From a virus, in the IMG/VR virus record IMGVR_UViG_3300013115_000607, positions 1 to 42,385 of that record: a stretch of DNA of 42,385 bases. One strand, written 5' to 3'. This document shows positions 1-42,385 of this stretch, in pieces. The notes beneath the pieces were generated by a model. The model searched no databases. It was not told the DNA's origin and saw only the letters and a program-made list of their open reading frames with translations. A program made the translations under genes and the position numbers. How positions within the stretch are numbered: the stretch's first letter is position 1; each line of letters opens with the position of its first letter.

Positions 1-2685
1 GGGACGTTATTTCCGTGGGGGTATGGGGGGACTCCAATCCCTCTCGTAGAGGGAGAAGTTGTTCCGGAATTTTGGTACGGTGATCCAAATGTTGTTGCCG
101 GGGGCGGGAGGCAGGGTTGGAGCCCTGAGGTACAGGCGTGGTTGGATGCGATGAATCCCGAGGGCGTTGCTTTCCCGGACATACCATTTACTGCTGGTTT
201 CATGACCGGGGGCCAGAGTTTTGGTGAAGGTAATACCCTTATGGGGATTCTCAGGGAGAATATAAATCCGACATCGCTATTTGGCCCCTTCCCGGAGGGG
301 TTGTGGTCACCCGAGCAGACCGCAACTGCCCCATGGCGTAGCATTATCGGTAATGATCCAAGTCTTTGGGCGGGTCGTTACGGTGTTACCGATGCAGATA
401 ATGTCCTCCAGACAAGTGGTCTCGGGGGTCTTGGATTTTACAGTCATTGGAATACTGCGAATAATCCTGACTCCCTCCAGCGTGGCGAGCTTCCTGGAGA
501 GATCACTGGTGCGGAAGCCTGGGCGAGGCCTACAGTTGCTCCTGTTTCCGGGGGAGTTGCGTATTCTCCGGAAGAGATGGAAGTTGGTAGGTTTAACTAT
601 CCAACCACATTTGCTTCTGGCGGGAATAGGAATATCACTGGTAGGGGTGGAGTGACTGCGCCGTTTCCCGGTCTTTCCGGCGAGGGTGTGAGCCTTGCTA
701 ATCCTGTTTATGGGGCTGACACTTCGGATCTATACTCGATGATAGAGGGGTGGCGCGAGCAGTCTAGCGTTGCTGACCTGAGGACGGATCCACTCTCTGC
801 CGGTGGTTTTAACGCGGGTGATCCCCTGTCCCAGATTCCAGGGACGGCATTTGCTCCCACCTCTACGAGTATGTGGGCCCAGATCTTTGGTGGCGCTAAG
901 GCGAACAGGGCGCCGGTTGTTTGGAGTGAGCGTGCCGGTGGTAATTATCCATGGCTGCCGGGTGGTCCCGGCGCGGACGGAATGCACCCATGGGGTACGC
1001 CCGGTGACTATACGGTGAACCCGGTGGCTTCTGGTTTGGATACGGCTGTGCCGTGGGCCGCGCAGCGCTTCGGGGAGCAACTTTCAGGTTTTGGTGAAAC
1101 CGATCCAGTTGCGCCGTTGGCTTGGCTCGACGCCGCTGGCTTCGGCGGTACGGTGAACGGTGCAGCGTTTAACCAGCTAGCTGGAGATGTTGTTAGTCAG
1201 TCCTATGACGAAATATATGTACAGGGGATATTTCCGACTGGGTTTAGCGCCAGCTATCATCCTTTGAATATCCCGGATGAGCTTGGTCTCTTGAATCAGT
1301 TTGGTGTTGGTGGCGAAGGCTACAGTGCTGAACCACACCCGGCTTCAGGAAAGCCAATTTCTGAATTGACGCCAGACGAGATGTCTGACCTAAATAGGAT
1401 CATAGGCGAACCTGGATCGACCATGGGGGGCGTTTCCTATGGAGATATCTACGCCCCACATACTGGCTGGACCCAGGAGACTGGTGAGGGTCCCGTTGCT
1501 CCCGGAGGGGAAGCCTCCTACCTCCAGGAGATTTACCGTAATCCAACCCTTTCAATGATGTATGAGTGGACAGAGGGCAGGGGCGGGTACCTGTCACCTG
1601 TCGAGTTTGATATTTCGAGTGGCGATATTTCTGAACCGGTGTTGCCTCGGGAGTCTGACCCACTTGGCTTTGCATCCTCCGAACTTGGGGATCTTAGCCT
1701 TAGCGCGGAAGAGCTTGGTATCACACAGGATGAATTGGAGGCTGCCAGGGCGGCTGCCCAAAGGCCCGGAGTATCCGTCTCCGAAGAGGCTGGCGTTCCT
1801 ACACAGTTTTCATATGTAGGTACCCCAGGCCCCCTGACTGGTTCCGTCCAGTTGGCACCGTTTTCGGGATTTTTGCAGGATCCGTCCATAAATTGGGGTG
1901 GGATGTCAACGGACCCGTTTAGTAATTGGGGGGCTGCTGATTTTTCAGGAACATTTGGTTCCGGTTCTATTCCGACGATGGGGCCGATGCAGCGTAGAGA
2001 TCTTTCAAATTATCTTATATCTGATGCTCCGCTGGGCCCGTGGTACGACGCGCACAGGCCATCTGGATTACCCCCCGGGGCGGGCGCTTCCGAATGGGCC
2101 CCGTTTGTTCCCCCGAGGCCACGCTTTTTAACGGAGGAGGGTGTGGAGGAAATATACAATCTCCGAACCCCACCGCGTGACATATGGGAGGTCTTGAACG
2201 CGGGTCCGCTTGAACAGGGGTTCGCACTAGGTGCGGGAGATCCCGTACTGTGGTTTGGGGGCTTCAGCGATGGTGGCCACGTTGGAGACAGCCCGGAGTA
2301 TTCTTCCGGTGAGCCTAGTTCGGACCTGATAGACATGACGGTCTCTGCCCTCTCTGGGGAGATACGTAACCCGGATAAAGTCGTGGCTGAATTTATAGCC
2401 AAGTATGGGGAAGAGGCTCTTTCCGCCCTTGTAGAGGATATTATATCGGGTGGCGACGGTAGCTTCCTGAGGGGCCCCGGTGATGGTAGGGCGGATGATG
2501 TTCCGGGCCTCATAGACGGGACTGAGCCGGTCAACCTGTCCAGCGGGGAATATGTCGTTCCTGCGGATGTGGTCAAGGATATCGGTGGTGGTAGTACAGA
2601 TTCTGGTGCGGCCTCGCTAATGGCTGCAGTTGATGAAATCAGAAGGGCCAATAATGGTCGGGAAGGGATGCCTCAACTAGCATGA
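1..2685 (+). CDS. Partial large low-complexity virion-type protein (5' end outside window)
   Basis: The frame is open from the first base, so the gene enters from the left; the first start-type codon inside is a TTG at 142, which I do not take as the true start. At least 894 residues are present. Most of the protein is rich in Gly, Pro, Ser, Trp and Phe with no recognisable enzyme motif. The last 70 residues have a defined pattern, GPGDGRADD, then LIDG, then LSSGEYVVPADVV, followed by an alanine-rich helix. I recall similar tails at the C-termini of large structural or internal proteins of marine podoviruses. The stop overlaps the next start by 4 nt (ATGA), so the two are translationally coupled. 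A virion role is inferred from its place at the head of the giant structural-type genes. Confidence 0.75.
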   Translation, partial: GTLFPWGYGGTPIPLVEGEVVPEFWYGDPNVVAGGGRQGWSPEVQAWLDAMNPEGVAFPDIPFTAGFMTGGQSFGEGNTLMGILRENINPTSLFGPFPEGLWSPEQTATAPWRSIIGNDPSLWAGRYGVTDADNVLQTSGLGGLGFYSHWNTANNPDSLQRGELPGEITGAEAWARPTVAPVSGGVAYSPEEMEVGRFNYPTTFASGGNRNITGRGGVTAPFPGLSGEGVSLANPVYGADTSDLYSMIEGWREQSSVADLRTDPLSAGGFNAGDPLSQIPGTAFAPTSTSMWAQIFGGAKANRAPVVWSERAGGNYPWLPGGPGADGMHPWGTPGDYTVNPVASGLDTAVPWAAQRFGEQLSGFGETDPVAPLAWLDAAGFGGTVNGAAFNQLAGDVVSQSYDEIYVQGIFPTGFSASYHPLNIPDELGLLNQFGVGGEGYSAEPHPASGKPISELTPDEMSDLNRIIGEPGSTMGGVSYGDIYAPHTGWTQETGEGPVAPGGEASYLQEIYRNPTLSMMYEWTEGRGGYLSPVEFDISSGDISEPVLPRESDPLGFASSELGDLSLSAEELGITQDELEAARAAAQRPGVSVSEEAGVPTQFSYVGTPGPLTGSVQLAPFSGFLQDPSINWGGMSTDPFSNWGAADFSGTFGSGSIPTMGPMQRRDLSNYLISDAPLGPWYDAHRPSGLPPGAGASEWAPFVPPRPRFLTEEGVEEIYNLRTPPRDIWEVLNAGPLEQGFALGAGDPVLWFGGFSDGGHVGDSPEYSSGEPSSDLIDMTVSALSGEIRNPDKVVAEFIAKYGEEALSALVEDIISGGDGSFLRGPGDGRADDVPGLIDGTEPVNLSSGEYVVPADVVKDIGGGSTDSGAASLMAAVDEIRRANNGREGMPQLA

Positions 2686-3125
2686 GCGACTCAAGCATAC
2701 GATTTACTGCTGTAAGCCCTAGGTTTGTAAATAGTTGTTGGGAGAAGGCAAAGCCGTTACTCGAAAAGGCAAGTGGTCAGTCCAATGGTCGTTTTACTGT
2801 AGATGATATTAAGCAGCAAATAGACATTGGTCAGCAGATACTCTGGATGCTTTACGACAGTGACAGCGATGAGATGCTAGTCGCGATAACTACGAGCATT
2901 GCAAGGTATCCAAGTAAGCGCCTCCTGAACATCATGTTCTGTGGTGCCGATGGTGAAGATTCATATTGGTTGGACCATAGGGATAAAATAGTTCCCGAAT
3001 TACTAGATTGGGCAAAGTTGCAAGACTGCGTGGGGATAGAGCTTTCTGGCCGAGAGGGTTGGGCAAAGGTTCTTGGACCCTACGGTTTCCGCAAGGCCTA
3101 TGTGACACTTGAGATGGAGTTTTAG
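2682..3125 (+). CDS. GNAT-like acetyltransferase-fold protein
   Basis: A 147-residue protein. Its length and layout fit a GNAT fold: an N-terminal helix-rich part, a central strand pair (ILWMLYDSDSDEMLVAITT, residues about 47-65), then a C-terminal CVGIELSGREGWAKVLGPYGF stretch resembling the end of phage GNAT proteins, where the loop before the last strands closes on the substrate. A clear acetyl-CoA loop (Q/RxxGxG/A) is not visible, so activity is uncertain. It sits between two very large structural-type genes, overlapping the first by 4 nt and leaving 2 nt before the second. Small GNAT-like genes often occur in such clusters in marine phages. A role in modifying a virion or host protein is inference. 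Confidence 0.5.
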   Translation: MSDSSIRFTAVSPRFVNSCWEKAKPLLEKASGQSNGRFTVDDIKQQIDIGQQILWMLYDSDSDEMLVAITTSIARYPSKRLLNIMFCGADGEDSYWLDHRDKIVPELLDWAKLQDCVGIELSGREGWAKVLGPYGFRKAYVTLEMEF

Positions 3126-3127
3126 TT

Positions 3128-6100
3128 ATGGGTAGTGGTGGTGGTACTAATTATAGTCAAGGGGTTACCTATACCTCCGATATGCCCGTCTGGATGGAGC
3201 CTGCTCATATGGAGTTGGCTCGGTGGGCTACTGAGGCTGCGAGGCTAAGGCCATTCCCGAGTTACCAGACTGCGGATGGTGTGCCGATCCCCAGAATCGC
3301 CGGATTTGACGAATACCAGATTGCAGCCTTTGAGGGTACTGAGAATCTTTACCAGCGCGGCCAGCCTGAAACCGCAATGGCGTGGAATGCGTACACTGAC
3401 GCGATGAACGCGATAGGGCGCGGGCAGAATGTTATTGATGAAAGCTACACCCCGGGAGCATTTACTCCCGGTGGCGTCTCTAGCGGATATGTTCCGACTA
3501 ATCTCTTCGATCCCACTGATATAACCCTCAATGCTACCGTTGGTAACCCGATTTATAATAGAATAGCTGCGGGTGGAGGGTATACCGTACCGGTCAATCC
3601 GTATAGCTTCGGTCCGGTAACCCATGCGTTTGGCGGTCCAACCAACCTTGATCCGTTCTTTGCGCCGCCCGTGTCGGCCACTTACGGGTACACAGCCCCG
3701 TCCGAGATGAATTTTGGGACTGCTGCCGGTGGCTATGCTGGCATGACTGACGCATTACTGCAGCAACAAATGTCTTTCCTAAGGAGTGATGCCCGTGGCA
3801 TTGCGAGCGGGTACACCCAACCGGGAGAGCCCAGGGGAAACTTCGGGACGGTAACAAATGCCTACGGTGACCCCGGGGCCATAGCTCCCTTTGGTGACAT
3901 GACCAACCCCTATACTCAGCTTCTTAACCCACCGGACTTTGGGACCTTTTCTAATACGTATGCTGGCCCCGGTACCCTTGCTGGCTTTGGTAGCGTTACG
4001 AACCCTTATCAGAGAATGACCCCAGATGCTCTTGCGGCTGCAATCCAGGACCTGAGGACGGCGGATAGCGCGTATGTGGCTCCGGGAGAAATTTCCAGGG
4101 GTACCTTTACCCGCCCCACTGATGTAATGATGTACGGCCCCCGGGTTTCTGAGGCGGAGTATAATCGCAGGCTTGTCACAGAGGCTTCCAATGAATTCGA
4201 CCCCAGCGGGTATTGGGCCGGTTTGGGTCCTGGACCCCCGTGGGGTAGCGTGAATCGTGTCCCCTTTACTCAGGGCCTACAGGAGGGTAGTGACTTTGGC
4301 ACTACAGCCAACCAGTTTTCCGCGCCCACGGTGAACCCCTTTGGATCAATGGATCCGGCAGCGTTTCAAGCTATTACACCGGAGGCTTTAAATACAGCTA
4401 TAACCGGTCTTCAAACTGCTGCGAGTGATTATACTGGCCCTGGTACGATTACTCCGGGTACCATTTCCGGTCCTGGTGACCTTTTTGAAACATACGGCGG
4501 CCCGCTGGGAGCGGCTGGTTTTGCATCGAGACTTCCGACCGAGGCGGTTAATCCATTCAACCCAGCCGTGCTTGGCCCGAATCCCTTCGGGACCATGATA
4601 TCGACTCCGTTTGACCGCCAGATGACATTTGATTTTGGTGCGGCAGCGAATGATTTCCTAGCCCCCGGGGAACGGGAAGACTTCGGGTCTGTTACCTCTG
4701 GGTTTACCCCGGACCCAGCCTTCAACTTGGGTGATGTGACCTCGGGGTACGCAGCACCAACCTATGGCTTTGATTACGCTGCTCCAACAGATCCAACTGG
4801 TCCCTACTCTGAGTTGGGTTACACGGAGGCTACTCAGGACTTCGGTGAATGGGATCAGCCCACGATCAATAAATACGTAGATCCCTACATGGCGGCCCAT
4901 CAGAATCTCGTTGACCAGCAGAAGGATGCTGCGACCGAGGCCTATCAGTCAACTCTGGTCCAAAACGATGCCGAGGCGGTTGCCCGTGGGTCAAGGGGGT
5001 CTTACAGGCAAGAGTTGGTTGCCCAGCAGGCACAAGATCGTTACCTGGATACCATGGGTGATATTGAGGAGCAAGCAAGGGCCAGTGCTTGGGAGTTTGG
5101 TCAACAGCAGTACGAGATGGACAGGAAGGCAGCGATTGTTGCCGCCCAGATGGGAGATGCTTCCGCTGTAACTGCTGCGAACATGAGGATGCGGGCTTTC
5201 GAGAAGGATCGGGAGGCGAACGTACAGCAGCAGCGGATGCAGGATGCGTCTGGTCTTGAGCAAGCAAGAATGACGATGCAGGCAGACCTTGCCAATGTTG
5301 AGTCTGCCGGGAGGGAATTCCAACTCGCGGGTGATGTAGGGATTCAGGCTGCTGGCCTGGGTCAGGCTGCGGAGAGGGCAAATATAGATGCCCAAAGGTC
5401 GGCATACCAACTACAACAGGAGTTTGGTTCCAGGGCTGCAGAGCTTGGCCTTCGTGCAGATGAGGCGAATATCCAGTCCGCCAGGGCTGAGGACCAGATG
5501 GGCCTTGAGGAGAGGGCCCGGTATGCTGAACTGAGGTCTGCTGCCGAGCGAGGGAATATCGACGCCCGCCGCGCTGCTGCTCAGATGGAGAGAGACTTTG
5601 GTGCCACCGCTGGGGAGATGGACATTCGCGCCCAGATGGCAAACATGGAGAGAGAGCGCGCCGCCGTACAGATGGATATAGCCGAAAGGCAGCGGTATAT
5701 CGAGTTGACCCAGGCTGCAGATCAGGGAAATGTGGAGGCCGGGATAGAGGCCCGCAGGATGCAGGAGGAATTTGGGTCCAGGGCTGCTGAGATGGATCTA
5801 AGGGCTGACCTCGAAAATATTTCCATGGGCAGGTTTGGCCTTGAATTAAGTACCGATGAGCGCTCTAGGTTGGCGCAATATCAGCAGTCTGCCGAGCAGG
5901 GGAATATAGAGGCCGGTCGCATGGCTGAGCAGTTGGAGCTTGAGTTCGGCGCAAGGTCTGCTGAGCTAGGCATCCGTTCGGGCCAGGCGAATATTGATTC
6001 CCAAAGGGCGTATTCCCAGATGAGTCTTGATGAAAGATCTCGTTATTCCGAGTTGCGAACTGCTGCAGAGATGGGCTCCATTGACGCGATGAGGTCTGCG

Positions 6101-7747
6101 TCACAGATGGAGTTGGAGTTTGGGGCGACTGCTGGTGAGATGACCATGAGGGCGCAACTCGCCAACATGGACCGTGAGCGTGCGATCATACAGATGAATA
6201 ATGAAGAGAAGTCGAGGTTCGCCGAGCTATACCAAGCGGCAGATCGAGGCAACGCGGAGGCTGGCCTGGAGGCCCGGAGGATGGAGGAGGAGTTTGGGGC
6301 TCGCGCCTCGGAGATGCAGCTTAGGGCCGACCTGGAGAATCTTGCAATGGGAAGGTTCGGTCTTGAGTTTGGCAGAGGGGACCAAGCTAGGTATGCAGAG
6401 CTTCAACAGGCTGCGGAACTTGGTGATATAGATGCAACAAGGTCTCTGAGGCAAATGCAGGAAGAGTTTGAGGCTAGATCTGCTGAGCTTGGTTTGGCTG
6501 CTGACAGGGGGACGTTGGATGCAGCCATGGGTGAGGTCCAGTTCTCCTTGGATGACATGTCACGGTATACCCAGTTTCAGCAAGCTGCTGAGGCGGGGGA
6601 TATTGATGCTGCGCGCTCTGCGAGGCAGATGGAGGAAGAGTTTAGCGCTAGGTCGGCTGCTCTAGGCATTGAGGGTGAACAGGCAACGATTCAGTCCAAG
6701 ATCGCTGCTTCCCAAATGGATATTGATGACCTCTCGCGGTATGCAGAGCTTAAGCTAGCTGCGGATCAGGGTAGCGTGGAGGCCCAGCGGTCTGTCCTGG
6801 GTATGCAGGAGCAGTTTCAGCAAGCCTCTGGTGAGATGCAACTCCAGAGAGAGGGCCTGAATATCCAGGCTAGGCAGGGTGAGTTTGATCTCTTGGGTAG
6901 ACTGGGTATGGGTGCTGCCGAAGGGGCCTTTGGCGCTGGTCAGTTCAATGCTGCAAACAGGCTTCGCGCAGCGGAACTCCAGAACCAGTATCAGGCGGAG
7001 CTTGGTCGGTTAAATCTTGCTGCAAGTCAAGGCAGTGTGGACGCAATGATACAGGCTGCTCAGCTAAATGAACAGCTTGCCCAAATCCAGGGTGCACAGG
7101 CTCTAGATTGGGAAAGGGCTGGGGCAGATACGGATCTGGCCGCCGCAGAGATTAGATCCAGAGAGGGTCAGTTCCTGGAGCAACTCAGGGCGGATATTGC
7201 GGGTCGAAATATAGAATACGATCTGCAGGGCCGCCAGTTGAGGGAGCAGGGCCTCCAGGAGGCGGGACAGCAGGGCCTCGCAGCCCTCCAGACGCTTTCC
7301 CCGCTTGAGCTTGAAGCAGACAGGCTTGGGGATGATGCCGCATTCCGCAATGCACAGTTGGCCCTAGCGGCAGATCAGGCTGACCGGGAGTTTGCGATGC
7401 AGCAGGGCGGTGCATACGCGCAGCAGGCTGGCCTGGGAGCAGACCTTGGGCAGCTTTACGACCAGAGGCAGTTGAATCTACTCAGGGAGTTCCAGCGTGC
7501 GGGGGCTTCAAGGAGAGAGCTTGATCAGAATGTCCTAGATATGGCTTATGAGACATACATGAGAAGGACTAACTGGGCCCAGGATCAGCTTAACTGGCTG
7601 CAGGGTATCTTTGCCGGGGCTCCGGCGCAGCAGCAGCAGTACACAATGGCACCCGGCCCCTCTCCGATTTCGGAGCTTCTTGGCCTCGGCCTGGGGGCGA
7701 GTGCGATTGGGAACCTCTTTAATAATAGCGGGCAGCAGGGTACGTAA
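3128..7747 (+). CDS. Giant repeat protein, probable internal virion or ejection protein (1539 aa)
   Basis: The N-terminal 560 residues are Gly/Pro/Tyr-rich and repeat short units of the form FG-x-V/M-T-N-x-Y-x-x-PG; a longer unit beginning M/I-TP-D/E-AL occurs twice, near residues 297 and 416. From about residue 580 the protein is helical and highly charged. From residue 750 to 1240 it consists of 58-residue repeats with the core GNIDA...QM-EEFG-R-AEL...ERSRYAEL. A Gln-rich helical region follows, then a short hydrophobic Gly-rich tail (ISELLGLGLGASAIGNLF). Long helical repeats with a hydrophobic tail fit a podovirus-type internal core or ejection protein, but no family was recognised. The start ATG follows the GNAT gene by 2 nt. 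The next gene begins 11 nt after the stop. Confidence 0.7.
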   Translation: MGSGGGTNYSQGVTYTSDMPVWMEPAHMELARWATEAARLRPFPSYQTADGVPIPRIAGFDEYQIAAFEGTENLYQRGQPETAMAWNAYTDAMNAIGRGQNVIDESYTPGAFTPGGVSSGYVPTNLFDPTDITLNATVGNPIYNRIAAGGGYTVPVNPYSFGPVTHAFGGPTNLDPFFAPPVSATYGYTAPSEMNFGTAAGGYAGMTDALLQQQMSFLRSDARGIASGYTQPGEPRGNFGTVTNAYGDPGAIAPFGDMTNPYTQLLNPPDFGTFSNTYAGPGTLAGFGSVTNPYQRMTPDALAAAIQDLRTADSAYVAPGEISRGTFTRPTDVMMYGPRVSEAEYNRRLVTEASNEFDPSGYWAGLGPGPPWGSVNRVPFTQGLQEGSDFGTTANQFSAPTVNPFGSMDPAAFQAITPEALNTAITGLQTAASDYTGPGTITPGTISGPGDLFETYGGPLGAAGFASRLPTEAVNPFNPAVLGPNPFGTMISTPFDRQMTFDFGAAANDFLAPGEREDFGSVTSGFTPDPAFNLGDVTSGYAAPTYGFDYAAPTDPTGPYSELGYTEATQDFGEWDQPTINKYVDPYMAAHQNLVDQQKDAATEAYQSTLVQNDAEAVARGSRGSYRQELVAQQAQDRYLDTMGDIEEQARASAWEFGQQQYEMDRKAAIVAAQMGDASAVTAANMRMRAFEKDREANVQQQRMQDASGLEQARMTMQADLANVESAGREFQLAGDVGIQAAGLGQAAERANIDAQRSAYQLQQEFGSRAAELGLRADEANIQSARAEDQMGLEERARYAELRSAAERGNIDARRAAAQMERDFGATAGEMDIRAQMANMERERAAVQMDIAERQRYIELTQAADQGNVEAGIEARRMQEEFGSRAAEMDLRADLENISMGRFGLELSTDERSRLAQYQQSAEQGNIEAGRMAEQLELEFGARSAELGIRSGQANIDSQRAYSQMSLDERSRYSELRTAAEMGSIDAMRSASQMELEFGATAGEMTMRAQLANMDRERAIIQMNNEEKSRFAELYQAADRGNAEAGLEARRMEEEFGARASEMQLRADLENLAMGRFGLEFGRGDQARYAELQQAAELGDIDATRSLRQMQEEFEARSAELGLAADRGTLDAAMGEVQFSLDDMSRYTQFQQAAEAGDIDAARSARQMEEEFSARSAALGIEGEQATIQSKIAASQMDIDDLSRYAELKLAADQGSVEAQRSVLGMQEQFQQASGEMQLQREGLNIQARQGEFDLLGRLGMGAAEGAFGAGQFNAANRLRAAELQNQYQAELGRLNLAASQGSVDAMIQAAQLNEQLAQIQGAQALDWERAGADTDLAAAEIRSREGQFLEQLRADIAGRNIEYDLQGRQLREQGLQEAGQQGLAALQTLSPLELEADRLGDDAAFRNAQLALAADQADREFAMQQGGAYAQQAGLGADLGQLYDQRQLNLLREFQRAGASRRELDQNVLDMAYETYMRRTNWAQDQLNWLQGIFAGAPAQQQQYTMAPGPSPISELLGLGLGASAIGNLFNNSGQQGT
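5376..6850 (+). repeat. Tandem 58-codon (174-bp) repeats with a 522-bp higher-order period
   Basis: Consecutive units each span 58 residues from one GN-I/V-D/E-A to the next. Three unit types alternate. Type A has GATAGEM and NM-x-RERA, type B has ADLEN-x-x-MGRFGLE, and type C has ARSAELGI and a following N/D-rich segment. The order C-A-B-C-A-B-C is readable, so the DNA repeats every 522 bp; for example the segments encoding (A/G)-(N/D)-I-(D/E)-A begin near 5382, 5904 and 6426. The last units decay. This points to duplication of a three-unit block. Confidence 0.85.
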
Positions 7748-7758
7748 GGGAATTTATA

Positions 7759-9840
7759 ATGGCTAGACTTGGTATAGCGGGTGATGGTTCTGGTATGGGT
7801 ACAACGGGAGTTGAGCCCGCTTCCAACCTTGACCTTGTTGAGGAGCTAAAGAATTGGCCGGATGAAAGACTCGACCAGGGTCTTGATAATGCTATTCGTG
7901 CAGAGAATAGTCCCATACCGGTCGATGGCCCCCTTGCCCCCGGATATTTAATACTGGCTGAGAAGACCAGGCGAAATGATATCCGGTCCCGGGGTGCTGG
8001 CGGGGGTCAAATGCCTCCCCAGACCACTATCGCTCAGGAGATGTTGCAAGGAGGAATGCCGCAGGGTCCGCAGCAAGGTATGCCTCCCGGAATGCCTCCC
8101 GGAATGCCTCCGGGAATGCCTCCGGGTATGCCCCCTGGGATGCCTCCGGGAATGCCCCCCGGTATGCCGCAGGGTGGGCCGCCTGGAATGCCTCCCGGGA
8201 TGCCACCTGGAATGCCGCCTGGGATGCCCCCCGGTATGCCGCAGGAGGATCCTATGCAATTCCTCGCCTCCCTTGGGGGTGGTATGCCCCAGGGTCCACC
8301 CATGAACATGGCCGGTGGTGGGCTTGTTAGGAATTATCAGGATGGTGGTGAAGTTGCACTCAGGAGGAGGTTGGAGGATCTGAGTCTTTCGGACGAGGAG
8401 AGGATACGCATTGTTAGGGAGATCAGGGCGCTTTCGGTTGCACCGGAAGATATTGAAGAGGACGAGGCCCATTTTAAGAGTTACGGGTTGGATCCCGACG
8501 TTGAACTCCTTAAGGCTTTTGGATTTTCGCCCCGACCCCAGTCCAGCCCAGCCCAGGGTCCCACGGGTGGTCTTAGTGGTCTAGTGAGCCAGTTGGGTGC
8601 TGCTGGGGCTGGCGCTGCGCCTCCCCCCCCTTCTCCGCAAGGCCACCAATATCCAATGGGTGTGATGGCGGATGATCCAAATGCTTTCCCCAATAACCCC
8701 CCCGTCAATTTGAATCCACCGGCCAGAATGGGTCGTGGTGATTGGAGACCACAGAGCCAGCAGGCCCCGAATATGTCTGGAGCCCAGAGGCTTTCCGGCC
8801 TACGCTCCATACCCCAAACACTTTCCCCTGCTTTTTCTGGAATTGACATGAATAACCTTCCGGCCCCGCCCACAACGGTTCCGAGTGACGTTGCGAGACT
8901 CCAGCAAGCTGGTCCCTTTCCGTTAAGCGCTCCGCCCGGGACAGAGGCTGTCGCCATACAGAGGGCTGGTGAGTTCTTGTCTCCGGGAGAGTTGCAGGCT
9001 GCGGGACAGGCTTGGCCTGATGCACCGAGGCAGCAGCGCGGGCAGCCTCCTGGTGGGCCGATGAGCGTAGACCCGCTCGCCGGGTTTGCTGCTGCCAATC
9101 CTAACCTGATGAGGGGCGATGCTCCCCCTCCCGCTCCCCCTCCCACTCCCCGTCCCCCCGTTCAGGTTGATCCAGGCTTTGATTTCAATGCCAGATACAA
9201 TGAGAACTTGGCTGGCCTTGGGGCTGATCCGAGGGTGGCCCAGATGGAGGCATTGCAAGCCCAGATTGCCGGTAGGTCTGGTCCGGACTGGAGGCCAGCG
9301 GCCCAGCTTCAGTTTGCTTTAGGTATGATGGGCGGCAGGACCGTTGGTGAGGGGATCCGGGCCGGTATGCAGGGTGCTGCCCCCTATATGCAGGCTGGTG
9401 CTTTGGAGGCCTCAAGGCAGGAAGGTCAGGCGCTCCGGGACCAGCTTAGTTCACTGGAGAGAATGTCCGCTTCCGAGTCCAGGAGAAGGAGCGAGGCCAG
9501 GGAGATGACCCAGGACCAGCGTTCAGCGGATGTCCAAGACAGGGCTTTCGAGCAGGGAAAGAAGGAGTTCAACGCCCTCCTAAATGTCGAGGATAGGAAG
9601 CTAGTACGTGATAGGAATAAGGAGATTGAGAAGCAGCAAAGATGGGCTGCGGGGGAGCTTACTGACATTAATATCCAGGCTATGAAAATTGCAGAATCTG
9701 CTAGTGGCGATGAGCCGTTAGAGGGGATGGGCGCTGAGGTGAAGGATGAATATTCCAAGAGACTAATGGAGAATTACTTTAAGTTTCAAGGCCTTCTCAT
9801 TGGGTTGTCGAATGATTCTGAGGAGAGGGCTGCCTTTTGA
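7759..9840 (+). CDS. Gly-Met-Pro-Pro repeat protein, probable virion component (693 aa)
   Basis: Residues about 107-162 are almost entirely GMPP repeats. They are followed by [16 protein letters not shown], a phrase I recall from structural proteins of marine phages. A charged helical segment (residues 195-240), Pro-rich linkers (including [13 protein letters not shown] near 455-470) and a helical C-terminal third with many Arg, Glu and Gln complete it. There is no enzyme motif. The start ATG lies 11 nt after the previous stop with a weak AAGGGA site. The stop TGA overlaps the TTG start of the giant polyvalent gene (TTGA), so the pair is likely co-translated. Its likely place is the virion interior with its neighbours; this rests on position and composition only. 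Confidence 0.7.
8077..8244 (+). repeat. 12-bp tandem repeat encoding Gly-Met-Pro-Pro
   Basis: About fourteen 12-bp units of the type GGNATGCCNCCN follow one another with one interruption (GMPQGG). Third positions vary among C, G and T, so the repeat is older than the last slippage events and is kept at the protein level. Confidence 0.9.
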
Positions 9841-12800
9841 CGCCTGAGGAATATCTTAGGCATATACAGGGTGGTTCCCAGGGTGGAGATATCTTCTCCC
9901 TGGCGGCGGGTCCCCGTCAGAAGAAGCCTGCGCCATCGAGGAGGAGAAAGGTTTTTCTCCCAGATGGAAGTCATGTTACAGCCGGTGAGGACCTGACGGA
10001 CGATGAAGCCCTGGCGAAGGCGAGGAAGAAATTCCCCGAGGCATTCGCTGTGGCTGAGGTTGATTCCAGTCCCCTGGACGCCTTTTCCCAGACGTTCCAG
10101 AGGACCGTAGAGGGGACTATTCCCGGGGTGCAGGCCATGGGGGCTGCGATCTCAGGAGATGAGGAAGCCTATGATAGATACCAAGCCGAGGTAGCCGAGG
10201 CCAGCAGGCGTTCCCAGGCTAAAGCGCCTGGACTTCTGCGCACTGAGGACATTACAAAGGCCTACGAGGAAGAGGGGTTACTCTCCGCCGTGGGTACCGG
10301 CCTTGAGTTTGGTGCTGAGCAAATAGGTTCCAGCATGGGCCGCATGGCCCCTTCTGCCCTAGTGGGTGGCACTGCGGGTGCTGTGGCTGGTGCCGGTCTG
10401 GGTATGTTGGGTGGCCCACTCGCCCCACTGACCTCCCCGCTGGGGGCGAAGATCGGCGGCTTTGCGGGTATGACGTTGGCCAGCATGGCTGCGTATATGT
10501 CCGAGGATCTTGAGCGCTCCTACGAAGAGGGCCTCGTTGATACCAAGGATGTAAATATAGGACGAACAATAGTTGCATCGGGCGGTCAGGCCGCCCTGGA
10601 TAGTCTTGGTTTTATCATTGCCGCACCGCTGAGTGCCGTCAAGGAGCCCGTTAAAAAGGCGGGCTTTGCTGCGTTAGGCAACCTGATAGACAAGATAGAC
10701 GATATGGCCCCCGTGAAGCGCTTCCTTGCCACACTGGCAGAGGAGGAGGTGGCTGAGATCGGACAGCAGGCCCTTGAGAGGTGGCAGGCTGGCCTTGAGG
10801 TTAGCCCCGCTAATCAGGAAGCAGCCCAGGAATATGCAGAGATAGCCTTCGCGACCCTGTTCCCCGCTGCTGGCTTTGCCGGGGTTGGTGCAGCGAGTGC
10901 CAAGTATTCCCAGCACCAGAAGCTCCTTGAGGAGCGTAAGAAGTCAGAGATCGCAAGAGAACTCCCCAAGATCATGGAGGCAATAGAAAAAGACGAGGCC
11001 CGGAGGGCGGCTGAGTTAATCGAGTCGGATGCTGCTGACAAAGACGCGCAGCCCAGGACCAGCGCCTTCTGGAGAAGTAGGGCTGCTGAGCTTACGGGTG
11101 GATTGAGGGAGCAGTTCCTCAGGATAACCGGTGGTGCGCAGGCGGTTACTCCAAAGGATATCCATCGGATAGCGGAAGACAGAAATATTTTATGGGATGA
11201 TGACCCCGCTTTCCTAGCCTTCACGAAGCGGATGACGGGATCATTTCTCTTGGATAGCCTAGATCAGCCAAGGCTGAGGGCTATGTATGACCGCATATCT
11301 GCAATGCCCAGGCAGGAGCAGCCGTCTATCCTTCAGTATGCAAGTGCCGAGGAGGCGATATCCCTAGCCGAGAGGTTTGGAAGCAGGAAGAATAAGACTG
11401 TTTCACTAGCAACTATCAAGTCGGCGCTCGGGCTGAATGATCCTAAAATTAAAGCAGAGACATCCGAGATCATGGCTCAGGGCGTCCTCGACAAGATGGT
11501 TTCGATGAGGCTTGTTGAGCGTTCCGAAAAGGGTGACAAGTATTCCCTTGTTAAGAAGACCCTCCCGCCGCAGGTGGGCGAAGACACTTACAGTTCTATC
11601 ATTGACGATACGGTTGATGCTGGCGAGTTCCCGTCCCAGAGGAAATTGGCAAAGAAGTACGGGATAAAGAATAGCAAGGTATACAAGAGCATACGCGATG
11701 CTGCTGCTCGTAGGCTAGACATTGTTGAGAGGGATGGTCGCTTTGTTCCCTTCTCCCTAGACGAGAGCCTGAACAAGAACAGGTTCCAGTTGAAGGTGAA
11801 CGGTGAGCTAAGGCCTCAGTTCTACTCAAGTCGGGAGGAGGCAGAGGCTGCTCGCGATGAGATCCACAGCATGGAGGGCGGCAAGACTCCAGAGCAGGCA
11901 GACAATGATCAACTCCTCCTTGCCAAGCTGGGTTCAAGCCGCTTCCTTGAAAACGAAGTGCCCTCACAAGTGGCGGAAGTTGTTGAGGTTGCTGGGCTTG
12001 AATCCCCAGAGGCTGTCAGCAGCTATAACTATAATGTGTCACACAAGGAGAGGTCGGATAAGTCCCGCTCCTGGGTTGTCAGGGATAAGCTCGGTTCCGT
12101 TGTAAAAATATTTCAGTCCAGGAAGAAGGCTCTGGACTACAAGAAAAACGCAGACCAAAACACATACGCCTACGATGTCACCAAGGACGGGACTAGGCTT
12201 GGTCGGTTTAGTACTAAGGAAGAGGCCGATGCGTTCCTGGTGGCTCAGGAAAAGACTATAAGGGACCGGAAGAGGAAGTCTGTCCTGGAGGCTCTGAGTG
12301 TCGGTGTCTTTAGCCAGGGACTTGTCGAGCGTCAGGCGGATTCCCAATCCTCCGCCTTCGCAAAATCCTACATGAAGGATGTGAAGGTATCTTCCGTTGG
12401 GGTTGGTTCAGGCCTTAGCTTCAGGCGGGAGGTTGGATTCAAGGTATCCGAAACCTCCCTGGATAGAGATGGCACCACCTCCAAGGAAAGAGTTCTTGAG
12501 TTCATTGATTACTCCCGTGAACAGGAAGCCTTGCAGAAACGCCTGGATAGGGGTGAGATAACCCAGGCTAGGTTTGACAAGGAAGAGGCCCGTCTAATTG
12601 AGAGGGCAGAGAAGGCTGCGAATAGTGTCAAGGACAAGACGCAGCACGCAAGGGTTGGCCGCGAGTCCGTCAGGGGGAGGCTTGGTGTAAGGGCTAGGCC
12701 CGACCAGGAAACCACCGAGGAGGGGAGAAGGCTTCTCTCCGAGGCTGAGATTGCTAGGGGTGCAGTCCCTGATCCGGAACTCAGGGAGATACCCGTAACT

Positions 12801-15800
12801 ACCCTGGAGCCGGGTCGCAACATGCCCGAGGCACCTGATGGTGCAAGTGAAAGACTTGAGAAGATAGTAACCTCCCTGCGTAATTACCTAAAGGGAACTG
12901 GGCTTGATGATGTGCAGGTTAAGATATCTGAGAGCCTGGAGACCAAGGGTGCGAGTGCTACGTTTGACGATACGCGCAATCTGATAACCCTTGCCTACGA
13001 CCCGTCGCTGCAGGGTATCGAGAGTGCGGAGGAAATTGTAAAAAGGCTCATACCTCTCGTCAACCATGAGACAATTCATGTCTTCAGGAAGCTGAATGTA
13101 ATCAAGGCTATTGAGTGGAAGTCTCTTACTAAGTATGTCTCCAAGAAGAAGATTTCAGACAAGCGCCTTGAGCAGATCAACGACAGGCTGATCAACAGAG
13201 GGAAGGGCCCGCTTAAGAAGGGTTCCACTTATCTGGATTATGCCTACACAGTTTATTCTGATATGGGTAACAGGATTGACCAGATCAATTCACTCAAGGA
13301 GAGCCTTGAGGCTGGTGAGATAACCCAGGAGCAGTACGAGCAGGGCATAGCAAGGGAGGACTCTCTCAAATTCATCAAGGATGATTATGTAGAGGAGGCT
13401 GTCGCCCAGCTATACCAGGACTATTCTTCGGGTGCGGCGAATATCGCCGGTCAGCCCAAGGGTCTCTTGCTCAGGTCTGCCAATGTCATCAAGAGTATCG
13501 GCAGGGCTCTGATCGGTCAGGGATACAAGAGTGCAGAGGATGTATTCGCCAACCTCTATGGCGACCAGATGGCATCGAGGATCCAAGGGGGTAGGGCCCT
13601 TGATCTTTGGTGGTCACGGAGACCCGGTGAGGTGGCTGATGCCGCCAGGAGCCTGGGTGAGGGAAGAGAGGCCCTGACTGAGGCGCAGGACGTTCGCAGG
13701 CGTGAGCTTGAGTACGAACTGGCGCGTACTGGTAAGAGTAAAACTCAGGCAGAGTTGGATGAAGAGGTAGATACACAACTCGCCAGGGAGTTCGGTGGCA
13801 TTGCTGGTACAGTGGGCAGTGAGGCTGGCCTGGATATCGCCCTAGAGGCTGCCGCCAAGCGTGCTGAAGCTGAAGCTGACGAGAGGAAGGAGGAGCGCAA
13901 GAGGGAAAGAAGCGGAAGAGAGCGGGCTTCGCTATCGGATAACTTCTCTAACGACGCATTGCGCAGCACTGAGGCCGATAAGCCAAGATCTCGCTCCACT
14001 ATCATTCACATTTCTCCACAGGCCTTTTTGGATATCTCCAACGATGGGCGAATTGAGGAAAAGTATGAGAGTGCCAGGAGCAGGGTGAGGCGTCGGGTTA
14101 AGTTTAGCTCTGTTCCCTATATTGGCTTTGTGAATGATGGTGACGGAACTGCGACGGTTGTGGGTCATGAGGGCCGACATAGAGCCATGGCGTTGCTGGA
14201 GGAGGGGGTGGAGTCTATCCCCGTAGAATTTAGATCTTTGGAGGATAATAATATTGGCCCAGCCATTAGATGGGATGTGCAGAATGATCCCGATAATATG
14301 GTGCCCGGAGCTTGGCCAAGGGTTCTAGTTGGTCAGGACGGTAGAAATTCGATCCCCTTTCCGGTCGAAGACCTGAGGTCTGCCCCCGCTTCCAGGGTGA
14401 GTGGGAGGAGTGGTTGGAGGAGGGAGAAGAGCGGAAGGGAGCGGGCTTCGCTGATCTCGGATGAAGATGCGGAGGCTGCGGCTGAGACGCAGCGGGGTGA
14501 ACCCGAAATTGTCATGGACCAAATAACGGCGGGGCGTAACTCTGCCGGGTTCATCTCAAAGCTGAAGGATTTCCTCATGGAGATCGGAGATATGCCAAAC
14601 AGGGCGCAACGGCATACCGGTCACCAGATGGAAGACCTCAGAGATAAGCTCGATAAGGTTTTGACCGTAGGCAGTGGCCGCAGGCTACGGAAGCTTTTTG
14701 AAGAGTCCAGATGGATGCAGGCCGAGGAAGATATTCTATACGGATTAGAGCCTGAGCTTGTGCGGCTGGATGATTCTTACTGGGATCCTGAGCTTGAAGG
14801 CGGCTATCGCAAGGGAGGCCACAGGAATTTTTGGAAAGATGAGGGCTTTGAGAACAGGACTGCACTATATGATCATTTCCGGAACAAGCATCCAAACCTT
14901 CAGGAATTGGTTGACGGGGAGGTTGAGAGGCAGAGGGCTTCCGAGGTAGAGCCCTTGGCGCGCTATGTAGCAGCCCATGAGGAGCATACCGTTGCGCTGA
15001 CGGAGATGAGCGAGCTAGGGAAGGGGATGGCAATCGACCTTGGTAATGGTGATTATGATGCTCTTTACGAGAAGGCGCGGGATCTGGATGTTTTGGTTTC
15101 TGAGTACGAAAGTCTAGAGGCGGAAGGAAGGAAGGACGAGGCCGAGGCGCTGAGGCTAAGGCCTGCCCCGGAGTCCCCCGTGCGCCCGCCGACTGGGACC
15201 AGGAGATTCCCGCCCGGTGGGTCTCCTGAACTACAGGATTCCCGGAATTGGCCCACTCCCGCTGAGATACAGGTACTGTCAGGGCAACCATTCAGCGGAA
15301 CTGTCGAGAATACTTCGTTCGAGGTGGTGCGCCCACTGAATGCCCCCAAGGCGGATAGTAGTCTCGGCAACGCCTCCTGGTTCAAGGTTAACTATGATGG
15401 AAATGGCAATTCGTCAGAGTCCGGTATGCCCCTTGTTGTCCTCTCCGGCCACCACGAACCCGCGCAGGTTGCCCCGGACGGCTCGGAGATAAAAGAGCGT
15501 GGCTTTGGTGCTGCCCATATAGAGAGCCACAACCAAGAGATAGAGGATCTTACTTCCTACAACAACTGGCAGGAGCTTGTCACTGCATTTTCCCGGGCGA
15601 TGAGGGATTTCCCTGCCAAGGTTAAGACAGGTGAGATCACCCCCTATGCTGAGCCAGGTAGCGTTTCATATATTTGGAACGATCCAAGCTCGGAGGCAGA
15701 CAACATCCTCATACACACAGTCAGCGCAAACAAGGAGGGGTTGGGGGATGTTTCCTACCTTGTGTCTGCTTATCCTACGGATACTTTCTCCGTTGTTGGG

Positions 15801-18746
15801 GGCAGTAGGAGGAATAAAACTGGTCATCTACATGGCCCGGACGCCAGCGTTGAATCCGTTAAGACCTTCTTGAACCCGGGCAATGCACGCAAGTTCGGTG
15901 ATTCAGATCGCCGCAGGCACGCAGTCGATTCCTATGAGGGACGGCCTCCGAAGGTGAGGGAGGCTATGGAACAGGTCCTCGGTCGGTCTCGCACGAAGAA
16001 CATGAGAACCCTGTGGGGATCCCTTGGTGAGGCGCTGAGGTCTACCGATAAGTCCATGATTGATAAGTGGACTGCGATGACCATGAACAGATTCAAGAGG
16101 ATTGAGCGTTACGGGGAGTGGGCAAGGGAGAAGGCTTCCAAGCTGGGACTAGAGGGATTGCACGACCTTGCGGATGTGTCAGCCCACTCAATGGCGCTTA
16201 TGTCTGACAAGGCCCAGTCACTGCTTGCTTCATCCATGAGGGACGGGATACTCACCTACCGACATGGAGTCCCCATGGTCGAAACCCTTAAGCTCGTTAC
16301 GGAAGCCAGGGCTAAGGTCATCGACCCCACCACGGGCGATCTTGTCGATGGCGATCTGATCTCCATACCGGATCTCTACAGTGAAGGCCAAACGGGTGGC
16401 ATGTTCCCGATGCTTGAAGCTCTGGCGACCCCATCGAAGAATCTTATACCCGAACTAATGCTGTACATGAGAGCGCTTCGTGGGTACAGACTCGACAGGG
16501 AGGGTAGGTCTTCTGGCCTTAGTAAGGAATCTATCGAGGCTGGATTCCAGGTGGCCAAGGATAATCCTGAGATAGTAGTTGTTGCGCAGAACCTGCAGAA
16601 TTGGAATGAGGGGATCATACAGCTACAAGTTGATGCTGGCCTCATTACTAAGGAGATGGGGGATGTGTACAGGAAATACTCTGACTACATTCCTTTCTAT
16701 CTCAACCTTGAGGACACAACGACAGATGCTATCGAAGATGTGATGCTCAAGGAGTTGGGCAGGCGTGACGAAATGTTCCTAGCTGGAGGTATCGCAAATC
16801 AAAATCCCTCTAGGAAATTCAAGGGCATCCGAGAAGGTGCTGAGTTTGAGAATCCCATTGAGTCTATTACTAAGAATGCTAAGGCGGCCATCCATTCAAG
16901 CCTGCAGAATATTGCTTCTCAGCGTGCGATCAGGGATATGCTTATGTTGGGGCTTGGGAGAGAAGTCAGGTCTTCAGACAGGTCCAAGCTGGGATTTTCC
17001 GACAGGGGCCGGATGGTTACAGTCAGACACAGGGGTGAGCCTAGGCATTTCCTGCTAGATGATCCGCTGTTCCATGAGGCTATGGTCGGAGCGTTCGACG
17101 GTATCAGTCCATGGATGGAGCATCTGGGTATGCCAGCCAGGGTACTCCGTGGCCTCGTTACACGATCACCCGAGTATCTCATCGCTAACATGCTGAGAGA
17201 CTCGATGCACGTATATATATTGAACGGTGGTGAATCGACTCCAATTATAGATGCCAGTAAGACGATGACAAAGAACCTTACGAAGATGCCAAAGGGTGAA
17301 GCAAACGAAACGTATACCCTTCTTCAGAGGCTCGGTGTTGTTAGTGGTGTTGAGCAGGCAGAGCTTACCCCGGAAAGGTTGGCGAACAGATTCGCCAGGA
17401 AGACTGGAGAGGGGAGTGGGGTAGGTCGTCTCTTGACCAAGCTCTGGGATGTTACCGGAGAGATGAGTTCCAGGTCTGAGTCTGCAACCAGGGAAAATGT
17501 TTACGAGACCACGTACCAGCACGCTCTCAAGAAATACAGCGACATGGGATTTAACTATGTCGATAGCAACGGTATCAATGTGGCCGAGAGAAAGGCCATG
17601 GGTGAGGCGGCGAACCAAGCGATTGAGGTTCTTAACTTCAGTCGAAGGGGTAACAATGGTTTCGTCAAGTTTGTTACAGCTACTGTACCCTTCTTGAATT
17701 CTAGATTGCAGGGCCTGGGCGTTATGGCGAGATCGCTTCGGGGCAACAGCATTACGGGCAGGCTGAACCCGGATGCAACCAAGAGGGTTATGATCAATAG
17801 GGCGATGACCGTATCAACTATATCCGCCCTGTATGCGATCATGTCTGAGATGGACGAAGACTGGGACAACATACCCAGCGAGATACGTGAAAACAACTGG
17901 CTGATCCCCATTACATTTGAAGACAAGAGATGGCTGTCTATCCCGATCCCGTTTGAGGCCGGTGTTGCGTGGAAAGCTATTCCTGAGATGATTACAAGAT
18001 TGATAATGGGGCAGCTTTCGGACGGCAGGAGCGGGACCAGTTCCAAGGAATTTTTCGAGTCCTTCCGGCATCACATAGGTTCCACCCTTAACTTCAACCC
18101 CCTACCGCAGGCGCTCCGGCCACTGTATGAGTGGCTTGCAAATCAAAATATATTCACTGGCAATCCAATCGTTCCACACTGGCAAGAGAACATGAAAGCC
18201 AGTGAACAGTTTGGTGACTCGACCACTGCTCAGGCCATCCTTGCTGGCAAGATGACTGGCTTGAGCCCCAAGAAGATAGATAACACGATGAAGACTATCT
18301 TTGGTGGTGTCGGGATATGGGGTATCCAGATGGTAGATTTCATGTTGAGGCAGGGTATCCCCGACATGCCAACGCGCCCAGCGCCTAGGCTTACAGACCT
18401 TCCGATCATTCGGAGGTTTGTGAAGGATGCCTATGGCCCCGGCCTGAAGAATGACTTCTATGATATTAGGAGTTCTGTCAGGGGTGTTGTCCAGGCAATC
18501 AATCAGGCCAAGGGTGATGACCCGGAGAGGGCAGCCGAGTTAATCATGGACAATCGCGAGCTTCTGTCTGCGAGGAAGGCTGTTGGTGTTATCGATAAGA
18601 GGCTGTCCAAGATAAGGAAGGCTAGATCTCAGGCGTTCCGCAACAACACCCTGACCAGGGAGATGGATGACAAGCTGGATGAGATGGAAAAGGAAGCACT
18701 CAAGATGGTGCCCACGCTGAAGAGGATGATCGCTGGATGGGAGTGA
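9837..18746 (+). CDS. Giant polyvalent internal virion protein with metallopeptidase-like, ParB-like, PBECR-like and LPD38-like regions (2969 aa)
   Basis: The TTG start overlaps the previous stop. Visible parts in order: a short domain near residues 35-65 (FLPDGSHVTAGEDLTDDEALAKA); a Gly/Ala-rich hydrophobic stretch at 155-220 that could insert in a membrane; two winged-helix-like stretches near 530-640; a gluzincin-like zinc site HETIH (1077-1081) with candidate third ligand in DDYVEEAV near 1187; a ParB-like segment with GHEGRHRA near 1445 between duplicated linkers; GFGAAHIESH near 1889-1898, resembling PBECR-type nuclease domains of polyvalent proteins; and from about 2040 a long C-terminal region with NFSRRGN, PFLNSRLQG and NFNPLPQALRP, resembling LPD38. 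Such proteins are thought to enter the host with the DNA and act on host targets. Domain boundaries are approximate; activities are inferred from motifs. Confidence 0.75.
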   Translation: MTPEEYLRHIQGGSQGGDIFSLAAGPRQKKPAPSRRRKVFLPDGSHVTAGEDLTDDEALAKARKKFPEAFAVAEVDSSPLDAFSQTFQRTVEGTIPGVQAMGAAISGDEEAYDRYQAEVAEASRRSQAKAPGLLRTEDITKAYEEEGLLSAVGTGLEFGAEQIGSSMGRMAPSALVGGTAGAVAGAGLGMLGGPLAPLTSPLGAKIGGFAGMTLASMAAYMSEDLERSYEEGLVDTKDVNIGRTIVASGGQAALDSLGFIIAAPLSAVKEPVKKAGFAALGNLIDKIDDMAPVKRFLATLAEEEVAEIGQQALERWQAGLEVSPANQEAAQEYAEIAFATLFPAAGFAGVGAASAKYSQHQKLLEERKKSEIARELPKIMEAIEKDEARRAAELIESDAADKDAQPRTSAFWRSRAAELTGGLREQFLRITGGAQAVTPKDIHRIAEDRNILWDDDPAFLAFTKRMTGSFLLDSLDQPRLRAMYDRISAMPRQEQPSILQYASAEEAISLAERFGSRKNKTVSLATIKSALGLNDPKIKAETSEIMAQGVLDKMVSMRLVERSEKGDKYSLVKKTLPPQVGEDTYSSIIDDTVDAGEFPSQRKLAKKYGIKNSKVYKSIRDAAARRLDIVERDGRFVPFSLDESLNKNRFQLKVNGELRPQFYSSREEAEAARDEIHSMEGGKTPEQADNDQLLLAKLGSSRFLENEVPSQVAEVVEVAGLESPEAVSSYNYNVSHKERSDKSRSWVVRDKLGSVVKIFQSRKKALDYKKNADQNTYAYDVTKDGTRLGRFSTKEEADAFLVAQEKTIRDRKRKSVLEALSVGVFSQGLVERQADSQSSAFAKSYMKDVKVSSVGVGSGLSFRREVGFKVSETSLDRDGTTSKERVLEFIDYSREQEALQKRLDRGEITQARFDKEEARLIERAEKAANSVKDKTQHARVGRESVRGRLGVRARPDQETTEEGRRLLSEAEIARGAVPDPELREIPVTTLEPGRNMPEAPDGASERLEKIVTSLRNYLKGTGLDDVQVKISESLETKGASATFDDTRNLITLAYDPSLQGIESAEEIVKRLIPLVNHETIHVFRKLNVIKAIEWKSLTKYVSKKKISDKRLEQINDRLINRGKGPLKKGSTYLDYAYTVYSDMGNRIDQINSLKESLEAGEITQEQYEQGIAREDSLKFIKDDYVEEAVAQLYQDYSSGAANIAGQPKGLLLRSANVIKSIGRALIGQGYKSAEDVFANLYGDQMASRIQGGRALDLWWSRRPGEVADAARSLGEGREALTEAQDVRRRELEYELARTGKSKTQAELDEEVDTQLAREFGGIAGTVGSEAGLDIALEAAAKRAEAEADERKEERKRERSGRERASLSDNFSNDALRSTEADKPRSRSTIIHISPQAFLDISNDGRIEEKYESARSRVRRRVKFSSVPYIGFVNDGDGTATVVGHEGRHRAMALLEEGVESIPVEFRSLEDNNIGPAIRWDVQNDPDNMVPGAWPRVLVGQDGRNSIPFPVEDLRSAPASRVSGRSGWRREKSGRERASLISDEDAEAAAETQRGEPEIVMDQITAGRNSAGFISKLKDFLMEIGDMPNRAQRHTGHQMEDLRDKLDKVLTVGSGRRLRKLFEESRWMQAEEDILYGLEPELVRLDDSYWDPELEGGYRKGGHRNFWKDEGFENRTALYDHFRNKHPNLQELVDGEVERQRASEVEPLARYVAAHEEHTVALTEMSELGKGMAIDLGNGDYDALYEKARDLDVLVSEYESLEAEGRKDEAEALRLRPAPESPVRPPTGTRRFPPGGSPELQDSRNWPTPAEIQVLSGQPFSGTVENTSFEVVRPLNAPKADSSLGNASWFKVNYDGNGNSSESGMPLVVLSGHHEPAQVAPDGSEIKERGFGAAHIESHNQEIEDLTSYNNWQELVTAFSRAMRDFPAKVKTGEITPYAEPGSVSYIWNDPSSEADNILIHTVSANKEGLGDVSYLVSAYPTDTFSVVGGSRRNKTGHLHGPDASVESVKTFLNPGNARKFGDSDRRRHAVDSYEGRPPKVREAMEQVLGRSRTKNMRTLWGSLGEALRSTDKSMIDKWTAMTMNRFKRIERYGEWAREKASKLGLEGLHDLADVSAHSMALMSDKAQSLLASSMRDGILTYRHGVPMVETLKLVTEARAKVIDPTTGDLVDGDLISIPDLYSEGQTGGMFPMLEALATPSKNLIPELMLYMRALRGYRLDREGRSSGLSKESIEAGFQVAKDNPEIVVVAQNLQNWNEGIIQLQVDAGLITKEMGDVYRKYSDYIPFYLNLEDTTTDAIEDVMLKELGRRDEMFLAGGIANQNPSRKFKGIREGAEFENPIESITKNAKAAIHSSLQNIASQRAIRDMLMLGLGREVRSSDRSKLGFSDRGRMVTVRHRGEPRHFLLDDPLFHEAMVGAFDGISPWMEHLGMPARVLRGLVTRSPEYLIANMLRDSMHVYILNGGESTPIIDASKTMTKNLTKMPKGEANETYTLLQRLGVVSGVEQAELTPERLANRFARKTGEGSGVGRLLTKLWDVTGEMSSRSESATRENVYETTYQHALKKYSDMGFNYVDSNGINVAERKAMGEAANQAIEVLNFSRRGNNGFVKFVTATVPFLNSRLQGLGVMARSLRGNSITGRLNPDATKRVMINRAMTVSTISALYAIMSEMDEDWDNIPSEIRENNWLIPITFEDKRWLSIPIPFEAGVAWKAIPEMITRLIMGQLSDGRSGTSSKEFFESFRHHIGSTLNFNPLPQALRPLYEWLANQNIFTGNPIVPHWQENMKASEQFGDSTTAQAILAGKMTGLSPKKIDNTMKTIFGGVGIWGIQMVDFMLRQGIPDMPTRPAPRLTDLPIIRRFVKDAYGPGLKNDFYDIRSSVRGVVQAINQAKGDDPERAAELIMDNRELLSARKAVGVIDKRLSKIRKARSQAFRNNTLTREMDDKLDEMEKEALKMVPTLKRMIAGWE
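13901..14452 (+). repeat. Duplicated linker flanking the ParB-like module
   Basis: Two near-identical stretches about 519 bp apart (13901-13933 and 14420-14452) both encode an Arg/Glu-rich run followed by SGRERASL. The core 23 bases differ at one position. They enclose the ParB-like segment of the giant gene, and the offset is a multiple of three. Confidence 0.75.
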
Positions 18747-19189
18747 GGCTCTCTGAGCACTTTACCCTAAGTGAATTAACCAAGAGTTCTACAGCACTCC
18801 GCAGGGGGATTCCGAATGAGCCCGGAATTGTGGAGGTGGGAAACTTGAAGGAACTATGTAGTGCTATACTAGAGCCTGTTCGTGCAGCCTTCGGTGTGCC
18901 GTTCAGTCCCTCGTCTGGGTACAGATCTCTTATACTCAATAACGAAATTGGATCGAGCCCGGAGAGTCAGCACATAAGAGGTGAGGCTGCGGATATAGAG
19001 ATACCCGGGGTGCCCAACTTTGAGTTGGCGTCATGGATATCCGATAACTTAGAATTTGATCAGCTTGTTCTGGAACATTACAGTAGTGATGATCCATCGT
19101 CTGGCTGGGTTCATGTTTCTTATGTAGGCAAAAATAGGGGTGAGGTTCTCAGGTTCAATGGTGAAACCTGGGGCCTTGGCCTAACTTAA
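18737..19189 (+). CDS. Peptidase M15-type endolysin
   Basis: A 150-residue protein with the zinc-peptidase pattern S-x-H-x2-G-x-A-x-D (SQHIRGEAAD, residues about 75-84) and a downstream W-V-H-V-S that supplies the third ligand. The N-terminus (LSEHFTLSELTKSSTA) and SGYRS segment match the M15A/M15_3 family, which cleaves peptide crosslinks of peptidoglycan. There is no signal peptide, so it needs a holin or similar to reach its substrate, and a small membrane protein gene follows 15 nt later. The ATG start lies inside the end of the giant gene (10-nt overlap). A GTG at 18743 overlapping that stop codon is an alternative start. Confidence 0.85.
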   Translation: MGVRLSEHFTLSELTKSSTALRRGIPNEPGIVEVGNLKELCSAILEPVRAAFGVPFSPSSGYRSLILNNEIGSSPESQHIRGEAADIEIPGVPNFELASWISDNLEFDQLVLEHYSSDDPSSGWVHVSYVGKNRGEVLRFNGETWGLGLT

Positions 19190-19204
19190 CAACAGAGGTG
19201 TGTC

Positions 19205-19396
19205 ATGGATTTTATTTCGGTAGTTCAATCATTGAATTGGGAGTCGATTGTGGGGATTGCCCTTCAGGCTGTAGGATTATTTTCGCTGATCGCAACCCAG
19301 ACGAGCAACGCAGCGGACAATGTGATCGCTGATTTTCTACTCAGGGTTGTTAATTTCCTGGGTGGTAACTTTGGTAAGGCTAAAAATATCCAGTGA
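19205..19396 (+). CDS. Small membrane protein, holin candidate
   Basis: A 63-residue protein with one hydrophobic helix (about residues 14-31, SIVGIALQAVGLFSLIAT), a polar middle and a second weakly hydrophobic helix (VIADFLLRVVNFLGGNFG), ending in a basic tail. It lies between the endolysin and the spanin pair, the usual holin position, and has an AGAGG ribosome site before its ATG. The single clear membrane segment would make it a small class III-like holin. The assignment depends on context, and it may instead be a conserved small membrane protein of unknown role. Confidence 0.55.
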   Translation: MDFISVVQSLNWESIVGIALQAVGLFSLIATQTSNAADNVIADFLLRVVNFLGGNFGKAKNIQ

Positions 19397-19617
19397 GCTA
19401 CTTGTCTGTCGCTCTCTTTGGCGTGTTCGCTCTCGTCGTGGTCCTGGCATTTGTGTCTAAGATCTCGGAATCAAAGGGGGGTGCGGATGCTGCGCTTTCA
19501 AGTGCCGCTGATATGTACAAAGGGGTTCGTGAATATGTCAAGAGGACTCGCCGTCCTATCCTTAGCGGTCATGATCTCGTCCGCAGGCTGCGCTCATGGT
19601 CCTCCGAAAGAGATTGA
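19393..19617 (+). CDS. Putative i-spanin (Rz-like)
   Basis: A 74-residue protein that starts at a GTG overlapping the previous TGA by 4 nt. An N-terminal membrane segment (LSVALFGVFALVVVLAFV) is followed by a charged, helix-prone periplasmic-type domain rich in Lys and Arg. The gene for an outer-membrane lipoprotein begins within it in another frame and extends beyond its stop, the classic Rz/Rz1 overlap. It is shorter than lambda Rz, so the call relies mainly on this nested partner and on the lysis-cassette position. The expected role is to join with the o-spanin to fuse the inner and outer membranes at lysis. Confidence 0.6.
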   Translation: MSYLSVALFGVFALVVVLAFVSKISESKGGADAALSSAADMYKGVREYVKRTRRPILSGHDLVRRLRSWSSERD

Positions 19618-19744
19618 GTGCCCAGCGCCATCGGTTAGTGTATCTGCTGAGCTTGAGGAGATGTATCTCAGGGGGGATTGGTTTCGTTATAGTGGCCTGA
19701 TCTCATGGATAGGTGAGATGGAGAGGCATTGCAGTGCCCTATGA
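19535..19744 (+). CDS. Putative o-spanin lipoprotein (Rz1-like)
   Basis: The 69-residue protein from the ATG at 19535 begins MSRGLAVLSLAVMISSAGC. This is a short basic start, a hydrophobic core and the lipobox S-S-A-G-C, with Cys19 as the lipidated residue. The mature part contains several prolines (HGPPKEIECPAPS), as in known o-spanins. The same frame is open further upstream, but only this start gives a proper lipoprotein signal. The first 83 nt overlap the 3' part of the i-spanin gene in a different frame. It should be anchored in the outer membrane, which implies a Gram-negative host. Confidence 0.75.
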   Translation: MSRGLAVLSLAVMISSAGCAHGPPKEIECPAPSVSVSAELEEMYLRGDWFRYSGLISWIGEMERHCSAL

Positions 19745-19995
19745 GCGACAAGAATCCTGAGCCCGTTGTCTTCAAGCCTCCCCGTAGCCGCAAGTGTATG
19801 ATTTGCAACGATGAGGAGATGTCATCCTGGCTCTCGGAGTGCCTGAAGATAACGGAGGAGTCTGGCCAGCCGAAGCCGAGTGCACGGTTTGTTCATGGGG
19901 AATTGTCTGGGGCTTTCGGTAAGCGGTCACCGGCTCATGAGAATTCAACGAGGCGTCACCTTGAACTGCATGACTCTAGATGGGGTGCATGGTGA
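19741..19995 (+). CDS. Small CxxC protein, possible zinc-binding
   Basis: The 84-residue frame starts at an ATG that overlaps the o-spanin stop by 4 nt (ATGA). An earlier in-frame TTG at 19729 is less likely. It has an N-terminal basic/proline segment, then C-M-I-C, a helical part (EEMSSWLSECLKITEESG) and a C-terminal basic segment ending with HLELH. The Cys pair and the late His pair could bind one zinc ion. No family was recognised. Co-translation with the spanins and the phosphoesterase places it in the late transcript. Confidence 0.55.
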   Translation: MSDKNPEPVVFKPPRSRKCMICNDEEMSSWLSECLKITEESGQPKPSARFVHGELSGAFGKRSPAHENSTRRHLELHDSRWGAW

Positions 19996-20930
19996 GGCCC
20001 CCCAAGCCATTCGTAGATAGGGAGAGGGAAGAGGCCGAAGAGTTCCGTGAGCGGAGAGAGTCACGGAGGATCGGCAAGCATAAGATAAAGAAGTTACAGA
20101 AGATTGCGATACCTAAACGCCCGACTAAGGTGCACTTGGTTATCGGAGACTCCCATGCACATTGGGAAGAGGGCAATCAAAGGTTTGAAGCATTGGGGCG
20201 TATGGTTAAAGCCATACGCCCTGATTGCGTTATTGACCTTGGTGATAGCGCTGACATGTCTAGTCTGCTTGGTATTGAGTCTGGATCAAAAGGTCCAATC
20301 TTTGAGGGGTTCAGCTACTGGAAAGATATTGATGTATATACTGATGCTAAGGAGCGGTACCATCATTATTTGAAAGGTACTAATAAATATCCTAGACACA
20401 TCAGACTCATGGGTAATCATGAGGACAGGATCACTCGCTTGCTGGAGCTTGAGCCCAGGTTCAGGGGGATCATAGATCTTGATGACCTGGGTGATTCAGA
20501 CTTCGGCAGGGATGGATGGGAGGTCTATCCATTCCTTGAGGCTGCGCATGTAGACGGGGTGGTCTATTCCCACTACTTCAAATCTCCAGGTGGGAAGAGG
20601 CCAGTGTCAGGGGTTGTTCCAACCAGATCAGTCCTGATGAAGTACCCGGGATCCTTCACCAGGGTCTTCGGTCACACGCATTCCTTTGGGTTCTTTGAGG
20701 ATGCGGACGGTGCGCCCGGTGATCACTTCAAGAAGATATCTTCTATCAATGCCGGGTGCTTCTTCTCTCCCAAGATGTCTGGGATGAGGTGGTCTGGTAC
20801 CGACAAGAACAGGTGGCGCTCTGGTATTCTTGTGCTTGAAATCGAGTCGGGTGATTTCTCTGGGACATTGGGCCAGCTTAAATCATGGAAATGGTTTGAC
20901 TACTGGGATGTCATGTCGGAGTGGGGATAA
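19980..20930 (+). CDS. Calcineurin-like metallophosphoesterase
   Basis: The 316-residue protein holds the metal-binding motifs of the family in order: GDSHAH (56-61), GDSAD (88-92), GNHED (145-149), SHYF (197-200) and GHTH (231-234). Together these build a two-metal centre that hydrolyses phosphoesters; the substrate (nucleic acid, nucleotide or protein) cannot be read. A basic N-terminal 45 residues precede the fold. The start is ambiguous among ATG 19980, ATG 19989 and GTG 19992, all overlapping the end of the previous gene. The last forms a GTGA overlap. It is the second-to-last gene of the late + strand run. Confidence 0.85.
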   Translation: MGCMVRPPKPFVDREREEAEEFRERRESRRIGKHKIKKLQKIAIPKRPTKVHLVIGDSHAHWEEGNQRFEALGRMVKAIRPDCVIDLGDSADMSSLLGIESGSKGPIFEGFSYWKDIDVYTDAKERYHHYLKGTNKYPRHIRLMGNHEDRITRLLELEPRFRGIIDLDDLGDSDFGRDGWEVYPFLEAAHVDGVVYSHYFKSPGGKRPVSGVVPTRSVLMKYPGSFTRVFGHTHSFGFFEDADGAPGDHFKKISSINAGCFFSPKMSGMRWSGTDKNRWRSGILVLEIESGDFSGTLGQLKSWKWFDYWDVMSEWG

Positions 20931-21278
20931 GTGCGCCTCAAGAAGAGGGACAGGCTTCATCAGGTATTCAGGTGGCTGAAGGATAAGCATCCTGTCGATG
21001 GGAATGTCCGTCTACGACTTGAGTCAAAGATGCCCAAGGGAATGCGCGATTGCGAAGGCGCTGTCTGGTTGTCGGATTCGCCACTGATCAGGGTTTCCCG
21101 GACACTCAACAGGAGTGGCTGTGTCTACTGCTTATTCCATGAGTATGCCCATGTTATTATATACGAGCGGGACCCGAAATATCTAGGCGACGACCATTGT
21201 GATTCTTTTTATAGAGTACTCGGAAAGATAGAGAGGTCTTGGCTCAATGGTGGTGAGAAGGAAAGTATGAAATTTTAG
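20931..21278 (+). CDS. Small HExxH metallopeptidase-like protein
   Basis: A 115-residue protein with a GTG start directly after the previous stop. The motif LFHEYAHVI contains HExxH (His70, Glu71, His74), and GDDHCDSFYRVL 14 residues later could supply the third ligand, as in SprT/WLM-like or other small zinc peptidases. The basic N-terminus suggests DNA or protein contact. Its stop codon overlaps that of the convergent DUF3310 gene by 3 nt. The catalytic assignment rests on the motif alone. Confidence 0.6.
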   Translation: MRLKKRDRLHQVFRWLKDKHPVDGNVRLRLESKMPKGMRDCEGAVWLSDSPLIRVSRTLNRSGCVYCLFHEYAHVIIYERDPKYLGDDHCDSFYRVLGKIERSWLNGGEKESMKF

Positions 21279-21568
21279 CCGATCTTATTGGTTTCAATCC
21301 CTATCTTCCGCTCAAGGTACCACTTGGCTTTCTCAAGGTCGGCTACGTAATCCTTTTGGTCATCGCCCTTCAGGCCAAATCTCCCTATGTATTTCAATAC
21401 ACATGCCAAGTGATGGCCTAGTTCCCAATCTTCGATTACATCCATGGGCTCTATCTTCTTAGACGCATAGTAGTCCGGATCAATCTTAGTGCTTGGCTTC
21501 CCGGGGGTGGGGGTTTCAGCCGGTGATTCCCTGCGCCTTATCCCTTGCATGTAGCCAGGATTTTGCAA
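21275..21568 (-). CDS. DUF3310 family protein
   Basis: The C-terminal half has the DUF3310 pattern: DPDYYASKKIEPMDVIEDW, then LACVLKYIGRFGLKG, then DLEKAKWYLERKI. The family is common in phages, often beside DNA metabolism genes, and its biochemical role is not established. I place the start at a TTG at 21568, one base after the preceding stop and behind a G-rich ribosome site. A TTG at 21604 (12 codons further upstream) and an ATG at 21550 are alternatives. It is the last gene of the - strand recombination run, and there is no obvious terminator between it and the convergent late genes. Confidence 0.75.
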   Translation of the reverse strand: MQNPGYMQGIRRRESPAETPTPGKPSTKIDPDYYASKKIEPMDVIEDWELGHHLACVLKYIGRFGLKGDDQKDYVADLEKAKWYLERKIGIETNKIG

Positions 21569-21569
21569 C

Positions 21570-22040
21570 TCAATTCCCCCCTGTCTGGTGCTTCCTGAAG
21601 TCAATGACTATGGATCTAAACTTATCCCTAGCCTCATCGCTGTGAGCTAGGTCGGATCTGCTTTGTATCTGCAGCGCCCTTCGCAGGATGTCTGCGCACT
21701 CCGCCTCGTCGATGGGATTACCAACCTTCATCTCTTCCGGTGGCCGGAGTTCGTAGAATTTCCAGGAGATGTAGTCTCGAAACTCTTCGTCCCTGCATAG
21801 CTCTCCCGCTGTGGACACCGCACGCTTACCCTTGATGACTTCTTCGGGTATGACAAGTGATTCATCGTCACCAATCTGGAACATTACACACTGGAACCTA
21901 GTTCCAAGCGGTGCATCCAGCAGTGGGCTAGGTGCTTCAGATGGGTGTACGCTAAAGCCAAAGACCCACCCGTTCTTATCCTTCCTGAGGATCATCAAGG
22001 ATCCCTCGAAAGATTGTGCAGCATCTCTCACCTCATCCAT
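21570..22040 (-). CDS. Conserved-type phage protein, function unknown
   Basis: A 156-residue soluble protein. The first half is strand-rich (ILRKDKNGWVFGFSVHP, then LGTRFQCVMFQIGDDE) and includes a short P/S-rich loop. The second half is helical, with an Arg/Lys/Asp-rich C-terminus. The pattern LGTRFQ-x-V-x-x-x-I-x-DDE occurs in phage proteins of unknown role near recombination genes. The ATG has GGAGTGGAAGA upstream. It overlaps the HNH/DUF968-like gene by 8 nt upstream and is followed after 1 nt by DUF3310. Confidence 0.6.
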   Translation of the reverse strand: MDEVRDAAQSFEGSLMILRKDKNGWVFGFSVHPSEAPSPLLDAPLGTRFQCVMFQIGDDESLVIPEEVIKGKRAVSTAGELCRDEEFRDYISWKFYELRPPEEMKVGNPIDEAECADILRRALQIQSRSDLAHSDEARDKFRSIVIDFRKHQTGGN

Positions 22041-22335
22041 TCTTCCACTCCTTAAAGAAATTCTCAGACCATTTGATTGGGTCTATACCCTGTTCGATCC
22101 ACCATGCATCTTCCCTCCCCCTAGTGTGACATGAGGCGTGACACTTCCAGCATAGTGGAACTGTCCACTTGTCGGAAACCTTCTGGCCCATGCCACTCTT
22201 CTCCGAATGCCTAAGATGGTGTGCATGATTTCTTGGGGGGGAGCCACAGATGAGGCATGGCTCCCCCCTTACCCGATCTAAAAACTTCTTAGACCGTAAC
22301 TTCCCCCCCTTAGGTCTGCTACCAGGGTAGATCAT
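22033..22335 (-). CDS. HNH-like zinc nuclease, DUF968/Ref-like
   Basis: A 100-residue protein with C-L-I-C, then NHAHHLRHSEKSGMGQK, then VPLCWKCHASCH. This is the spacing of the DUF968 family, which includes phage P1 Ref, a RecA-dependent HNH-type nuclease. The paired Cys residues bind zinc and the His cluster would be catalytic. A helical WWIEQGIDPIKW tail follows. The frame is open further upstream to an ATG at 22383, inside the SSB-like gene. The ATG at 22335 gives the expected family N-terminus, so I use it, with moderate certainty. Its place among ERF and exonuclease genes fits a recombination role. Confidence 0.65.
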   Translation of the reverse strand: MIYPGSRPKGGKLRSKKFLDRVRGEPCLICGSPPRNHAHHLRHSEKSGMGQKVSDKWTVPLCWKCHASCHTRGREDAWWIEQGIDPIKWSENFFKEWKNG

Positions 22336-22609
22336 CTTCCTTGGGAGCCCGCTTGGGCTTGTCATTCTTGCCGCTACCGTCATCCAACTCTATGGTGACG
22401 AAGAGGTAGGGGTTTCCGTTCTTGGATGTCCTTTCCCAACCGGCTGCCCTCACCTTGATAGCCCCCGGGTCCTTGGATTCCCTCGCCTGCATGACAATCT
22501 TGGAGAGGGCTTCCTTCGGGATCTCACCCGTACCCGTCTTGTCGGGGTGGTTCTCTGCCTTCTTGTAGCTGTTGTCGTACAGCCACAGCTTTACCTTTTC
22601 TTCTGCCAC
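22319..22609 (-). CDS. Putative single-stranded DNA-binding protein
   Basis: A 96-residue protein with a strand-rich body (VKLWLYDNSYKK, IKVRAAGWERTSKNGNPYLFVTIEL). It has a Lys/Pro-rich linker and an acidic aromatic tip EDDLPW. Such a tip is typical of SSB proteins, where it recruits partner proteins. It is shorter than bacterial SSB, and the OB-fold is inferred. Translation starts at a GTG preceded by AGGAGAACTAAC, a form of the repeated start-associated sequence. It lies directly downstream of the ERF annealase, the usual partner arrangement. Confidence 0.6.
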   Translation of the reverse strand: MAEEKVKLWLYDNSYKKAENHPDKTGTGEIPKEALSKIVMQARESKDPGAIKVRAAGWERTSKNGNPYLFVTIELDDGSGKNDKPKRAPKEDDLPW

Positions 22610-22610
22610 G

Positions 22611-23237
22611 TTAGTTCTCCTTTTCTATTTCCTTCTTACGTTTAGCAAATTCGTCAACGACTTCATTGTATGACTTGTTGTTGCTTTCCCTCAACTTATC
22701 CAACTCCTCCTTGTTCCTTTCCCACCATGACCGCAGATCATCATTGCTCTCTGCACCCTTGAGAAACTCAGCATACACATTCGCAACCGGACCCTTACCG
22801 TTACTGCCAGCCTTGGGCTTGGTGGTCTGACCCGCCACCCTAGCGGACTTCTTTGTTGGCTTGCGATCCTGGGCCTTGGACCCATCATCATCCTCCGCAA
22901 TCGGCTGCGCACCGCATACACCAAGAAATGTATACCTCTTGTAGTAGGTACTGGCACTTCCATGATCCTGCGGTCCACCCTCTAGCCTCATTGGTAGTTC
23001 CGATATGAGTTGCTCACCCGACGATGGGTGGAAGAGTACCGTTGCCTGTATGGTGATACCATCATCCCTGACCCTGCTCGGGTGTATTGCAAGTATACCC
23101 TCCACTGCGAGGGCTGGCTTAATTGCCTCGTAGCAAACTTCAAGTGGTGCATACTTGTACTTGAAGGCATCGGTATTCTTTTCGATGGGCTTGAAATTTC
23201 CCTGAGCCCGAAGCAGAGCAGCAGTGATTATCTTCAT
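22611..23237 (-). CDS. erf: ERF family single-strand annealing protein
   Basis: The 208-residue protein has the ERF core. KYKYAPLEVCYEAIKPAL lies near residue 27, a middle strand region follows, and QDHGSASTYYKRYTFLGVCG (residues about 90-109) leads into the acidic AEDDDG. This matches the segment where ERF-type annealases carry their conserved Tyr-rich helix. A Lys/Gly-rich linker and a charged C-terminal helix follow. ERF proteins pair complementary single strands during phage recombination, usually with an exonuclease and an SSB, and both are next to it. The start ATG overlaps the exonuclease stop (ATGA). Confidence 0.88.
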   Translation of the reverse strand: MKIITAALLRAQGNFKPIEKNTDAFKYKYAPLEVCYEAIKPALAVEGILAIHPSRVRDDGITIQATVLFHPSSGEQLISELPMRLEGGPQDHGSASTYYKRYTFLGVCGAQPIAEDDDGSKAQDRKPTKKSARVAGQTTKPKAGSNGKGPVANVYAEFLKGAESNDDLRSWWERNKEELDKLRESNNKSYNEVVDEFAKRKKEIEKEN

Positions 23238-24121
23238 AGCTTATCCAACTCCTGTTTGTCTTTGTACTGTTTGAATTGAGTGCACACACTCGCTACACCG
23301 CAGTAGTTCCCCTCGCACCTAGCCCTCCTCCCCGGCCTTACCTCCGTTGTTGCGCCCACTCCCAGTTCTGACCTGAACATCTCTGCGGAGTGATGGTGAT
23401 CGAATAGTCTGGTCGCCCGCTTCTTCTTGGATCCATCCTTGTTTATACCAAAGACTGCATACACTGGTGGGCTTGACCACATCTCTTCTTCGCTGCAATC
23501 AGGCAGACCCTCCTCTTTGTGTGCCTTAACTCTATCCTCAACAAATTTCCAGGTGTCACCGATGTCCCACATCCGTATGGGAATCCTAATGACTGCGGAC
23601 TGGGGGTAATCCTTGTCCCTTTCCGCCGCCGCCCGGGTCCAATCCCTAACCACGGCCACCACCTCAAGGCCCTTGATTGTGTGGTCATTCACCTCTGCCA
23701 GTAGCCGGTATACATTGAGTTGTTCTTCCCAATCAATCTTACCCCCAGGACTCTTCTTGATGGCAAATGCGGAGCATGTCTTGTAATCAGACAGCACCCA
23801 CCCACCCTCTACTGGTGACCTGAGATCTACCTGTCCCGATATTACAGTATCTCCGAAGGATTGGTATAGCCTTTCCTCCACCACATCCTCTTCGTCAGCA
23901 CCAGTCTCAAGGATGTTGTGAACGGCGGTGCCAAGGATTGACATGATCCTTTCGGATATGTCTTCCGTGAGTTCCTCATGGTGTGCCTGCCTGAGTTTGC
24001 GAATCCTGGCAGATCCGATCAGGGTCGTAACGCCCATGTCCGCATCACCACTAGAGTAGCTGTTGGCTTTCTCAAAGTTCAAGAAAGTGTCCGGGATGTT
24101 GTATCGGTTCGTTACTTTCAT
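23234..24121 (-). CDS. PD-(D/E)XK RecB/Cas4-like exonuclease with probable Fe-S cluster
   Basis: The 295-residue protein shows the RecB-type nuclease motifs: GTAVHNILE (His68), SGQVDL (Asp99), SDYKT (Asp112, Lys114) and then QLNVYRLL. The C-terminus has RCEGNYCGVASVC, a Cys cluster that in Cas4/AddB-like nucleases holds a [4Fe-4S] centre. The enzyme would resect DNA ends to load the ERF annealase encoded next. The ATG at 24121 follows AGGAGGACG; a GTG 18 nt upstream lies before the ribosome site and is rejected. A weak sigma70-like promoter lies just upstream. Confidence 0.85.
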   Translation of the reverse strand: MKVTNRYNIPDTFLNFEKANSYSSGDADMGVTTLIGSARIRKLRQAHHEELTEDISERIMSILGTAVHNILETGADEEDVVEERLYQSFGDTVISGQVDLRSPVEGGWVLSDYKTCSAFAIKKSPGGKIDWEEQLNVYRLLAEVNDHTIKGLEVVAVVRDWTRAAAERDKDYPQSAVIRIPIRMWDIGDTWKFVEDRVKAHKEEGLPDCSEEEMWSSPPVYAVFGINKDGSKKKRATRLFDHHHSAEMFRSELGVGATTEVRPGRRARCEGNYCGVASVCTQFKQYKDKQELDKL

Positions 24122-24137
24122 TCGTCCTCCTGGGGCC

Positions 24138-24165
24138 ACTCTAGCCCCTTTTGCATTGCGGTCAA
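24138..24165 (-). promoter_or_regulatory. Weak sigma70-like promoter for the exonuclease-ERF operon
   Basis: Read on the - strand, TTGACC (24165-24160) is followed after 16 nt by TAGAGT (24143-24138). The predicted start would lie a few bases before the AGGAGG site. The -10 matches consensus at 4 of 6 positions. It lies in the short gap between divergent genes. Confidence 0.35.
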
Positions 24166-24189
24166 TAGGTCTTGGGCTATTCTTTTGAC

Positions 24190-24603
24190 ATGATTGATAT
24201 TGAAATTATCGGTGAGCCTGCATCTGCAAAAAACCAGAGACGCATAGTGTTCGTTGGCGGAAAGCCGCGTATAATAAAGTCGAAGAAGGCGCTTGATTAC
24301 TGTGAAACATTTCGGCATCAATGCGGGATCATGGATCCTTTGATTGAGGGGGATGTCGCAGTGCGAATTGATGTGTGGTATGCGTCAAGGCGTCCTGATT
24401 TGGCGTGTGCTGACCTCATAATGGACCTACTGCAGGGCCTTGTTTACAAGAATGATCGTCAGGTCAAAGCCGTTATGTCAATCTGGAATCTAGACAGGGA
24501 CAATCCAAGATGCAGGATACGGATCTCGACGTTGCCGGAGTCAAGCGACTCGCAAGGGCTGTCATCGTTCAAGCTATCAGAGATTTGGGGGGAGTGGACA
24601 TAA
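24190..24603 (+). CDS. RusA-like Holliday junction resolvase
   Basis: A 137-residue protein beginning MIDIEIIGEPASAKNQRR, as in RusA. The core RRPDLACADLIMDLLQGL, then VYKNDRQV, carries the acidic residues that bind magnesium in the active site, although the usual LDN is replaced by LACAD, so one acidic position differs. RusA resolves four-way junctions left by recombination, in keeping with the divergent ERF/exonuclease operon 68 nt away. The frame also allows a TTG start at 24172. Neither start has a clear ribosome site. The next gene begins inside it. Confidence 0.78.
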   Translation: MIDIEIIGEPASAKNQRRIVFVGGKPRIIKSKKALDYCETFRHQCGIMDPLIEGDVAVRIDVWYASRRPDLACADLIMDLLQGLVYKNDRQVKAVMSIWNLDRDNPRCRIRISTLPESSDSQGLSSFKLSEIWGEWT

Positions 24604-24800
24604 GCGGGCTACCCCAGGGCCCGCAAAGGGATGATGTCCTCACCTTTATATTCTCCCCCAACTTCGATGTGATCTCTGAGCTTGCCGGGTGGGAGGGTGA
24701 GTGGTTGCTCGATGTGTTCAAGTCTGTAGACAATCTTGCTGATAGTGTCAAGAGAGGTATTACACGGCAAACCGTTACCATGATGCGCGATCTGCCATAG
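24510..24800 (+). CDS. Hypothetical protein overlapping the resolvase gene
   Basis: A 96-residue protein: an N-terminal helix (VKRLARAVIVQAIRDLGG), a turn with GPQRDDVLTFIFSPNFDVISELAGWEGEWLLDVF, and a C-terminal helix. The pattern FFxSxxF-x(4)-LAG resembles small phage proteins of unknown function beside regulators. It overlaps RusA by 94 nt in another frame. The ATG has AGGGA upstream. No catalytic or metal site is seen. Confidence 0.6.
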   Translation: MQDTDLDVAGVKRLARAVIVQAIRDLGGVDISGLPQGPQRDDVLTFIFSPNFDVISELAGWEGEWLLDVFKSVDNLADSVKRGITRQTVTMMRDLP

Positions 24801-24810
24801 ATCTGTGCGG

Positions 24811-24868
24811 CTTGTGCCGGTTGTGCCGGTTAGTTTATGGGGTGAGGGGGTATACCCCCGGGGGTATA
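24811..24868 (+). promoter_or_regulatory. Direct repeat and overlapping palindromes upstream of the primase-helicase
   Basis: Two direct copies of TTGTGCCGG are followed by GGGGGTATACCCCC (24846-24859, perfect palindrome). This overlaps TATACCCCCGGGGGTATA (24851-24868, also perfect). An A/T-rich stretch (TATAAATATTTTT) comes next. The 154-bp gap holds no gene. Such nested symmetry fits an operator, replication start site or promoter with dyad symmetry; I cannot choose between them. Confidence 0.55.
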
Positions 24869-24954
24869 AATATTTTTCCGGGGGGCACAGTTCAGTCCAC
24901 CGGGCAAGATATTTATTGGTCACCATGGTATTTATAAAACACAGGAGGTCTGAC

Positions 24955-26655
24955 TTGGAGAGTGTGAGGGGGGTGGTGGAAGAGGTTCGCAGCACTACGG
25001 GTGCCAGCAGCAAGAGGGTGCGCTGTCCCGAGTGTGGGCCAGAGCGTCGTAAGCAGAACGAGAAGACACTATCGTTGACATTTGACAGGGAATTTGCCCT
25101 GTTCTTCTGCCATCACTGCGAGATTCATGGCAGGATAGACTATGAGGAAGGCGTAGAATTGGATGAGGTGACCTCTGAGCCGAGTTCTGGTGAGTCATTG
25201 TGTCAGCAGCACGTAGAATGGTTGAGGGATTCTAGGGGTATTAGCGAGGCCACGGCGAGAGATTGTGGTCTTGTGTCTGGTGAGGTGTACATCAGGTCTA
25301 GGTCTAGAGAGGTTCTCTGCGTAGGATTTAGATACGACAATGAAGATGGCAGTCATGCGGTCAAGTGGAGGGACGGGGGGAAAAACTTTACACAGACCGG
25401 AAGCGCCCGCTCCCTGTGGCGTATAGAGAAATTCTCCGGCGGTGATCTCGTCATCTGTGAGGGCGAACTGGATGCACTTTCGTTCGAGGAGGCTGGGATA
25501 TTTGCGACGAGTGTTCCAAATGGTGCACCCTCTGGAGAGGTTAAGGGATCTGCTGCCAAGAAATTCTCCTACCTGTGGGGCAAGGTTATAGAGGGTGCGG
25601 ATAGGATCATCCTCGCCACGGACATGGACGGTCCAGGGAGGATACTCTCTGAAGAGATTGCGAGGAGGGTGGGCAAGGCAAGGTGTTGGAATGTAAGATT
25701 TCCCGAAGGTTGCAAGGATGCGAACGACCTACTGGTTAGGGATGGCAAGGAAGCGTTGGTCGAATGTCTCAAGGCGGCTACTCCCTGGCCGATATCCGGG
25801 CTGCGAGATCCCTCTGAATACAGGGAGGATGCAGTAGCACTGTTCAATGGTGGGTTTAAGAAGGGGCATGGATCAGGCATACCTGAGGTAGACGAGATCT
25901 ACCGAGTGCTTCCCCAAACCCTGACTATATGTACAGGGATACCCGGATCTGGTAAGTCTGCGTTCCTGACATGGCTTTCCGTTATCCTTGCCCGTGACCA
26001 TGAGTGGAACTGTGCGGTTCTTTCGGCAGAGACTTCATCCGAGATCCACATGCTGCAGATGGCGGCTGCGTACATGGGCAAGCCATATATGGGTGAGTCG
26101 AGGATGACAGAGGACGAGCTTTCTGTTGGCCTAGACTGGGTGTCTGAGCGTTTTGTTTTCATTGATGAGTCGGACACAGACATCACATCGGTACTTGACC
26201 GTGCCCATGCTGCGGTACTGAGGAATGGCGTGCGTCTACTTATGGTTGATCCGTATAACTTCCTGACTGGTACCGTGGGGCAGGATGACCCCACAGGGGT
26301 TGCGCATATCAACTCCCTGCTGATCGCATTGAAGGGGTTTGCAGTCGAGAGGGGGATAGCTGTCTGGCTTGTCGCACACCCCACCAAGATGTATCGGTCA
26401 AGTGACGGGTCAGTACCCGTTCCCGTTGGTTACGATATCTCTGGTAGTTCTGCATTCTACAACGTGGCAGATTCAGGGCTAACCCTTAGCCGTGACGGAG
26501 AAGGGAAGTCGAAGGTTACGTGTTGGAAGGCCAGATTCCCTTGGATAGGTAGACCCGGGGAGGCTTCTGTGAAATTCAATCCAAACTCAGGCGTGTTCTC
26601 GGGACTGGTATTCGGCTGGGAGGGTGGTGAATTTGACGAGTCTTTTCTGGAATGA
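24955..26655 (+). CDS. T7 gp4-like DNA primase-helicase
   Basis: The 566-residue protein has a zinc finger (Cys24, Cys27, Cys52, Cys55), a TOPRIM primase domain (VICEGELDA with Glu169; ATDMDGPG with Asp223 and Asp225) and a DnaB/RecA-type helicase with Walker A GIPGSGKS (328-335) and Walker B LLMVDPYN (Asp near 432). A His motif (WLVAHPTK) and ISGSSAFYNVAD near the end complete the helicase. It should unwind the phage fork and make primers. AGGAGG at 24943-24948 lies 6 nt before TTG at 24955, so I use that start. In-frame starts at 24805 and 24925 lack a ribosome site. Confidence 0.93.
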   Translation: MESVRGVVEEVRSTTGASSKRVRCPECGPERRKQNEKTLSLTFDREFALFFCHHCEIHGRIDYEEGVELDEVTSEPSSGESLCQQHVEWLRDSRGISEATARDCGLVSGEVYIRSRSREVLCVGFRYDNEDGSHAVKWRDGGKNFTQTGSARSLWRIEKFSGGDLVICEGELDALSFEEAGIFATSVPNGAPSGEVKGSAAKKFSYLWGKVIEGADRIILATDMDGPGRILSEEIARRVGKARCWNVRFPEGCKDANDLLVRDGKEALVECLKAATPWPISGLRDPSEYREDAVALFNGGFKKGHGSGIPEVDEIYRVLPQTLTICTGIPGSGKSAFLTWLSVILARDHEWNCAVLSAETSSEIHMLQMAAAYMGKPYMGESRMTEDELSVGLDWVSERFVFIDESDTDITSVLDRAHAAVLRNGVRLLMVDPYNFLTGTVGQDDPTGVAHINSLLIALKGFAVERGIAVWLVAHPTKMYRSSDGSVPVPVGYDISGSSAFYNVADSGLTLSRDGEGKSKVTCWKARFPWIGRPGEASVKFNPNSGVFSGLVFGWEGGEFDESFLE

Positions 26656-26668
26656 GGGGTGCAGTGCA

Positions 26669-27202
26669 TTGTCCCAGGTCCCAAAGAAAGAGCAGCTATC
26701 GAAGCGCGGCTTTCTCTCTGAAGATGTTGACATAAAAGGTCTTGTAAAGAGAAATAGGGTAGTTGATCAAACGATATTTGATGCCATGTTCCTGATGGAG
26801 GTGATAGAGCAGTCGCATCACGAAGCTGCGCACCTATTCCTTGAGGATCTCATAAGGTCTGGCGCAACGACTAGCGGATTCTCGCTTGAGTCTTCATCAA
26901 ACTCACCGGCCTACGCAGTTGCCAATTCAATTGCTGATAGGAGGATGGCGTTCTCATCCAGTTATCGTCGCGTGGTAAACGATTGCGGGGAGGACAGTGC
27001 CTCCAGGATGATGATGATATACGGAATAGTATACGAGTATCCGACATCCAAGAAAGTTCTTGCGTCTATAGCTGATGAGTTACTGTGCTGCCTTGAATCC
27101 CTTTCGGGATTCTTTGGCACCCGTGGGTCACTGGACCCACGGAAGGTAGTGCGGCGGCAGATTGGTCCGTGGGGTAGGGACAAAAAGAAAAAAGCCCCGT
27201 AA
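26669..27202 (+). CDS. Hypothetical protein, possible regulator
   Basis: A 177-residue mostly helical protein. It has DQTIFDAMFLMEVIEQSHHEAAHLFLEDL, then SPAYAVANSIADRRMAFSSSYRRVV, then a helical bundle (SKKVLASIADELLCCLESLSGFFG) and a very basic tail (RRQIGPWGRDKKKK). The arrangement recalls small phage regulators such as antitermination or late activators, but I did not recognise a family. The TTG at 26669 is preceded by GAGGGG at 9 nt. A GTG at 26624 inside the primase-helicase gene is possible. The last codons form part of a terminator hairpin. Confidence 0.55.
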   Translation: MSQVPKKEQLSKRGFLSEDVDIKGLVKRNRVVDQTIFDAMFLMEVIEQSHHEAAHLFLEDLIRSGATTSGFSLESSSNSPAYAVANSIADRRMAFSSSYRRVVNDCGEDSASRMMMIYGIVYEYPTSKKVLASIADELLCCLESLSGFFGTRGSLDPRKVVRRQIGPWGRDKKKKAP

Positions 27203-27216
27203 AAACGGGGCCTTTC
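27194..27216. terminator. Bidirectional intrinsic terminator between convergent operons
   Basis: GCCCCG (27194-27199), a 6-nt loop and CGGGGC (27206-27211) form a stem flanked by A-run and T-rich sequence on both sides. It overlaps the stop codon of the + strand gene. Convergent transcription meets here. Confidence 0.75.
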
Positions 27217-27220
27217 CTAG

Positions 27221-27251
27221 GGGGGAGGGCCACTGTGAGTGACCCTCCCCC
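27221..27251. terminator. Second strong hairpin after the terminator
   Basis: GGGGGAGGG-C-CACT and AGTG-A-CCCTCCCCC pair with one mismatch around a GTG loop, giving a 13-pair stem. Its GGGAGGG/CCCTCCC arms recur at 29014-29054 and 30969-30990. It may back up the terminator or belong to a repeated intergenic element. Confidence 0.6.
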
Positions 27252-27252
27252 G

Positions 27253-27310
27253 CACAGGAGAACCAATGGGTAACCTACCCTCTTGGCATACCTATACTAT
27301 GGAGCATTAA
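27253..27310 (+). other. Orphan start-associated sequence with a 14-codon frame
   Basis: CACAGGAGAACCAATGGG on the + strand copies the shared start-associated sequence of the - strand genes and stands right after the hairpin 27221-27251. The ATG at 27266 opens only 14 codons (MGNLPSWHTYTMEH) before TAA at 27308-27310. It could be a leader peptide or the remains of a lost gene. Expression is not supported by anything else. Confidence 0.3.
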
Positions 27311-27328
27311 CCATAGTTTGTCAAGCGT

Positions 27329-27601
27329 TCAGAAGAACGATGGGAAAAGGATAGGTTCATACTCATCCAACTTACTACCACATTCTTGGTTCATGTGATT
27401 CATGGACATGTAGTAGTCTATTTTCCCACCGGACCCGCTCGCGATACACCTACCACTCTGCATGATAACAAACCATAGTGGTTTACTTTCATCTGCAGCC
27501 CCGGCAATGCTTGACGCAACAAACTCCATTGAGTGTGGGTCTGGCGGTATTGAATTAATCTCCGATAAGCCAGGGAATCCCAGATTTTTTAAGGATTTCA
27601 T
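27329..27601 (-). CDS. Hypothetical protein
   Basis: A 90-residue protein with a leading LKNLGFPGLSE segment, a strand pair (LWFVIMQSGRCIASGSGG) and an acidic/aromatic end (LDEYEPILFPSFF). The ATG has CAGGAGAGCAA upstream, close to the shared start sequence. It overlaps the previous gene by 47 nt in another frame. It is the last gene of the long - strand transcript, 78 nt before the hairpins. No family was recognised. Confidence 0.55.
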   Translation of the reverse strand: MKSLKNLGFPGLSEINSIPPDPHSMEFVASSIAGAADESKPLWFVIMQSGRCIASGSGGKIDYYMSMNHMNQECGSKLDEYEPILFPSFF

Positions 27602-27767
27602 TTGCTCTCCTGATGGACCAGCTTTTTAAGTCGGGCTCCATTCCCACGCTGCGGAATAGGTTCCCATAAATAGCTTCCTCTATATCCCCACGGGTCTCTC
27701 CAGATTCATGGGCAGACTGTGCCATCTTCCCAAGCTCCTGATCTCTTGTCTCTTCTGTCTTGCTCAA
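27555..27767 (-). CDS. Hypothetical small protein
   Basis: A 70-residue, mainly helical acidic protein (EETRDQELGKMAQSAHESG, then DIEEAIYGNLFRSVGM, then WSIRRANEILKKSG). It starts at a TTG that overlaps the previous TGA by 4 nt. The position directly after a ribbon-helix-helix gene is reminiscent of paired regulator genes, but no toxin or antitoxin motif is present. Confidence 0.5.
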   Translation of the reverse strand: MSKTEETRDQELGKMAQSAHESGETRGDIEEAIYGNLFRSVGMEPDLKSWSIRRANEILKKSGIPWLIGD

Positions 27768-27955
27768 AGTCTATTCTCCCCCTTAAGGTATTCCCTAAGG
27801 ATAACACTAACTTGATTACTCAAACTCCTGTGGTTTTCGCTAGCGAGTTTGCGGAGAGACTCCTTCATTCTCTTTCCATCCTCACCGGGTGGGAGAGATA
27901 GTACCAAATTATTCTGCGGCTTTCGTTCCGTTGTCTGAATCTTCTCGCTCTCCAT
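27764..27955 (-). CDS. Ribbon-helix-helix (Arc-like) DNA-binding protein
   Basis: A 63-residue protein. After a polar N-terminus comes a strand (NNLVLSLPP) and two helices (KRMKESLRKLASENHRSLSNQVSVILREYLKG), the order and spacing of Arc/MetJ-type ribbon-helix-helix repressors. These bind DNA as dimers through the strand. The ATG at 27955 is preceded by AGGAAGGGG. It overlaps a small zinc-ribbon gene by 47 nt in another frame. It is a candidate ligand for the palindromes of the early region; this is speculation. Confidence 0.65.
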   Translation of the reverse strand: MESEKIQTTERKPQNNLVLSLPPGEDGKRMKESLRKLASENHRSLSNQVSVILREYLKGENRL

Positions 27956-28070
27956 CGGGTTCCCCTTCCTGTTTATTTTTTCGTGCGCACTGACATTGTT
28001 CAAATTCGATACAATTTCCGAGCGGGTTTGAAACCCATCTCTTATCGCCGCATATGGGACACGGTTCCAC
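27909..28070 (-). CDS. Small zinc-ribbon protein (53 aa)
   Basis: Read directly on the - strand: GTG at 28070 lies 6 nt after a strong AGGAGG and gives MEPCPICGDKRW, with Cys at 4, 7, 20, 26 and 28, followed by a charged tail. The pattern resembles Lar-like and other small phage zinc-ribbon proteins. The start lies just beyond the stop of the upstream gene, and the end overlaps the ribbon-helix-helix gene. The strong ribosome site and Cys spacing support a real gene. Confidence 0.6.
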   Translation of the reverse strand: MEPCPICGDKRWVSNPLGNCIEFEQCQCARKNKQEGEPDGEREDSDNGTKAAE

Positions 28071-28071
28071 A

Positions 28072-28320
28072 TCATACCTCCTTGAATATTTCTAGAATCT
28101 CACCTGATTCAACGTCAACAAGCACAGAGTTCGGCCTGCTAACGTCTCCGGTTTGGTCAAGTTGGAAAGCTGTCTTCAGATCATCGTCCAACTCCACTGC
28201 AGTAGCAGTTGATGCCGGTCCGGGTATCTCCGCTCTCCTACCCGGGGGTTCAGAAAGGGAGTAGGCCCATACGTCGGACCCATTCCATTCTGTTTTGAAT
28301 CTCCATCCACTAAATGACAT
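28072..28320 (-). CDS. Hypothetical protein
   Basis: An 82-residue protein with alternating strands (WRFKTEWNGSDVWAYSL, NSVLVDVESGEILEIF) and a Pro/Ala-rich middle. The ATG follows GGAGGTTTATC. No family, membrane segment or active-site motif is seen. It is part of the - strand early run, 2 nt before the small zinc-ribbon gene. Confidence 0.55.
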   Translation of the reverse strand: MSFSGWRFKTEWNGSDVWAYSLSEPPGRRAEIPGPASTATAVELDDDLKTAFQLDQTGDVSRPNSVLVDVESGEILEIFKEV

Positions 28321-28355
28321 GATAAACCTCCATGTGTATACATTAGCACAATGTA

Positions 28356-28721
28356 CTACACCTTCAAGAGCTTTGGTTTCCCATACGCATTGAACGTAAT
28401 CGGCTTCCCCGCGTCCGGATTCGTGCAGTCTGGTTGGTTATCACACTGGTTTTCACTCCAGTGTATTTTACAGAATTCACATATCAAATCAGAGTCGAAT
28501 TTGTGGGGCCATGCTGGCTTTATTCTAGAGTTGGGGTACCTCCTCGCATACTCCTCCCTTACATCCTTAAGGTTCTTTATCTCCCCCCTCACCATGGCCC
28601 TGCGCTCCCTAGCTGCGCCTCGCTTGCATGTCGAGTTGCAGTAGCGCTTTCCATACCTCTTGATCAGGAGTTGGTCGAGAGTCTTGTTGCAGTATCCGCA
28701 TTTGAAATCATTCTTACTCAT
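28356..28721 (-). CDS. Double zinc-finger protein
   Basis: The 121-residue protein from the ATG at 28721 has a first Cys set (Cys8, Cys11, Cys28, Cys32) in KCGYCNKT...YCNSTC, a basic Arg-rich helix, and a second set in ICEFCKIHWSENQCDNQPDC. A basic helix between two zinc sites suits DNA or RNA binding. GAGGAG lies upstream of the ATG. The frame is open further 5' but overlaps the neighbouring gene. No specific family was recognised. Confidence 0.6.
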   Translation of the reverse strand: MSKNDFKCGYCNKTLDQLLIKRYGKRYCNSTCKRGAARERRAMVRGEIKNLKDVREEYARRYPNSRIKPAWPHKFDSDLICEFCKIHWSENQCDNQPDCTNPDAGKPITFNAYGKPKLLKV

Positions 28722-28725
28722 CCAT

Positions 28726-28995
28726 CTACTCCTCTCCGAATACGAGTAGGCTCTGCGTCCAACCGGGCTTGTAGCTCTGGTCAAGTATCACATCAGACTT
28801 AGTTTCTATCCAGCACCTAGCACCGCACGGCAGCGGCTTGTCCGGGCTATAGATAACCTTGGATGGTCCAAGGATCTCGACCCCGTGAGCGTACTCGTTA
28901 CCCTTGTATGTTTTTACAGTGATGGCTGGTTCCCTCAGCCCTTTCTTTGCATTGTTCTTTATCACATGCTGGTTTATGTGGATTACCCGTTTCAT
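28726..28995 (-). CDS. Conserved phage protein of unknown function
   Basis: An 89-residue protein beginning MKRVIHINQHVIKNN, then TVKTYKGNEYAHGVEILGPS, then YSPDKPLPCGARCWIET. I recognise this order from many environmental phage genomes, where it is annotated as hypothetical. The strand-rich composition suggests a small beta barrel. Translation starts behind CAGGAGAACTTAAAA, a copy of the shared start sequence, and a G-rich hairpin stands just upstream. Confidence 0.65.
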   Translation of the reverse strand: MKRVIHINQHVIKNNAKKGLREPAITVKTYKGNEYAHGVEILGPSKVIYSPDKPLPCGARCWIETKSDVILDQSYKPGWTQSLLVFGEE

Positions 28996-29013
28996 TTTTA
29001 AGTTCTCCTGTTG

Positions 29014-29054
29014 CCCCCCTCCCCGCGACCCCCCCGGGTTAATGGGGAGAGGGG
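29014..29054. repeat. Intergenic G-rich hairpin
   Basis: CCCCCCTCCCC (29014-29024) pairs with GGGGAGAGGGG (29044-29054), with one wobble. It fills most of the gap between the HNH gene and the next start, directly before the shared start sequence. It may limit read-through or protect mRNA ends. Confidence 0.55.
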
Positions 29055-29064
29055 CTGCCGGGAA

Positions 29065-29634
29065 TTATCCGGCTCTTCTGGTTGAGAGAAATTTCTGCCA
29101 GTCCGGATGCCCAGGCCACACGGTACAATACTTAGCCCTGTTACATTCCGGACAGATCCCCTTGAAGTTAATGGTGCAGTGGCGTCCACCCATAGCCAGG
29201 GGCATGACATGATCAGTCTGTGTTGCTGGCTTCTTTACACACACGTAGCATGTTCCGGACGCTGCCGCACGGTAACCATCGCCACAGCAGTGGCTACACA
29301 AGGAACCACTCTTGCGTGCCCTCCGCCTCGCCCCCCTCTCCCGCTCAAGCCATGGCTTGATCGTGCGTTGGACGGAGGCATACAACCTGGAGTATTCACG
29401 ATTATCTTTGCGCCACTGCAGGCTGTATTCCTTGTTGTACTCCTTTACCTTGTCAATGTTTTTAGACACCCAACTCCTCCTGTGAATAAGGTTTACTCCG
29501 GGGTTATTGTCTTTCCATTTCCTGGATGATTCACGGGAACATTCCCGACACCTCCACTTACCGCCCCTGGATCTAGACTTATCCTTCACCCAAATCTTTT
29601 TACTTCCATGCTTATTGCATACATTGTCAATCAT
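29065..29634 (-). CDS. HNH endonuclease
   Basis: The 189-residue protein has an N-terminal Cys pair region (WRCRECSRESSRKW), a long basic helical middle, and a C-terminal HNH fold: CSHC and CYVC zinc pairs, then TDHVMPLAMGG, then NFKGICPECNRAK. The DH...N pattern is the catalytic core. Free-standing HNH enzymes of this type in phages are often homing nucleases; a packaging or degradation role is also possible. The ATG at 29634 has GGAGG 6 nt upstream and overlaps the end of the VWA gene by 8 nt. Confidence 0.85.
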   Translation of the reverse strand: MIDNVCNKHGSKKIWVKDKSRSRGGKWRCRECSRESSRKWKDNNPGVNLIHRRSWVSKNIDKVKEYNKEYSLQWRKDNREYSRLYASVQRTIKPWLERERGARRRARKSGSLCSHCCGDGYRAAASGTCYVCVKKPATQTDHVMPLAMGGRHCTINFKGICPECNRAKYCTVWPGHPDWQKFLSTRRAG

Positions 29635-30955
29635 TGGGAACCTCCACTTCGATAACGTCTCCGAACGGCGGGCGATTCGACCACCCGTTTCCATCGTAGA
29701 CGGGCTCGGATGTCGCCCAAAGCACAGGGCATTCCGGCTCATCACCGTACCTACTGTCGCCCAGGTCTGTAAATATAATTAGGGAGTCCGGCTCCTGATC
29801 TTGTCTCTTGAGCCAATTCATTACACATTCAAAGCGAGTTCCCCCGCCCACCCTGAACCTGCTGGGCACCTCGTCTCCACCGTAGATCTCCTTGATGTGC
29901 TTTCCCTGAATTGCAGAATTGAATGGCAGGAGCGTGATCCTTTCTGCGGGGATCTCGTATCGCATGATATTTATTTGCTTGATGAAGGCATCGCACTCCC
30001 TCTGCATGATGGATCCGGAAACATCAATAGCTATTACAACCCAGTTGAGTCCACCCTTCTCCATGGATGGTGCCCATATACCCGAAGGGATATACCTCCG
30101 GTTGGGCTTGCTCCATGTCTCATTGTAGGGGTCACCGGATCCAGACCAGAAATCCTTGAGGAGTGAATCCCATCCAGCGGACGGTGACAGGATGTCATTG
30201 ACGGCACGCTCATGCAATGTCCCAGTCGAGTTGCCTGCATCACGCGCCACTGATGTTGCGTTGACGATCTCGGACTGCAGCTTGCGCATCTCGTCGTGCT
30301 TCTGTTCCTTGCTGAGTTCTGCACCGCTCACATCACGGGCATCCCATACTTCACCGGGCTGCTTGGGCTTCTTAACCTCAGCGACCTCTGCCTTCTCTAC
30401 CTTATTCTTCTCATCCTTCTTGTCCTTCCCCTCCCCATCGCCGCCGCCGGTGGCTCCCTGAGTTGTATCATTAACAATCTCACGGCCACCCCCACCCCCC
30501 GTGGGCTTGGGCTTGGGCGCCTGGGCCATCACTTCACCATACACCCTCTCCGCACTCCACCCCTTAAACTTCTGATCACACAGCCATCCCTCACCGAGCT
30601 TCAGTCCAGACTCCACGATCAGGTGATTGACAGCATGATCTGTTGCTTCGTTCCACAACTCATGGTCACGCCTACCCCTGCGAAGATGGTGGGCGAGTGC
30701 CTTGTGAGACGTTTCATGCACAAGAAGTGCGAGCTTCTCATCCTCGGTGAGCCCCATGTAGTAGTCGGGGTTCACGAAGAGATGGGCCCCATCGGTTGCT
30801 GCAGTGTCAACTGGGTTCCCGTAAAACTCACTACAGACAACTATCTTGAAGCTCATTGCGAGCGCACCGTAGTAAGGGAGTTGCGTGAGGCATCGGTATC
30901 GAGTCCTCACTACAGACTTATATGCAGCATCAATCTTTGCTTGATCTACTTCCAC
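29627..30955 (-). CDS. VWA domain protein with HExxH metallopeptidase-like N-terminus (DUF2201/CobT-like)
   Basis: The 442-residue protein joins three parts. Residues 1-150 hold LLVHETSHKALAHH (His80, Glu81, His84) and a likely third ligand in NEATDHAVNH, as in the putative metallopeptidase domain of DUF2201 proteins. A Lys/Glu/Gly-rich linker spans about 150-205. A VWA domain has DVSGS (311-315), GGGT (near 370) and FTD (Asp near 396), a full metal-ion-dependent adhesion site. The GTG at 30955 follows AAGGAGAACCAA. An earlier GTG at 31003 lies before a hairpin and is rejected. VWA proteins of this type work with MoxR/CobS-like AAA+ ATPases, and one is encoded directly upstream. Confidence 0.85.
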   Translation of the reverse strand: MEVDQAKIDAAYKSVVRTRYRCLTQLPYYGALAMSFKIVVCSEFYGNPVDTAATDGAHLFVNPDYYMGLTEDEKLALLVHETSHKALAHHLRRGRRDHELWNEATDHAVNHLIVESGLKLGEGWLCDQKFKGWSAERVYGEVMAQAPKPKPTGGGGGREIVNDTTQGATGGGDGEGKDKKDEKNKVEKAEVAEVKKPKQPGEVWDARDVSGAELSKEQKHDEMRKLQSEIVNATSVARDAGNSTGTLHERAVNDILSPSAGWDSLLKDFWSGSGDPYNETWSKPNRRYIPSGIWAPSMEKGGLNWVVIAIDVSGSIMQRECDAFIKQINIMRYEIPAERITLLPFNSAIQGKHIKEIYGGDEVPSRFRVGGGTRFECVMNWLKRQDQEPDSLIIFTDLGDSRYGDEPECPVLWATSEPVYDGNGWSNRPPFGDVIEVEVPND

Positions 30956-30968
30956 TTGGTTCTCCTTG

Positions 30969-30990
30969 GGGAGGGGGTTTCCCCCCTCCC
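30969..30990. repeat. Intergenic G-rich hairpin between AAA+ and VWA genes
   Basis: GGGAGGGGG (30969-30977) and CCCCCTCCC (30982-30990) form a nine-pair stem with a short loop. On the - strand it stands immediately before the AAGGAGAACC ribosome site of the VWA gene, so it could tune translation or partial termination within the trio. Confidence 0.6.
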
Positions 30991-31012
30991 AGCTAATTGT
31001 CACCGTTGTTTT

Positions 31013-32161
31013 TTATGCGAAGTTCAGTTCCTTGTAGCGAACCTGAGCATCACTCCATACGCTGGTGTTTGCAAACTCAGGGTATGCCTGCTTGCACAGG
31101 TTGAGTGCGAACAGGGTCATCTCGTCAGACATTCTGTCGAAATATTTTACGTATGCCTCGAAGATCCTCGTCTCCACATGCACGCTCCTCTTCTTGCAAT
31201 CATTGAGAAAACATGCACAGTTAGAGATGACAGCATACTGACCCGAAGGTCCGATCTCTGGGTTATTATCTCCGGGGAGAAGTGCACCCTCGGGATCATC
31301 CACGATCTCCTCCCGCGTCGGAAGATCCGACTCCATCAGGAAGAATGCCCTGATCTCAGCCCACATCCTCTCCCCAACACAGCCGGGAGCGAGGGCATCA
31401 AGGATGCGTTCGTTCACATCCTGCTCCAGGAGAGAGTTCAGCTTCTGGAGTCCACGCGGAGAGGGTTGAACCTTCGCCTTCGTGTTGGGGTCAAACCCAC
31501 TGAGAAGATCCTTGCTGGTAACGTCGGACCACTCAAGCATGTTGATGAGGCGACGATCCCACTCGCTATCCTCGGCGTGCTTGATGAGCCTACTCATCGA
31601 CACTCCCATGGGCACAGTGATGATGCGACCCTCCCGAATGGAGCGAGGGAGCGGGCGAGCGCCGCACTTATCCTCGGGGCGATTGCCAGCAGCCATGTAC
31701 ACACAGTTGCTAGCCTTCTTCTTACCCCGAATCTCACCAGACTCAACGACGGACTGCCATGCCGAGAGTGTCGCAGGGTTAGCGTTAGGAAGCTCGTCCC
31801 AGAATACAATCACAATGTCATACTTCTCGTCTCCCGCCGCACGCCCAAGCACATCGTCAGGCACAAGGAAGTTCAGAGTTCCAGTCTTGAAGTCCGGGGC
31901 CGGGGCACCGAAGTCCACGCTATCACTCTGCGAGAGGATGTTCGTGCGAACAAGAACCTTGGGCCGGTTCAGTTCCAGAAACTCCGACCCGTTCCGCAGC
32001 TTCCACTCAGGGTAGGCAAGAATCATCTGAGTCTTCCCGATACCAGGGATAGCCTCAAGATAAATAATGGAAGAGTCACCCCTGAGTTGTGCTTCAACTG
32101 AGGCGTCGAACAGTTGCATCATCTCTTCCGTCGAGAAGTCATCGGTCTTGTTGAATTCCAT
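31013..32161 (-). CDS. MoxR/CobS-like AAA+ ATPase
   Basis: The 382-residue protein has Walker A AIPGIGKT (37-44), Walker B DIVIVFWDE (115-123) and a sensor-1 Asn in YMAAGNRPED (Asn160). The segment PLPRSIREGRI corresponds to the Arg-containing region of MoxR proteins. The C-terminal 150 residues are helical. Such ATPases remodel or load metals into protein complexes together with VWA partners. The start ATG carries a full CAGGAGAACTAAAATGG sequence. The gene lies 25 nt after the DUF3150-like gene and 57 nt before the VWA gene. Its stop codon is the TAA that opens a half copy of the early-region palindrome. Confidence 0.88.
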   Translation of the reverse strand: MEFNKTDDFSTEEMMQLFDASVEAQLRGDSSIIYLEAIPGIGKTQMILAYPEWKLRNGSEFLELNRPKVLVRTNILSQSDSVDFGAPAPDFKTGTLNFLVPDDVLGRAAGDEKYDIVIVFWDELPNANPATLSAWQSVVESGEIRGKKKASNCVYMAAGNRPEDKCGARPLPRSIREGRIITVPMGVSMSRLIKHAEDSEWDRRLINMLEWSDVTSKDLLSGFDPNTKAKVQPSPRGLQKLNSLLEQDVNERILDALAPGCVGERMWAEIRAFFLMESDLPTREEIVDDPEGALLPGDNNPEIGPSGQYAVISNCACFLNDCKKRSVHVETRIFEAYVKYFDRMSDEMTLFALNLCKQAYPEFANTSVWSDAQVRYKELNFA

Positions 32162-32186
32162 TTTAGTTCTCCTGTTTTAGAATTTT

Positions 32187-33110
32187 CTAGAAGTCTCGCT
32201 TGGTACCAAACCGCCCCACCTTGGAGAGGATGTCCGTAGCCTTGGTCTGGATATCTTTCCTGAGTTCGGGTGATTCCCGAAGTGCCTCAGGTGAGACAGG
32301 GCAGATGTCATTGACCAGCCTGCGCCTTACCTCCTCAATCGCAGGGTCATCAGTGATGTTGAAATGCTCAAGCAAACCAGCAATGTCACGTACATTAGTA
32401 ATGATAGTGTCATGGAATCTACCCACTACCTTCCCGTCTGCATCCTTACCGTAAGCACCCATCCGATCAACCATCCGGGTGAGTACTTCCTCCACTCGGT
32501 CAGCCACATTGCGGACGGTTCCCTCCATCCTTGTTTTCTCAGCAGCCTTAACATCTTGGATGAATCGCTCACGCATTTCTCTCGGGAGCCCGCCAACCCT
32601 GATGTCGTCCACACTCGTCACAGTTCCGGGTACAATATCAATGTGGAATTTGGCTCTTGCTGCATCTACCGAAGGGAATTCAATCCCATACTTCGCAAGC
32701 CCACCACCCTCTGCATTCCAAAGTGCCTCCTGCACAGGGAAGGTTGAGAAGTGAAGCTCCATCTCTGATTCAATCTCAGCAATCCTCTTCACGCATTCCG
32801 CATCAATCTCAGGCTTGATCGCATTCGGAAGGAACCTCCGACCATCATCACCCCAGGGCACAGTCTTCTCATTGATAAAATTACGCAGCGCCTGCCCCAT
32901 CTTCTTCGCAGTGTCGAGGTGCGAGGAACTAGAGAAGAGGTTCACCGTTACAGCAGCCCTCTTCTTATTCGTAATCCCCTTCGCCTCATGGAGTTCCTTC
33001 GTCGCCTCCTTGTGCTTCTTGACCCCACCCCCATAGCTTGCGTGAAATGAGATAGTCGTACCCATATCCGCAGCAGAAGGGAGCTTCACTTCACTCTTGA
33101 TTGCTTCCAT
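32187..33110 (-). CDS. DUF3150-like helical partner of the AAA+/VWA pair
   Basis: A 307-residue soluble protein. It has an N-terminal segment (LPSAADMGTTISFHASYGGG), a basic helix, then TVPWGDDGRRFLPN (near residue 84), and long helices up to the C-terminus. The PW-x-DDGRR-x-LP phrase and the layout resemble DUF3150 proteins, which sit beside AAA+ and CobT/VWA genes on integrative elements and phages. The resemblance is from memory of the family and needs a profile search. It is the first gene after the strong promoter at 33196-33223, with palindrome 33125-33143 and a perfect start-associated sequence before the ATG. Confidence 0.6.
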   Translation of the reverse strand: MEAIKSEVKLPSAADMGTTISFHASYGGGVKKHKEATKELHEAKGITNKKRAAVTVNLFSSSSHLDTAKKMGQALRNFINEKTVPWGDDGRRFLPNAIKPEIDAECVKRIAEIESEMELHFSTFPVQEALWNAEGGGLAKYGIEFPSVDAARAKFHIDIVPGTVTSVDDIRVGGLPREMRERFIQDVKAAEKTRMEGTVRNVADRVEEVLTRMVDRMGAYGKDADGKVVGRFHDTIITNVRDIAGLLEHFNITDDPAIEEVRRRLVNDICPVSPEALRESPELRKDIQTKATDILSKVGRFGTKRDF

Positions 33111-33123
33111 TTTAGTTCTCCTG
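33107..33123 (-). promoter_or_regulatory. Shared start-associated sequence (type example)
   Basis: CAGGAGAACTAAAATGG read on the - strand covers the ribosome site, spacer and start codon. Identical copies occur at 32158-32174 and 35846-35862. Close variants precede the starts at 35464, 30955, 28995, 27601 and 22609. The spacer bases between AGGAG and ATG are conserved well beyond what ribosome binding needs. Confidence 0.7.
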
Positions 33124-33124
33124 T

Positions 33125-33143
33125 AAAAAACACCGTTGTTTTT
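33125..33143. repeat. Early-region palindrome copy 1 (centre CCGT)
   Basis: A6-CA-CCGT-TG-T5. It sits 14 nt before the start of the DUF3150-like gene and downstream of the promoter at 33196-33223, so it is in the 5' leader. Confidence 0.8.
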
Positions 33144-33195
33144 AAGTCGTCATCGAAATTGTATATATACTAAAAATATTTTCCAGTTAGAACAC

Positions 33196-33223
33196 AGTAT
33201 AGCACACGCACAACCAGTGTCAA
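33196..33223 (-). promoter_or_regulatory. Strong sigma70-like promoter for the DUF3150-AAA-VWA operon
   Basis: On the - strand TTGACA (33223-33218) is followed after 16 nt by TATACT (33201-33196), with a TG one base before the -10 (extended -10). A/T-rich sequence follows to the leader palindrome. The gap 33111-33229 holds no gene. This is the best promoter match that I found in the window. Confidence 0.75.
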
Positions 33224-33229
33224 TGTGTG

Positions 33230-33319
33230 TTAATACCCACACGTACCAGAAATAAAACTGACAAGCCCAACGAGCACAACGAGCAGCATCAGTGCCATTT
33301 CTTTTTCAAGATCAGTCAT
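33230..33319 (-). CDS. Membrane peptide of 29 residues
   Basis: MTDLEKEM is followed by one hydrophobic helix (ALMLLVVLVGLVSFISG) and a short CGY end. The ATG at 33319 has GAGGAATACG upstream, 16 nt after the preceding small gene. The frame continues 5' but the longer product would cover the neighbour. It lies just upstream of the strong promoter. A role at the inner membrane, for example in superinfection exclusion, is possible but not shown. Confidence 0.55.
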   Translation of the reverse strand: MTDLEKEMALMLLVVLVGLVSFISGTCGY

Positions 33320-33335
33320 CGTATTCCTCGTAATA

Positions 33336-33470
33336 TTATTTTTCGTCAGGTAAGGAGCGACCCCCAGAAGGGTCGTTACTTCCCTCGGGACAGGTGCAGT
33401 ACCCAATCCCATCAGTTGACTTACCGCACACCTCACATACACAGGGCCTTCCCTCCTCGGGGTAGTTCAT
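33336..33470 (-). CDS. Small zinc-ribbon protein (44 aa)
   Basis: MNYPEEGRPCVCEVCGK...GYCTCPEG has Cys at 10, 12, 15, 25 and 27, enough for one zinc knuckle, then a polar tail. The ATG overlaps the stop of the upstream gene by 4 nt (ATGA), which supports translation. No function can be read. Confidence 0.55.
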   Translation of the reverse strand: MNYPEEGRPCVCEVCGKSTDGIGYCTCPEGSNDPSGGRSLPDEK

Positions 33471-33625
33471 AGCGCCTCCCCCGCTTCTTCCTCGATCTTA
33501 TCCACGGCCTTGGCGAGGCGCATTAGCTCCTCCTTTGCGGTCTTGCGGGCTCCGTAATTCCCAGCCTCCAAAACGTAAATAAGCATGGGCATTCGCTTCT
33601 CCCAAGTTAATTCATTCATAGTCAT
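33467..33625 (-). CDS. Small helical protein (52 aa)
   Basis: MTMNELTWEKRMPMLIYVLEAGNYGARKTAKEELMRLAKAVDKIEEEAGEAL, predicted to be two helices, starts at an ATG with AGGAGGAGGAGCA upstream and ends in an ATGA overlap with the next gene. A segment LMRLAK with similar DNA also ends the 33771-34091 product, suggesting a small shared motif or partial duplication. Confidence 0.55.
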   Translation of the reverse strand: MTMNELTWEKRMPMLIYVLEAGNYGARKTAKEELMRLAKAVDKIEEEAGEAL

Positions 33626-33636
33626 TGCTCCTCCTC

Positions 33637-33771
33637 CTAAAATTCCACGCCTATAAGGTCGAGGAATGATTCACGGTTTCCACCTAGATACATAGCGAGA
33701 TGGTTTAGTAGATCGGAATCAATGTGTGGGTACGCAGCATCAATCAGTTCTATGAATCTTTCTTCAGTCAT
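33637..33771 (-). CDS. Small acidic protein (44 aa)
   Basis: MTEERFIELIDAAYPHIDS is followed by DLLNHLAMYLGGNRESFLDLIGVEF. The ATG overlaps the previous TGA by 1 nt (TGATG), with GGAGGAGAAG upstream. The composition is that of a compact helical domain. There is no recognised family. Confidence 0.55.
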   Translation of the reverse strand: MTEERFIELIDAAYPHIDSDLLNHLAMYLGGNRESFLDLIGVEF

Positions 33772-34091
33772 CACTTCTCCTCCTTGGACTGCTTCGCGTC
33801 TAGCTCTTTGGCGAGGCGCATCAGTCCGGCGCGGCGATGGGCATATTGAGATGAATGCCCGTCTTCGTCGTACTCCTCTGCCACTACCTTGATCTTGTAA
33901 CCGTGTTTGTGTTGTTCTCCTGGGCTGCGTGCGATCTTGTGAAGAACCAATGGGTTGGTGTAAATCCCTGGTTCTTCATTGAAATATCGAACCGCCTCCG
34001 TCACTGAGGATGCTTCGATATATGCTTCGCCCCCTACCGTTGCCTCCCAATCAATTCTATATGTCCTCGCCTTTCTCCCCGGATCTCTCAT
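33771..34091 (-). CDS. Hypothetical protein
   Basis: The 106-residue protein from the ATG at 34091 (GAGGAGGAGTGAC upstream) has a strand-helix-strand core (TYRIDWEATVGGEAYIEASSVTEAVRYF), like small phage proteins with a DUF-type alpha/beta fold. A basic loop and a helical Lys/Glu-rich end with LMRLAKEL follow. It is coupled to its downstream neighbour by stop/start overlap. Confidence 0.6.
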   Translation of the reverse strand: MRDPGRKARTYRIDWEATVGGEAYIEASSVTEAVRYFNEEPGIYTNPLVLHKIARSPGEQHKHGYKIKVVAEEYDEDGHSSQYAHRRAGLMRLAKELDAKQSKEEK

Positions 34092-34092
34092 G

Positions 34093-39378: not shown

Positions 39379-40887
39379 TTGCCCGGAGCACAACTGGTTG
39401 ATCAATACCTGGATAAGCTGGGGAAGTTAGACTCTGAGTCCCTTGCGAGGGTCAAGGATCTCCTAAAGCACTTAGCTGAGATAAAGAAGAGGGAGTCTTC
39501 CCAGAAGGACTTCATCAAGTTCGTGAAGAACGTATGGCCCGGGTTCATTGAGGGTCATCACCACGGTTTGATGGCAAGAGCTTTTGAGAGAGTGGCCAAG
39601 GGGGAGTTGAAGAGGCTGATTGTCAATATGCCTCCTCGCCACACGAAGAGTGAGTTTGCTTCCTACCTGTTACCGGCATGGTTCTTAGGCGGGAACCCGG
39701 GTGGGAAGGTTATCCAAACCTCCCATACTGCGGAACTCGCGGTGGGCTTTGGGCGTAAGGTTAGAAACCTCGTAGGTAGCCCGGAGTACCAGGAGATCTT
39801 CCCAGGAGTTGGACTCCAGGCAGATTCAAAGGCTGCGGGTCGGTGGAACACATCAGATAACGGTGAGTACTTCGCTATTGGTGTGGGTGGTGCTGTAACG
39901 GGTAAGGGTGCTGATCTTCTGATCATTGATGACCCCCACTCGGAACAGGAAGGGCAGAGTGTGGACGGGGCGGTCTTTGACCGTGTATACGAATGGTATA
40001 CATCTGGACCCCGGCAGAGACTCCAGCCCGGTGGTGCCATTGTGATTGTGATGACCCGGTGGCACAAGAGGGATCTCACAGGTCAGATCACCCGGGCCTC
40101 CATTGAGAGAAGCGGTGTAGATGAGTGGGAGATGATTGAACTCCCTGCCATCCTTCCGTCTGGCAAATCCCTTTGGCCTGGGTTCTGGAAGATTGAAGAG
40201 CTTGAAAAGCTAAAGGCTGAACTCCCCGTATCCAAGTGGCAAGCCCAGTACCAGCAGGATCCCACCTCGGAAGAGGGTGCGATTGTAAAGAGAGAGTGGT
40301 GGAAGGACTGGGAGCCTAGAGATCCTCCCAAATGTGAGTTCATTATACAGTCCTGGGATACAGCGTTCTTGAAATCAGAGCGCGCAGATTATTCAGCCCT
40401 CACTACATGGGGGGTTTTCTACAGAGATGGCGATGACGGGAAGGCTGCTGCCAATATCGTACTTCTCGATGCCATGAAGGATAGACTCGAATTTCCGGCG
40501 CTGAAGAAAACTGCCATGGAGCAGTGGAAGCGCTGGAAGCCGGATGCGTTCATTGTTGAAGGAAAAGCCGCCGGGATGCCTCTCATCTTTGAGTTGAGGG
40601 CGATGGGCATTCCCGTTCAAGAGTACACCCCCTCTCGCGGCAACGACAAGATCGCCCGAGTCAACGCGGTCGCTGATCTGTTCGCATCCGGCACAGTTTG
40701 GAAACCACAGAAGAGATTTGCCGAGGAAGTGGTTGAGGAGTTCGCCTCCTTCCCGGTCGGCGAACACGACGATCTGGTGGACTCCTCAACCCAAGCCCTG
40801 CTCCGATTCCGCCAAGGTGGGTTTGTCCCCTTGGATTCGGATGAGGAGGAGGAAAAGTTCAGACCCAAAAAAGTGGATTACTACTAG
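39379..40887 (+). CDS. terL: Terminase large subunit
   Basis: The 502-residue protein has the packaging ATPase motifs: Walker A-like MPPRHTKSE (84-92), where Thr replaces the usual Gly; adenine-side QTSHTAELA; and Walker B LLIIDDPHS (Asp184). MTRWHKRDLTG then follows as the coupling region. The nuclease domain has SWDTAF (Asp327), FIVEGKAAG (Glu394) and EHDDLVDS (Asp464, Asp465, Asp468). It cuts concatemers and pumps DNA into the prohead. The frame offers only TTG at 39379 near the expected start, with a ribosome site very close to it; an upstream ATT cannot be ruled out. Length is normal for the family. Confidence 0.93.
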   Translation: MPGAQLVDQYLDKLGKLDSESLARVKDLLKHLAEIKKRESSQKDFIKFVKNVWPGFIEGHHHGLMARAFERVAKGELKRLIVNMPPRHTKSEFASYLLPAWFLGGNPGGKVIQTSHTAELAVGFGRKVRNLVGSPEYQEIFPGVGLQADSKAAGRWNTSDNGEYFAIGVGGAVTGKGADLLIIDDPHSEQEGQSVDGAVFDRVYEWYTSGPRQRLQPGGAIVIVMTRWHKRDLTGQITRASIERSGVDEWEMIELPAILPSGKSLWPGFWKIEELEKLKAELPVSKWQAQYQQDPTSEEGAIVKREWWKDWEPRDPPKCEFIIQSWDTAFLKSERADYSALTTWGVFYRDGDDGKAAANIVLLDAMKDRLEFPALKKTAMEQWKRWKPDAFIVEGKAAGMPLIFELRAMGIPVQEYTPSRGNDKIARVNAVADLFASGTVWKPQKRFAEEVVEEFASFPVGEHDDLVDSSTQALLRFRQGGFVPLDSDEEEEKFRPKKVDYY

Positions 40888-40901
40888 GATAGAGGGACAA
40901 G

Positions 40902-42323
40902 ATGGGACAAGGACAGGACACTCAAGGTGGATTCAGTACCGGTTTTGGGGACACGAATCCCTTTACCCAGTTTAGTTCTGGTTCTTCCCTAGCCAATACA
41001 CAACCCAGCACTAGCGGTATGTCGGGTCGTTACAACCCCTACATGATGAACCAGGCTCCTAGCCAGGGATACGTAGATCCGTACAGGTCCCAGGTACCCG
41101 GCTACACGGGCGGTGGCGGCGGCTGGGGTAGCGGCACCCAGAATATCATCAACAACAACCTCGGTGGTGGGATGGGCGGTTACGGCAGCCCCTGGGGAAT
41201 GCCGATGGGCGGCTACGGCGGCTACGGCGGCCCCCCGGGATGGGGCTGGACTCCCCCTCCGCCCCAGGAAGGCTCTGCGGGTTTCAATGAGATGATGGCC
41301 CTGTACTCCATGTTGGGCGCGTCAGGTATGGGTCAGCCTCCAATGAGTCCCTATGCGGGCATCATGAATACAATGAATTACATGATGGCCAATTACCCGG
41401 ATCAGACACTCGCCTACCTGAGTGGCATTTTTGGTCCCCAGGAAGCAGCGGAAGTGGTGGCCCAGGATCCAATGACTGGAGAGGGTGTGACGATGGCACC
41501 CCGCCCCATGACCCCGGGAGTGAGGGGTGATGTTGGGAATGTCCCGGTAAGTGCACTTGCGGGTACGGATCTTGGCGGCCCCATGGTCAGACAGCGCAAT
41601 ATTGATGCACTGAATGAGAGCTTTCTCCCCGGTGGGTCCAGGTTCCAGGCTCCCCCCGTGGTTCCCCCTGTGGCTGCTCCCAACCCCGTTGCCGATGCCA
41701 TGGGCCTCGGGGGAGACCTTGTAAATCCGGATGCTGTGAGAGACTGGTCACCCCCGGGTGGCTGGGGCGCTCCGGCTGCCAGTCCCACTAACCCCGTTGC
41801 TGATGCTATGGGCCTCGGTGGGGATCTGGTAAACCCGGACGCTATAAGAAATTGGGCACCTCCGGTAATGAGCCCCATTACCCCAATGCCCACCCAGCCC
41901 GCACCAGCGGTGAATATCACTAATCCTGGGTTTGCTCCGGCAGCACCTGCCCTACCCCAGATCCCGTCTCAGTTTGTTCAGCCGAACATGCCATCGGTGA
42001 CGGGCCCGGTACCGGCACCCGTTGGGCCCGAGGATCCCTGGGGCGCATTCGCCCGTCCGGAGAATTTGGCCGCCGCCAATACGATCCAGGGTGGAATACT
42101 TTCAACCCCGACAGATCTGTTCGGAGGCTTCTCACCGGGCATGTTTACTGGGCGGATTCAACCCCAATTGAACCTCCCCCCGCCCGGGACGCCTGGGATG
42201 AACATTCCGCCCTGGCAGCCGCCGACTATGCCTGGGACCAACCCGCTCAACCCGTTTGACCAGCCAGGTCTCTCGGGCCATCAGGGCCTCGCGGCCCACG
42301 AAGTAGCGATGGGGGGGCCATAG
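40902..42323 (+). CDS. Gly/Pro/Met-rich low-complexity protein
   Basis: The 473-residue protein begins MGQGQDTQGGF and is mostly disordered in look: Gly/Tyr runs (GGYGGYGGPPGWGW), Pro-rich stretches and Met-rich helices (FNEMMALYSMLGASGMG, then YAGIMNTMNYMMANYPDQ). A unit NPVADAMGLGGDLVNPDA occurs twice. No enzyme motif. AGAGGG precedes the ATG, 14 nt after terL. Similar composition in the left-hand giant genes suggests a common structural role, perhaps in the virion interior. Confidence 0.7.
   Translation: MGQGQDTQGGFSTGFGDTNPFTQFSSGSSLANTQPSTSGMSGRYNPYMMNQAPSQGYVDPYRSQVPGYTGGGGGWGSGTQNIINNNLGGGMGGYGSPWGMPMGGYGGYGGPPGWGWTPPPPQEGSAGFNEMMALYSMLGASGMGQPPMSPYAGIMNTMNYMMANYPDQTLAYLSGIFGPQEAAEVVAQDPMTGEGVTMAPRPMTPGVRGDVGNVPVSALAGTDLGGPMVRQRNIDALNESFLPGGSRFQAPPVVPPVAAPNPVADAMGLGGDLVNPDAVRDWSPPGGWGAPAASPTNPVADAMGLGGDLVNPDAIRNWAPPVMSPITPMPTQPAPAVNITNPGFAPAAPALPQIPSQFVQPNMPSVTGPVPAPVGPEDPWGAFARPENLAAANTIQGGILSTPTDLFGGFSPGMFTGRIQPQLNLPPPGTPGMNIPPWQPPTMPGTNPLNPFDQPGLSGHQGLAAHEVAMGGP
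41682..41850 (+). repeat. 108-bp duplication inside the Gly/Pro/Met-rich gene
   Basis: The segment beginning AACCCCGTTGC at 41682 recurs at 41790, 36 codons later, encoding NPVADAMGLGGDLVNPDA, then V/I-R, then W and PP. Third positions have drifted. Confidence 0.8.
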
Positions 42324-42326
42324 GAA

Positions 42327-42385
42327 ATGGGCCAAGGTGGAGCAGTTGGACCGAGCCAACAGAATCCCATGGTTAGCCAGCAGAA
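42327..42385 (+). CDS. Partial gene at right edge (3' end outside window)
   Basis: An ATG 3 nt after the previous stop opens MGQGGAVGPSQQNPMVSQQ and runs off the edge. It shares the MGQG start and Gln/Gly/Pro-rich character with the previous protein, so it may be a paralogue. It would not continue in frame into the partial gene at position 1. Confidence 0.5.
   Translation, partial: MGQGGAVGPSQQNPMVSQQ

Follow-up and report, generated by a model that had tools for sequence, protein, structure and literature searches.

What is the function of three adjacent viral genes that encode a DUF3150-superfamily helical protein (C), a MoxR-type AAA+ ATPase (A) and a protein joining a zincin-like HExxH domain to a VWA domain (M)? 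The genes lie in IMG/VR virus record IMGVR_UViG_3300013115_000607, the whole of which (42,385 bases) was analysed and is referred to here as the window. A sequence-only reading had described them as co-directional, and all three ORFs were found on the minus strand (Table 1). They share this strand with Erf and an exonuclease; the terminase, the large ORFs and the lysis genes are on the opposite strand. In the plus-strand stretches 142-9840 and 9837-18746, no PHROG matched the ORFs of 847, 1539 and 693 aa, and a further ORF, of 2969 aa, is matched by two unknown PHROGs in its C-terminal quarter only. These large plus-strand ORFs probably belong to a little-known phage group and code for its virion or ejection proteins.

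Table 1. Position of the three genes and of the neighbouring gene and control sequences in the window
Feature	Position	Strand	Basis or remark
HNH endonuclease-like gene	29065-29634	minus	HNH_5, 27.8 bits against a cut-off of 27.5
Gene M: zincin-like (HExxH) domain plus VWA, N4 gp25-like, 442 aa	29627-30955	minus	ORF
Hairpin GGGAGGGGG-GAAA-CCCCCTCCC, between A and M	30969-30990	minus	-22 kcal/mol; just before the M ribosome-binding site
Gene A: MoxR/midasin-clade AAA+ ATPase, N4 gp24-like, 382 aa	31013-32161	minus	ORF
Shared start sequence CAGGAGAACTAAAATGGA, gene A	32157-32174	minus	exact 18-mer
Gene C: DUF3150-superfamily helical protein, 307 aa	32187-33110	minus	ORF
Shared start sequence CAGGAGAACTAAAATGGA, gene C	33106-33123	minus	exact 18-mer
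Leader palindrome AAAAACA-ACGG-TGTTTTT	about 33126-33143	minus	
Sigma70-like promoter TTGACA-N16-TATACT, extended -10 TG	33196-33223	minus	11/12 matches
Third CAGGAGAACTAAAATGGA copy, away from the trio	35845-35862	minus	exact

The M ORF spans 29627-31003 and would give 458 aa if GTG 31003 were used; GTG 30955, a few bases behind AAGGAGAAC, is most likely the better start. The HNH endonuclease-like gene, which the sequence-only reading had left out of the gene set, begins within M, its start overlapping the M stop by 8 nt. Because of this overlap, the transcription unit comprises at least four genes, and translation of the HNH-like gene is probably coupled to that of the trio. No such gene was seen directly downstream of M in the related loci inspected. 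The proposed strong sigma70-like promoter was recovered as the best site of its kind within 9.6 kb, but its class barely exceeds chance (10 sites in the region versus 6.9 +/- 2.3 expected). The proposed leader palindrome is present, and the shared start sequences were borne out by the exact CAGGAGAACTAAAATGGA copies before C and A. Three exact copies (32157, 33106 and 35845) compare with 0.03 expected when three mismatches are allowed. They form a repeated translation-initiation cassette.

M belongs to DUF2201. Both domains, DUF2201_N and the VWA-like DUF2201 (the PF13203/PF09967 pair), pass their Pfam cut-offs (117.5 and 60.2 bits versus 23.2 and 26.4; E 1.1e-33 and 2.8e-16), and the HExxH motif and the metal site (MIDAS) expected from the sequence are both intact. 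Their union is normal for DUF2201 proteins and nothing peculiar to this phage. Across 43 divergent homologues (25-37% identity to the window copy), residues H90, E91, H94, W111, N112, A114, D116 and N120 are invariant, as are MIDAS residues D321, S323, S325, T383 and D407 of the VWA domain. An AF2 model (pLDDT 85.6) places HExxH on helix 81-96 and WNxAxDxxxN on the adjacent helix 108-125, with D116 as a candidate third ligand in a gluzincin-like arrangement. In Foldseek only the VWA half was matched (Ro, CLCA1, the MDN1 MIDAS and others); since the N-terminal domain had no PDB match, its peptidase fold is one that we infer. The best sign of catalysis is the HExxH glutamate, because it is invariant across homologues as distant as these, and M is likely, from its conserved residues, to be an active peptidase.

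M is widespread. A tblastn search found it in 677 of 50,697 phage records, N4 gp25 among them, and it occurs in at least 584 IMG/VR stretches. Many of its relatives carry another name: PHROG_1314, N4 gp25 (8022-9164 of our locus L002) and many RefSeq phage records label these DUF2201 peptidase/VWA proteins 'HNH endonuclease'. We rejected this assignment, as M and N4 gp25 match DUF2201 domains only, and the wide use of the label is apparently a propagated error. Protein gp96 of Tunturiibacter phage Tunturi_3 (L179, 5818-6777) is also labelled 'HNH endonuclease', yet it is matched by the C profile (DUF3150-like) at 5e-34.

The CobS/MoxR-like assignment of A was upheld. A matches PHROG_1297 'ATPase' (E 6e-38), and the MoxR-type AAA+ motif set is present by alignment. 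Residues P38-G39..K42, D121-E122, N159, R178 and R235 are invariant in six phage homologues and may be read as Walker A, Walker B, sensor 1, Arg finger and sensor 2; in the window copy, Ala takes the place of the first glycine of Walker A. The Pfam profiles AAA_5 and AAA_3 gave no match to A of the window, and AAA_5 matched its homologue in Synechococcus phage MinM2 with 23.6 bits against a cut-off of 22. N4-like ATPases related to A were retrieved in 194 phage records. The best solved relative of the family profile in the PDB, a remote one, is midasin, an AAA+/MIDAS remodeller. In midasin (Rea1/MDN1), CobS/CobT and RavA/ViaA, likewise remote in sequence, a MoxR-clade AAA+ protein works with a MIDAS-VWA protein; to our knowledge, an HExxH domain is not part of these or other AAA+/VWA machines.

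C was the least recognizable of the three. The window copy has no match in Pfam, DUF3150 (PF11348) included, at E<=10, and direct searches of Pfam, NCBIfam and PADLOC were of no use for either C or A. The DUF3150-like character suggested from the sequence was supported through its homologues, 15 of 39 of which match PF11348 at E<=1 (best 5.5e-7). One of them (L092) reaches 25.9 bits against the cut-off of 24.9, and most others among the matches listed fall below it, which marks the family as a divergent branch of DUF3150. The AF2 model built from the window copy (pLDDT 91.3, pTM 0.83) had eight BFVD matches below 1e-7, with a 'DUF3150 domain-containing protein' at the top (E 3.5e-17, TM 0.76-0.79). 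A tblastn search with C also reached the MinM2 protein annotated DUF3150 (23% identity, 2e-7). The family consists mostly of long helices with the conserved stretches TLPWxDxGxRLxP, DxRV and LRxDxxxR. Fold and sequence searches of the PDB with C gave no match, and for this reason an adaptor role for C is something we infer. VMAP, the third component of the vWA-MoxR-VMAP conflict system, is absent among the 25 Pfam families listed for C homologues.

Do the three genes belong together? With a three-sequence profile, subsequently iterated, C was found next to A and M in 49 of 93 M-bearing loci, a raw count in which some loci overlap or are copies. Across these loci, C was either detected at E below 1e-14 or absent, with nothing intermediate; in roughly half of the viral loci sampled, it is a genuine third partner on the same strand. 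The proposal of a joint complex of C, A and M thus survives as a candidate, since C is DUF3150-related and co-occurs with the other two. Trio members are always co-directional. Viral trios have the orders ACM (27), CAM (10) and AMC (2), chromosomal trios ACM (11 of 12) or CAM (one), and the trios of the four plasmids examined are all ACM. Co-directional genes in a shuffled order are what a functional unit would be expected to show, and C, A and M very probably constitute one. C is not obligatory in it, as A and M occur without C in N4 (gp24/gp25) and in many loci of viruses and bacteria. In the tree of M, the window falls in a viral set of 18 (starred), 17 of which have C; the eighteenth (L016) begins with gene A and is possibly cut short. 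Scans for loci with single proteins reached only a contig with identical proteins or one MinM2 relative. Close parallels among named phages are the Planktothrix and Synechococcus phages Pag-Yong1, Pra-JY27 and MinM2, in which A, C and M are close together (annotated in MinM2 as MoxR family ATPase, DUF3150 and VWA-like). They differ from the window in the order A-C-M, in the small genes between and in a C protein only 23% identical (tblastn).

In 16 viral loci with A and M and without C, another conserved protein of about 220 aa with the motif F.TLNQ.LK is encoded between A and M (L023, 7333-7995; L031, L036, L037 and 12 others). Its relatives were also detected downstream of M in three trio loci (L059, L083 and L086). 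Given this position and the lack of detectable kinship with C (hhalign probability <1%), the idea of a swapped third subunit was not supported.

The genes recurring around viral trios, in 38 loci, encode a primase-helicase (18 loci), small terminase (17), large terminase (9) and a PD-(D/E)XK-type exonuclease (9). Together with a weakly Rad52-like protein and a Cas4-like nuclease that directly precede A in a Desulfobacteraceae locus, these neighbours point to the DNA-replication/recombination stage; as early regions of phages are compact, they are a pointer and not a proof.

The trio is not phage-specific and occurs on conjugative plasmids and bacterial chromosomes as well. Searches through M retrieved A-C-M trios in assemblies of Acidobacteria, Desulfobacteraceae, Cloacimonadota, Acetobacteraceae and Chloroflexi, most of them MAGs, in which they may represent an integrated element; the three-sequence C alignment found no bacterial genome. 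C alone matches 44 plasmid records, mainly of Burkholderiales. In one of these, Cupriavidus basilensis pRK1-1, NCBI annotates a row of ATP-binding protein, DUF3150 and VWA-like protein, all three of which match the trio profiles; unlike the window, this is a conjugative plasmid with PRTRC genes nearby and not a phage.

We propose that C, A and M work as one ATP-dependent remodelling and peptidase machine with a non-virion target, a reading of the sequences that we hold to be evenly balanced between right and wrong. A would form a MoxR-type AAA+ ring and exert pull on a substrate complex or rearrange it. M would be its VWA co-factor, binding via its MIDAS, and its zincin-type peptidase would cut the substrate thus exposed. 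C would be a helical adaptor or scaffold, either recognising the substrate or linking M with A. The substrate might be something that phages, plasmids and chromosomes have in common, either a host protein or a nucleoprotein complex involved in replication, recombination, partition or transcription. Regulated proteolysis or maturation, the role predicted in the sequence-only reading, is possible for such a set. More tentatively, the trio could be a portable three-subunit ATP-driven peptidase of phages, plasmids and chromosomal elements that, during takeover or maintenance, remodels a host or nucleoprotein target or cleaves it. If true, this would explain the conservation of N4 gp24/gp25 and provide a first function for DUF3150 and DUF2201. 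In any case, the relatives of N4 gp24/gp25 are now linked to DUF3150 as a concrete and testable set of three proteins with named catalytic residues, and the pair is accessible in laboratory phage N4, the trio in hosts other than phages.

An alternative is that the trio disables host defence or a competing element, or defends its carrier, and is for that reason shared among elements and found travelling with PRTRC. Phage, plasmid and chromosomal trios do interleave in the tree of M (built with a quick method and with several weak forks). The PRTRC cassette (TIGR03736, TIGR03737 and TIGR03741; ParB-related and ThiF-related proteins) was encoded near the trio in several plasmids (L175, L180 and L182) and in Acidobacteria (L096 and L098), and trio and cassette may be parts of one larger system. 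Of 15 trio-bearing records, 8 had PRTRC_ThiF above its cut-off, as against 0 of 10 pair-only genomes, a contrast that is a lead and not a statistic since the sample is small and phylogenetically clustered. A conflict role has been proposed for other MoxR-vWA systems (PMC7159879). However, PRTRC itself is without a known function, no significant PADLOC match was obtained for C, A or M (best E 0.044), and A and M, as core genes of N4-like phages, look more like housekeeping genes than like a patchy counter-defence. On balance, we consider a conflict role unlikely.

The sequence-only reading named no assigned function for such a set in lytic phages; the pair of A and M, however, is already known in phages. 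N4 gp24/gp25 are in the conserved core of N4-like phages (PMC4193335, PMC7650795), and group 2.2 jumbo phages encode a MoxR AAA+ ATPase with a vWA protein fused to an N-terminal metallopeptidase, as described by Iyer et al. 2021 (PMC7824862). Homologues of the window proteins were retrieved in Salmonella 7t3-like jumbo phages. In N4, the same two proteins are encoded close together on one strand, as are their co-directional neighbouring homologues in the window. The A profile found gp24, M matches gp25 (E 8e-28), which has both DUF2201_N and DUF2201, and the aligned proteins are 21-28% identical; unlike in the window, no C gene was present in the 17 kb of N4 that were examined. The passages of Iyer et al. 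2021 on the jumbo-phage pair make no mention of a third partner, plasmids or chromosomes. The term 'DUF3150' was not found in the open literature searched, and neither the three-gene unit nor its spread over plasmids and chromosomes appears to have been described in the literature searchable without subscription papers and preprints.

The function proposed there for the jumbo-phage pair is virion assembly with processing of structural proteins, by analogy with an Acidianus virus MoxR-vWA pair needed for tail formation (PMC7824862). Extended to the trio, A and the VWA protein would act as chaperone and cochaperone for the head or tail, and the peptidase would trim structural proteins. The core status of the pair in N4-like phages agrees with this proposal, as does a mid-phase 'second structural module' that adjoins the gp24/gp25 homologues in one roseophage (PMC4193335). 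Nevertheless, N4 gp24/gp25 are middle and not late genes (PMC4193335), the trio and the structural genes of the window are on opposite strands, and the same module is carried by conjugative plasmids and chromosomes, from which no virion is made. These three points together disfavour virion proteins as the general substrate. As the trio is common to lytic phages, conjugative plasmids and bacterial chromosomes, its substrate is probably not a virion protein, and the three-gene unit on plasmids and chromosomes, with its constrained catalytic residues, argues against a purely virion-assembly role. We thus think it rather likely that the main target lies outside the virion, and virion assembly, too, is an unlikely function. 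The main text of the CRISPRi-ART study (PMC11879866) contained nothing usable on the fitness of N4 genes.

Two further alternatives concern the chemistry of the machine. If the zincin-like domain of M had lost its peptidase activity and served for binding only, A, M and C would be a pure disassembly chaperone. Midasin-type AAA+/VWA machines do work without proteolysis, and no peptidase fold was matched by M in the PDB, but a catalytic glutamate and two histidines that are invariant in 43 of 43 homologues would be unexpected in a dead peptidase, making this reading improbable. Least probable of all is the loading of metal into a target enzyme in the manner of CobS/CobT or NorQ/NorD, AAA+/VWA pairs linked with metal or cofactor insertion, as the general resemblance among such pairs leaves the HExxH and WNxAxD signature unexplained and the clustered neighbours of viral trios include no recurrent metalloenzyme.

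Two individual loci deserve mention alongside the proposed remodelling and peptidase machine. In Planktothrix phage Pag-Yong1 (L009, 8045-8822), the gene two places downstream of the one for the VWA-like protein carries the annotation anti-CRISPR AcrVA2. In a Desulfobacteraceae assembly (L102, 5551-7026), a weakly Rad52-like protein and a Cas4/AddB-like nuclease are encoded directly upstream of A-C-M, which may be compared with Erf and the exonuclease on the trio strand of the window.
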